From a virus, in the IMG/VR virus record IMGVR_UViG_3300043313_001570, positions 1-39,886 of that record: a stretch of DNA of 39,886 nucleotides, one strand, 5' to 3'. Numbering within the stretch: position 1 is the stretch's first letter; each line of letters opens with the position of its first letter. A program made the position numbers and the translations under genes. The notes beneath the pieces are model-generated. The model saw only the letters and a program-made list of their open reading frames with translations, was not told the DNA's origin and ran no database searches. This document shows, in pieces, positions 1 through 39,886 of the stretch.

Positions 1-12
1 CCGGGCGAGACC
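1..12. repeat. 12-bp terminal direct repeat, left copy (candidate cos end)
   Basis: The first 12 bases, CCGGGCGAGACC, are identical to the last 12 of the window. Sequence beyond the 12 bases does not match. A GC-rich 12-nt terminal repeat is what a filled-in 12-nt cohesive end would give. It is shorter than the k-mer overlap left by common assemblers. Inference: cohesive ends or the closure point of a circular genome. Confidence 0.5.
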
Positions 13-230
13 CACCCGGGGGCGGCGCCCGCCGACGGGATTTGGGGAGTCAAAATTACACACCCCTGCACAAAATCGGGAATCCCGCGCAGGAGACGCC
101 AGGAACGACGAACGCGCCGGGTGAAGGGCTGACTAAGGGCGGGGCGGGGTTCGTTGTTCTGGCGCAGGCTGGTGACGGCAGGCGGGGCGCCTGACGGTGG
201 CCGTTCATGCGAAACGGGAGGATGCACGAA
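13..230. other. Non-coding left-end region
   Basis: No credible gene is seen here. The segment is rich in short GC inverted repeats (CCGGG/CCCGG near 1-20, GGCGGCGCCCGCC near 22-34). At 111-124 it carries AACGCGCCGGGTGA, a 13/14 match to AACGCGCCGGGCGA at 39869-39882, which straddles the start of the right terminal repeat. These could be terminase-binding sites flanking cos, but that is inference. Confidence 0.35.
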
Positions 231-800
231 ATGGGAAAAACGGCAGGGCTGGCCAAGGTCGGCCATATTCGAGACGTGACGGCCGACCCAGAGAACCGGC
301 GCGCGCACAACCCGCGCAACATCGGGATGCTCGCTGACGCGCTGCAGCAGGTCGGCGCGGCGCGGTCGATCGTGATTGACGAAGACGACGTCGTGCTGGC
401 GGGCAACGGCGTGCTGGAGGCGGCGGCGGAAGTCGGCATCACGAAGCTGCAGGTCATCGAGGCCGACGGGCAGACGGTCATCGCGGTGCGGCGCCGTGGG
501 TTGACCGACGAGCAGAAGCGGCGGCTCGCCATGTTCGACAACCGCGTGGCGGAACTCGCCGACTGGAACGTGGCGCAGCTGCAGGTCGACGCCGCGAGCG
601 GCCTGGATCTGGCGCCGTTTTTCTTCGACAAGGAACTCGACAAGCTGCTGAAGAGCGGCGGCGCGGGGGGCGCGGCGGTGATCGATGCGGTGCCGTCGCA
701 GTTCGTGGTCATCGTGGAGTGCGCGAGCGAGGCCGAGCAAACGGATCTGCTCACGCGACTCACCGAGGAAGGCAAGTCATGCCGCGCTGTCATGTCGTAA
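231..800 (+). CDS. ParB/sulfiredoxin-fold N-terminal domain protein
   Basis: About 189 residues. The first 110 match the ParB/Srx fold seen in many phage proteins: an NPRNIGMLADAL helix region, then VIDEDDVVLAGNGVLEAA, which corresponds to the nucleotide-binding loop (GxxRxxAA) of ParB-type domains. A helical segment with LTDEQKRRLAMFDNR follows. The start at 231 is chosen because GGGAGGA sits 8 bases upstream; in-frame ATGs at 207 and 222 lack such spacing. Phage members lie near terminase or methyltransferase genes and are thought to bind or cut DNA or act as CTPase switches. Here the stop overlaps the ATPase/acetyltransferase gene by 22 bases, implying coupled translation. The canonical GER(R) box is degenerate (GNGV), so nuclease or CTPase activity is uncertain. 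Confidence 0.75.
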   Translation: MGKTAGLAKVGHIRDVTADPENRRAHNPRNIGMLADALQQVGAARSIVIDEDDVVLAGNGVLEAAAEVGITKLQVIEADGQTVIAVRRRGLTDEQKRRLAMFDNRVAELADWNVAQLQVDAASGLDLAPFFFDKELDKLLKSGGAGGAAVIDAVPSQFVVIVECASEAEQTDLLTRLTEEGKSCRAVMS

Positions 801-1921
801 GGCGCACGCCGCTCCAGCGCACGCCGCGCGTGATGCAGCTGGAAGGGTTCTTCGATCTGCCGCCGACGGCGAGCGACCCGCTGGTGTGGCACGTCGACCT
901 GCCGATCGAGGACCGGCCCTGGGCGATCGGCTTGATTGTCGGGCCGAGCGGCGCCGGCAAGAGCACCATCGCCCGCGAAGTCTTCGGCGACCGCGTCGTC
1001 AGCGGCTTCGACTGGCCCGCCGACAAGAGCGTGGTCGACGGCTTCCCGGCGGCGCTGGGCCTGAAGGCGATCACCGCGCTGCTCTCGTCGGTCGGCTTCT
1101 CGTCGCCGCCGGCGTGGCTGCGCCCGTTCGGCGTGCTGTCGACGGGCGAGCAGTTCCGCGTCACGCTGGCCCGCGCGCTCGCCGAGGCCGGCGAGGCGGT
1201 CACCGTGATCGATGAGTTCACCAGCGTGGTCGATCGGCAGGTCGCGCAGATCGGCAGCGCCGCGGTCGCCAGCGCCGTGCGCCGCGCCAAGCAGCAGCTG
1301 GTCGCCGTGTCGTGTCACTACGACATCGAGGCATGGCTGCAGCCGGATTGGATCTACCAACCGCATCTGCAGCAGTTCGCCTGGAGGGAGCTTCAACGGC
1401 GCCCAGCCATCGATCTCGAGATCCGCCGCTGCCGCGGCGCAGCACTCTGGCCGCGCTTTCGTGCGCATCACTATCTGAACACCGAGCTACACCGCGCGGC
1501 GCGCTGCTTCGTCGCCCTGGTCAACGGCGAGCCGGTCGGCTTCACCGCGGTGTTGCCGGTGATGGGCTTCGTTGGTCAGTGGCGCGAGCATCGCACGGTG
1601 TGCCTACCGGAATTCCAAGGCGTCGGCATCGGCATGGCGCAGTCGGCGGCGGTCGCGTCGATTGCCACCGGCGCGGTGCCGGGGTGTCGCTACGCCAGCA
1701 CGACGAGCCATCCCGCGTTCATCGCCGCCAGGGCGCGCTCGCCGCTCTGGCGCATGACCCGCGCGCCGTCGATGCCGAGCCGTCAGCGCCACGGCGACGA
1801 CCTGCTGAAAAAACAAAAGGCGCGGCAGCAGCCGTCGTTTCGGCTCACCGCGTCGTTTGAATACGTCGGCGCGCCGCTCGATGCCGCGACCGCGCGCGCT
1901 CTCTGGGCCGAGCGCGTCTGA
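779..1921 (+). CDS. ABC-type ATPase fused to GNAT acetyltransferase-like domain (COG2401-like)
   Basis: About 380 residues in two domains. Residues ~40-190 form an ABC ATPase: Walker A GPSGAGKST (~55-63), a signature-like LSTGEQFRV (~120), Walker B VTVIDEFTS (~141-149) and an H-loop SCHYD (~180). Residues ~225-375 look like a GNAT fold, with the acetyl-CoA loop motif QGVGIG (~280). This order matches the family described as ABC-type ATPase fused to a predicted acetyltransferase. There is no membrane segment, so it is soluble and not a transporter. GAGGAAGG lies 6 bases before the ATG at 779. The pairing with a ParB-fold gene recurs in phages. A role in DNA or protein modification is plausible, since the Mom DNA-modification enzyme is also GNAT-like, but nothing in the sequence proves the substrate. 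Confidence 0.8.
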   Translation: MPRCHVVRRTPLQRTPRVMQLEGFFDLPPTASDPLVWHVDLPIEDRPWAIGLIVGPSGAGKSTIAREVFGDRVVSGFDWPADKSVVDGFPAALGLKAITALLSSVGFSSPPAWLRPFGVLSTGEQFRVTLARALAEAGEAVTVIDEFTSVVDRQVAQIGSAAVASAVRRAKQQLVAVSCHYDIEAWLQPDWIYQPHLQQFAWRELQRRPAIDLEIRRCRGAALWPRFRAHHYLNTELHRAARCFVALVNGEPVGFTAVLPVMGFVGQWREHRTVCLPEFQGVGIGMAQSAAVASIATGAVPGCRYASTTSHPAFIAARARSPLWRMTRAPSMPSRQRHGDDLLKKQKARQQPSFRLTASFEYVGAPLDAATARALWAERV

Positions 1922-1998
1922 CGTCGCACGTCTGACGTCGCGCCGTGTTATACCGTCCGTGAATCTTCGCGCACCGGAAACCATCAGGAGAACCCCAA

Positions 1999-2520
1999 AT
2001 GTCCCAGTCACGACTCGCCATGATCACGTTCCTCGACGGCGGCGGCCCGGTCGATCCCGGCTTCGGCGGCGGTCTGCCGGCCGGCGGCGGGCGCCCCGAC
2101 AACTCGCTACCGGGCGGCGGCGGCTATCCGTCGACCGGGCCGATCTACGGCGGCGGCCACCCAGGCAACGCGCTCCCGGGCGGCGGGCATATCGCGCTGC
2201 TGCCGGTGTTCCCGTTCGACCCGACCGACCCCGGCTTCGGCGTGGGCGGCGGGCGCCCCGACAACTCGCTGCCCGGCAGCGGTGGGCGCCCCGACAATTC
2301 GCTCCCCGGCAGCGGCGGCCGGCCCGACCAGGGGTTGCCCGGTAGCGGCGGGCGCCCCGACAATTCGCTGCCGCATCCCGGCATCGTGCCCGGTGCCAAG
2401 TTCGTGGTGAAGTGGCTGGCCTGTCAGGGGCTGATTCTGGTGCCCGACAACTCGCTGCCGGGTGGCGCGCCGTCGCGGCCCGACAACTCGCTGCCCGACA
2501 GCGCGGCGCCGAAGAAATGA
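1999..2520 (+). CDS. Gly/Pro-rich repeat protein (RPDNSLPG repeats)
   Basis: 173 residues dominated by a degenerate ten-residue unit, GGRPDNSLPG, with variants GRPDQGLPG, GHPGNALPG and SRPDNSLPD. It appears about nine times between residues ~30 and 168. One non-repeat stretch (KFVVKWLACQGLILVPDN, ~133-150) breaks the array. AGGAG lies 8 bases before the start. There is no signal peptide or membrane helix. The repeats predict an extended, flexible chain, and function is unknown. A 78-base gap separates it from the ATPase gene, so it may be co-transcribed. A perfect 13-bp hairpin follows its stop. Confidence 0.7.
   Translation: MSQSRLAMITFLDGGGPVDPGFGGGLPAGGGRPDNSLPGGGGYPSTGPIYGGGHPGNALPGGGHIALLPVFPFDPTDPGFGVGGGRPDNSLPGSGGRPDNSLPGSGGRPDQGLPGSGGRPDNSLPHPGIVPGAKFVVKWLACQGLILVPDNSLPGGAPSRPDNSLPDSAAPKK
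2088..2506 (+). repeat. Direct repeats encoding RPDNSLPG units
   Basis: GGGCGCCCCGACAACTCGCT and near copies recur about nine times at irregular spacing of 30-45 bases or more. The repeats stay in frame and are protein-encoding, not CRISPR-like: they are degenerate, and the intervals are not unique spacers. Confidence 0.8.
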
Positions 2521-2867
2521 CCGAGCGAGGCGCCAGCGATGGTGATGCCGCTGGCGCCTCGTCGGCGCGACTGACGCGCGCGGCGTGCGGCGAGTGCGGC
2601 GCCGTCGTGCGGCTCGCGGCGTGCTGGGATGCCTGGGTGTGTGCCGCGTGCGGGCACCTGTGGCGGTTAACGGGCGGCGGTCGGGTGGGCGAAGTGCAGC
2701 GTCCAGATCGGGGTGTCGTCGGTGCTGGCGGGATAGTGCGCGAGGAAGGCGGCGCGGAACTCGCGCAGCGTGGCGAAGCCGTCAGCCCGCGCGTCGGCGG
2801 CCGTGACGTCACCGAGCCGCCCCGGCACCGCGGCGGTGAGCCGCGCACGGAGGCGGCCGTTAAATGA
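2517..2867 (+). CDS. Small zinc-ribbon protein, doubtful gene
   Basis: The ATG overlaps the preceding stop (ATGA). The first 50 residues carry a believable zinc ribbon, CGECG (~24-28) and CAACGH (~42-47). The rest of the frame, from about 2675, runs antisense across the ASCH gene and looks like shadow sequence. The perfect 13-bp hairpin at 2526-2561 also lies inside its first codons. Either this is a real gene whose 3' half overlaps the convergent gene, or the Cys pattern is chance. Confidence 0.35.
   Translation: MTERGASDGDAAGASSARLTRAACGECGAVVRLAACWDAWVCAACGHLWRLTGGGRVGEVQRPDRGVVGAGGIVREEGGAELAQRGEAVSPRVGGRDVTEPPRHRGGEPRTEAAVK
2526..2561. terminator. Perfect 13-bp inverted repeat between convergent operons
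   Basis: CGAGGCGCCAGCG (2526-2538), a 10-base loop, then its exact complement (2549-2561). It lies 5 bases after the stop of the repeat-protein gene and downstream of the minus-strand operon that ends at 2667. There is no long U-tract on the plus side; on the minus side it is followed by TCATTTCTTC. The likely role is a terminator or RNA-stabilising hairpin, mainly for the minus operon. Confidence 0.55.
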
Positions 2868-2975
2868 CAGCACCGCCCCCGGTCGCAGCTTGCAGGTTTT
2901 CCACGGTCGGATCGTCGTCGTCTTCCGGCCGTCGGCAATCAGGGCCACGTAGTGCCCCTTGACGAAGATCAACAT
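2667..2975 (-). CDS. ASCH-domain protein
   Basis: 102 residues. The N-terminus MLIFVKGHYVALIADGRKT, followed by TTIRPWK, is typical of the ASCH fold: a beta strand, then the GxKxxTxR motif at ~15-23, then a region about ion-pair strength and surface loops (LRPGAVLSFNGRLRARLT). ASCH proteins resemble the PUA RNA-binding fold, and some hydrolyse acetylated cytidine, so a nucleic-acid or nucleotide role is likely. The start is set by GGAG 5 bases upstream and a one-base TGATG overlap with the upstream gene. This is the last gene of the minus-strand operon. Confidence 0.75.
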   Translation of the reverse strand: MLIFVKGHYVALIADGRKTTTIRPWKTCKLRPGAVLSFNGRLRARLTAAVPGRLGDVTAADARADGFATLREFRAAFLAHYPASTDDTPIWTLHFAHPTAAR

Positions 2976-3139
2976 CAGTACTCCGCTTGGCAGCGCGGGC
3001 AGATGATGCGCCGCTTGTCGTCGTCCCACTTCACCCGCGCGCAGCACTTCGCGCACAGCTTCGTCGTCTTCGTGAACTGGCGCGGCATCAGTCGGCGGAA
3101 GTCGTCGGCCGTCGGCCGCTTCGGCGCCGTCACCGCCAT
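2975..3139 (-). CDS. 54-residue zinc-ribbon protein
   Basis: A small gene whose start overlaps the DUF3846 stop by 10 bases and whose stop overlaps the ASCH start by one base, so it is clearly part of the operon. It has one treble-clef or ribbon-like pattern, CAKC (29-32) and CPRC (47-50), on a basic background. The family is not recognised. Possible roles are nucleic-acid binding or an adaptor. Confidence 0.7.
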   Translation of the reverse strand: MAVTAPKRPTADDFRRLMPRQFTKTTKLCAKCCARVKWDDDKRRIICPRCQAEY

Positions 3140-3429
3140 GCCTCTTGCCCCGTGACGCCTTCGTGCTCGACGCGCACCAGCAGCGCGTCACCGACGATGA
3201 CGTCCTGCACCCCCGGCAGCGCCGCATGATACAGCGCGGTCGCCGCGATGTTCACCGGCTTGCCCTTCAGTTTGCCTTCGTCGTCCACCACCAGCGCGAT
3301 GCGCGCGCCGCGCTCGACGCGCAGCGTGACGAGTTCGATCCAGCCGCCGACCTGCGTCTGCATCTGCACCAGCGTCAGCGGGCCGGGCACGTCGCGTGAT
3401 TCACCGCTGGCCGTCAACAGAGTCGCCAT
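3130..3429 (-). CDS. DUF3846 family protein
   Basis: 99 residues from the ATG at 3429. The core matches DUF3846: LVQMQTQVGGWIELVTL, an acidic turn with DDEGKLKGKPVN, then AATALYHA, then VIVGDALLV. This small alpha/beta domain is found in actinobacterial and phage genomes, often in accessory regions, and its biochemical function is unknown. An upstream extension to 3525 in the same frame reads as Arg-rich shadow sequence and is excluded. Coupled to both neighbours by short overlaps. Confidence 0.75.
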   Translation of the reverse strand: MATLLTASGESRDVPGPLTLVQMQTQVGGWIELVTLRVERGARIALVVDDEGKLKGKPVNIAATALYHAALPGVQDVIVGDALLVRVEHEGVTGQEAWR

Positions 3430-3647
3430 TACTCGGCCGCCTCGTCGTCGCGCGCCGGTGAAGTCGCGGGCGCGGGCGCCGCGTTCCACTGCCGAGTGAC
3501 CACGTCGCCATCGAAGAGCCACCACGTATTGAAGCCGTCCGCGCGCCAGCGCGCGATGGCGCGGTCAACAGCCGCCATGTCAGGGAAGCGGCGCGCGCGG
3601 CGGCTCGCCGACGATCCATCCTTGCGCGCGATAAGCCGAAAGCGCAT
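3429..3647 (-). CDS. 72-residue hypothetical protein
   Basis: Starts MRFRLIARKDGS and contains FPDMAAVDRAIARWRADGF, then TWWLFDGDVVTRQW, a small alpha/beta pattern with an acidic tail. Its TGATG start overlap with the upstream gene and its stop touching the DUF3846 start place it in the operon. No family is recognised. The shape resembles small phage domains that display a helix on a two-strand sheet. Confidence 0.65.
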   Translation of the reverse strand: MRFRLIARKDGSSASRRARRFPDMAAVDRAIARWRADGFNTWWLFDGDVVTRQWNAAPAPATSPARDDEAAE

Positions 3648-3952
3648 CACTGCACCCCCGCGGCGGCGCGCTTTTCGTTCGGCGTTTCCCAGTGCCACCC
3701 TGGCGCCTTGCAGCGGCTGTCTTGCTTGATGTCGACGTGGCCACCGCGCACCGGTTCGCCGCAGCAGTTGCACACCCGCCGCGGCCGACCCGCGCGCTTC
3801 GCATTCACCGCGCGCGCGGCATTCTGCTTGGGGGTGCCCGCTGCACCACCCTTGCGCCCGAGCAGCACCGCCGCGCGGCTCTGCGCCGCCTTGCTCGCCT
3901 TCGTCGTCGTCTTCGCCATTCTGACCGCTCCGTTAGTTGTTTGCGTTTCCAT
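3647..3952 (-). CDS. Basic zinc-binding hypothetical protein
   Basis: 101 residues. The N-terminal half is Lys/Ala-rich (AKTTTKASKAAQSRAAVLLGRKGG) and likely disordered. The C-terminal half has CNCCGEPVRGGH, KQDSRC and GWHW, a probable single zinc site. The start ATG at 3952 overlaps the upstream stop (TGATG), with AGGAG 8 bases upstream; a GTG one codon earlier is possible. A basic tail plus zinc knuckle suggests nucleic-acid contact, by inference. Confidence 0.7.
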   Translation of the reverse strand: METQTTNGAVRMAKTTTKASKAAQSRAAVLLGRKGGAAGTPKQNAARAVNAKRAGRPRRVCNCCGEPVRGGHVDIKQDSRCKAPGWHWETPNEKRAAAGVQ

Positions 3953-4143
3953 CACTGTATCTCCTGATCGGGGTTGAACTCATGGACAAATTCGCAGCCG
4001 CTGCAGAAGCCGACGCAGACGGTGGTGACCACGTCGCCGTCGACGCGCTGCGCCTGGGGGTCAATCTCCAGCGGCGCGCCGCACTCGGGGCACGTCGCGT
4101 GGTCGGCCGCGCTGACGCGGCGCCGATACTCGGGCGCCTTCAT
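3952..4143 (-). CDS. 63-residue zinc-ribbon protein
   Basis: CPECG (18-22) and CSGCEF (47-52) form a clear C4 ribbon, with VCVGFCSGC giving extra cysteines. The middle carries EIDPQAQRVDGD, a common hairpin between the two knuckles. Coupled by ATGA or TGATG overlaps to both neighbours. Function unknown; one of several zinc ribbons in the same operon. Confidence 0.7.
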   Translation of the reverse strand: MKAPEYRRRVSAADHATCPECGAPLEIDPQAQRVDGDVVTTVCVGFCSGCEFVHEFNPDQEIQ

Positions 4144-4328
4144 CGCGGCCCCTGCAGCAGCTGCGCGGCGGCGGCCTCGATGCGCAGGCAGGCGCGGCCG
4201 GCGGCGCTGTCAGGGTCGCCGAAGGCGTCAGCCGCGCGCTGCATCGCCTTCAACATGACCACGCTCACGTCGTGGTCGTCGGCGTCGAGCAGGTCGCGCA
4301 GCGCGTCGAGTAGTTGTGTCATTTCCAT
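4140..4328 (-). CDS. 62-residue helical protein
   Basis: MEMTQLLDALRDLLDADDH, then VSVVMLKAMQRAADAFGD, then ACLRIEAAAAQLLQG, predicts two or three amphipathic helices and an acidic surface. AGGAG precedes the ATG at 4328; a second ATG lies two codons in. The start shares a base with the metallopeptidase stop (TAATG). No family is recognised. It may be a partner of the peptidase, judged only from coupling. Confidence 0.6.
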   Translation of the reverse strand: MEMTQLLDALRDLLDADDHDVSVVMLKAMQRAADAFGDPDSAAGRACLRIEAAAAQLLQGPR

Positions 4329-4936
4329 TACCGTGCTCCTAACTTGATCCGTTTGGCGAAGGCGGCGGCCGACTGCACCTGCAGCGGCGCCGGTTCGGGC
4401 GCGACCCAGAAGCGGCCGTGGCCCGCGTCGAGAATCCGCCGCGCGCAGGTCTTGATCGCCGTCCATGACGTCGGCAGCGGACCGCCGCAGGGTCGCGCGG
4501 CGAACTGTTGGATGTAGTGGCGGCAGTCGGCGAGTTCGACTTCGCCCAGCTGCAGCGCGTGGCAGACGAGCAGCGCGACGGCGTCGGCCTCGAATTCCTC
4601 GATCGGGCGGCGCGCGTCGTCGCCGGTGCCGTGGACGTGGCCGAGCAGGACGTGGGCCAGTTCGTGCGCGGCGGTGCGGACCTTCAAGCGCACGCGCGCA
4701 TTCAGGGCGATGCCGTCGCGCGTGGCGAAGCCGCCGATCGTGCTGGTGCGCGCCTCGGGAAACGGCAGCAGCGCGATGCCCAGCCGCTGCATCGCCTGAT
4801 GCGTCGACCACGTCGGCGCGTTCCAGCGCGCCCAGACGAACTCTTGCCCGTCCGCTGACAGCGCGCCGCGCGGGTCGGCCGCGCCGGGCACCGTCAGCGC
4901 GGAGGCGAGAATCGCGTCCCAGCCGGTCAGCGTCAT
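4328..4936 (-). CDS. ImmA/IrrE-type zinc metallopeptidase
   Basis: 202 residues. The zincin motif is explicit: HELAH at 91-95, preceded by VRTAA and followed by VLLGH, with a downstream EEFEADAVA (114-121) giving the third ligand. This is the IrrE/ImmA (DUF955-like) arrangement. Relatives cleave repressors or regulators, as ImmA does in ICEBs1, or act with ArdC-like antirestriction proteins. The C-terminal 80 residues (CRHYIQQFAARPCGG onward) have no clear match. Placement between zinc-ribbon genes, away from the CI-like repressor, suggests its substrate is an operon partner or a host protein. That is inference. Confidence 0.8.
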   Translation of the reverse strand: MTLTGWDAILASALTVPGAADPRGALSADGQEFVWARWNAPTWSTHQAMQRLGIALLPFPEARTSTIGGFATRDGIALNARVRLKVRTAAHELAHVLLGHVHGTGDDARRPIEEFEADAVALLVCHALQLGEVELADCRHYIQQFAARPCGGPLPTSWTAIKTCARRILDAGHGRFWVAPEPAPLQVQSAAAFAKRIKLGAR

Positions 4937-5157
4937 CGCGCGCCGCCCGCGGCGAACTGCTTAAAGGCCGCCGCGTCGTCGTCGTCGTCGTCGTCCTGCG
5001 CGTCGTCGTCGTCGTCGTCGTCGTCCTGCAGCTGCGCCAGCGGGCACTTGCAGCGCGCGCAGCGCGCGTGCTGGCCGTCGGCGACGACAGCGGGCACGCG
5101 GTTCTTCTGCTGACAGTTCGGGCAGGTGACGACGGTGGCGGGGGCGGTGCTGGTCAT
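4933..5157 (-). CDS. Zinc-ribbon protein with poly-aspartate tail
   Basis: 74 residues. CPNCQQKNR (12-20) and CARCKCPL (33-40) closely resemble the N-terminal zinc ribbon of thioredoxin-2 (TrxC), but no thioredoxin domain follows. Instead there are eight Asp (45-52), AQ, then seven Asp (55-61), and a short tail. The Asp runs are encoded by GAC triplet repeats and could vary in length by slippage. The stop overlaps the peptidase start by 4 bases. An acidic tail can mimic DNA or bind basic proteins or metals; the actual role is unknown. Confidence 0.7.
   Translation of the reverse strand: MTSTAPATVVTCPNCQQKNRVPAVVADGQHARCARCKCPLAQLQDDDDDDDDAQDDDDDDDAAAFKQFAAGGAR
4975..5026. repeat. GTC/GAC triplet microsatellite
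   Basis: Two runs of GTC (GAC on the coding minus strand), separated by CTGCGC, encode the Asp8-Ala-Gln-Asp7 stretch. In-frame expansion or contraction would change only the tail length. Confidence 0.85.
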
Positions 5158-5161
5158 GGGG

Positions 5162-5632
5162 TCAACCTTTCAACTTATTGAGGCCGCGCTTGAGCGCGTC
5201 GGTGATGTCAGAGCCGGTGCTGGTGTAGTTGCCCCATTGAATCGGCGCCGAGGGCGGCGGCGGTGCAGCGGTCGGTCGGGGTCGCGGCTCATACGTCGGT
5301 CGCTTCGGCTCCGGTCGCGGCAGCGGCTCGACGTCGCGCGAGTCGGCCGGGTGCGGCGCGTCGAGCGGCGCCGTGCGCTGCGCGCCGTTCTGCTCCTGCA
5401 GGGTGGCCATCGCGCGCTCGCAGCTGCTGCGCTCGCCGCGCTTGGCTTCGTTCGACGTCGCCCAGAGCCACGACGTGCCGACCTGGGCGACGTAGCCGAA
5501 GAGGCGACCCGCGCGCGAGCGGACCGCGTAGCCCGCGACCCGACCGCCGCGGCCGGTGTCGACGGAGTGATCCTGAATCCGAAGGCCGAGGGCGGCAGCT
5601 GCGGCTGCCGCCCCGTCAACGAGGCGGCCCAT
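5162..5632 (-). CDS. Hypothetical protein with Pro-rich C-terminus
   Basis: 156 residues. Residues ~15-80 could fold (GGRVAGYAVRSRAGRLFGYV, then WLWATSNEAKRGERSSCERAMATL), a beta-sheet-plus-helix pattern. Residues ~100-135 are Pro/Arg-rich and disordered (PLPRPEPKRPTYEPRPRP). The tail, SDITDALKRGLNKLKG, is a basic amphipathic helix. The ATG overlaps the vWA stop by one base (TAATG), so the two are translated together. The family is not recognised. A linker plus terminal helix would suit an adaptor binding the vWA protein. Confidence 0.6.
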   Translation of the reverse strand: MGRLVDGAAAAAAALGLRIQDHSVDTGRGGRVAGYAVRSRAGRLFGYVAQVGTSWLWATSNEAKRGERSSCERAMATLQEQNGAQRTAPLDAPHPADSRDVEPLPRPEPKRPTYEPRPRPTAAPPPPSAPIQWGNYTSTGSDITDALKRGLNKLKG

Positions 5633-6237
5633 TACAGGCCGCCGTCGCCGAGCAGGAGGGTGATCTTGCCCTGCAGTTCCTTGGGCTTGCCCAGGTCGGC
5701 GAGGTTCGCGGTGCCGCCGGTCAGCGCCGCCAGCTCCTTGGCGAACTGCGCGCCGCGGTCGTTGCCGTCGCCGACGTAGAAAACATCGATCGGGCCGCCG
5801 AAGCTGCGCGCGGCGGCGAACGTCGCGCCCTCCGAATCCGGCTGGCCGTCGGTGACGATGACCGCGTGGTTCGCACCTTCGCGCTGGGCGAATTCAATCG
5901 CGGCGGCCATCGGCGTCGACGCCTGCGGCTCGGGCACCGACTCGACCAGCACGACGTGGCCGTGGTTCATGCCGAAGGCGGCGGTCGGGACGGGGCACTC
6001 TTCGCGCAGCGACTTGACGACGCCGCGCAGCGCGTCAATCTTCCGGCCGCCCGAGCGGATGGCTTCGGCCATCGAGCCGCTGACGTCAATCAACAGCATC
6101 GAGCGGCGCGCGCCCATGATCAGCGCGTCAAGGTCCGACTTGGCGGCCGACTTATTCAGCTTCTCGATCGCCAGCTTCTCGATGGTGGCGAGGTCGACGG
6201 TGGCGGCGGCGGTGGCGGTCGTGGTGTTGGTCGTCAT
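5632..6237 (-). CDS. von Willebrand factor A (vWA) domain protein
   Basis: 201 residues, first gene after promoter P1. The MIDAS metal site is complete: DVSGS (51-55), Thr in ASTPM (~108) and Asp in VTDGQPD (~130). The Rossmann-like strands are visible (SMLLID, HVVLVES, HAVIVTD, IDVFYVGDG). About 40 N-terminal residues are Thr/Ala-rich, then helical. There is no signal peptide, so it is cytoplasmic. Intracellular vWA proteins usually work in metal-dependent complexes (MoxR/RavA-type ATPases, TerY-like stress systems); no such ATPase is encoded beside it. It is the most conserved-looking protein of this operon. Confidence 0.85.
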   Translation of the reverse strand: MTTNTTTATAAATVDLATIEKLAIEKLNKSAAKSDLDALIMGARRSMLLIDVSGSMAEAIRSGGRKIDALRGVVKSLREECPVPTAAFGMNHGHVVLVESVPEPQASTPMAAAIEFAQREGANHAVIVTDGQPDSEGATFAAARSFGGPIDVFYVGDGNDRGAQFAKELAALTGGTANLADLGKPKELQGKITLLLGDGGL

Positions 6238-6303
6238 GGGGTCTCTTCTCTCTTCAGGTTGTGCGCGTCAGCGCGTTTGCGGTTTCAATCAATCGACTAG
6301 ATG

Positions 6304-6332
6304 ATTATGAATCGCACCGGTCCGATTGTCAA
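6304..6332 (-). promoter_or_regulatory. Promoter P1 for the minus-strand operon
   Basis: On the minus strand: TTGACA (-35, 6332-6327), a 17-base spacer, CATAAT (-10, 6309-6304). Transcription would start near 6297 and give a leader of about 60 bases before the vWA ATG. The spacer is filled by the imperfect palindrome ATCGCACCGGTCCGAT, so a bound protein would block polymerase. Confidence 0.65.
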
Positions 6333-6347
6333 TACGTTATCGGACCG
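6311..6347. promoter_or_regulatory. Composite operator of P1
   Basis: On the plus strand: ATCGCACCGGTCCGAT (6311-6326, palindromic around ACCGGT with one mismatched pair), exactly 12 bases containing the -35 box, then a half-site ATCGGACCG (6339-6347). The same layout, with the same 12-base gap, occurs at promoter P2 (6922-6958). Confidence 0.6.
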
Positions 6348-6354
6348 AGGCGGC

Positions 6355-6399
6355 GAATCTGTGCGGCAGTGTGCAAGTGCCTCGGTTTCCCTAGGGAAA
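6355..6399. repeat. 45-bp imperfect direct repeat, copy A
   Basis: Matches 7048-7091 at roughly 83% with one gap. Shared blocks are TCTGTGCGGC, GTGTGCAAGTG and a terminal TAGGGAAA. Copy A ends in the perfect palindrome TTTCCCTAGGGAAA (6386-6399). The two copies flank the 6408-6908 gene. Confidence 0.7.
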
Positions 6400-6407
6400 G
6401 CTGACCC

Positions 6408-6908
6408 TTAGAGGGCCAGCTTGATCAGTTGAATCATCGCCACGCGCAGCGCGGTGTCGGCTTCGTTCTGCATTTCCGGCGTCGGTGACGGGGCCAGCGC
6501 GCGCGTCTTCAGCAGCTTGTATTTCGCGTAGCCGTCGCGCGCGTCCTGGGTCACGCCGGTCTCGGCGAACCGCTGCACCATCGCGGCTTCCATGGCGACC
6601 ATCGCGGCCAGCTTCAGCGCGCGGTAGTTCGGCTTGGGCGTCGAGAAGGCGGGCGCCTGGGGCGGCGGCGGGGCGTAGCTGCTGGTCGCGCCGTAGCGGC
6701 GACGACGACGCGAGCGATACGTGCCGTGCCCGCTGCTGTAGCTGCTGCTGCTGGGCGGCGGCGGCGTATACGTCTGGCCCGCCTTCGCGGCCTTCGCAGC
6801 TGCGCGCTGCTGTCTCACGGTCATGCCGCCGTTTGCTTTGCGGGCGGCCACGGATGCTGCGCGTTTTGCGGCGGCAGCTGCGATTTGTTGCGGGGTCATC
6901 TTCGCCAT
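6408..6908 (-). CDS. Ala-rich basic protein with helical C-terminal domain
   Basis: 166 residues. Residues 1-45 are Ala/Lys/Arg-rich (AAAAAKRAASVAARKANGG). Residues ~46-85 are Pro/Ser-rich with a RSRRRRRYG patch and are disordered. Residues ~93-166 form a helical domain (NYRALKLAAMVAMEAAMVQR ... ADTALRVAMIQLIKLAL). The basic N-terminus could bind DNA or RNA. The gene has its own promoter P2 and no Shine-Dalgarno sequence; the predicted transcription start coincides with the ATG, so the mRNA is probably leaderless. The family is not recognised. It might be the regulator acting on P1 and P2, though no clear HTH is seen. Confidence 0.65.
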   Translation of the reverse strand: MAKMTPQQIAAAAAKRAASVAARKANGGMTVRQQRAAAKAAKAGQTYTPPPPSSSSYSSGHGTYRSRRRRRYGATSSYAPPPPQAPAFSTPKPNYRALKLAAMVAMEAAMVQRFAETGVTQDARDGYAKYKLLKTRALAPSPTPEMQNEADTALRVAMIQLIKLAL

Positions 6909-6914
6909 GAAGCA

Positions 6915-6943
6915 ATACTAAAACGGACCGGTGCGATATGCAA
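6915..6943 (-). promoter_or_regulatory. Promoter P2 (leaderless) for the 6408-6908 gene
   Basis: On the minus strand: TTGCAT (6943-6938), a 17-base spacer, TAGTAT (6920-6915). Seven bases past the -10 box is 6908, the A of the start codon. The spacer holds ATCGCACCGGTCCG, as in P1. Confidence 0.65.
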
Positions 6944-6958
6944 GTGTCTATCGCACCG
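6922..6958. promoter_or_regulatory. Composite operator of P2
   Basis: AACGGACCGGTGCGAT (6922-6937), a 12-base gap that contains the -35 box, then the half-site ATCGCACCG (6950-6958). Base for base this is the P1 operator layout, so one regulator very likely controls both promoters. Confidence 0.6.
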
Positions 6959-6971
6959 ATGGCAGGCGAAA

Positions 6972-7022
6972 TCCCTAGGGAATCCGAGGGGCCTGTCTCG
7001 AGATCGCCGGAATCCCTAGGGA
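6972..7022. repeat. Two TCCCTAGGGA palindromes 41 bp apart
   Basis: TCCCTAGGGA occurs at 6972-6981 and 7013-7022. A third perfect copy is at 6388-6397, and a degenerate one (TTTTCTTAGGGAAA) ends at 7091. Loop-less palindromes are poor terminators; they look like protein-binding sites, by inference. Confidence 0.6.
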
Positions 7023-7047
7023 ATTTCAGCCGGGCAGCGATTGCGCC

Positions 7048-7091
7048 GATTCTGTGCGGCGGTGTGCAAGTGTTTGGTTTTCTTAGGGAAA
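7048..7091. repeat. 45-bp imperfect direct repeat, copy B
   Basis: Second copy of the 6355-6399 element, ending in the degenerate palindrome TTTTCTTAGGGAAA. It lies between the minus-strand block and the terminase operon. Confidence 0.7.
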
Positions 7092-7102
7092 CCTGCGATT
7101 AT
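7074..7102 (+). promoter_or_regulatory. Possible late-operon promoter
   Basis: TTGGTT (7074-7079), a 17-base spacer, GATTAT (7097-7102), about 70 bases before the small terminase start. It matches consensus only partly, and it overlaps the end of repeat copy B, so it may be regulated by whatever binds that repeat. Confidence 0.3.
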
Positions 7103-7173
7103 CTCCGCGCCGTGAATTCCTGCTCAGTATGTGATAGCGCGCTGCACCCCGCGCGCGGTCGAGGGCGCGCCTA

Positions 7174-7701
7174 GTGCGCGGTCGAAAGCCGCTGCCGACG
7201 GACGTCAAGCGGGCGCGCGGCAACCCCGGTCACGGCCGCTTGAACGATGCCGAGCCGCGGCCGTCGGTGACCGAGGCGCTCTTCGTGCAGTTGCCGGCGG
7301 AACTCGACGGCGACGACGGCGCGCGCCAGTACTGGCTGCAGCTGGTGCCCGTGCTCCGTCTGGCGCGGCAGATCACCGATGCCGATCGCCCGCTGATGAT
7401 TGCCTTGTGCCTGGAGCAGTCGCTGTACCACGAAGCCACGCGGCGCGCGCGGGAGACGGCACTGCTGACGAAGACGAAGGGCGGCGCCGTCGTCCAGAAT
7501 CCCTACCTCGCCATCAGCCGCCGCGCGCTGATGTTCTGCGCGAAGTTGTGGGCGGAACTCGGCATGACCCCGTCGTCACGCTCGCGCGTGACCACGTCAT
7601 CGCTGGGCCGCGATGATCCCTGGGCTGAATTCGCCGACGTGCCGCCGACGCGCGCCGCCCTGCTCGATGACGACGACGACGGCGACGAGGCCACCCATTG
7701 A
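7174..7701 (+). CDS. terS: Phage terminase small subunit, P27 family
   Basis: 175 residues from a GTG with GAGGG about 9 bases upstream. The opening RGRKPLPTDVKRARGNPG is diagnostic of the P27 family, and the helical core (DRPLMIALCLEQSLYHEATRRAR, split by a short turn) fits. Recognises packaging sites and loads the large subunit. The C-terminus is unusually acidic (LLDDDDDGDEATH). The stop overlaps the TTG start of the large subunit by 4 bases. It opens the virion operon. Confidence 0.88.
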   Translation: MRGRKPLPTDVKRARGNPGHGRLNDAEPRPSVTEALFVQLPAELDGDDGARQYWLQLVPVLRLARQITDADRPLMIALCLEQSLYHEATRRARETALLTKTKGGAVVQNPYLAISRRALMFCAKLWAELGMTPSSRSRVTTSSLGRDDPWAEFADVPPTRAALLDDDDDGDEATH

Positions 7702-9404
7702 CGCGCCACGCGGCGGCTGTCATCGCCGCCATGGACAGCTACGCGCGCGGCGTGGTCGACGGCACGATCCCGGCCGGGCGCTATCACCGGCTCGCCGCCG
7801 TGCGGCACCTGCGCGACCGTCGCCGCGCGCGCGACCGCGATCCCGACTTCCCCTACTGGCTCGACGGCGAGGCGGCGGCGCGCTTCGTCCGGTTCGCCGA
7901 GCGGCTCAAGCACTACAAGGGCGCCTGGGCGGGCACACTGATCGTGCTGCAGCCGCACCAGCTGTTTCGGCTTGGCTCGCTCTTCGGCTGGAAGCACCGC
8001 GTCAGCGGGCTGCGCCGCTTCCGCACCGCGTACAACGAGATCCCGCGCAAGAACGGCAAGAGCCTGGAGGCGGCGGTCGTCGCCCTGTATGTGACGTTCT
8101 TTGATGGCGAGCGCGGCGCCGAGGGTTACTGCGCCGCGACCAAGCGCGAGCAATCGAAGATCGTATTTCGTGACGCGCGCCGCCTGATCATTTCGAGCGG
8201 CCTGCGCCGCTACGTGCAGCCGCTGGCGCACAGCCTCTTCCGCGAAGACATCGCCGCGAAGCTGGAACCGCTCGGCGCCGACTACAACAGCACCGACGGG
8301 TTGAATCCCAACCTGATCATCCTCGATGAGTTTCACGCGCTGCTCGATCGCGGCATTGTCGACGTGCTCGAAACGGCGACCGGCTCCCGACTGCAGCCGG
8401 TCATGTTCCAGATCACCACCGCCGGCACCAACCTGCTCTCGCCCTGCGGCGATCAGCATGAGTACGCCTGCAAGATTCTCGACGGCGACGTGGAGGACGA
8501 AACGTTCTTCACCTTCATCGCCCACGCCGACATCGGCGATGACTGGCGCGAACCGGCGACGTGGATCAAAGCCAACCCGAATTACGGCGTCAGCGTCTAC
8601 GAAGCCGACTTCGCCGCCCAGGTGACGAAGGCGCGCGCGCAGCCCAGCGCCGTCGCGGCGTTCCAGCAGAAGCGGTGCAACCTCTGGGTGAGCGCGGCGA
8701 CCCCCTGGCTGTCGATGGAAGGCTGGCGCGCCGGGCAATCGCCGGTGCCGTGGCCGCCGGACTATCTCGACGGGCAACCGTGCTGGGCCGGCGTCGACCT
8801 GTCGAGCAAGACCGACCTGACCGCGATCGTCCTGGCGTTCCCGCCCGAGGGGACGCGCGCGCGCTGGTGCTATCTCGGCATCGGCCTGACGCCCGACGAG
8901 ACCGTCACCGACCGCGCGCTGCGCGACCGCGTGCCGTATGCGCAGTGGATCGCCGCGGGCGTGCTGCGCACCAATCCCGGCAAGCGCATCGAGCACGCCG
9001 CCGTGCGCGACATTCTGGTGGAACTCGGCGAGCGGTACGACATTCAGGAAGTCGGCATCGATCCGTGGAACGCCGGCAACCTGCCCAACGATCTCGAGGC
9101 CGACGACTTCGTGGTCACGGAAGTGCCGCAGAACGTCGCGCAGATCAGCCAAGCGGCGAAAGAGTTTGAAGCCGACGTGCTCGACGGGCTGGTGGACACC
9201 AACAGCAACCCGCTGATGGCGCACCACGCGGCGAACGTCATCGTGCTGCGCGACTCGAAAGACAACCTGTTCCCGACGAAGAAAAAGAGCCGCGGCCGGA
9301 TCGACCTGATGGTGGCGGCGATCATCGCCCGCAAGATGGCCGGCCTGCCGGCCGACGCGGAGCCGGTCTCCGCCTACGCCGATCACGGCGTGGAGGTCGT
9401 GTGA
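7698..9404 (+). CDS. terL: Phage terminase large subunit
   Basis: 568 residues. The ATPase half has a Walker-A-like loop PRKNGKS (~116-122) and Walker B LIILDEFH (~205-212), with the adjacent ITTAG coupling motif. The nuclease half (RNase H fold) has Asp in GVDLSSKTD (~366), GIDPWN (~453) and GRIDLMVA (~535). Powers DNA translocation into the procapsid and cuts the concatemer. The type is HK97-like (Terminase_1). The TTG start at 7698 overlaps the small-subunit stop, with GAGG 7 bases upstream; no better in-frame start lies nearby. Confidence 0.93.
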   Translation: MTRHAAAVIAAMDSYARGVVDGTIPAGRYHRLAAVRHLRDRRRARDRDPDFPYWLDGEAAARFVRFAERLKHYKGAWAGTLIVLQPHQLFRLGSLFGWKHRVSGLRRFRTAYNEIPRKNGKSLEAAVVALYVTFFDGERGAEGYCAATKREQSKIVFRDARRLIISSGLRRYVQPLAHSLFREDIAAKLEPLGADYNSTDGLNPNLIILDEFHALLDRGIVDVLETATGSRLQPVMFQITTAGTNLLSPCGDQHEYACKILDGDVEDETFFTFIAHADIGDDWREPATWIKANPNYGVSVYEADFAAQVTKARAQPSAVAAFQQKRCNLWVSAATPWLSMEGWRAGQSPVPWPPDYLDGQPCWAGVDLSSKTDLTAIVLAFPPEGTRARWCYLGIGLTPDETVTDRALRDRVPYAQWIAAGVLRTNPGKRIEHAAVRDILVELGERYDIQEVGIDPWNAGNLPNDLEADDFVVTEVPQNVAQISQAAKEFEADVLDGLVDTNSNPLMAHHAANVIVLRDSKDNLFPTKKKSRGRIDLMVAAIIARKMAGLPADAEPVSAYADHGVEVV

Positions 9405-9640
9405 CGCGGTTCATCGCGTGGTGCTGCTGGTGGCGCGTGCCCTGCCTGCTGCGCCGCGTCGTCGTCAATCTCAAGTCGGACGCCAGCGTGGCGCTGCAAG
9501 GCGTGCTGTTCGCGCAGCGCGGACCGTGGCTGACGCTCAAGGACGTCGTCGCGCTGTCGACGGCGGCGCCGCAGGCGCGCGTCGACGGCGACGTGGTGCT
9601 GCACCGGGACAACGTCGCGTTCATTCAGGTGGTGGGCTGA
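9401..9640 (+). CDS. Small conserved protein between terminase and portal
   Basis: 79 residues from a GTG that overlaps the terminase stop (GTGA), with GGAGG upstream. A hydrophobic Trp/Cys-rich N-terminus (FIAWCCWWRVPCLL) precedes a beta-rich core: LKSDASVALQGVLFAQRG, WLTLKDVV, VDGDVVLHRDNVAFIQVV. Genes of this size and pattern sit at this position in many HK97-type siphoviruses; function is not established. The N-terminus could insert in membrane. Confidence 0.65.
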   Translation: MTRFIAWCCWWRVPCLLRRVVVNLKSDASVALQGVLFAQRGPWLTLKDVVALSTAAPQARVDGDVVLHRDNVAFIQVVG

Positions 9641-11169
9641 TGGCGATCATTCAGAGCTTCGGCGCCGCGCAGGCGCTGTCGGCGCCGGCGCCGACGTGGA
9701 CGCCGACCAGCAGCCTGTCGATTTACAACGACTACGCGCGCACCTATGCGGCGCTCTATCGCACCCAGCCGAACATCCGCACCGTCGTCGACTTCCTCGC
9801 GCGCAACATCGCCATGCTCGGCATCCATGTCTTCCGCCGCGAAAGCGACACCGATCGGACCCGGCTAATCGATCACCCGCTGGCGCAACTGCTCGCGGCG
9901 CCGAACGGCTACACGACGCAGTACCGCTTGGTGGAAACGCTGATGCAGGACATGGGTGTTTACTACAACGCCTACTGGCTGAAGCTGCGCGCCGGGGGGC
10001 GGATCGGGCTGCTGCGCCTGCCGCCCGAGCAGGTCGCCATCCAGGGCGTGCTGTCGCCGCAGCGGTTCATCTGGACGTCGCTCAACGGCAGTCGGCAGGA
10101 GTTTCCCCCAGATGACGTCGTGCATTTCGGCGGCTACGACCCGGAGAACCCGCTCGCCGGTCTGTCGCCGCTGGAGACCTTGCGCCGCATTCTCGCGCAG
10201 GAGATTGCCGCCAACGAGTACCGCCAGCACTTCTGGGCCAACGCCGCGCGTATCGAGGGCGTGATCGAGCGCCCGGCGACGGCGCCGAAGTGGGACGCCG
10301 ATCAGCGCGCCACCTTCCGCGACAGTTGGCAGGCGGCGCACGCCGGCATCCGCAACAGCGGCAAGGCGGCGATTCTCGAAGACGGCATGACGTGGAAGCA
10401 AAACGGCTTCTCCGCGCAGGAGTCGGAGTACGCCGCCGCGCGCAAGCTAACCGCCGAAGAGTGCGCCCGCGCCTACCACATCCCGCTGCCGATGGTCGGC
10501 ATTCTCGACCACGCGACCTTCAGCAACATCAAGGAGCAGCACAAGAACCTGTACCAAGACTCGCTCGGGCCGTGGCTCGAAATGATCGTGCAGGAACTGC
10601 AGCGGCAGGTACTGCCGGAATTCACCGACGTCGATCGCGTCTACTGCGAATTCAATATCGCCGCGAAGCTGGCCGGTTCGTTTGAAGAGCAGGCGGCCTC
10701 GCTGCGCACGCTGATCGGGCGGCCGATCATGACGCCGAACGAAGGCCGCGGCCGGCTCAATCTGCCGTCGCTCGATGACCCGACCGCCGACCAGTTAGCC
10801 GCGCCGCTCAACATGGCCAACCCTGGCGGCGACCCGCGCTTCAGCGATCCTGCGCTCGATGCGCCCGAGGCGAGCGCGTGGGCCACGACGGTGCGCGCCT
10901 TCTGGAGTCGGCAGGAGAGCCGGGTGCAGAAAGACCCGCCCGGCGAGCGCGGCGCCCGCTTCGCCCTGGGCCGCTGGAATACCGAACTCGCCGCCGCGCT
11001 GCTGCCGCACCTGCTCGCCGACGCGCGCGTGGCGCCCGCGGTCGCCGCCGAAGCCGCCGCGCAGTACGCCGCGCTGATCAATGCCGAGACGCAGCAGTGG
11101 CTGCACCGCGGCGCCAACCCGTTTCGCGCTGGCCGTCCAGTTCCGGCGCTTGAGGCCGACCATGAGTGA
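9640..11169 (+). CDS. HK97-family portal protein
   Basis: 509 residues. Typical portal features run in order: N-terminal NIRTVVDFLARNIAMLGIHVF, DHPLAQLLAAPN, YNAYWLKL, VVHFGGYDPEN, GLSPLETLR and the clip/stem region. Forms the dodecameric ring at one capsid vertex through which DNA passes. The start ATG shares a base with the upstream stop (TGATG). After the conserved region (to ~390) there is a C-terminal extension of ~120 residues (WATTVRAFWSRQESRV onward) with Arg- and Ala-rich helices. It may be a crown or scaffold-interacting segment. Confidence 0.92.
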   Translation: MAIIQSFGAAQALSAPAPTWTPTSSLSIYNDYARTYAALYRTQPNIRTVVDFLARNIAMLGIHVFRRESDTDRTRLIDHPLAQLLAAPNGYTTQYRLVETLMQDMGVYYNAYWLKLRAGGRIGLLRLPPEQVAIQGVLSPQRFIWTSLNGSRQEFPPDDVVHFGGYDPENPLAGLSPLETLRRILAQEIAANEYRQHFWANAARIEGVIERPATAPKWDADQRATFRDSWQAAHAGIRNSGKAAILEDGMTWKQNGFSAQESEYAAARKLTAEECARAYHIPLPMVGILDHATFSNIKEQHKNLYQDSLGPWLEMIVQELQRQVLPEFTDVDRVYCEFNIAAKLAGSFEEQAASLRTLIGRPIMTPNEGRGRLNLPSLDDPTADQLAAPLNMANPGGDPRFSDPALDAPEASAWATTVRAFWSRQESRVQKDPPGERGARFALGRWNTELAAALLPHLLADARVAPAVAAEAAAQYAALINAETQQWLHRGANPFRAGRPVPALEADHE

Positions 11170-12181
11170 TCGATATGCGCACATCATCGCCGACGTGCGG
11201 GAGACGCCCTGGGCGATCCTGCCGACGAAGCTGCTGGCGATCACGTCGCTGCTGGAACTCCGCGCCGCCGGCCTCACGCTCAACGACGCCGACATCCGCG
11301 CGCGCATCGGCGGCGATCCGCAGGGGCGGCCCGACATCCACGTCACCGCCAACGGGGTCGGCGTGCTGCCCGTCTTCGGCGTGCTCTCGCAGCGCATGAA
11401 CATGATGGCGGCGATCAGCGGCGGCACCAGCACCGAGCAGCTGGCCGCCGACTTCCGCGCGCTGCGCGATGACCCGAAGGTCTCGGCCATCGTCCTGGCG
11501 GTCGACTCGCCGGGCGGCAGCGTCTACGGCATCGAGGAACTCGCCGACGAGATCCGCGCCAGTCGCGGCATCAAGCCGATTGTCGCCGTCGCCAGCAGCC
11601 TCGCCGCGAGCGCCGCCTACTGGCTCGCCGCCCAGGCCGACAGCGTCGTCGTCACCCCGAGCGGCGACGTCGGCAGCATCGGCGTCTTCACCGCGCATCA
11701 GGACGCCAGCGGCGCGGCCGACAAGATGGGCGTCAAGACGACGCTGATCAGCGCGGGTAAATACAAGACCGAGGGCAACCCGTTTGCGCCGCTGACGCCC
11801 GAGGCGCACGCCGCCCTGGTCGCGCGCGTCGAGGCGTGCCATGAGCGGTTCGTGGCGGGCGTGGCCGCCGGCCGCGGCGCGTCGGTCGACGCCGTGCGCA
11901 ATGGCTACGGCGAAGGTCGCGTGCTTGGTGCGCGTGCCGCCCTGGCGGCGGGACTAGTCGACCGCATCGCCACGCTCGACAGCGTGATCGCCTCTCTCGA
12001 CGCCACCGCCGCCGCGCAGCAGCTGCGCCCGGCTGGCGCGCGCGCGGCACTCCGCGCGGACACCGCTGCTCCGCTCAGTCAGTCGACCGGCACGCCGCAT
12101 GAGCCACCAGCCACCGGCCATGACCGCACGCCTGACGAAGTCTGGTTGCTCCAGTGTGAACTGGATCTGCTGGACCTGTAA
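11162..12181 (+). CDS. S49/SppA-type prohead protease
   Basis: 339 residues. The SppA/ClpP-like fold is clear: LAVDSPGG, then VASSLAASAAYW (nucleophile Ser ~151), GSIGVFTAHQ and the general-base Lys in GKYKTEGNPF (~200). It would cleave capsid-precursor delta domains during maturation, consistent with the adjacent capsid gene. The ATG overlaps the portal stop by 8 bases, with GAGG upstream. The C-terminal 60 residues are low complexity and end in a hydrophobic acidic stretch (LLQCELDLLDL). That could be a scaffold remnant, as no separate scaffold gene is present. Confidence 0.9.
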   Translation: MSDRYAHIIADVRETPWAILPTKLLAITSLLELRAAGLTLNDADIRARIGGDPQGRPDIHVTANGVGVLPVFGVLSQRMNMMAAISGGTSTEQLAADFRALRDDPKVSAIVLAVDSPGGSVYGIEELADEIRASRGIKPIVAVASSLAASAAYWLAAQADSVVVTPSGDVGSIGVFTAHQDASGAADKMGVKTTLISAGKYKTEGNPFAPLTPEAHAALVARVEACHERFVAGVAAGRGASVDAVRNGYGEGRVLGARAALAAGLVDRIATLDSVIASLDATAAAQQLRPAGARAALRADTAAPLSQSTGTPHEPPATGHDRTPDEVWLLQCELDLLDL

Positions 12182-12214
12182 TCAACCGCACGACGAACAG
12201 AAAGCAGACCGACC

Positions 12215-13489
12215 ATGCGTAACGTAACCGACCTCGAAGCCGCCTACCGCGCCAAGACCGCCGAGGCAACCGCGGCGTTTGAAGCCTTCGCCTTCAAGTC
12301 GCGGGAGCACGAACTCGACGCGACCAAGCCGGAAGCGACCGCCGACGAGCGCGCCGCGGTGCAGAAGCTGACGGCCGAAGCGCGCGAGATCAAGGCGCAG
12401 CTGGATCAGAAGCGCGGGGACGCGGCGATCGGCGACGAGATCGAACGGCTCACCGCCAGCGCGGGCGCCCTGGTGCGGCACACGCCGACCGGCGCGGCGC
12501 CGCCCTCGCGCATCCTCACCCTGGGCGCGCAGTTCACCGCCTCGCAGGCGTACGACTTCATCCGCAAGGGTGGGCATCGGACGATGTCGGCGTGGCGCTC
12601 GCCATCCGCCGAACTCTTCGATCCGCGGATGTTTGCCGCCACGCTGACCACCGCGCCCGGCTCGGGCGGCGACCTGATCGTGCCCGATCGCCGACCGGGC
12701 ATCCTGCCGGCGCTCGATCGGGAACTGACGATCGCTGACCTGATTGCGCCCGGCACGACGACGTCGAACCTGATTACCTACATGAAGGAAACCAGCTTCG
12801 TCAACGCCGCCGACACCGTGCTGGAAGGCGCGGCGAAGCCCGAGTCGACGCTCACCTTCGGGCAGGCGAGCGACCCGGTGCGGAAGATCGCCCACTGGCT
12901 CCCGATCACGGAAGAGATGCTGGAGGACGAACCGCAGACGCAGTCGTACGTCGACGGCCGCCTGCAGTACGGCGTGCGGCTCGCCGAGGAAGACCAGCTG
13001 CTGCAGGGCAGCGGCGTGGCGCCGGACATCATCGGCGTCCGCAACCGCGTCGGCGTGGCGCCGCCGGTGGTGACGGCCGTCGATGAGAGCAACGCCGACG
13101 CCATTTATCGGCAGATGGCGTACATCCAGACGACCGCGATGATGACGCCCGACGGCATCGTGATGAACGCCGCCAACTGGGCGAGCATCGAACTGATGAA
13201 GGACGACGCGGGCGGCTACGTCGCGGGCGGCCCGTTCTCCGGCCGCACGGCGCGCACGCTCTGGGGTCTGCCGGTGGTGCTGACCCCGGCGATCGCGGCG
13301 AACCTCGCCACGGTCGGCGCGTGGCGGCAGGCGGCGCAGGTGTTCCGGCACGGCGGCATCCGCGTCGAGGCCAGCAACAGCCATCAGGACTTTTTCATTA
13401 AGAACCTCGTCGCCATCCGCGCCGAAGAGCGGCTCGCGCTGGCGGTCTATCGGCCCGGCGCCTTCGGTGACGTCACCGGCCTGAAGTAA
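12215..13489 (+). CDS. HK97-fold major capsid protein
   Basis: 424 residues. Residues 1-105 are charged coiled coil (AEAREIKAQLDQKRGD), the usual delta/scaffold domain removed by the prohead protease. The HK97 core follows: ELTIADLIAPGTTTSN, YMKETSFVNAA, KIAHWLPITEEMLED, QSYVDGRL, LLQGSGVAPDIIGV, WGLPVVLTPAIA and a C-terminal AVYRPGAFGDV. No Shine-Dalgarno is obvious, and 33 bases separate it from the protease. A hairpin with a short U run follows the gene. Confidence 0.93.
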   Translation: MRNVTDLEAAYRAKTAEATAAFEAFAFKSREHELDATKPEATADERAAVQKLTAEAREIKAQLDQKRGDAAIGDEIERLTASAGALVRHTPTGAAPPSRILTLGAQFTASQAYDFIRKGGHRTMSAWRSPSAELFDPRMFAATLTTAPGSGGDLIVPDRRPGILPALDRELTIADLIAPGTTTSNLITYMKETSFVNAADTVLEGAAKPESTLTFGQASDPVRKIAHWLPITEEMLEDEPQTQSYVDGRLQYGVRLAEEDQLLQGSGVAPDIIGVRNRVGVAPPVVTAVDESNADAIYRQMAYIQTTAMMTPDGIVMNAANWASIELMKDDAGGYVAGGPFSGRTARTLWGLPVVLTPAIAANLATVGAWRQAAQVFRHGGIRVEASNSHQDFFIKNLVAIRAEERLALAVYRPGAFGDVTGLK

Positions 13490-13497
13490 ACACCCGG

Positions 13498-13533
13498 CGG
13501 GCGCGTGGCCGCAGGGCTGCGCGCCCGGCTTTT
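13498..13533 (+). terminator. Hairpin with U-run after the capsid gene
   Basis: CGGGCGCG (13498-13505) pairs with CGCGCCCG (13520-13527) across a 14-base loop, then GC and TTTT. It lies 9 bases after the capsid stop. It is a plausible partial terminator that would keep capsid mRNA more abundant than downstream tail messages. Confidence 0.55.
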
Positions 13534-13548
13534 CGCAGGAGACGAACC

Positions 13549-14016
13549 ATGACCGAACGCAAGCGTCAGCACGACGACGACGACGACGAGCCGAAGCGCC
13601 GCGCGCGCGCCGAGGCCCGCGAAGATCCGGCGCCGCGCGACGAGCGGGACGCGCGCGAAGGGGAGGAAGAATCGGGACCACCGGCCGGCGGCAGCATCGA
13701 TCTCAACGCGCCGTCGGTGCGCGTGCGCCTGCTGTCGAAGGGCGATCTCGGCGCGGGCGACGAGCGGCACCCGGTGCAGGCGGGCACCTACGTGCGCGTC
13801 AGCGTCGAGGAAGCGACCGCGCTCGTCCAAGCCGGGCAAGGCATCATGGCGCCCTACGGCGAGGCGGAAGCCACCCACGGCGCGAGCGACGAAGCGCAGG
13901 CGCTGCAGGCGCAGAGCGATGCGAACGCCCGCGCTGCCGCCGAGGCCAGTCGGGGCGCCGCGCCGCCCAAGCGCGCCAACGTGCCGGTGCGCAGCCGCTA
14001 CGACCGCAAGCGGTAA
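13549..14016 (+). CDS. Charged head-associated hypothetical protein
   Basis: 155 residues. Residues 1-50 are an alternating acidic/basic disordered region containing an Asp run (HDDDDDEPKRR). Residues ~60-105 form a small beta domain (VRVRLLSKGDLGAGDERHPV, AGTYVRVSVEEATALVQAGQG) that resembles short domains often encoded just after phage capsid genes. The tail is Ala-rich and basic. AGGAG precedes the ATG by 7 bases. Possible capsid decoration or head-completion factor; function not proven. Confidence 0.65.
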   Translation: MTERKRQHDDDDDEPKRRARAEAREDPAPRDERDAREGEEESGPPAGGSIDLNAPSVRVRLLSKGDLGAGDERHPVQAGTYVRVSVEEATALVQAGQGIMAPYGEAEATHGASDEAQALQAQSDANARAAAEASRGAAPPKRANVPVRSRYDRKR

Positions 14017-14021
14017 CGCCG

Positions 14022-14258
14022 ATGGGAAGCTGGCTGCTGCCGCCACCGCCGCGCTGTCCGGTCTGTGACGCGGAGCACACGACCTGCACGTCGCCCGGCT
14101 ATCGCGGGCAGATCCGCGTGACGCAGATGCCGGCGCGCGACGGCGTCGGTCTCGAGGTACGGCCGCCGGTGGCCGCCGCTGGCCCGCGCGTCATCGAGAC
14201 GCCGCGCCAGCTGCGCCAGCGCCGCAAGCAGCAGCAGCCGCAGCGAGGCAAGCCATGA
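14022..14258 (+). CDS. 78-residue head-region protein with Cys motif
   Basis: The N-terminus has CPVCDAEHTTC (12-22), a common short knuckle in small phage proteins at this location. The rest is basic and Gln-rich (RQLRQRRKQQQPQRG). The stop overlaps the next start by 4 bases. Function unknown; likely a minor head-region or assembly factor. Confidence 0.6.
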   Translation: MGSWLLPPPPRCPVCDAEHTTCTSPGYRGQIRVTQMPARDGVGLEVRPPVAAAGPRVIETPRQLRQRRKQQQPQRGKP

Positions 14259-14884
14259 ACAGCGTCATCTGGACGACCGCCCTTGGGCAGACGCGCATCG
14301 GCGCCACCGCCGAGCAGGTCGACTTCCCGACCATTGACGAAGAGCCGGTGACGGTCGCTGAAGTGCTGCGCCACCTGAAGTGGCCGACGGGCACGCCGGA
14401 CGAACTCGACATCCCGCGGTGGATACGCACCGCGCGCGGCATCGTGGAACGGGAGACGAAGCTGGCGCTGGCGCCGCAGGGGTGGAATTTGTATCTCGAT
14501 CAGTGGGCCGGCTTCCCTGGCTGGATCGATCTGCCGCGCGCGCCGGTGGTGTCGGTCGATGACGTCGTGACCATCGGCGCCGACCTGGACGAAACGGACG
14601 TCGACGCCGGCAGTTACTGGGCCGACCTGTCGGCGCGACCGGGGCGCCTCGTCTTCAGCAGCGCGCCGACGATGGCGCGGGTGGTCGGGGCGGTGCGCGT
14701 GCATTACAACGCCGGGTACGTCGACAAGGCGGCGGTGCCGCCGGACCTGATTCACGCCGTGCTGTTGCTGATCGCCGACATCGCCATGCACCGCGGCGAC
14801 GAGCGCGAGCCACGCGCCGAGCCGTCGGTGCCGATGGGCGTCGAGTCGCTGATCAATCGCTATGTGATCCCGTCGGTGGCCTGA
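14255..14884 (+). CDS. Head-tail connector (gp6-like adaptor)
   Basis: 209 residues. The helical pattern EPVTVAEVLRHLKWP, then DIPRWIRTARGIVERETKLAL, then DLIHAVLLLIADIAMHRG is that of HK97 gp6/SPP1 gp15-type adaptors. It is interrupted by a beta segment (LYLDQWAGFPGWIDLPR, VVSVDDVVTIGAD, VRVHYNAGY) normal for this family. Forms the ring under the portal. An ATGA overlap precedes it, and the next gene starts on its last base. Confidence 0.85.
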   Translation: MNSVIWTTALGQTRIGATAEQVDFPTIDEEPVTVAEVLRHLKWPTGTPDELDIPRWIRTARGIVERETKLALAPQGWNLYLDQWAGFPGWIDLPRAPVVSVDDVVTIGADLDETDVDAGSYWADLSARPGRLVFSSAPTMARVVGAVRVHYNAGYVDKAAVPPDLIHAVLLLIADIAMHRGDEREPRAEPSVPMGVESLINRYVIPSVA

Positions 14885-15447
14885 TGCCGTCCAAGGCTGA
14901 CCGCTTCATCATCGGCGCGCTCGATGAACTCGTGACGCTGCAGCACGACGCCGCGGTGCCGGTCGTCGTGTCGGCGCTGGTCTCCGCGGCGGGCGTGGCG
15001 ACCGCGCGGGCGCCGGGGCACGGCTTCAGCAGCGGCGACGAGGTCGAGATCAGCGGCGCCGACGCGCCACCCTACCTGGGGCGCGTCGTCGTCACCGTGG
15101 TGGACGTCGACACGTTCACCTACGCGGTGCCCTTCGGCACGCCGGACGTCGCCAACGGCACGATCACCGCGACCTATCAGGGCGATGGGCAAGGCGGGCG
15201 GCGCGACAACTGGCAGGACGTGGCGACCGTCTGGGCGTCGGTCATCGCCGCCGCCGCCATCGAGCGCATCCAGACGCAGGCGATGACCGCCGCCATCGCC
15301 TACCACGTTCGCATCTGGGACCGGCCTGATGTTCACGCCGCCGATCGCCTGACCTGGGGCACGCGCACGCTGGAGATTGTCGGGCTGGTGCGCACGGTGC
15401 AGCACCGCATTCCGTTTCTGGAACTCGACTGCACGGAGGCCGACTGA
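14884..15447 (+). CDS. Head-closure protein with an inserted beta domain
   Basis: 187 residues. The ends match the SPP1 gp16-type head-closure or head-tail joining fold: N-terminal IGALDELVTLQHD and C-terminal WQDVATVWASVIAAA, YHVRIWDRPDVHAADRLTW and RTLEIVGLVRTV. Between residues ~25 and 100 lies an extra module with HGFSSGDEVEISGA, RVVVTVVDVDTFTYAV and GTITATY, a pattern used by surface beta-sandwich domains in tail and fibre proteins. Typical members are ~110 residues, so the insertion accounts for the excess. Confidence 0.78.
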   Translation: MPSKADRFIIGALDELVTLQHDAAVPVVVSALVSAAGVATARAPGHGFSSGDEVEISGADAPPYLGRVVVTVVDVDTFTYAVPFGTPDVANGTITATYQGDGQGGRRDNWQDVATVWASVIAAAAIERIQTQAMTAAIAYHVRIWDRPDVHAADRLTWGTRTLEIVGLVRTVQHRIPFLELDCTEAD

Positions 15448-15938
15448 TGGCACTCACCGCCACGTCGAGCGGCGCAGGCGTCGACGCCAGCGACGTCGAC
15501 CGCGCCCTGCTGCGGCTCGACCCGGTCTTCCGCGAGGAACTGGGGCGCGCGACCGAACTGACGCTGCGCGAGATTGCCCGGCAGGCGGCGGAAAAGGTGC
15601 CGGTGCGATCCGGCAACCTGAAAAAGTTCATCGCGTGGCGGTTCTACCAGACGCGGCTCTCGGGCACCGTCGGCATCCGCAAGGGGGTGGCGGTGCTGCC
15701 CGCGCGGTTCAGCGGGGTTGGCCCTGGCGGGCGCGTGGTCGAGCCGTCGCGCTATGCGCGCTTCGTTCACTTCGGCAGCATCCACAACCGGGCGGTGCCG
15801 TTCATGCTCGACGCGGCGCGGGCGGAAGAGCCGCACTACCTTGACCGCGCGAACCGCGCCTATGCCGCGGCGGTGCGGCGACTGGCCGCCGAGGCGCCGA
15901 AGATCGGCAACGAGTTCACCGGCGGAGGGCTGCTCTGA
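15447..15938 (+). CDS. HK97 gp10-like tail-completion protein
   Basis: 163 residues. LREIARQAAEKVPVRSGNLKK, split by context, is the signature of the HK97 gp10/Phage_HK97_gp10 family, followed by GTVGIRKG, RYARFVHFGS and a C-terminal helix. The family acts in joining or stabilising the tail. The ATG overlaps the upstream stop (TGATGG). Confidence 0.85.
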   Translation: MALTATSSGAGVDASDVDRALLRLDPVFREELGRATELTLREIARQAAEKVPVRSGNLKKFIAWRFYQTRLSGTVGIRKGVAVLPARFSGVGPGGRVVEPSRYARFVHFGSIHNRAVPFMLDAARAEEPHYLDRANRAYAAAVRRLAAEAPKIGNEFTGGGLL

Positions 15939-16360
15939 TGGCGCGCGCATCCGGCACCGGCATGGCGGCGCTGCAGCGGGCGGTCTACGGCGTGCTCAAT
16001 GCGGGCAACATCGGCGCGCGCGTCTACGATGACATCCCGCAAAGCAACACGACGTTCCCGGTGGCGCGGCTGGAGGTCGTGCCGACCGAGCGCGAGGACA
16101 CCTTCGGCCGCGCGGGGCAGAACTGCTCGATCGAAGTGCATGTCTTCGCCACCTACCAGGGCGCGCTGCAGTTGGGCGCCGTGCTCGACAACGTGACGCG
16201 GCTGCTCGACGGCGCCCAGCTGCTCGCGGTCGGCTGGCGCGTCGAGGACATCGCCGTCTTGCCGCAGCAGCAGGGCGAAGACGAAGTGATCGGCGGCGTC
16301 AAGGTGCAGCATCGAGTCGCCAATTTCTACGCGCGCCTGCGCGAAGGGGAACAGCCATGA
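15938..16360 (+). CDS. Tail terminator (DUF3168-like)
   Basis: 140 residues. ALQRAVYGVLNAG, then ARVYDDIPQSNTTFPVARLE, CSIEVHVFATYQG, VLDNVTRLLDGAQL and HRVANFYARLRE follow the DUF3168/tail-terminator pattern. Forms the hexameric ring that stops tube growth and meets the head. It starts on the last base of the preceding stop. Confidence 0.83.
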   Translation: MARASGTGMAALQRAVYGVLNAGNIGARVYDDIPQSNTTFPVARLEVVPTEREDTFGRAGQNCSIEVHVFATYQGALQLGAVLDNVTRLLDGAQLLAVGWRVEDIAVLPQQQGEDEVIGGVKVQHRVANFYARLREGEQP

Positions 16361-16467
16361 TGACGCCGCGCGAGACACTGCGAGCGGGGTTCCTGATCGT
16401 CGTCGTCTGGGCGGTCGTGGTCGCCGCGGTGTTGGTGCTGATCTGGCGCTGGCTGGAGACGCCGTGA
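16357..16467 (+). CDS. 36-residue single-pass membrane protein
   Basis: A short frame whose ATGA start overlaps the tail-terminator stop and whose stop overlaps the next GTG. Residues ~10-30 (AGFLIVVVWAVVVAAVLVLI) form one strong transmembrane helix followed by WRWLE. Its place inside the tail gene order suggests a conserved mini-gene. Possible roles are a holin-like protein or an assembly anchor. Confidence 0.6.
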   Translation: MMTPRETLRAGFLIVVVWAVVVAAVLVLIWRWLETP

Positions 16468-16718
16468 CGCCGGGCGAAGTGCTGCAGGAACGGCTCGCCG
16501 CCGCCGCCGAGCGCGCATCAGACGGCATCGAGCAGGTCGGCGCCGCCATCGAGCGGGCGGCGGTGGCGCTGGAGCGGCTCGCGGTGCTGCTCGACACCGC
16601 CGAGCCGCCGCTGTTGACCGCGTGCGATCACCCGGCGAGCGAGCGCGAAGATACCGGTTCCACGATGGGCCACGCGCGGTGGTGCTGCAAGGTCTGCGGC
16701 TATGAGGTAAGCGAATGA
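16464..16718 (+). CDS. 84-residue helical protein with C-terminal Cys cluster
   Basis: A GTG start overlaps the upstream stop. Residues 1-48 form a long amphipathic helix (LQERLAAAAERASDGIEQVG, EAV-like heptads). The C-terminus has CDH (~54-56) and WCCKVCGYE (~73-81), probably one zinc site. The stop overlaps the tail-tube start by 4 bases. Function unknown. Confidence 0.6.
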   Translation: MTPGEVLQERLAAAAERASDGIEQVGAAIERAAVALERLAVLLDTAEPPLLTACDHPASEREDTGSTMGHARWCCKVCGYEVSE

Positions 16719-17437
16719 TCATCCGAAACGCGCGCGTGCTCGTCGGCCAGTACGACCTGAGCGGCGACCACAATTCCATCAGCGTGGAGCTCAACCCGGC
16801 CGAGCGCGATGGCACGACCTTCGGCCACACCGCGGAGAACCTCGTGCCCGCGATGCCGGCGATCAACGTCACCGGCGCGGGCTTCGTGACGCTGGGGCCG
16901 GGCGAGGCGCACGACGTGTTGCGCCGCAACCTGGGTGTGGCGGACGTGCCGTTCACGGTCATCAGCGGCGATCCCGACGACGGGCCACAGGCCATCGAGT
17001 TCTTCAAGGCGACGGAGTTCACCTACAAGCACGGCGCGGAGGTCAACAACCTGCTGGCCTTCAGCTACACCGTGCGCGGGCGCGGGCAGGCGCCCGTCGC
17101 TGGGCGGACGTTGCAACTCGCGCCGGTCGTCGCCGACGGCGGCGGCGCGATGCACGACCTGGGCGTGTTGCCGGCCGGGCAGACGGCCTACGCCGCCATC
17201 CACGTCCTCGCGGTCACCGGCACCGCGCCGACGCTGGACGTCAGCATCCAAACCGCCGACGCGGAAGATCCGCTGGTCCTGACACCAGTCGCGGCGTTCC
17301 CGCAGATGACCGGACCGGGGTCGGCGTTCATCAGCATCCACGGTCCCACGCCGGCGGGTCAGCCGTGGTGGCGCGCCATGTTCGACGTCGGCGGCACGGC
17401 GCCGAACTTCGACCTCGTCGTCATTCTCGGCAAGTAA
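16715..17437 (+). CDS. Tail-tube-like protein 1
   Basis: 240 residues. The N-terminus MIIRNARVLVGQYDLSGD, with EFTYKHGAEVNNLLAFSY and C-terminal PNFDLVVILGK, suggests a tube-forming beta-sandwich protein with an added C-terminal Ig-like part. It shares its opening pattern with the next gene. By position, one of the two should be the major tail-tube protein. Confidence 0.65.
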   Translation: MIIRNARVLVGQYDLSGDHNSISVELNPAERDGTTFGHTAENLVPAMPAINVTGAGFVTLGPGEAHDVLRRNLGVADVPFTVISGDPDDGPQAIEFFKATEFTYKHGAEVNNLLAFSYTVRGRGQAPVAGRTLQLAPVVADGGGAMHDLGVLPAGQTAYAAIHVLAVTGTAPTLDVSIQTADAEDPLVLTPVAAFPQMTGPGSAFISIHGPTPAGQPWWRAMFDVGGTAPNFDLVVILGK

Positions 17438-17453
17438 AAACAGGGAGGGCATC

Positions 17454-17858
17454 GTGATTCTTCGTAATGCGTTTATCTCGATCAACGGCGTCGACTTGAG
17501 CGATGAGTGCCGGGAAGTGCAGGTCAATGACGGCTTCTCGGAGCACGACGATACGGTGATGACGCACACCGCCGAGAGCGCCGAGCCGGGGCTGGCGCAG
17601 TGGACGATCGTCGCCAAGCTGCGGCAGAACTACACGCCGGGGCGGACCAACGCCACCATCCGCCCGCTCGTCGGCGGTGCGGCGGTCGAAGTGATCGTGC
17701 GCCACGACGCCGGCCCGGTCGGACCGGCGAACGAACAGATCACCGGTAGCGGCCGCATCTTCAAGTACACGCCGATCAGCGGCGCGGTTGGCAGTTCGCA
17801 GGAGCCGACGATCGAGATCAAGAACGCCGGGAGCAAGCTGGCGTACACCACGGCATGA
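17454..17858 (+). CDS. Tail-tube-like protein 2
   Basis: 134 residues from a GTG with GGGAGG 6 bases upstream. The opening MILRNAFISINGVDLSDE parallels that of the previous protein. TWTIV-like strands (LAQWTIVAKLRQNY), ATIRPLVGGAAVEVIVRHD and SQEPTIEIKN fit a compact tail-tube beta barrel. At 134 residues it has the size usual for a major tube protein; the longer upstream paralog may be a decorated form. Confidence 0.68.
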   Translation: MILRNAFISINGVDLSDECREVQVNDGFSEHDDTVMTHTAESAEPGLAQWTIVAKLRQNYTPGRTNATIRPLVGGAAVEVIVRHDAGPVGPANEQITGSGRIFKYTPISGAVGSSQEPTIEIKNAGSKLAYTTA

Positions 17859-17872
17859 GTCGGGAGGCAGCG

Positions 17873-18283
17873 ATGGATGACGACACGCGCGGGGAGCCGC
17901 CGCTCCCTGTCGCCAGCAAAAGCGACAAGTCGTTCCTGCGGGCGCAGGTCTCGCTCGGCGAAGAGCGCGTGCCGGTGCCCGAGTGGCAGCGCGTCGTGCT
18001 GGTGCGTGAAATGACCGCCGAAGAGAACCGCGAATATCAACTCTCCAACCTGAAATTCGACGCGCGCGGTAACGCCGTCGGGATGAAGAAACAGGATGGC
18101 GAATTACGGCTGCTGCAGCGCACCTGCTGGGACGACCAGGGCAACCGGCTGTTTTCCGAAGACGACTTCGGGCTGCTGCGCAAGCAGAAGGCGGCGATCA
18201 TCAACCGGCTCACGCGCGTGGCGAAACGGCTCTCGGGTCTGGGCGACGACGACGAAGCGGTGGAGAAGGAAAAAAACGACTAA
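17873..18283 (+). CDS. Tail assembly chaperone, short (G) form
   Basis: 136 residues from the ATG at 17873, chosen because GGGAGG lies 5 bases upstream (the ATG at 17855 lacks this). The charged protein contains EWQRVVLVREMTAEENREYQ and ends AVEKEKND. It binds tape measure during tail assembly in the lambda G/GT scheme. The A-AAA-AAC slip site lies three codons before its stop. Confidence 0.8.
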   Translation: MDDDTRGEPPLPVASKSDKSFLRAQVSLGEERVPVPEWQRVVLVREMTAEENREYQLSNLKFDARGNAVGMKKQDGELRLLQRTCWDDQGNRLFSEDDFGLLRKQKAAIINRLTRVAKRLSGLGDDDEAVEKEKND

Positions 18284-18513
18284 AGGCCGATAGCGCCGAG
18301 CACTTCGCTTTTACGCTCGCGCGCGAACTCGGCATGACGGTCAACACGCTGCTGCGCTCGATGAGCGCCACCGAGTTTCGCCGCTGGCAGGCGCTGCTCC
18401 TGCTGGAAGGGCAAGTGCGCGACTTGATCCGCGGCGGCACTGAGCCAGAGGTTGCGCACCAGATGGTCTGGTCGCCGCCGGTGGACGACGACGACACGAC
18501 GACGACGGAGTAA
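17873..18513 (+). CDS. Tail assembly chaperone, -1 frameshifted (GT) form
   Basis: A -1 shift at 18271-18277 continues reading through CGA CTA AAG GCC GAT to a TAA at 18511-18513. It adds ~78 residues: the T domain contains ARELGMTVNTLLRSMSATEF and RRWQALLLLEGQVRD, and ends with an Asp/Thr run. The extension has no good start codon of its own at its 5' end. It sits immediately before the tape-measure gene, as expected for GT. Confidence 0.85.
18271..18277 (+). other. A-AAA-AAC -1 ribosomal frameshift site
   Basis: In the zero frame the codons read GAA AAA AAC, so the heptamer A-AAA-AAC obeys the X-XXY-YYZ rule. Both AAA and AAC tRNAs can re-pair after slipping back one base. The stop of the zero frame follows 3 bases later. 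Confidence 0.9.
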
Positions 18514-18516
18514 CCC

Positions 18517-20421
18517 ATGCCGATTGCCACGCTGATGATCAAAGTCGCCATGGAAATGGGCGGCTTTAACTCGCAGCTGAAGGAGATCAAGTCGAACATC
18601 ACCGGCCTCGATAGCACCGTGAAGGGGCTGGCGAAAAGTCTCGGGGCGTATTTCAGCGTGACCGCCATCGTCGGCGCGGTCAACGCCGTGCTCGACTTCG
18701 CGGGCGCGATGACCGACCTGTCGGCACGCACCGGCGTCAGCACGACGGCGCTGCAGGAATTCTCGGCGGCCGGCGCGCAGGTCGGCGTCAGCATCGACAG
18801 CGTCGTCACCGCGATCGGGCAGATGCAAAACAGGCTCGGGAGCGGCGACAAGGGCGCCACGTCGGCGATCGGCGCCATGGGCTTGGAACTCGACGCCCTG
18901 ATGGCGATGAAGCCGGAGGATCAATTCAAGGCGATCGCCAAGGGTATCGCGGGCATCGAAGACCCGGCGCGGCGCACCGCGACGGCGATGGACGTCTTCG
19001 GCCGCAGCGCGGGCGAGGTGCTGCCGCTGCTCGTCGCCAACATGGACGAAATGATCCGCGCCGCGCACGACATGGGGCTGGTGCTCGATGAGGAAGCCAT
19101 CGAGAACCTCGACAACCTGGGCGATGCCATGACGTCGCTGATGGGCGCCGGCAAGGCGCTGCTCGCCGAAGTGCTGGTGCCGCTGGCGCCCGCGCTGGTC
19201 GACTTCGCCAACGAACTCATGGGCGCCGCGCGTGCCGCGCACTCGTTCGCCGCGGATTGGTATGACGCGATGGTGCAGCTGAAGTCTGAGGGCTACGGCG
19301 CTATGGCGAAGGCCGCCGCTGGTGCCGCCACGCTCGCCGAAAAAGTCGGGATGCCCACCGCCGCAGTTGGCAAACTCAAGGAGATGGCGTTTGAATTCGG
19401 CTACGTCAGCGAGCGCCTCAGCACCGAGGAAGACAAGCTGGCCACGTCGATCACGAAGGTCGGCGAGGCGATGGGCCACGTCGCCGGGCAGGACATCACC
19501 GGGCTGATCGCGCAGACCGAGCAGATCGAAAAGATCAACAAGCTGTCCGATCAGTTGTTTGGCCGCGACCTGATCCAGCGCGCGAAGGAATACGCCGACG
19601 CGGTGCGGCAGGTGGGCGGCGCGGCACATATGACGGCGGACGCGCAGCAGGACATCATTGACGCCAGCCTGAAGGCGATGGGCGTCATGGAACGCGAGCG
19701 ACAAACCGCGTCGGCGCTCTATGCCGAATTGACAAAGCTCGCCGGGCGCACCGCGAACCCGGAGGGCGGCGCGGCGATCCTGGGCAGCGGTCGCGTGGCT
19801 GGGTTTGATCAGACGTTCAACGCCGCGCCGGTGGCGGAAGTGGACGCGGGCACCAAGGCGCTGCTGCTGCAGCGACAGGCGCTCATCGACAACACCGCGA
19901 CCTGGGAGACCGAACTGCAGACGCAACAGCAACTGCAGGACGAGAACGACGCGCGGATCGCGGCGTCGATTGCCGAAACCGCCCGCCAGCAAAAAGAGGC
20001 TTCCGATCAGATGGTCGGCGGCTGGCGCGCGGTGACCGCGGCGAAGGCGGAAGCGTTCCAGTTGAACGTGCCGAAGGGCTTCAGCTTTACCAAGGCGTAC
20101 CGCGATGCCGGCCTGTTTGTGTCTGAGCGTGGCGGTGAACTGATGGGCGCACACACGCCGTTTACCGACTACCCCAGCTTCGCCAGCGGCACCGACGGCT
20201 ATCAGAACTTTGGTACCGGCACCCCGGCGATGCTGCACGGCTGGGAGAAGGTCACGCCGCTGGGCGCGGCCGAGGGCGGCGGCGCTGGTGGCGCGGTCGT
20301 CGTCAACGTGTCGGGCGTGCTGCTGTCCAACAACCCGGCGGCGCGCGAAGAACTGCGGCGCTTCGTCAGCGAGACGCTGACCGACAGCCTGAAGCGGTCG
20401 CGCAAATTCTCGACGGCCTGA
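18517..20421 (+). CDS. Tape measure protein
   Basis: 634 residues. Features: an N-terminal IKVAMEMGGFNSQLKEIKSN, a phage-tail hydrophobic segment (AYFSVTAIVGAVNAVLDFAG), TGVSTTALQEFSAAGAQVG, FGRSAGEVLPLLVANMDEM, long helical mid-region, and a C-terminal SERGGELMG with TPAMLHGWEKVTPLG, the usual end-of-protein motif. Sets tail length; at ~0.15 nm per residue the tail would be near 95 nm (estimate from the family rule). Follows the GT stop by 3 bases. Confidence 0.9.
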   Translation: MPIATLMIKVAMEMGGFNSQLKEIKSNITGLDSTVKGLAKSLGAYFSVTAIVGAVNAVLDFAGAMTDLSARTGVSTTALQEFSAAGAQVGVSIDSVVTAIGQMQNRLGSGDKGATSAIGAMGLELDALMAMKPEDQFKAIAKGIAGIEDPARRTATAMDVFGRSAGEVLPLLVANMDEMIRAAHDMGLVLDEEAIENLDNLGDAMTSLMGAGKALLAEVLVPLAPALVDFANELMGAARAAHSFAADWYDAMVQLKSEGYGAMAKAAAGAATLAEKVGMPTAAVGKLKEMAFEFGYVSERLSTEEDKLATSITKVGEAMGHVAGQDITGLIAQTEQIEKINKLSDQLFGRDLIQRAKEYADAVRQVGGAAHMTADAQQDIIDASLKAMGVMERERQTASALYAELTKLAGRTANPEGGAAILGSGRVAGFDQTFNAAPVAEVDAGTKALLLQRQALIDNTATWETELQTQQQLQDENDARIAASIAETARQQKEASDQMVGGWRAVTAAKAEAFQLNVPKGFSFTKAYRDAGLFVSERGGELMGAHTPFTDYPSFASGTDGYQNFGTGTPAMLHGWEKVTPLGAAEGGGAGGAVVVNVSGVLLSNNPAAREELRRFVSETLTDSLKRSRKFSTA

Positions 20422-20448
20422 GCCGCCGACATCGAAGAGGGCACCGCC

Positions 20449-20928
20449 GTGGACGACATCGAAATCACACCAGGGACCGGGAAGATCATCGCCACCGAGG
20501 AAATGCCGGGCGCGCGGCACGCGCAGATCTTCAAGCCGGTGCATGGGGACAACGGCACCAACCTGAAGACGTCGGACGCCAACCCGTTCCCGACGACCAA
20601 CCGGCTCTACCTGCCGGGCGCGGCGCGGCTGGCGTCTGCCGCGATCACCATCGCCTCGGCGGGCGACAACGTCCTGCTCGTCGGCACCGCCGCGCAAACG
20701 ATCCGGCTCTTCCGCATGTGGATCCAAGCCGCGGCGGCGGTCAGCGTGAAATTCAAGGACGGCGCGGGCGCCGACTTCCATCCGGCGGTGAGTCTCGCCG
20801 CTGGCGGCTCATGGTTCCTCGACTTCGACGGCGAGCCGTGGTTCGTCACCGCCGCCGGCAACGGCTTGATCCTCAACCTCTCGGCCGCGGTGTCGGTCGG
20901 CGGCCGGTTCTACTACACGAAGGGCTGA
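20449..20928 (+). CDS. Tail-tip accessory protein
   Basis: 159 residues from a GTG. A beta-rich pattern (TIRLFRMWIQAAAAVSVKFK, then WFLDFDGEPWFVTAAGNGL, LNLSAAVSVGGRFYY) recurs in small phage structural proteins near the tail tip. Lies between the tape measure and the hub gene. No enzymatic motif is seen. Confidence 0.6.
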   Translation: MDDIEITPGTGKIIATEEMPGARHAQIFKPVHGDNGTNLKTSDANPFPTTNRLYLPGAARLASAAITIASAGDNVLLVGTAAQTIRLFRMWIQAAAAVSVKFKDGAGADFHPAVSLAAGGSWFLDFDGEPWFVTAAGNGLILNLSAAVSVGGRFYYTKG

Positions 20929-20935
20929 CCCAGCC

Positions 20936-23900
20936 GTGCTGCTGCTCTTCGGCCGCGCGCCCGGCGTCATCGGCGCGGACTACAGCCTGCTCACCCTGAG
21001 CGTGCCCGACGCCGTCGTCCTGGGCGGCGACGTGGTCCTCCAGGCGACGAGCGCGGACCTGGCCCTGTCTACCCCTGTCGGCGCGACCGGCATCGGCCTA
21101 CAGGCCGCCAGCGCGGTCCTGGCCCTCTCGGCGCCGGTCCCCGCGCGGACCGTTGGCGCCAGCGTGCTCCAGCCGCCGGCCGCGGTGCTCGCGCTGTCCA
21201 GCGGGACGGCGGGCCTGACCATCGACCTGACCGTCAAGGTGATTGTGATCGGGGGTGTCTATCGCACCGCAAACATTCGCCGCCGCAGCATCAGCATTCA
21301 GGACCAACTGGACGAGGCGCCCAACACCTGCACCTTTATTGCCGAGGGCTTCGTGCCGGTCGCTGGGCAGGAAATCAAGATCGGCGTCGGCACGATCAAC
21401 AACCTCGAGTTCGCCGGCCACATCACCAGCGTCGAGCAGGTCTACGAAGGCGCGCCGGCCAACGTCGCCTATCACTGCAACGCGACCGACTACACCCGCT
21501 TGCTGGATCGGCGCTTTGTGCGCTGGCACTTCGGCGCGCAGTCAGCGAGCACGATTGTGACCACGCTGATCGAGGGCTTCACCAGCGGCTTTTCCACCGG
21601 CCACGTCGCCCCCAACCTGCCGACCATCAGCGGCATCGACTTCACCTGGGAAGCGCCGACGCGCGCGCTCACCCGGATCGCCAAACTGATCGGCGCCTAC
21701 TGGTACGTCGACTATCAGCGCGACGTGCATTTCTTCCTGACCGAAGCGGTCGACGCGCCCGACACGATCACCGACGTGCATCGCCCGGTGCAGGCGCTGG
21801 TGCGCGCGTCGGATATTTCGCAGGTCCGCACCCGCGTGATTGTCGAGGGCGGCGGCAGTAGCGCCAAGGCCGACGTCGCGCCCGGTGCCGACCTGATCCC
21901 GGTGGAAGAAGGCAGCTGGTACAGCGCCACCGGCGGGCTACTCAAGAGCGGCGTGCAGCGGCTCGCCTATACCGGCGTCCTGCCGGGCGGTCTCGGCTCG
22001 ACGGTGCGCGGCGTGCCGGCGCCCAGCGGCGCGGGCGGCACACCCAGCGCGACTCTGGCGTCCGGCGCCGGCGGCGTGCTCGGCGTCGTCTCCTATCGGG
22101 TCAGCCTGAAAAACTCGGCGGGTGAAACCGCGCCGGGGCCGGCCTCTGGGGGCGTGCAGGCGAACGCATTTCCCTACCCGCAAAGCTATCCGCAGTTGGC
22201 GGCGGTGGCGGGCGTCGGCCGACTCGCGGGCGCCTACCGCTATCGCAGCACGAACGTCACCGCTGAGGGCGAGACGACGACGGGACCGCTGGAGAACGCG
22301 ATCACCGCCGTCGCCGTGCCGCCGCCGGGCACGTTCAACTTCTACGCGGCGCGCGCGGCCGATGGCGTGCTCGTCGGCGCCTACAGCTACAAGCACACCG
22401 ACGTCACCGCCCTGGGCGAGACGCTGCCGTCTGCCGCGATCAATTACACCGCGTCACCAATCGCGGCGCCGACGGCGCCGGGCGTGGCGCAGCTGGCCAA
22501 CACGGTTGGCGGCCTCACCGCTGGGGCGACGTATCGCTGGGCGCTGACGAACGTCAACGTGCTCGGCGAGACGACGCTGGGCGCGGTCGGCGGCGGCCCG
22601 TTTGGGAGCGGCCTCGCCATCACCACCGGAGTCGGGCAAGCGTCGGCGCCCTCCGTGAGTGGCACCGGGGTGGCGGGCGGCACGCTCGTGCAGGGGCTGA
22701 CCTACATGTACGCCGTGTCGTTTCTTGGACCGAACGGCGAGACAACGATGCGCAGCGGGAATAGCAATGCCGTGCTGATCAACAGCCCGACGTTCCGGCA
22801 GCTGCTGGTCTCCAATCTTCCTATCGGCCCGGCCGGGATCGTGGGGCGCCGCATCTATCGCAACAAGAACGTCGCCGGTCCCGTAAACTGGTACTTCGTC
22901 GCCGACATTCCAGACAACACCAGCGGATCGTGGGTCGATGACGGCGCCATCGACGGGCACTGGCGCGGCGACCAGAACACCTACTTCAACGGGACCATTC
23001 CCGGCGCGGCGCAGGTGCAGCTGCCGTCCGCGCCCGCCGGGGTGCTGCGCCGCCGCGTCTATCGCACCAAGGCGAACGGCGGCACCTACTACCTCGTCGG
23101 CGAGATCGATGCAGGGACGCTGTTCACGGACAGCACGCCCGACCCGGCCCTCATCGCCGCCTCGCCGCTCATCAACACCGCGGGCGGCGAGGCGATCGGG
23201 GTGCAAGTGCCGCCGGGGCCGACCGGCACCATCGCGCGTCGGCTCTATCGCACGAAGGCGGGCGGCGTCACCTACGCGCTGGTGACCGAACTCCAGACCA
23301 ACGTGCAGCAGCTGTACGTCGACACCCTGCCAGACGACGCGCTGGCCGGGCAGGCGCCGCCCCTGGTGAGCACGGCGGGTGGGCAAAACATCACCGTCAT
23401 CCCGTATCAAGGCGCCGCGGGCACGGTCGCGCGGCGGATCTACCGCACGAAGGCGGGCGGCGCGACGTTCTTCCTCGTCGGTCAGATCAGCAACAACGAC
23501 TATCCGAATGCGTCGTTTCTCGACTCGAAGACGGACGACGAACTCGGCGATGCCGAACCGCCGACCAACACCGCGGGCGGGTCGGTCGTCAGCGTCTACA
23601 ACATCCCGCTCGGCGGCGCCGGCATCACGTCGCGGCGGATCTATCGCACGGAAGCCAACGGCAGCGCGTATCGGTTCCTGGCCGAGATCCGCGACAACGT
23701 CACGACGACCTTCCTTGACACGCTCTGGGACAAGGAACTCGGCGAGGACGCGCCGACCAGTTCCACCATCGGCGCCGTGATCGGCGGCACGACGTTGCTG
23801 GTGGAGTCGGTCGCCCCGTTCAACGCGGGCGGCGGCTGGGTCTACATCGGCGCGCAGCGTCTCCGCTACACCGGCATCAGCGGCGTGGCGCTCGTCGGCA

Positions 23901-24424
23901 TCCCAGCCAGCGGCGACGGATCGCTGGCGGCGGCCGTGCGCGCGGGTGCCGAAGTGATCGCCGCGGCGATGATCACCGGCGTCAGCACCCCCGGCGCGGC
24001 GGCGGGCGTGCTGTTCCCGATTCTCGCGGGCGATCCGGTCAACGTGCTGGTCGAAGTCCTCGACGCGGCCGGCGCGGCGGCCCTTGCCGCGCTCGAAGAG
24101 GGCGACGGCATCCACGAATACTTCGTGCAGGACGGGCGCCTGACCATCGCCAGTTGCCAGTCGCGCGCGGTCGCCGAGCTGGCGATGTTCGCCCTGGCGG
24201 AACAGCGCGTCACGTTCCGCAGCCGGGACGCGAAGCTGCGCAGCGGCAAGACCATCACGATCAATCTCGGCCCGCCCACCAACATCGTCGGCACGTTTAA
24301 GATTCAGCAGGTCGTGATCAGCGGCTTCGAGATCCCTGGCCAGTTGCCGTGGCGGGACGTGACGGCCAGCAATTACCTGTACTCGCTGGAGCATCTGCTG
24401 CGGCGCGTCGAACTGGGAGACTGA
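20936..24424 (+). CDS. Large tail hub/tip protein with internal repeats
   Basis: 1162 residues from a GTG. Residues 1-95 hold three copies of an ALxLSxPV-type unit (ADLALSTPV, AVLALSAPV, AVLALSSGT). Residues ~100-370 look like a hub or late-control-D domain (NTCTFIAEGFVPVAG, YHCNATDYTRLLDRRFV, IAKLIGAYWYVDY). Residues ~380-615 carry five fibronectin-like units with Y..V......GET (SYRVSLKNSAGETAP, YRYRSTNVTAEGETT). Residues ~638-940 carry five units of ~65 residues beginning RRIYRTKAGG. The C-terminus (~1040-1162) returns to a hub-like fold. It probably forms the tail tip; the repeats would extend outward and contact the host. Confidence 0.75.
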   Translation: MLLLFGRAPGVIGADYSLLTLSVPDAVVLGGDVVLQATSADLALSTPVGATGIGLQAASAVLALSAPVPARTVGASVLQPPAAVLALSSGTAGLTIDLTVKVIVIGGVYRTANIRRRSISIQDQLDEAPNTCTFIAEGFVPVAGQEIKIGVGTINNLEFAGHITSVEQVYEGAPANVAYHCNATDYTRLLDRRFVRWHFGAQSASTIVTTLIEGFTSGFSTGHVAPNLPTISGIDFTWEAPTRALTRIAKLIGAYWYVDYQRDVHFFLTEAVDAPDTITDVHRPVQALVRASDISQVRTRVIVEGGGSSAKADVAPGADLIPVEEGSWYSATGGLLKSGVQRLAYTGVLPGGLGSTVRGVPAPSGAGGTPSATLASGAGGVLGVVSYRVSLKNSAGETAPGPASGGVQANAFPYPQSYPQLAAVAGVGRLAGAYRYRSTNVTAEGETTTGPLENAITAVAVPPPGTFNFYAARAADGVLVGAYSYKHTDVTALGETLPSAAINYTASPIAAPTAPGVAQLANTVGGLTAGATYRWALTNVNVLGETTLGAVGGGPFGSGLAITTGVGQASAPSVSGTGVAGGTLVQGLTYMYAVSFLGPNGETTMRSGNSNAVLINSPTFRQLLVSNLPIGPAGIVGRRIYRNKNVAGPVNWYFVADIPDNTSGSWVDDGAIDGHWRGDQNTYFNGTIPGAAQVQLPSAPAGVLRRRVYRTKANGGTYYLVGEIDAGTLFTDSTPDPALIAASPLINTAGGEAIGVQVPPGPTGTIARRLYRTKAGGVTYALVTELQTNVQQLYVDTLPDDALAGQAPPLVSTAGGQNITVIPYQGAAGTVARRIYRTKAGGATFFLVGQISNNDYPNASFLDSKTDDELGDAEPPTNTAGGSVVSVYNIPLGGAGITSRRIYRTEANGSAYRFLAEIRDNVTTTFLDTLWDKELGEDAPTSSTIGAVIGGTTLLVESVAPFNAGGGWVYIGAQRLRYTGISGVALVGIPASGDGSLAAAVRAGAEVIAAAMITGVSTPGAAAGVLFPILAGDPVNVLVEVLDAAGAAALAALEEGDGIHEYFVQDGRLTIASCQSRAVAELAMFALAEQRVTFRSRDAKLRSGKTITINLGPPTNIVGTFKIQQVVISGFEIPGQLPWRDVTASNYLYSLEHLLRRVELGD
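22849..23757 (+). repeat. Five ~195-bp repeats encoding RRIYRTKAGG modules
   Basis: Units begin near 22849, 23047, 23236, 23431 and 23632 (spacing 198, 189, 195, 201 bases). Each encodes R-R-x-Y-R-T-K, a strand pair ending in VGxI, an acidic loop with DS or DT, and a NTAGG-like link. Nucleotide similarity is high in the R-R-Y-R-T-K part, which would allow unequal recombination. Confidence 0.8.
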
Positions 24425-24425
24425 T

Positions 24426-24872
24426 ATGCCGAACCTGATTTACAACGAAGGCAAGCGGCGGCTCGTCGGCGCGATGCTGGGGTCCGTCGACCTGAGCGCG
24501 CTGCGCGTGCTGCTGGTCAAGGCGACCTATGTGGCCAACGCCGATCAAGCCGCGCTCGATGACGGCACCGCCAACGATGCGAGCAGCCACGAACTCACCG
24601 TCGCCGGCTACGCGCGGCAGGTGCTGGCCAACAAGACCTTCGGCGCCGACCTCAGCGCCGACTTCGCCTACCTCGATGCCGACGACGTCGTCTTCGCCGC
24701 GCTGGCGACGGGCGAGACCATCGGCGGCGCCATCGTCTTCCTGCACACCGGCAACGACGCGACCGCGGTGCCGCTGCTCTTTTTCGATCTGGTCGACACC
24801 CCGACCAACGGATCGAACATCACGATCCAGTGGGCCGCCATCGCGGCCGGCGGCGTCATGAAGGCGGCCTGA
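24426..24872 (+). CDS. Phage structural protein, tail-tip region
   Basis: 148 residues. YNEGKRRLVGAMLGSVDLSA, then LRVLLVKATYVANAD, ELTVAGYARQVLANKTF, ETIGGAIVFLHTG and a C-terminal TIQWAAIAAGGVMK form a pattern well known from small phage proteins encoded near fibre genes. Likely a fibre adaptor or capping protein; biochemical role not established. Confidence 0.65.
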   Translation: MPNLIYNEGKRRLVGAMLGSVDLSALRVLLVKATYVANADQAALDDGTANDASSHELTVAGYARQVLANKTFGADLSADFAYLDADDVVFAALATGETIGGAIVFLHTGNDATAVPLLFFDLVDTPTNGSNITIQWAAIAAGGVMKAA

Positions 24873-24874
24873 CC

Positions 24875-25741
24875 ATGAGTGGCATCAGCGCACCGGCCGG
24901 CGCCGTCAAACTGGATGACGCGCTGCCCCCTGACGACAACACCGATTTGAACGCCACCGCCCTGGCGCACGGCCTGCTGCCGAAATTGCCGAACGATTCG
25001 ACGCGCTATCTCAACGGCGCCGGCGCCTGGGATGGGCTGGTGCCGGTCGACATGTCCGCGACCAACATTCACAACGGCAACCTCGCGCAGTCGTTCACGC
25101 TGCTGCGCTGCACCGGCGCCGATCAACACATCACCGGGATCACGATCAACGGCGGCGCGCCGCGCGGCGGCGACCGGGTGTTGATTCTCTGCCTGGGTAC
25201 GTCAGTGCGCGTCTACACCGAGAATGTTGCCTCAACGGGGTACGCGCGGATTATTTGCCCGAGCGCATCAGGGCAGATCGTCGGCGCGGGCGGCGCGATG
25301 CTGCTGCTCTACGACGGCGTAGCATCGCGGTGGCGGGAGTTCCTCTGGGAACCGGGGGCGGTGCTGTCGCCGCCATTCGCCGCGGCGAACTATTCGTCCA
25401 ATGCCGGGGCCGGCGGCTGGCTGGTCGATGTCGGTGATCGCGTCGTGGATCAGTACATCCAGCGCGGGCGCGTGCTGACGTACTCGATTGACATCGCCGC
25501 GTCGTCAGTCGTGATCGCCGGGGCCACGCAGTTGATCATGGCGTTGCCAAACGGCGTCAACGGGTCGCCCGTCGGCGAAACGCCGGGCATCTGCTCCGAC
25601 AACGGCGGGCCGCCGGCGCTCACCATGCTGGCGACACAGGGCGGGTTTATGTACTTCTACCGCGACGTCGCGCAAGGCGTGTTTACTGTCAGCGTGAACG
25701 CCACGCGCGTGGCCGGCACGATCCAGATCCCGATTCTCTGA
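24875..25741 (+). CDS. Putative tail fibre / receptor-binding protein
   Basis: 288 residues. Residues ~20-60 contain DNTDLNATALAHGLLPKLPN and YLNGAGAWDGL, a linker frequent in fibres. The rest is beta-rich (ITGITINGGAPRGGDRVLIL, WREFLWEPGAV, GVFTVSVNATRVAGTIQIP). Last gene before the end-of-operon hairpin, the usual place for host-range proteins. No enzymatic motif was seen. Confidence 0.65.
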   Translation: MSGISAPAGAVKLDDALPPDDNTDLNATALAHGLLPKLPNDSTRYLNGAGAWDGLVPVDMSATNIHNGNLAQSFTLLRCTGADQHITGITINGGAPRGGDRVLILCLGTSVRVYTENVASTGYARIICPSASGQIVGAGGAMLLLYDGVASRWREFLWEPGAVLSPPFAAANYSSNAGAGGWLVDVGDRVVDQYIQRGRVLTYSIDIAASSVVIAGATQLIMALPNGVNGSPVGETPGICSDNGGPPALTMLATQGGFMYFYRDVAQGVFTVSVNATRVAGTIQIPIL

Positions 25742-25792
25742 TCCGGTGCTAGAGTAGGCGGCGGGTAGGGGGGAGAACCTGATCCTGCAATC

Positions 25793-25832
25793 GGGCCGGG
25801 TGCGCGGTCGTCATGGGGCGCGCATCCGGCCC
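25793..25832. terminator. Bidirectional terminator at the end of the virion operon
   Basis: GGGCCGGGTGCGC (25793-25805) pairs with GCGCATCCGGCCC (25820-25832), 13 pairs with one G-T wobble and a 14-base loop. It lies between the plus-strand fibre gene (ends 25741) and the minus-strand gene ending at 25846, so it can serve both. Confidence 0.75.
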
Positions 25833-25845
25833 TCGTTGCGTACGC

Positions 25846-26097
25846 TCACCGCTTCAACGCCACCGCTGCGGCCAGCGCGATGAACGAGAGCGCGAGCAGC
25901 AGGAAGGCCGCCGACATCCAGCGCAGCCCGCGCTTGCTCGCCGCGAGCGCCTGCGTCAGTCCGACGATGGCGTTGTACTCGACGTCAGGGATCACGCGCC
26001 CGCACCCTGGGCAGTGGTGCTCCGAGTACGGCTCATCGCAGTTGAGGCACTCGCCGTTATGGTCAGGGCGGAAGCTGTTGCAGGTCACGTCGGTCAT
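25846..26097 (-). CDS. Zinc-ribbon protein with C-terminal membrane helix
   Basis: 83 residues. Cysteines at 6, 17, 20, 29 and 32 (CLNCDE, HHCPGCGR) make a probable zinc ribbon. Residues ~59-80 (WMSAAFLLLALSFIALAAAVA) form one transmembrane helix with a basic end. A soluble zinc head on a membrane anchor is unusual and suggests a membrane-tethered regulator or exclusion factor. It is also the nearest membrane-protein gene to the tail operon, so a holin role cannot be excluded. The ATG directly follows the upstream stop. Confidence 0.65.
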   Translation of the reverse strand: MTDVTCNSFRPDHNGECLNCDEPYSEHHCPGCGRVIPDVEYNAIVGLTQALAASKRGLRWMSAAFLLLALSFIALAAAVALKR

Positions 26098-26268
26098 TCA
26101 GTTGCTCGCCTTTGTTTGCCCCCGTCCGACATCGGCGGCAAGTACCTCGAGAAATTTCAAGGCCGCCCGCAGGGCGGCTGGTCGCTCGCGTAAGCGGCGG
26201 CACGCCTGCAGCCACTCTCGCTCATCGTCGGTCAGGTCCGGCGGTGCAGGCTCGGGCTTCTCAGACAT
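26098..26268 (-). CDS. 56-residue charged helical protein
   Basis: A short frame (MSEKPEPAPPDLTDDEREW, then QACRRLRERPAALRAALKF and LEVLAADVGRGQTK) with start and stop tightly coupled to its neighbours: the start overlaps the upstream stop by 8 bases, and the stop abuts the next ATG. Predicted to be mostly helical. Function unknown. Confidence 0.6.
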   Translation of the reverse strand: MSEKPEPAPPDLTDDEREWLQACRRLRERPAALRAALKFLEVLAADVGRGQTKASN

Positions 26269-26689
26269 GGGCGCCGCTCCCGTTCGTCGGCAGGTTCAGT
26301 CTCTTCACGATCCAGCCGTCGCGCGTCTTCCTGATCTCACCCGTCCGTTTCAGCCACGACAGCGGGATGCTGGTCTTGACCGTCGGCAGGCCGGTCTGCT
26401 CGGCGATGAACTCGGACGTTACCGGGGCGGTGCCCGCCGCCGCAAACAACTGCCGCAGCGTGTCGATCGGGCGCCTGCCAGCCTTCGCAGCGGCGTGCTC
26501 CGCGCGTGGGTCGCGGCCTTTCTTCGTCTTCGCGGCGGCGCTGGTCTTCGACGCGGTGCTGGTCATCTTCTCGGCGCGCTTGGTCAGGGCGCCGATCTGT
26601 TTCAGCAGCAGCAGTGCATCATCGATCCGGGCTAGCTCGCGCGCGTGGTGCGCGCGCAGTTCCATCAGCTTCTGGACGTCGTCGGTCAT
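26261..26689 (-). CDS. Hypothetical protein with coiled coil and winged-helix-like C-terminus
   Basis: 142 residues. Residues 1-40 form a coiled coil (VQKLMELRAHHARELARIDD, then ALLLLKQIG). Residues 41-75 are Lys/Ala-rich linker. Residues ~76-135 resemble a winged-helix DNA-binding domain (IDTLRQLFAAAGTAPVTSEF, IAEQTGLPTVKTSIPLSWL, GEIRKTRDGWIVKR). Could be a dimeric DNA-binding regulator. Overlaps its upstream neighbour by 4 bases. Confidence 0.6.
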   Translation of the reverse strand: MTDDVQKLMELRAHHARELARIDDALLLLKQIGALTKRAEKMTSTASKTSAAAKTKKGRDPRAEHAAAKAGRRPIDTLRQLFAAAGTAPVTSEFIAEQTGLPTVKTSIPLSWLKRTGEIRKTRDGWIVKRLNLPTNGSGAHV

Positions 26690-27255
26690 GGGGTGGCTTT
26701 CGTCATCACGGCGGCAACCGCCGTTTCGTGCGCCGCGCGGCGGGATTGCCGCGCGTGTTTCTTGTCGGCCGCGGTCGCGCGCGCCTCGGCTTTCCGCTCG
26801 CGTTCTTTCATCGAGTGGAAGCTGACCAGCGCCGCGTCACTGTCGCCCGCGGTGGCCCACGCATCCGGGTCCAGCCCCTGCGATTCAAACAACCGCCAGA
26901 GCACATACATGGTCGTATCGCCGAAGCCGTGTAGGGCGAAGGTGTACGGCGTCGACCGCTTGTACAGGTCGCGCACGCTGGTGGCGTTGATGCTATCCGC
27001 GGCGGCGGTCAGCAGGCGGGCGGAGCGGGCATTGGTGACGCCCAGTTCGACCGCCAACTGCTGCATCGACCATCGCTGCGCCTTCGGCCCGCGCCCGATG
27101 CGCAGCGGGCAGTGGTCGTCGTCGGTGGCGGTGAGTCGGTCGATGAGGGTCTTGCCGACGAGGGTGCCAAGGTTGGCGGCGAACGATCGCGGCGCGCGCG
27201 CGGGCCGCTTCAAGCGGGCGTCCAATCGCGGATAATTGCGAGCATATGCGGGCAA
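26686..27255 (-). CDS. Hypothetical protein, possible DNA-binding factor
   Basis: 189 residues if the TTG at 27255 is used; the start is uncertain because no strong Shine-Dalgarno is visible, and other TTG codons follow. The middle region (RWSMQQLAVELGVTNARSAR, then LLTAAADSINATS) resembles an HTH. Next come FALHGFGDTTMYVLWRLFE, then a Lys/Arg/Ala-rich tail. First gene of a four-gene minus-strand unit next to the candidate attP. Confidence 0.5.
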   Translation of the reverse strand: MPAYARNYPRLDARLKRPARAPRSFAANLGTLVGKTLIDRLTATDDDHCPLRIGRGPKAQRWSMQQLAVELGVTNARSARLLTAAADSINATSVRDLYKRSTPYTFALHGFGDTTMYVLWRLFESQGLDPDAWATAGDSDAALVSFHSMKERERKAEARATAADKKHARQSRRAAHETAVAAVMTKATP

Positions 27256-27322
27256 CTATCTATCAATCGTGAATATCTGACAAGCGCAAAACCCCGCAGC
27301 GTTTCACGGCTTTGAGGATTTT

Positions 27323-27345
27323 CGTGGGCAACAAACGTGGGCACT
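27323..27345 (+). repeat. Arm-type repeat cluster 1
   Basis: CGTGGGCAAC (27323-27332) and CGTGGGCACT (27336-27345), 13 bases apart and in the same orientation. The first is preceded by TTTT, as in cluster 2. Confidence 0.55.
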
Positions 27346-27553
27346 CTTCGTAACGTGTTGAAAATACACCGCTTCAGCCGTGAGTGTTCGTCTCGCCTGA
27401 AGGCCGACACTATCGGGCGGTCCTGAGCGATTGATCACCGCAAACATTGGGCGTTTCTGCGTTTCGTGCCCGTAAACCCCGCGAAATTCCCGATCGCGGC
27501 TTGATAAGAATTAGGCGCGATTGAGCGCGATTGGAAGACGAGCCGGGAGTTTT

Positions 27554-27588
27554 CGTGGGCAACTTCGTGGGCAACGACCGTGGGGCGG
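27554..27588 (+). repeat. Arm-type repeat cluster 2
   Basis: CGTGGGCAAC at 27554-27563 and 27566-27575, and a degenerate CGTGGGGCGG at 27579-27588, spaced 12 and 13 bases, same orientation as cluster 1. A protein binding every ~1.2 helical turns is suggested. Confidence 0.55.
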
Positions 27589-27604
27589 TGCTACCGTGCC
27601 GCGC

Positions 27605-27802
27605 ATGGGCTGCTGCACAGATGACTGCGGAGACCCCGCCTGCCCGGTCTGCTCGGTGCCGCGCCGCTTCCCTGGCGGCCAGCGGTCGGCGAACCTGCAC
27701 GAAGCCACGAAGCCGAAGGCGGCGGCGCTCAACGGGACCAAGCCACGGCCGTCGCGCGACCCCGCCACGACGCCGCGACGTCGGAAGCCGCTCCGCCCCT
27801 GA
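27605..27802 (+). CDS. 65-residue Cys-rich protein, tentative
   Basis: MGCCTDDCGDPACPVCSV gives a compact Cys cluster, then a basic Pro/Lys/Arg tail. There is no good Shine-Dalgarno or promoter. It is the only plus-strand frame in a minus-strand neighbourhood, directly after arm cluster 2. The Cys pattern looks natural, but the gene is not certain. Confidence 0.35.
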   Translation: MGCCTDDCGDPACPVCSVPRRFPGGQRSANLHEATKPKAAALNGTKPRPSRDPATTPRRRKPLRP

Positions 27803-27897
27803 CCGCTGGGCGCCTGCTGGCTGCGCGCGTCGAGCGCGGGAAGGGGAAGACTGCGGGGGCCGGGGGGTTCGTCGCAGGGCGGGGGGCTGGTGACGTC

Positions 27898-28503
27898 CTA
27901 GCATGGCGCTCGCCTCGCAGCGCGGACGACGGCGCGCACCAAGTCGGGCGCGGGCTGCTGCCAGTCGCGCGCGGCCTGCCAGCGGACGTCGTCCGGCCGC
28001 GGCCGATAGACGAGGCGCGCGCCGGTGTCGTCGTCTACCGCTTCAGCCATCACGGCATCGGCGGCCCAGGGCACCGCGATCGCTTCGGGCAGCACGATGC
28101 CGAACTCGGGCCGCGACAGCTGGCGGGCATCGAAGTCGAGCAGCAGCTGATGGGCTGGCGCGTGCGCGACCAGATGCCCGTCCCAGACCGGCCCAACATT
28201 GACGCGCGAGGGCGGCACGCGCAGGTCGGGCGGCACGGCTTCGCGCAGCGTGGTCAGGTAGTAGGCGCCGCGCCGCTTGAATTCGGGCGTGCCGCCCGGC
28301 GAGCCGTCGAGCACCCACTGCACCGCCGCCGCATTGAAGACCTGGACGTCGACGGCGAACGGCAGCGCGACGACCCCGAACTGCGCGAGCGCGTCGATGC
28401 CGATCCGGGTGGCGGCGACACACCGGCTATGCGCGCGCATCGCGGGCGCCACCGTCGAGGGCAGCACCGCGAGCACGCGCCTGATCGCTTTGCTCGGCGT
28501 CAA
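27898..28503 (-). CDS. Transglutaminase/papain-like fold protein (Cys-His-Asp)
   Basis: 201 residues. Candidate triad: Cys28 at the start of a helix (HSRCVAATRIGIDAL), His110 (WDGHLVAH) and Asp123 or Asp125 (HQLLLDFDARQLSRP). The order and spacing follow the transglutaminase-like cysteine-protease superfamily. No signal peptide. It lies in the integrase-proximal accessory unit and overlaps the next gene by 4 bases. Possible roles: protease, amidase or an inactive binding domain; the substrate is unknown. Confidence 0.55.
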   Translation of the reverse strand: MTPSKAIRRVLAVLPSTVAPAMRAHSRCVAATRIGIDALAQFGVVALPFAVDVQVFNAAAVQWVLDGSPGGTPEFKRRGAYYLTTLREAVPPDLRVPPSRVNVGPVWDGHLVAHAPAHQLLLDFDARQLSRPEFGIVLPEAIAVPWAADAVMAEAVDDDTGARLVYRPRPDDVRWQAARDWQQPAPDLVRAVVRAARRAPC

Positions 28504-28715
28504 CCTTTTCGCACCGGGCCAAACGGGCCAGTACGGCGTATGTCGGCGGCGACCTGTTCAAGAATATCCGGCAAGCTGCGCAGGGTCGCGGCATCCGCCT
28601 GACAAGAGAAACCGTCGCCGCGATCGCCGCCGGTGATAATCAGCAGCACGCCGCGCGCGCCCGTCTTCAGGCGCGCCGCGGTGCATTCATCGTCGTACTT
28701 GCCCGGCCCGATCAC
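28500..28715 (-). CDS. 71-residue hypothetical protein
   Basis: Small alpha/beta pattern: GARGVLLIITGGDRGDGFSC, then LRSLPDILEQVAADIRR. Such proteins with a strand, a DGFS turn and an LPxxLxxxA helix occur in phages and actinobacteria with no known function. It is coupled by 4-base overlaps to the two Cys-His-Asp genes on either side, so the three form one unit. Confidence 0.6.
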   Translation of the reverse strand: MIGPGKYDDECTAARLKTGARGVLLIITGGDRGDGFSCQADAATLRSLPDILEQVAADIRRTGPFGPVRKG

Positions 28716-29185
28716 AGCCCGCCCACCTTGAGCAGCGGGAAGTGCGCCTGCCAGTCGAAGAGCGCCGACGTGGTGCCGCGCTTGCGCACCGCCCGCACGG
28801 CATCGAGTGGCACGACGACGCCGATATAGCCCACGCCGTCGTCGTCACGCCACGTCGGATCAACCACGCGATCGTCGGCGTCGATGCACCAAGCGTGCTC
28901 CATTGGAATGATCCCGGCGGCGATGCCCTCGCAGTAGCGCAGCCGCCCGCGCGACCGCACCGCGAGGATGAAAGCGTTTTGGAAGCAGAGGCCCAACTGC
29001 CCGCGCTGCAGCCGTGGCGGGAACGGGTGCGGCGCGAACCACCGCCCGCGCTGCAGCAGGAAGTCGCCAAGGTTGCGATAGGCGTAGCCGTTGGGCCGCA
29101 CGTCGCCGCAGCGCGCGAGGATGGCCAGGTACTGCCGCAGCTGCTGCTCGACGTCGTCTGACACCAAGCGATCGGGTGCGCTCAC
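28712..29185 (-). CDS. Second Cys-His-Asp (papain/transglutaminase-like) protein
   Basis: 157 residues from a GTG that overlaps the integrase stop by 4 bases. Candidate triad: Cys67 (QLGLCFQNAF), His97 (MEHAWCID) and Asp109 (VVDPTW). YCEGIA and PMEHAW ... VVDPTW are typical of a widespread uncharacterised family with this fold. Its sequence is not similar to the first Cys-His-Asp protein. Expressed with the integrase, so probably a lysogeny-associated accessory gene. Confidence 0.6.
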   Translation of the reverse strand: MSAPDRLVSDDVEQQLRQYLAILARCGDVRPNGYAYRNLGDFLLQRGRWFAPHPFPPRLQRGQLGLCFQNAFILAVRSRGRLRYCEGIAAGIIPMEHAWCIDADDRVVDPTWRDDDGVGYIGVVVPLDAVRAVRKRGTTSALFDWQAHFPLLKVGGL

Positions 29186-30357
29186 TTCGACGCCACCAAC
29201 CGCAGCCCGTCGGCCGCGGGCGGTGGCGCGGGTGCTTCGTCCCAGAGGTTGATCGCCGCGACCATCCTGGCGTCCGTCGACCCGATGCCGTAGCGGCGCT
29301 CGATCAGCGCGCTGCCGCCAGTCTGCTGCAGCAGCTTCGCCACGGCATCCGCGCGTGCGCCCTTCTGCATCAGCGCGGTGGCAAACGAGTGGCGCAGGTC
29401 GTAGGGGTGACACGCGGGCGGCAGGTTCTGCAGCAGCGCGAGCATCGCCTGATCGTTGGCGCGCCGCGCGCGGTTGGTCTCGCGCTCGATCGCGCGCTGC
29501 CACACGCCGCGGTAGCCGCCCCGCGAGAACGTCTGGCCCCAGAGGTTCGCGGCATCGTAGTCGCACAGCGCGGCGACGGCTTCATCGTTGAGCGGCAGCC
29601 ACGCCCCGGCGCGCGGGTTGGCGCTCTGCTTGCCCTTGCGGCGCGGTCGCCCGTAGAGGCGCTTGCTGATCGGATCAAAATCCTTCCGCTGCATCCGTTC
29701 GATCTGCGCGGGCGGCAGCGCGGCCCACGCCATCAGCCGCAGGCGGATCTTGGAGGCATTGAACGACAGGCGGCCGACCCCTTTGACGGCGCGGCCGAAG
29801 TCGGGCATCCCAGCGAACAGCGCGCGGATCAACACGTAGGGAATATCGCGCGGCTCCAAGGCTGGCCCCGGCAGCGACTTGATCCGCGCCGTCGGGTTGC
29901 GCGCGTCGAGACCATCGAGCGCGTCGTACAGCGCGCGCAGGCGCTGCACCCGTTTATCGATCAGCGCGTTACTACAGGTGCCGTGCCACGCCGACATCTG
30001 GGCGAGCACGTCGGCCCGGCTGATCGCATGGCGCGGCGTCTCGCCGAGCACGACCAGCCACGGTCGCAGTTCACTCAGCGCGCGCTGGTGTCGCGTGACG
30101 GCCAGCGTCTTCAGGAATTCCGGCACGTCGGCGGCGAGCGTGCCGCGGTTCGCGGCCGTCGGCGCGCGCATCGCCAGTTCGCCGACCAGCTGCTTCCGTC
30201 GGGCGATCAACCGCTTCAGCCCGCCCGGCTGATCGAGCGTGTCGAGCGGGTACTTCTCTTCCACCGCCCTGAGACCGGGCGCCGAGGCGCGCAGGATGAT
30301 GCGATAGCGGTCCGCGTAGATCCCGGTCGCCAGTGTCTTAGAATTCTTCGTCGCCAT
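29182..30357 (-). CDS. int: Tyrosine-type site-specific integrase
   Basis: 391 residues. N-terminal arm and core-binding regions to ~170, catalytic domain after. Visible: HPYDLRH (~317-323, giving His and Arg) and nucleophile Tyr in IERRYG (~354). Unusual: where most members have TGxRxxE, this one reads WAALPPAQIERM (~208-220), and the second His/Trp before the Tyr (LGH) is replaced by QTGGS. GAAAGG lies 5 bases before the ATG. Integrates and, with an excisionase, excises the genome. Confidence 0.88.
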   Translation of the reverse strand: MATKNSKTLATGIYADRYRIILRASAPGLRAVEEKYPLDTLDQPGGLKRLIARRKQLVGELAMRAPTAANRGTLAADVPEFLKTLAVTRHQRALSELRPWLVVLGETPRHAISRADVLAQMSAWHGTCSNALIDKRVQRLRALYDALDGLDARNPTARIKSLPGPALEPRDIPYVLIRALFAGMPDFGRAVKGVGRLSFNASKIRLRLMAWAALPPAQIERMQRKDFDPISKRLYGRPRRKGKQSANPRAGAWLPLNDEAVAALCDYDAANLWGQTFSRGGYRGVWQRAIERETNRARRANDQAMLALLQNLPPACHPYDLRHSFATALMQKGARADAVAKLLQQTGGSALIERRYGIGSTDARMVAAINLWDEAPAPPPAADGLRLVASK

Positions 30358-30564
30358 TTCTTACCTTTCTGTCGGCTGGAGTCAGGCGTGCCGACTCCGC
30401 AATATCCGCCGTCGATCGCCGCGTGCCGCTAGCCCTTGTGGCCTTGTGCAGACCGTCCGCGCCGCATACCATAACGCTCCGGTTTCTACTCGTCATCCGC
30501 CATTCATGTTCGACGGCGCAAAGCTGGCCCCCCCCCCACGCTTCGTCGTTGTCAGGAGGCCACC
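30358..30564. promoter_or_regulatory. Divergent regulatory gap between integrase and 30565 gene
   Basis: Holds the perfect inverted repeat GGAGTC N9 GACTCC (30378-30398), overlapped by GTCGGC/GCCGAC, within 45 bases of the integrase start. It also has a run of 10 C at 30528-30537. No strong promoter could be assigned. The inverted repeats may be an operator or excisionase site. Confidence 0.35.
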
Positions 30565-30930
30565 GTGCCACGATCCGCGCCCGCGTCCTCGTCGTCCTCG
30601 TCGGCCGACTTTCCGCTCACCGTGGCGGAGCGCTGTGAGTCGGTCAGTCTCCTGCTCACGTTGGCCTTATCGCTCCGCATCCCGATCACCGCGCCGCTGG
30701 TGACGGACCTGGGCGATCCGCGCGCCTTTACCGCGCTGGTCGACGCGCTGCTGCGCGACCTACCGGCGCCGGTGCAGGCGGCGGCGGCAGATCTTTTGTG
30801 CGTCCAGTTGATAGAGGCGGCAGCGCGGCCAAGGCCGATTGTGTTACGGCCATCAATGCTACGTGCCGCCGCTGCAAAGCCGGCGACAGGCCGCGGTAAA
30901 ACTTCAGCAACTGCCGTTCGTCCGCAGTAA
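30565..30930 (+). CDS. Hypothetical protein convergent with the repressor
   Basis: 121 residues from a GTG with a strong AGGAGG 7 bases upstream. A Ser run (ASSSSSSADF) is followed by helices: ERCESVSLLLTLALSLRI, FTALVDALLRDLPAPV, AAADLLCVQLIEAAA. The last ~65 codons run antisense to the end of the repressor gene. The Shine-Dalgarno and natural composition support it. No family recognised. Confidence 0.5.
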   Translation: MPRSAPASSSSSSADFPLTVAERCESVSLLLTLALSLRIPITAPLVTDLGDPRAFTALVDALLRDLPAPVQAAAADLLCVQLIEAAARPRPIVLRPSMLRAAAAKPATGRGKTSATAVRPQ

Positions 30931-31183
30931 GCGTCTCGCCGTTCGTCGCGCTCGCGTGACCGCGGAGTCGGTCGTACGGCGTCTCAACGCCGTGCAGCAG
31001 GTCGGCGGTGGTGCAACCGATCGCCGTCGCCAGCTTGATCATCGTCTTCGGGCCGGGAAACTTGTGGCCATGTTCCCAGATCGACAACGGCGTGGTGCGC
31101 TTGAACTTCAGGCGCTCGGCTAGCTGACCTTGCGATAGCTGCGCGCGCTCGCGCGCGGCGCGGAGATTCTCACCAAACGTCAT
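30728..31183 (-). CDS. Cro/CI-type (XRE) transcriptional repressor
   Basis: 151 residues. HTH at residues ~4-60: LRAARERAQLSQGQLAERL, then SIWEHGHKFPGPKTMIKLA and CTTADLL, the standard XRE form. Residues ~80-115 form a helical dimerisation segment (ERQLLKFYRGLSPALQRR). There is no LexA/CI-type peptidase domain, so induction would not be by RecA-driven self-cleavage. The tail is Pro/Ala/Arg-rich. Divergent from the early operon across a 180-base operator region; likely the immunity repressor. Confidence 0.8.
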   Translation of the reverse strand: MTFGENLRAARERAQLSQGQLAERLKFKRTTPLSIWEHGHKFPGPKTMIKLATAIGCTTADLLHGVETPYDRLRGHASATNGETLTADERQLLKFYRGLSPALQRRHVALMAVTQSALAALPPLSTGRTKDLPPPPAPAPVGRAAARRPAR

Positions 31184-31201
31184 GGGGGCGCCTTGTCACC
31201 G

Positions 31202-31310
31202 GGCGCGCTTCATACGCGCCGTAAAAAACTACAAGCAGATCCTGCGGTTTCCCGCAGTCTAATCCAAAACAGGTTAAACGCTACCACTTGCTACTAATTC
31301 TTACCAAGTG
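31202..31310. promoter_or_regulatory. Operator region between repressor and early operon
   Basis: Three inverted repeats: GGCGCG N7 CGCGCC (31202-31220), CTGCGG N4 CCGCAG (31242-31257) and CACTTG N14 CAAGTG (31285-31310). They differ in sequence, so they need not bind the same protein. The first lies within the repressor leader. Confidence 0.5.
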
Positions 31311-31323
31311 TGAAATTATACTC

Positions 31324-31353
31324 TTGACAGGAATCACACGCGCCGAATATCTT
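31324..31353 (+). promoter_or_regulatory. Early promoter of the rightward operon
   Basis: TTGACA (31324-31329), an 18-base spacer, TATCTT (31348-31353). The predicted start near 31360 leaves 4 or fewer bases before the ATG at 31364, and no Shine-Dalgarno is present. The first gene is therefore probably read from a leaderless mRNA, as at 6908. Confidence 0.6.
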
Positions 31354-31363
31354 CACCGGCGAT

Positions 31364-31684
31364 ATGCAGCCCCGCATCGAACTGCCGCATCTACCCGCCA
31401 TCCTGACCCTTGCCGAAGTCGCCGACGTGCTCCGCGTCGGTGTCGGCTCCATTCGCAAACAGCTGCAGGCGGGCACGTTTGATCCGCCCTGCTGGGGGCG
31501 GCACCCCTACCGCTGGCTGCGGGTCGACGTCGAGAAATACCTGCAGCGCCAAGCGGCCGTGACGCACGCCGCCGGGGTGCGCTGGCTCAAGGAAGCCGAA
31601 GAGCGCCGCCGCCGGGAAGCGCGCATCGCGCGCAATGCCTCGCGCGATCGGGTCGCCGCGCGCGCGTCATCGGCGCATCGGTAG
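31364..31684 (+). CDS. Excisionase/MerR-like HTH protein
   Basis: 106 residues. Residues ~13-60 are a winged HTH of the excisionase type: LTLAEVADVLRVGVGSIRKQ, then LQAGTFDPP and YRWLRVDVEKYLQR. The C-terminal 45 residues are a basic helix (KEAEERRRREARIARN). Position as first early gene, opposite the repressor, suits a Cro-like or excisionase role. No Shine-Dalgarno (see promoter). Confidence 0.72.
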   Translation: MQPRIELPHLPAILTLAEVADVLRVGVGSIRKQLQAGTFDPPCWGRHPYRWLRVDVEKYLQRQAAVTHAAGVRWLKEAEERRRREARIARNASRDRVAARASSAHR

Positions 31685-31714
31685 CACCCCGTCCACCGCT
31701 CGAAAGGAATCGCA

Positions 31715-32599
31715 ATGGATCATCAAACGACGGCCCTGGCGCCGCTCGTCGGCTCGGCGATCGTGGACGTCGACGCGCTGCCGCTGCCGGTCTTCAACGG
31801 CGCGCAGATGGCGGAGGCGCTCGCCGGCTATCGCGGGGTGCAGCAGGCGCTCGACGCCTCGATGCCGGATCAGATCATCGTGCTCGACGGCCGCGCCTTC
31901 AGAAAAAAAGGCTACTGGCGCGCGCTGGCGGTCGCCTTCAATCTCACCGTCGAAACCGTCGAGCAGCGCCGCGAAGTCGCTGGGCACTTCGCCGACGGCC
32001 GCGAAAACTTTGGCTACCTGGTGACGTGCCGCGCCAGCGCGCGCGGCGGACGCTCGATGGAGGGCGATGGCGCGTGCTTCGCCGTCGAGAAGGCGGGCAA
32101 GTTCCGCTGCCCGCATCCCGACCCGCAGCAGCCCGGCAACCGCAGCCGGACGGAGCACTGGCCCGCCGAGCGGTGCCCGAACTTCGACCCTGATTACCAA
32201 TGGCGCGCGCTGCCCGCGCAGGCGACCGAGCACAACATCCGCAGCCACGCCCACACCCGCGCCTTCAATCGCGCCGTGAGCAATCTGGTGGGCTTCGGTG
32301 AGGTCTCTGCCGAGGAAGTGGACCGCGACGAGAGCGGCGGCGGCCGTGACGAACCGCCACCGCCGCGCGCGGCGAGCACGACGCATCGCCCGGCGCCCAG
32401 CGGCGGTGGTGGCGGCGTGATCTCCCCCGCGCAGCAGAAGCGCATGTACGCCATCGCCAAGAACGGCGGTTGGTCCGACGTTGAGATCAAGGCGCGACTG
32501 GCGAAACACGGCTTCGAGCATTCCGCCGACGTGACGCGCGACAAGTACGAGCAGATCTGCGCCGAGTTTGAAGCGGGCGACGGCGGCGGTGCGTCGTGA
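31715..32599 (+). CDS. Putative recombination (ssDNA-annealing-like) protein
   Basis: 294 residues with AAAGGA 7 bases before the ATG. The core (~35-185) reads IVLDGRAFRKKGYWRALAVA, VETVEQRREV, SARGGRSMEGDGACFAVEK and HTRAFNRAVSNLVGFGEVSA. It matches a phage family with the logic of Rad52/ERF-type annealing proteins. A disordered Asp/Pro/Gly linker follows (~190-235), then a small C-terminal domain (SPAQQKRMYAIAKNGGWSD) seen in many phage recombinases. The adjacent PD-(D/E)XK exonuclease supports a two-component recombination system. Family assignment is inferential. Confidence 0.6.
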   Translation: MDHQTTALAPLVGSAIVDVDALPLPVFNGAQMAEALAGYRGVQQALDASMPDQIIVLDGRAFRKKGYWRALAVAFNLTVETVEQRREVAGHFADGRENFGYLVTCRASARGGRSMEGDGACFAVEKAGKFRCPHPDPQQPGNRSRTEHWPAERCPNFDPDYQWRALPAQATEHNIRSHAHTRAFNRAVSNLVGFGEVSAEEVDRDESGGGRDEPPPPRAASTTHRPAPSGGGGGVISPAQQKRMYAIAKNGGWSDVEIKARLAKHGFEHSADVTRDKYEQICAEFEAGDGGGAS

Positions 32600-33201
32600 A
32601 CTTCACGCCGCCGGACCTGACCTTCGACGCGGCGCGGCACCGCTACGCCTTTGCTGGGCGCGAGCAACTGAGCGTGACGACCGCGCTCAAGGACGCCGGC
32701 CTGATCGATACCTTCTGGTATACCGCCGGTGACGCCGGGCGCGGCACGCGACTGGCCATTGCCGTCGAGCGGTTGCACCGACCCGGCGCGCAGACGATTG
32801 ACGACGTGGCGCACGACGTCGAAGTGGCGCCCTACTTCGCCGCCTATCGCGCCTTCCTGCAGTACGGCAACTTCTGCGTTCACGCCAACGAAGAGCGGCT
32901 GTGCGACCCGGCGCTTAACGTCGCCGGCACGCTCGACCTGCGCGGCGTCTTTTCCGACAGCGACGGCGGCACGCTCGATGTCATCGACATCAAGAGCGGC
33001 GCCGTGCCGACCTGGGTGGGCTATCAGACGGCCGGCTACGTGCGCCTGCTGCCGCCGATCGTCGCGCGGCGCTGCCGCCGCTGGTGTCTACAGCTGCGCG
33101 TCGACGCCACCTATCGGCTGATCCCGCTGACCAAGCGCAGCGACGAGCAGGTCTTTCTCGCCGCGGTGACGGTTGCCCAAGCGAAGCGAGGGTGGTTGTG
33201 A
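32596..33201 (+). CDS. PD-(D/E)XK exonuclease (RecB/Cas4-like)
   Basis: 201 residues from a GTG overlapping the previous stop. Motifs: LSVTTALKDAGL at the N-terminus (lambda-exo/RecB-type entry), Glu in NEERL, GTLDLRG, DVIDIKSG (catalytic D-x-K) and YQTAGYVRL (Q motif). These are the hallmarks of the RecB/Cas4 nuclease fold. It would resect duplex ends for the upstream annealing protein in recombination-dependent replication. Confidence 0.8.
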   Translation: MNFTPPDLTFDAARHRYAFAGREQLSVTTALKDAGLIDTFWYTAGDAGRGTRLAIAVERLHRPGAQTIDDVAHDVEVAPYFAAYRAFLQYGNFCVHANEERLCDPALNVAGTLDLRGVFSDSDGGTLDVIDIKSGAVPTWVGYQTAGYVRLLPPIVARRCRRWCLQLRVDATYRLIPLTKRSDEQVFLAAVTVAQAKRGWL

Positions 33202-33887
33202 CCGACCTTGTCACGACCGCTGACGCGACCGGCACCGCGCTGCTCCTGCCCGACAAGGCACGCGCCTTCACCATCACCGACGCCGAGAGCTATCAGCGCG
33301 TCTGTGACTTCGCCATCGGCGTCAAGGCGCTGCGACTCGAGATTGCCGCGACCTTCGATGACCATATCCGCCGCGCCTACGAGGCGCACCGCGAACTCTG
33401 CGCCGAGAAGCGCCGCGCCGAAGCCGACGCCGTCCTGGCCGAGCGCATTGCCAAAGATCTGATCGTCGCCTGGGACGTCGCCGAGGACAACCGCATCGAG
33501 GCCACGCGGCTGCAACTGGAGACGATCGCGCGCGACGTGGTCAGTGAGGCGGTACTGGACCGCGCGCAGGCGGCGGAGCAGGCGGGCGACACCGAGGGCG
33601 CCGCCGCGATTCTCGACGCGCCGCTGGTGGTGCCGGTCGCGTCGATGCCGCCGCCACCGCGCCCGGCCGGCATCGCGGGGCGCGTGACGTGGCGCGCGCA
33701 GGTCACTGACCTGCTCGCCCTGGTCCGCTTCGTCGCGCAGCAGCCGCAATACCTGCCGCTCCTGCTGGCCAACGGCAAGGCGCTCGACCAGCAGGCGCGC
33801 TCGCTACAGGGACGGCTCGCCCTGCCCGGCGTCAAGGCGGTCGCCACGCGCGACGTCGCCATCAGCGGCAAGGCGGCGCCGCGATGA
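33198..33887 (+). CDS. Coiled-coil recombination-associated protein (DUF1351-like)
   Basis: 229 residues from a GTG overlapping the exonuclease stop (the longer upstream frame is shadow). ITDAESYQRVCDFAIGVKAL, then a long coiled coil (AHRELCAEKRRAEADAVLAE ... NRIEATRLQLETI), then TWRAQVTDLLALVRFVAQQP and ARSLQGRLALPGVKAV. Phages encode such proteins beside RecT/ERF-type annealers and exonucleases. Probable accessory factor of the recombination set. Confidence 0.65.
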   Translation: MTDLVTTADATGTALLLPDKARAFTITDAESYQRVCDFAIGVKALRLEIAATFDDHIRRAYEAHRELCAEKRRAEADAVLAERIAKDLIVAWDVAEDNRIEATRLQLETIARDVVSEAVLDRAQAAEQAGDTEGAAAILDAPLVVPVASMPPPPRPAGIAGRVTWRAQVTDLLALVRFVAQQPQYLPLLLANGKALDQQARSLQGRLALPGVKAVATRDVAISGKAAPR

Positions 33888-34297
33888 CGCGGCAGCTGTG
33901 CATGTTCTGCGGCGGCGATGCCAGTGAAGCGCACCACCGGCGGCGGTGTGACGGACGGCAGGGCGCCATCGAGGGCGGTCTGCCATCGCCGGCCGTGGCG
34001 CGCGCCGCGCGCGATCAGGCGATGACGGCCGTGGCGGCGCGCGCCGAGGCGCAGCAACCGCGGTTCGTGGAGCAGGCGGCGGTCTTCGTGCTGGCGTTCC
34101 TGCGGCAGAACGGCCCGACACCGGGCGAGATGGTCTCCGTCGCCTGCAAGGCGGCCGGGATTGTGCCGCACGACGACCGCGCCTTCGGCCCGGTCTATTT
34201 CACGCTCGCGCGCCGCGGCCTGATTCAGCGCGTCGGTCAAGTGCGGCGCCAGCGCGGTCACGGCACGACCGGCGGCAACGTCTGGGCGGTGGTATGA
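33884..34297 (+). CDS. Zinc-finger plus winged-helix-like protein
   Basis: 137 residues. N-terminal CMFCGGDASEAHHRRRC (~6-22) is a short C2HC-like site. Residues ~60-137 resemble a winged helix (VFVLAFLRQNGPTPGEMVSV, then FGPVYFTLARRGLIQRVGQ). May be an early regulator or replication accessory factor. Coupled by ATGA overlaps. Confidence 0.6.
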   Translation: MTRQLCMFCGGDASEAHHRRRCDGRQGAIEGGLPSPAVARAARDQAMTAVAARAEAQQPRFVEQAAVFVLAFLRQNGPTPGEMVSVACKAAGIVPHDDRAFGPVYFTLARRGLIQRVGQVRRQRGHGTTGGNVWAVV

Positions 34298-34563
34298 CGG
34301 GCCAGCTATCGCCCGCCCTGCAGCGCGGCACCCACGACGACGCGCGCCGCGTGGTCGCCATGCTCGACGCGCTGCGCGTGTCGGTGACGGTGGTCGGCGA
34401 TCACCTGGGCTATCAGGAGACCGACCCCTCGCTCTGGTGTACGGCGCTGGTCTATCTCGCGGGCGAGATTGCCGCGCAAGCCGACGACGACGGCCGCGGC
34501 CAGTTCATCGAGCACCTGCAGGGGTTGCTCTTCACCGCGGCGCACCGCGAGGCGCGGCAATGA
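34294..34563 (+). CDS. 89-residue protein, paralog 1 of tandem pair
   Basis: DARRVVAMLDALRVSVTVVG, then DPSLWCTALVYLAGEIAAQ, then DDDGRGQFIEHLQGLLFTAA. The sequence is clearly related to the next gene. Helical; no known family. Start and stop overlap neighbours by 4 bases. Confidence 0.62.
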   Translation: MTGQLSPALQRGTHDDARRVVAMLDALRVSVTVVGDHLGYQETDPSLWCTALVYLAGEIAAQADDDGRGQFIEHLQGLLFTAAHREARQ

Positions 34564-34820
34564 TCGAGACCAGCGGCACTGCCGCGGATGCCGCGCGCGC
34601 GGGTGTGATGGTCGATGCTGTGATGACCGCGATCATGGTGGCCGCCCATCATCACGGCCAGCTACTCCCGATCCAAGACGGCGACCTGTCGCTCTGGGCG
34701 ACGGCGTGCGCGTTCGTCGCGGGCGATCTCGCCGCTGGCTGCGGCGACGACGTGCGCGGCTCGTTCGTGGAACACCTGCAAACGGTGCTGATGAAAGCCG
34801 CCGCGGGAGAGCGGCTGTGA
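34560..34820 (+). CDS. 86-residue protein, paralog 2 of tandem pair
   Basis: Same order of motifs as paralog 1: DAARAGVMVDAVMTAIMVAA, then DLSLWATACAFVAGDLAAG, then DDVRGSFVEHLQTVLMKAA. The two share DLSLW/DPSLW, AGxLAA and RGxFxEHLQ. A tandem duplication is evident. Paralogs may form a heteromer. Confidence 0.62.
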   Translation: MIETSGTAADAARAGVMVDAVMTAIMVAAHHHGQLLPIQDGDLSLWATACAFVAGDLAAGCGDDVRGSFVEHLQTVLMKAAAGERL

Positions 34821-34993
34821 GCCGCCTGCACCGCTTCGATCAGGCGTGCGCCGGGCTGGTGCTCAACGTGCGACTCGCCGCCGACCCGCGCGAGGCCGCC
34901 TGGGGCGCCTACGTCGGCGACCGTATCGGGCTGGCGGTCTGGTTCGCCCGTTACTGCGCGCATGAAGCGCGCGCGCTGGGGTTATGGCCATGA
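34817..34993 (+). CDS. 58-residue hypothetical protein
   Basis: Starts at a GTG overlapping the previous stop. LHRFDQACAGLVLNVRLAAD, then REAAWGAYVGDRIGLAV, then FARYCAHEARALGLW: one or two helices. Stop overlaps the next start by ten bases. Function unknown. Confidence 0.5.
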   Translation: MSRLHRFDQACAGLVLNVRLAADPREAAWGAYVGDRIGLAVWFARYCAHEARALGLWP

Positions 34994-35190
34994 ATCTCGG
35001 CACCGAGCGGCGCCCGGTGATCTATGTGACGTTCGCCTACGACGATCCCGATCATGCGCCGGTGCTCGACGTCGCCGGCTCGATGGAGGAAGCGCGCGCC
35101 CAGGGCAACACCGGCGCCTACTGCTACAAGCTGACGCGCGTGGCGGCGGGCGTCTACGACCTGGATTATCTGGTCGAGGTCTTGCCGTGA
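34984..35190 (+). CDS. 68-residue hypothetical protein
   Basis: MAMNLGTERRPVIYVTFAYD, then PVLDVAGSMEEARAQGN, then AYCYKLTRVAAGVYDLDYL: a small alpha/beta fold. A second ATG lies two codons in. Coupled to both neighbours. Confidence 0.55.
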   Translation: MAMNLGTERRPVIYVTFAYDDPDHAPVLDVAGSMEEARAQGNTGAYCYKLTRVAAGVYDLDYLVEVLP

Positions 35191-35390
35191 TCTGGATCGT
35201 GCTCGACGCCGCGGGCGGCGCCTACGACCTGCACGCGCTGCTGACGGATGGGTCATGGGCCGCGCTCGCGCAGCTGCACCGGCCGGCGGTGGTGCAGACG
35301 TTCTCCACGGTGGACGACACGCTGGCGGCGATGGCGGCGTGGCCGCCGGACCGCCGGAAACATTTCCGCGCCCTTCAAGTCGAGGATTGA
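35187..35390 (+). CDS. 67-residue hypothetical protein
   Basis: GTG start overlapping the previous stop. IWIVLDAAGGAYDLHALLTD, then WAALAQLHRPAVVQTFSTVD, then TLAAMAAWPPDRRKHF: small alpha/beta domain. Ends on the first base of the next ATG. Confidence 0.55.
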   Translation: MIWIVLDAAGGAYDLHALLTDGSWAALAQLHRPAVVQTFSTVDDTLAAMAAWPPDRRKHFRALQVED

Positions 35391-35821
35391 TGACCATGAC
35401 GAGATACTTCCTGAAGCACCGCGCCGAGCCGACCGTGTATGCCGTCGAGGGCGACGAAGACGGCAACCTGCTCGCGGTGCTCGACGTCACCGACGCGGCG
35501 ACCAGCGGCGGCTTGTGCCCGCACCTGCTGTCATCGCTACCGCTCGCCGGCCGGATCGAGGATGTCGAGTACGTCAATCGCGTGCGGGATGCCGAGTACG
35601 ACAGCTACGTGCCCGAGTGCGGCAACGTCCACCACCTGATGACCGACCTGCTCGCCCTGGAACGCGAGCACCGCGAGGCCGCGGCGGCGTTTGCGATGGC
35701 TGACTCCAAGTCGAAGGCGACGAAGAAGGACATGGAACTGCGCGCGGCGAAGGTTCACGCGCTGCTCGACCGCATCAACGATCGCGTGCCGCTGCCGCTG
35801 TTTGAAGCCGCGGGGGTGTAG
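35390..35821 (+). CDS. Hypothetical early protein, 143 residues
   Basis: N-terminal beta segment (RYFLKHRAEPTVYAVEGDED), an Asp-rich middle, then a helical C-terminus (LEREHREAAAAFAMADSK, MELRAAKVHALLDRINDRV). ATGACCATG gives two possible starts. Lies just before the replication initiator. No family recognised. Confidence 0.55.
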   Translation: MTMTRYFLKHRAEPTVYAVEGDEDGNLLAVLDVTDAATSGGLCPHLLSSLPLAGRIEDVEYVNRVRDAEYDSYVPECGNVHHLMTDLLALEREHREAAAAFAMADSKSKATKKDMELRAAKVHALLDRINDRVPLPLFEAAGV

Positions 35822-35823
35822 CG

Positions 35824-36684
35824 ATGGCGCATCTGTACATCGAAGCCAGCGTGCGCACGCACCGGAAATTTCTCAACGCCGGTCCAGCGGCGTGCTGGCT
35901 CTGGCTGTGCGGCGTGGGCTACAGCCAGGACGGGCTGACTGATGGCTTCATTCCCGACGAAGCGATCGGCTTCCTCGGTGTCGCGCCGGATGTCGCGCGC
36001 GAACTCGCGGCGGCGCTGGTGCGCGCCCGGCTCTGGGTCGTCGCCGAGGGCGGGTGGCAGATTCACGACTATCTGGAGCACAACCGATCGGCGGCGTCGG
36101 TCGCCGGCATCCGCGCATCACGCGCGGCTGGTGGGCACTTGGGCGGTCGCCCGCGCAAGACCGGAAAACCTTCCGCGAAACCTTCCGCGAAACCTTCAAA
36201 CATAGTCACTGAAACGGTGCCCGAAACGGTGCCCGTGAAAACCTTACCGAAAACCTCAATCGAAAACCCCCCTAACCCATCTCAGTACAGTACAGAACAG
36301 TACAACTCAGTACAGGACAGTACACACAGGGCGGCGGAAACCGCCGCTGCGCCGCCGTTGGCGGCAGCGCGCGCGCCGATTCACGACCGATCGCACCGAG
36401 CACACGCGCACTGCGGACGGGTCTGCTTGCACGCCACGCTCTTCGGCGAATTCGTGCGACGGCGCAACCATCCAAACGCCGATCGAGAACTCCGCGACTG
36501 GGCGCTACAGGTCGACCGCGAGTGGTCCGACGGTGGACCGCGCGGCCACGTCGAGCCGGGCGAACCGTTTGAATTCTGGCGGGCGCGCTACGACGAACGC
36601 TGGCCCGCGGTCGTCGCCGACACGCGCAAGAAAAAACACGTTCCGGCCTGGGTCACGGAACGCTTACCGGAGACCACGCCATGA
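35824..36684 (+). CDS. Replication initiator-like protein
   Basis: 286 residues. Residues 1-85 resemble the winged-helix domain of phage initiators (HLYIEASVRTHRKFLNAGPA, GVGYSQDGLTDGFIPDEAI, RLWVV-type strand, WQIHDYLEHNRS). Residues ~100-165 are a polar linker encoded by phased DNA repeats (candidate origin). Residues ~185-286 form a basic C-terminal domain (CLHATLFGEFVRRRNHPNAD, EFWRARYDERWPAVVAD). The lambda O arrangement, with the origin inside the initiator gene, is the nearest model. Followed by a zinc-binding loader-like gene, overlapping by 4 bases. Confidence 0.65.
   Translation: MAHLYIEASVRTHRKFLNAGPAACWLWLCGVGYSQDGLTDGFIPDEAIGFLGVAPDVARELAAALVRARLWVVAEGGWQIHDYLEHNRSAASVAGIRASRAAGGHLGGRPRKTGKPSAKPSAKPSNIVTETVPETVPVKTLPKTSIENPPNPSQYSTEQYNSVQDSTHRAAETAAAPPLAAARAPIHDRSHRAHAHCGRVCLHATLFGEFVRRRNHPNADRELRDWALQVDREWSDGGPRGHVEPGEPFEFWRARYDERWPAVVADTRKKKHVPAWVTERLPETTP
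36164..36330 (+). repeat. Phased repeats inside the initiator gene (candidate origin)
   Basis: Two arrays adjoin. First, GAAA(A)C- or GAAACGG-type units start at 36164, 36177, 36189, 36211, 36223, 36237, 36249 and 36262, mostly 12-14 bases apart. Second, CAGTACA occurs at 36283, 36288, 36298, 36308 and 36318, the last four exactly 10 bases apart. The stretch is markedly less GC-rich than its surroundings. Confidence 0.6.
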
Positions 36685-37256
36685 CGCCCGCCGTCCCAGC
36701 GATCAACGCGCTGCGCGACCAACTGGCGCGGTTGTTCATCCTGCCCGGCGCACCCGAGGCGCTCACCGAGTGGGAACTGCAACTCGCCGACCTGCCGCCC
36801 GCGGTGCTCGCCGCCGCGGTGACGCACGCGCTGCGCACGCGCGTGTTTTTTCCGGTGCCCGCGGAACTGCGCGCCGACGCCGACGCCGCTGACACGTTCG
36901 CGCTCGTCGCGCCGGTGCAGGACCGCGACCGCGAGCGCGCGCTGCCGCAGCCGTTCACCATCACGTTGCCGGTGCCTGATGGCGCGCCGGTCTCGGTGCA
37001 GGTCGAGCGGGAGTGGCGCTACGACTGCGCCATCTGCAGCGATAGCGGCTGGGCCGAGTACTGGTGCGGCGTGCGGCCCGCGCGGGAGGGCGCGTCGTTG
37101 TTCCTGCCGACGCATCGCTGCCAGCGGCTGACGGAGCACGGCGGTCACGCCTGGGCGATGCCGTGCGGCTGCGTCGAGATCAACCCGACGATCGCGCGGC
37201 GCAAGGCGGCGCAGCGGCAGAAGTTCGCGCAGGCTGCGGAGAAGGCCGGTCGCTGA
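36681..37256 (+). CDS. Zinc-binding replication accessory protein (helicase-loader-like)
   Basis: 191 residues. Residues 1-75 are helical (LRDQLARLFILPG, WELQLADLPPAVLAAAVTHA). Residues ~110-170 carry CAICSDSGWAEYWC, HRC and MPCGCVEIN, an arrangement like the CxxCxDxGW ... CxC zinc region of phage helicase loaders. Placed directly after the initiator. By inference, loads the host DnaB helicase at the origin. Confidence 0.6.
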   Translation: MTPAVPAINALRDQLARLFILPGAPEALTEWELQLADLPPAVLAAAVTHALRTRVFFPVPAELRADADAADTFALVAPVQDRDRERALPQPFTITLPVPDGAPVSVQVEREWRYDCAICSDSGWAEYWCGVRPAREGASLFLPTHRCQRLTEHGGHAWAMPCGCVEINPTIARRKAAQRQKFAQAAEKAGR

Positions 37257-37303
37257 TGCCACTCAACGCATCGCCGACGTGGACGCGGTGGCGGCGTGAG
37301 TAG
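37256..37303 (+). CDS. 15-codon mini-ORF linking two genes
   Basis: ATG shares a base with the loader stop (TGATG) and the frame ends after the next GTG has begun at 37296. It encodes MPLNASPTWTRWRRE. It may serve only to carry ribosomes to the next start. Confidence 0.3.
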   Translation: MPLNASPTWTRWRRE

Positions 37304-37646
37304 CAGCACCGCGCGCGGCGTGTCGCTCGACAAGTTGTGCCGCGCGTGCGGCGTCAGCGTGCCGGTGCCCGAGTTTCAGTTCGCGCTCGCCGCGGGGCGC
37401 AAGTGGCGATTCGATTGGTGCTGGCCGCGCGAGAAGGTCGCGCTCGAAGTCGAAGGCGGCTCGAGATCCGGCGGCCGACACACGCGGCACGACGGCTTCG
37501 TGGAAGACATGGCGAAATACAACGCGGCGGCGCTCGACGGCTGGCTGCTGCTGCGCGTGACCCCCGGCGAACTCCAGAGCACGACGACGCTCGACCTAAT
37601 CCGCCGCGCGCTGGCGCTGCGGCAACACCCGAGGGCAGCGCAATGA
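37296..37646 (+). CDS. DUF559/Vsr-like endonuclease
   Basis: 116 residues from a GTG. Core: EFQFALAAGRKWRFDWCWP, KVALEVEGGS, GRHTRHDGFVEDMAKYNAA and GWLLLRVTPGEL. Asp in RFDW and Glu in LEVEGG are the likely metal ligands of the restriction-endonuclease-like fold; the H-R-H loop and KYN match phage members of the DUF559/Vsr superfamily. A resolving or repair nuclease in the early operon. Confidence 0.72.
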   Translation: MSSSTARGVSLDKLCRACGVSVPVPEFQFALAAGRKWRFDWCWPREKVALEVEGGSRSGGRHTRHDGFVEDMAKYNAAALDGWLLLRVTPGELQSTTTLDLIRRALALRQHPRAAQ

Positions 37647-38074
37647 GTTTTCGAGTACCGGAACCCGCCCGCGTGCGGACGCACCGCGAACTGGCGAGCA
37701 CCGCGGCCGACGGCAACAACGGCGCGTTTTGGTTCGACTCCTGCGCGCCCGGCTGGCGGCTCTTCGTCATCGCCAGCGACGGCGACGGTTGGGAGCACGT
37801 CAGCGTTCATGCTGATCGCCGCGGGCAGGCGCGCACGCCGACCTGGGCGGAAATGACGCTCGTCAAGGATTTGTTTTGGGACGCCGACGACGCGGTGATG
37901 CAACTGCATCCGCCGCGCGCGTCGTACGTGAACCTGCACCCGCACACGCTGCACCTGTGGCGCCCGATCGCGATCGCGATCCCGCTACCACCAACCTACA
38001 TGGTCGGCCCGCGCACGTCGCGCGATCCGGCGTCGTCGTCCACCACCGCCAGCCCAGAGGGTTCCGATGAATAG
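37643..38074 (+). CDS. Conserved phage hypothetical protein
   Basis: 143 residues. GAFWFDSCAPGWRLFVIASD, WEHVSVHA, TPTWAEMTLVKDLFWDADD, VMQLHPPRASYVNLHP and LHLWRP form a pattern common to many phage genomes (DUF7694-like). Function unknown. The tail is Ser/Thr-rich and disordered. The stop overlaps the next start by 8 bases. Confidence 0.65.
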   Translation: MSFRVPEPARVRTHRELASTAADGNNGAFWFDSCAPGWRLFVIASDGDGWEHVSVHADRRGQARTPTWAEMTLVKDLFWDADDAVMQLHPPRASYVNLHPHTLHLWRPIAIAIPLPPTYMVGPRTSRDPASSSTTASPEGSDE

Positions 38075-38303
38075 CACCGACCGCCCCACCGACGTCCTGA
38101 TCGATCCGCGCACGCTGGCCGCCGCGATGGAACTCCTGCTCGACCAGCTGCGCCACCACGAAGCCGCCGCCGCGGGCATCCGCACGGCGGTGCTCGACCT
38201 GCAGCGCGCCATCGACACCGGCGAGCGCCGCCCGCGCACGACGCGCCGCAGCCATCGCCGCCGCGGCGCGCCGCTCACCGCCGTGGTTGGGCAGGAGTCG
38301 TGA
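38067..38303 (+). CDS. 78-residue helical basic-tail protein
   Basis: TLAAAMELLLDQLRHHEAAA, then GIRTAVLDLQRAIDTG, then RTTRRSHRRRGAP: two helices followed by an Arg-rich tail. Coupled by overlaps. No family recognised. Confidence 0.5.
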   Translation: MNSTDRPTDVLIDPRTLAAAMELLLDQLRHHEAAAAGIRTAVLDLQRAIDTGERRPRTTRRSHRRRGAPLTAVVGQES

Positions 38304-38539
38304 TGCTCGCCAAGCGCCTGCGGCTGATCCTGTCGCCGATCAACACCGGCGGTGAGTGCCTGATCGAACTCGACGGCACCGACATCACCGACAACGTGCA
38401 GGCGCTGCACCTGACCGCTGAAGTCGGGCAGCGCACCCGCGCGGTGCTGACGTTGACCAATCTCCGCGTCGACGTCGAGGCGGAAGCGATCATCGAACTG
38501 GGCACCGGCGAGATCACGGCGGGGCCGCCACGGCGATGA
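38300..38539 (+). CDS. 79-residue beta-rich protein
   Basis: KRLRLILSPINTGGECLIEL, then DGTDITDNVQALHLTAEVGQ, then RAVLTLTNLRVDVEAEA: a pattern found in small phage proteins of unknown function. GTG at 38300 overlaps the previous stop; an ATG follows at 38303. Confidence 0.58.
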   Translation: MMLAKRLRLILSPINTGGECLIELDGTDITDNVQALHLTAEVGQRTRAVLTLTNLRVDVEAEAIIELGTGEITAGPPRR

Positions 38540-38607
38540 CGCGGTTCCTACTGGCGGCGCTGCTGGTCATCATCGGCATCCTGCTGCTGATCGGGGCGCG
38601 GCCGTGA
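38536..38607 (+). CDS. 23-residue membrane micro-protein
   Basis: MTRFLLAALLVIIGILLLIG followed by ARP is a bare transmembrane helix. ATGA and GTGA overlaps on both sides show that it is part of the operon. Like the 36-residue one at 16357, it could aid lysis, exclusion or nothing known. Confidence 0.5.
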   Translation: MTRFLLAALLVIIGILLLIGARP

Positions 38608-38849
38608 GTCGACGCCGCCGCCGCGACGTGCGCCTGGTGCCGTTCGATCCGCTGCCGGCGGATCGGGCACTGCGCGTCAGCGAAGCGGCGCGGCAACTCG
38701 GTGTTTGCGGCAAGACCGTGCGCCGCTGGATTGCCGCCGGGAAGCTGCTCGCCATCCAACTGCCCGGCGGGCACTGGCGCATCGGCGAGGCGGCGATCCG
38801 CGCCCTGGGCCGCGAGCCGGTCGGCAAACCCGCGGGGCGTGACCTGTGA
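38604..38849 (+). CDS. Excisionase-family HTH protein
   Basis: 81 residues from a GTG. LRVSEAARQLGVCGKTVRRW, then IAAGKLLAIQLPGGHWRIGE: the standard excisionase/MerR winged HTH (HTH_17). The basic N-terminus is SRRRRRDVRL. Last gene of the early operon. A second, better excisionase candidate than 31364. Confidence 0.75.
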   Translation: MSRRRRRDVRLVPFDPLPADRALRVSEAARQLGVCGKTVRRWIAAGKLLAIQLPGGHWRIGEAAIRALGREPVGKPAGRDL

Positions 38850-38854
38850 CGGCG

Positions 38855-39052
38855 CTAGTCGGCGGGACCACCGCACGCGGCGACCGCGGCGGCGTGGGCG
38901 GCCAGTGCCTCGGCTTCCGTGTCGAAGCGCGCGAAGTCGGCGACGTCGTCGCCCTGGCTGATCATGCGCTCGAAGAGGCGCCGCGGCCGGCGCTGCGCGC
39001 GATGGTCCATGCCGAGCCAGACCGTCGACACCGTGGCGCCGTCGCGGCACAC
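38855..39052 (-). CDS. Small conserved phage protein (VSTVWLGMDH motif)
   Basis: 65 residues from a GTG at 39052. ATVSTVWLGMDH, RRLFERMISQGDDV and FDTEAEALAAHAAAVA match a widespread phage family whose members read STVWLGLDH ... FETM ... EAxxGH. Function unknown. It overlaps the zinc-ribbon gene in another frame for ~90 bases. The longer frame to 39325 is shadow. Confidence 0.55.
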   Translation of the reverse strand: MCRDGATVSTVWLGMDHRAQRRPRRLFERMISQGDDVADFARFDTEAEALAAHAAAVAACGGPAD

Positions 39053-39318
39053 GCGCAATCTTCTCGGCGACGTCGCGCAGCCGGGTCGATGCTCGCCACT
39101 TCGTCCGGCAGCGCGAGGCGCAGGCCCAGCAGCGGCGTAAAGACGAGCCACGTCCCGCATTGGTCGCACAAGGTCAGGTCGGTCGGCACCGGCGGCGCGC
39201 TGCTGCTCGACGGGTCGAGCGACAGCCCGGTGGCGGCGCGCAAGCTGACGTGGCAGCGCGGGCACCGCGCCGCAGGCAACCGACCAAACGACAGCTTCAA
39301 CGGGGTGGTTTTCCGCAT
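38962..39318 (-). CDS. Zinc-ribbon protein, 3' end uncertain
   Basis: 118 residues as read. MRKTTPLKLSFGRLPAARCP begins it; CPRC (~19-22) and CDQCG (~51-55) make the ribbon; LRLALPDEVASIDPA (~67-82) looks natural. After ~85 the frame becomes Cys/Arg/Ala-rich and unlike a protein, while the other two frames look better. A frameshift or an earlier true end is likely. Confidence 0.5.
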   Translation of the reverse strand: MRKTTPLKLSFGRLPAARCPRCHVSLRAATGLSLDPSSSSAPPVPTDLTLCDQCGTWLVFTPLLGLRLALPDEVASIDPAARRRREDCACAATAPRCRRSGSAWTIARSAGRGASSSA

Positions 39319-39324
39319 GAGTCA

Positions 39325-39340
39325 CGTTCCACGCGAAACA
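39325..39340. promoter_or_regulatory. parS-like sequence
   Basis: CGTTCCACGCGAAACA matches the degenerate parS consensus TGTTNCACGTGNAACA at 12 of 14 fixed positions (mismatches at positions 1 and 10). It lies just upstream of the minus zinc-ribbon start. A ParB-fold gene is ~780 bases away across the end junction. The central mismatch may weaken binding. Confidence 0.35.
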
Positions 39341-39405
39341 AAACTAGCCCAGATGGGGACAGAAAACCATACACCAGCCCGACGGTATGCCCGCGCGGGC
39401 GCCTG

Positions 39406-39786
39406 ATGGGCACCGCGCCGCTGCGCCGCTGCGCCTTCCCCGGTGGGTGCAGCGCGCGTGTCCCGAGCGGTCGCTGCCCGCGGCACCAGCAGCTGCACCA
39501 GCAGCAACGCGGCACCGCGCACCAGCGTGGCTACACGTCGCGCTGGCGCACGTTCGCCCAAGCCTACCTGCGCGACCACCCGCGCTGCGGCGACCGCGAC
39601 CCCGAGGCGCCCGAGACCGCCGACAGCCGGTGCCGCCTCGATGGTGTGCTGACCCTGTCGCGCGAAGTCGACCACATCGAGCCGCATCGCGGCGAAGCGC
39701 GGCTCTTCTGGGGGTGCTGGAACCTGCAGGCGCTCTGTCACGCCTGTCACAACGCCAAGACGAAGCGCGAACAGCGCACCAGCTGA
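39406..39786 (+). CDS. HNH endonuclease
   Basis: 126 residues. Zinc-binding Cys/His (C9, C15, C24, H27; C61, C76; C111, C114) surround the HNH core: VDHIEPH (88-94; Asp89, His90), Asn106 (CWNLQALCHACHN) and His115. HNH proteins of HK97-type phages sit beside cos and stimulate terminase cutting. This gene is 100 bases from the window end. No clear Shine-Dalgarno; the gap before it contains the parS-like site. Confidence 0.85.
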   Translation: MGTAPLRRCAFPGGCSARVPSGRCPRHQQLHQQQRGTAHQRGYTSRWRTFAQAYLRDHPRCGDRDPEAPETADSRCRLDGVLTLSREVDHIEPHRGEARLFWGCWNLQALCHACHNAKTKREQRTS

Positions 39787-39874
39787 CGTGCGAGATCGGC
39801 TGATTCCTTCAATGTTTATGCGAAAACGTACCAACTCGCAGCGTAGGGGGGTCGGCATCGCCGGGCAAAACGCG
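39787..39874. other. Non-coding right-end region
   Basis: About 90 bases with no gene. It contains TCGCCGGGCAAAACGCGCCG, two near copies of CGCCGGGC, just before the terminal repeat. Candidate left flank of a cos site. Confidence 0.35.
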
Positions 39875-39886
39875 CCGGGCGAGACC
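39875..39886. repeat. 12-bp terminal direct repeat, right copy (candidate cos end)
   Basis: CCGGGCGAGACC, identical to bases 1-12. See the left copy. Confidence 0.5.

Follow-up and report, generated by a model that had tools for sequence, protein, structure and literature searches.

Group 2.2 jumbo phages encode a MoxR-vWA pair with a vWA-fused metallopeptidase, and those metallopeptidases that are patchily distributed among phages have been proposed to act on host proteins (PMC7824862). The island described here lies in a viral DNA of 39,886 nucleotides (IMG/VR record IMGVR_UViG_3300043313_001570; the window) and likewise partners a phage MIDAS vWA protein with a metallopeptidase. In contrast to the jumbo-phage pair, the peptidase and the vWA are separate ORFs in all loci, and the module adds g166, g156, an acidic ribbon, and ligase and repair neighbours. 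No MoxR/AAA_5 partner is present in the window, and elsewhere only short P-loop matches were observed.

The peptidase of the island is similar to Peptidase M78 (ImmA/IrrE) and the PHROG 87 metallo-protease in having HExxH and a downstream Glu-rich helix, and the window peptidase and one zincin relative give weak matches to these families. The module differs from M78 systems in that no adjoining HTH repressor was recognised and in that the C-terminal tail of its peptidases is conserved. A ligase in 9/23 relatives and Ku in 1/23, both adjoining the module, resemble bacterial NHEJ (Ku, LigD), whereas both are absent from the window. The Ku-binding motifs of eukaryotes offer an analogy to a proposed vWA hub whose partners bear short C-terminal motifs; in contrast to Ku70/80, the vWA of the module has no Ku core attached. 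The vWA profile also reaches Ro60/TROVE structures weakly (E about 0.13-0.28), but the stand-alone vWA of 201 residues has no room for a TROVE domain.

Organization and control sites of the island

Twelve ORFs, all on the minus strand, occupy 2667-6908 and are bordered on both sides by plus-strand genes (Table 1); ORF lists and sequence agree on this arrangement, which the initial annotation had described. The stop/start overlaps reported for 2667-6237 are found at nine of the ten junctions (1-10 nt; TAATG, TGATG or ATGA), the remaining one being a 4-nt gap. The fixed stoichiometry deduced from them does not follow, and the overlaps suggest translational coupling only. g166 is set apart from the vWA gene by 170 bp. 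All four Cys-rich proteins listed earlier are present, and the Asp tail of one of them consists of 8+7 residues. A 9.1-kb contig (L002) is near-identical to the window; it represents the same phage and is therefore not counted as an independent witness.

Table 1. Positions of the island genes, control sites and flanking genes in the window.
Feature	Position	Strand	Basis or remark
ParB-like	207-800	+	flank
ABC/GNAT	719-1921	+	flank
Gly-rich	1999-2520	+	flank
ASCH-domain protein	2667-2975	-	last island gene; Pfam match
ZR54, Cys-rich ribbon	2975-3139	-	sequence
DUF3846 protein	3130-3429	-	Pfam and PHROG match
g73	3429-3647	-	no family match (Pfam, PHROG scans)
Cys102, Cys-rich, basic N-terminus	3647-3955 (as ORF)	-	homologues in many phages
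Operator-like site at Cys102 internal start	3919-3934		related to operator motif
ZR63, Cys-rich ribbon protein	3952-4143	-	weak homologues
g62, small helical protein	4140-4328	-	no credible family match
HExxH (M78/ImmA-like) peptidase	4328-4936	-	HExxH; Pfam M78 below cut-off
Zinc ribbon (CxxC...CxxC) with 15-Asp tail	4933-5157	-	homologous ribbons in relatives
g156	5162-5632	-	alignment of 15 sequences
Stand-alone vWA, complete MIDAS	5632-6237	-	invariant MIDAS residues
vWA operon promoter TTGACA-17-CATAAT	6304-6332	-	11/12 sigma-70 consensus matches
Palindromic operator ATCGGACCGGTGCGAT in -35/-10 spacer	6311-6326		fits spacer motif of relatives
22-bp repeat CACTTGCACACYGCCGCACAGA, upstream of vWA promoter	6358-6379	-	second copy 7051-7072
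g166	6408-6908	-	homologue beside every vWA-module locus
Operator copy 2, spacer of g166 promoter (TTGCAT-17-TAGTAT)	6922-6937		sequence, motif match
TerS	7174-7701	+	flank
TerL	7698-9404	+	flank

About nine phages have the operator motif within the spacer of their g166/vWA promoters. The CACTTGCACACYGCCGCACAGA repeat is far above chance and is accompanied by TTCCCTAGGGAA-type palindromes at 6387, 6971, 7012 and 7079, which among the loci compared occur in this phage only. Identity of the island operator with that of the phage repressor was rejected, as the motif is absent at the Xre region (30.9-31.4 kb).

Core proteins and their distribution

Single-sequence scans with the vWA, the HExxH protein and DUF3846 returned the same phage and one short HExxH match only; alignments were needed to find relatives. 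Pfam matches of the vWA are weak and under the cut-off. Its MIDAS is complete, as had been noted: D51-x-S53-x-S55, T108 and D130 are all there and are invariant in 18 homologues. In g166, a basic Arg/Pro-rich N-terminus precedes a conserved C-terminal three-helix domain; the N-terminal part differs among phages and is, by eye, basic, zinc-ribbon-like or winged-helix-like. The AF2 model of the C-terminal domain has three helices (pLDDT 89.6), and its comparison with the PDB (Foldseek) gave nothing below 0.001; the domain is considered new. A single weak match to DUF2786 (E 0.029) is not claimed as an assignment.

g156 comprises a small W/G-patterned domain, a Pro-rich linker and a C-terminal helix motif, hxW...DLTAAIxAAL, conserved in an alignment of 15 sequences. 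The Pfam scan gave matches below cut-off only; those to DUF2188 and DUF6303 are weak, and neither is claimed. Like g156, the 15-Asp zinc ribbon is a frequent member of the module. Homologous ribbons with acidic tails are observed in L084, L098 and L102-L105, and in L086, L110, L111, L140, L143 and L147 the acidic tail is carried by the vWA itself.

HExxH is present in the island peptidase at residues 91-95. Its designation as an ImmA/IrrE peptidase holds for this motif and for a weak match to Pfam M78 (E 1.5e-3), which at 18.8 bits remains under the cut-off of 22. The protein sits in the slot that a small zincin family fills in the relatives, and the two have a C-tail, FAK-x-h-K/R, in common. 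No homology is detectable between them outside HExxH, and orthology is unsupported. The zincin alignment reveals invariant H65, E66, H69 and E95, that is, HExxH and a downstream acidic zinc ligand. The zincin of 14 relatives matches neither M78 nor any other Pfam metallopeptidase family. The AF2 model of a relative's zincin (pLDDT 88) predicts a zincin-like layout; Foldseek found no PDB match at E<0.001, and the weak best matches are mostly other zincins. The earlier description of the system as metal-centred is fair as far as it concerns the vWA-MIDAS plus the zincin.

g166, the vWA, the small zincin, g156 and the acidic-tailed zinc ribbon form a core that recurs in 22-23 further vWA-bearing phage contigs, mostly fragments. 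g166 is found in all non-identical vWA-module loci, and the zincin wherever the contig extends far enough. In one relative (vWA identity 58%) nearly the whole island stands in the same place, and g166, vWA and zincin are still associated in phages of different types whose vWA identity is as low as about 37%. An independent scan from the zincin returned the same loci and new triads in L128, L132, L140, L142, L143 and L147. The vWA was present in 0/43 other records of one set searched and in 0/15 distant-zincin records, which argues that the co-occurrence is not due to phage kinship. A scatter of homologues without co-occurrence, named initially as the refutation, was put to the test in both directions and failed, and the conserved multi-protein system proposed by the initial annotation is upheld as a unit smaller than the island: co-occurrence extends to the five-gene core and not to all twelve genes.

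The distribution of the module is accessory and sporadic. A vWA scan for prophage hosts gave no match in sequenced prokaryote genomes. The vWAs of cultured phages are distant ones only, and a TerL scan for hosts gave relatives in MAGs at 35-37% only. No paper on this gene set was found in the literature. Five genes together in many different uncultured phages, with a shared control site and a frequently adjoining ligase, indicate an undescribed phage system. The multi-gene module is reproducible, and Pfam, PHROGs, NCBIfam and PADLOC all miss its core parts; the proposed metal-dependent hub, the peptidase, the three-helix domain, the shared operator and the recurrent DNA ligase are open to test.

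Gene neighbourhood and possible function

The ligase of the nine relatives is ATP-dependent and lies 0.5-3.2 kb from the vWA, a closeness with a Fisher-combined p of about 0.003; none was found in 12 control records. It is absent from most compact relatives. The single Ku is 1.3 kb from the vWA, and a TerL relative (L039/G021) in which no module was found encodes Ku as well. MgsA_C, SWIM, SNF2 and UDG are further neighbours. More distant phage vWAs adjoin, by eye, RecT-like, ERCC4-like, Cas4-like and DnaJ genes, and also dnaJ/repA/resolvase annotations. Clustering of replication genes is general in phages, which makes the nearness of the ligase weak evidence of function. DNA ligation and repair are what the neighbourhood suggests, and the module probably acts on DNA ends or in repair. 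We also note a '296' protein beside the module (L022, L103, L106 and L108), for which a DnaN-like sliding clamp was considered; the likeness is convincing by eye, but neither Pfam nor the PDB supported the assignment, and it was dropped.

No protein of the module is close enough to an experimentally known homologue for its function to be transferred. The reading that we prefer, with somewhat less than even confidence, is a mobile, co-regulated phage module around the MIDAS vWA, which would act on DNA, likeliest where replicating phage DNA ends, breaks or is joined. g166 would bring the complex to DNA via its variable N-terminal part and dock through its conserved three-helix domain, and the vWA would be the hub, dependent on metal. 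Whether borne by the ribbon protein or, in other phages, fused to the vWA, the acidic tail may shield or complete the vWA/DNA-binding surface. C-terminal motifs would tether the zincin and g156 to the hub, and the zincin may cleave a protein at the DNA end: a blocking protein, a defence factor or a member of the complex. The cleared end could then be ligated by the phage ATP-dependent ligase where present, and by the host ligase for the window phage. A repressor on the spacer operator would keep the module off until needed. A related proposal, by functional parallel to the eukaryotic Ku vWA hub with its short-motif partners, is an unnamed phage DNA-end repair/joining system, in which a DNA-binding adaptor and a zinc peptidase that clears protein from DNA ends would gather at the vWA hub, joined in many phages by Ku or an ATP-dependent ligase; we consider it unlikely. 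DNA-end handling, if true, would show by what means a phage that lacks Ku-LigD can protect or join its genome.

A minor but real chance is given to a peptidase-controlled switch like IrrE/DdrO or ImmA/ImmR, in which the zinc peptidase cuts an operator-bound repressor and the operon is derepressed after a signal, the vWA and g166 sensing or holding the repressor. The M78-like match of the window peptidase, the extension of the zincin profile to ImmA-type proteins adjoining an HTH gene, and the position of the conserved operator exactly in the g166 and vWA promoter spacers, with related sites at Cys102, are consistent with it. However, Pfam and PHROG scans recognised no HTH repressor within the island of the window, the motif is missing from the Xre region, and in a whole-genome scan the operators are not unusual by score alone. 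Such a switch, if true, would add a phage counterpart to IrrE-type control.

A host-takeover or anti-defence complex, in which the peptidase, with the vWA as its substrate adaptor, degrades a defence or a regulator of the host, would suit the accessory, sporadic distribution and the host targets proposed for patchy phage metallopeptidases (PMC7824862). We regard it as unlikely, since the neighbourhood consists of genes for DNA repair and not for anti-defence, and PADLOC gave no credible match among the island proteins scanned, its single hit (peptidase_U41, E 0.015) being weak. The suggestions of host takeover, anti-defence or superinfection control made initially thus found no support, and action on DNA remains the preferred reading.

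Companion genes

That the island is a loose accessory operon, its genes selected separately without joint work, is improbable: DUF3846, ASCH, Cys102, g62 and g73 do come and go, but g166, vWA and zincin stay together across the range of vWA identity and phage types given above. DUF3846, ASCH, Cys102, ZR63 and ZR54 are loose companions, not core. Both small domains named earlier exceed their Pfam cut-offs. DUF3846 (1e-11, 45.3 bits vs 27.5; PHROG 3777, 3.8e-14) has homologues in L023, L024, L051 and L084, and ASCH (2.5e-7, 31.8 bits vs 21.2) has a homologue that closes the island in L084, L102, L105, L106 and L108. Homologues of Cys102, about 47-64% identical, occur in many phages, also without vWA; Cys102 and DUF3846 are both observed in phages where no vWA was found. 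The true start of Cys102 is probably the internal Met at ~3920. ZR63 has weak homologues in L022, L100 and L106, and no relative of g62 was found outside the same phage.

A virion-assembly chaperone/protease, as proposed for the jumbo-phage MoxR-vWA pair with its metallopeptidase domain, would share the vWA and metallopeptidase partnership (PMC7824862) and suit the terminase genes adjoining the island in the window, but is very improbable, as 24 records contain no convincing AAA_5/MoxR (five matches to short sub-domains, of which one barely passes the cut-off) and divergent relatives carry the module among ligase/replication genes.

Distribution of the core genes

The plus-strand gene order of the complete IMG/VR virus record (39,886 bases) is broken at 2667-6908 by 12 minus-strand genes; the gene limits, overlaps, MIDAS, HExxH and Cys motifs and 15-Asp tail described in the initial annotation are all present in the sequence. 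Part of this island, the core (g166, vWA, a small zincin or HExxH protein, g156 and an acidic-tailed ribbon), is a co-inherited set that is predicted to include a metal-binding hub and a peptidase; a common promoter motif and a DNA-repair neighbourhood go with it. A tblastn search with all 12 proteins recovered the core, in broadly matching gene order, in one of 80 TerL-related phage contigs, L022 (g166 44%, vWA 56%, acid-tailed ribbon, g156 and peptidase); the near-identical 9.1-kb contig L002 was counted as the same phage. Scans with a vWA profile added loci L084, L086 and L097-L111. In L084 (38 kb record) nearly the entire island is kept between ABC/GNAT-ParB and TerS with relative orientation unchanged, comprising g166, vWA, ribbon, g156, zincin, DUF3846, ribbon, Cys102 (64%) and ASCH (56%).

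The zincin profile, used as a separate and independent query, recovered these loci again together with six new triads (L132, L140, L142, L143, L147, and L128, closely related to L106). g166 is found in all non-identical vWA-module loci, and zincin in every one whose contig extends far enough (L099, L107 and L109 stop short of its position); zincins more distant than the module family also occur without vWA. In 43 other records, almost all of them TerL-related and with many fragments in their number, no vWA was detected, so the pattern is not accounted for by close phage kinship. Most relatives are contig fragments, and the reverse scan is limited to tblastn sensitivity. The association proposed for the whole island holds for the core in both scan directions; DUF3846 and Cys102 also occur in TerL-related phages with no detected vWA and are regarded as companions, not core members. 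A distant vWA relative (37%) on a Pectobacterium plasmid belongs to an operon of hypothetical genes close to a replication protein and an ArdK regulator.

DNA-repair neighbourhood

ATP-dependent DNA ligase (PF01068) is encoded in 9 of 23 vWA-bearing records and in none of 12 TerL-related controls (hypergeometric p ~0.012, the groups being unequal in kinship and completeness). The ligase always lies 0.5-3.2 kb from vWA (Fisher-combined p ~0.003, seven records >20 kb); a tenth, partial ligase in L086 falls slightly under the cut-off. Ku is situated 1.3 kb from vWA in the record of L142, and MgsA_C, SWIM, SNF2 and UDG-family domains are also found in module neighbourhoods. More distant phage vWAs adjoin, by eye, RecT-like, ERCC4-like, Cas4-like and DnaJ-like genes, and one of them (MW202444) has annotated dnaJ, repA and resolvase genes nearby. 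A role of the core module at DNA ends or in repair is the favoured, though tentative, reading. Neither ligase nor Ku was found in the window, where a host ligase would therefore be required.

Ku is also present in a 40.8-kb phage record (G021) with a TerL related to that of the window, in which the vWA module was searched for and not found. A conserved protein of the module operon, the '296' family (L022, L103, L106, L108, L128), resembles the DnaN sliding clamp by eye; Pfam and PDB gave this assignment no support.

Peptidase, vWA and g166

The AF2 model of the L102 zincin (pLDDT 88) has the layout helix-strands-HExxH helix-Glu helix and matches no solved structure at E<0.001. The relatives' zincin profile weakly reaches ImmA-type proteins adjoining HTH genes in prophages, and the HExxH protein of the window has an M78 match below threshold. 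An IrrE-like switch, the best alternative to action at DNA ends or in repair, is rather unlikely and could belong to the same system as that function. An anti-defence function is unsupported and less likely still. The closest published kind is the MoxR-vWA pair of jumbo phages (PMC7824862); the core module differs in that no convincing AAA+ partner was found among 24 records, and a MoxR-vWA chaperone is therefore disfavoured.

The window HExxH protein occupies the slot of the relatives' zincin, with homology undetectable except for HExxH. The peptidases share a C-terminal tail (window ...AAAFAKRIKLGAR; L100 ...VATFAKQIRWGPR; L022 ...VAAFAKTVKWSK), and the window protein may have kept the old tail on a diverged or swapped catalytic domain.

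D51, S53, S55, T108 and D130 of vWA are invariant in 18 proteins. The acidic tail is carried by the ribbon in the window, L084, L098 and L102-L105, and by vWA itself in L086, L110, L111, L140, L143 and L147, which links the functions of the two proteins. The C-terminal three-helix bundle predicted for g166 (pLDDT 89.6) is conserved; by eye, its variable N-terminal part is of basic type, Cys-ribbon-like (L086, L140, L142, L143) or winged-helix-like (L147). Similar copies of a basic Ala/Lys/Arg helix motif, AAxKRAxxxAxKAxGxTxRxxRAAxKAxKAG, occur in the N-termini of several different operon proteins, including g166 and Cys102, and upstream of g166 in L106, L108 and L128; this is possibly a common DNA-binding or targeting segment.

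Promoters and surroundings of the island

The spacers of both island promoters hold the motif A-Y-C-N-G-A-S-C-G-S-T-C-C-G-N-T. L084, L098 (twice), L100, L102, L103, L107, L109 and L132 (twice) have it in the promoter spacer of g166, of vWA or of both; it was not found in L022 and L097. The scores of the window sites would by themselves be unremarkable in 40 kb of random sequence; the evidence is their position across phages. In several phages, related sites immediately precede a start codon inside Cys102, which suggests that this internal Met is the true start. The four TTCCCTAGGGAA-type palindromes, clustered around both promoters, and the window's 22-bp repeat depart strongly from random expectation, far above chance; among the loci compared, the palindrome is confined to this phage and absent from its relatives.

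Coordinates of features (window unless stated)
Feature	Position	Strand	Remarks
Spacer site of vWA promoter, TTGACA-17-CATAAT	6311-6326		near-palindrome in spacer
Spacer site of g166 promoter, TTGCAT-17-TAGTAT	6922-6937		near-palindrome in spacer
TTCCCTAGGGAA-type palindromes	6387-6398, 6971-6982, 7012-7023, 7079-7090		
TerS	7174-7701		
TerL	7698-9404		
Integrase-like gene	29182-30357	minus	Phage_integrase E 7e-5, slightly under cut-off
HTH repressor	30728-31183	minus	
ParB-like gene, then ABC-type ATPase-GNAT	207-1921	plus	
Gly-rich protein	1999-2520	plus	
'296' family, L022	6023-6913		
Ku, G021 (record of L039)	11645-12127		
Plasmid vWA, CP036162.1	15031-15636		

With its integrase-like gene, HTH repressor, TerS and TerL, the phage is apparently a temperate siphovirus. 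Its Gly-rich protein, with several PDNSLPG-type repeats coded by 33-bp direct repeats, had no match in a family search. The ParB-like gene is followed by an ABC-type ATPase and a GNAT acetyltransferase joined in one protein; in L022 the equivalent position beside ParB is taken by a TET-associated glycosyltransferase (TAGT), and the slot may therefore be a DNA-hypermodification cassette.
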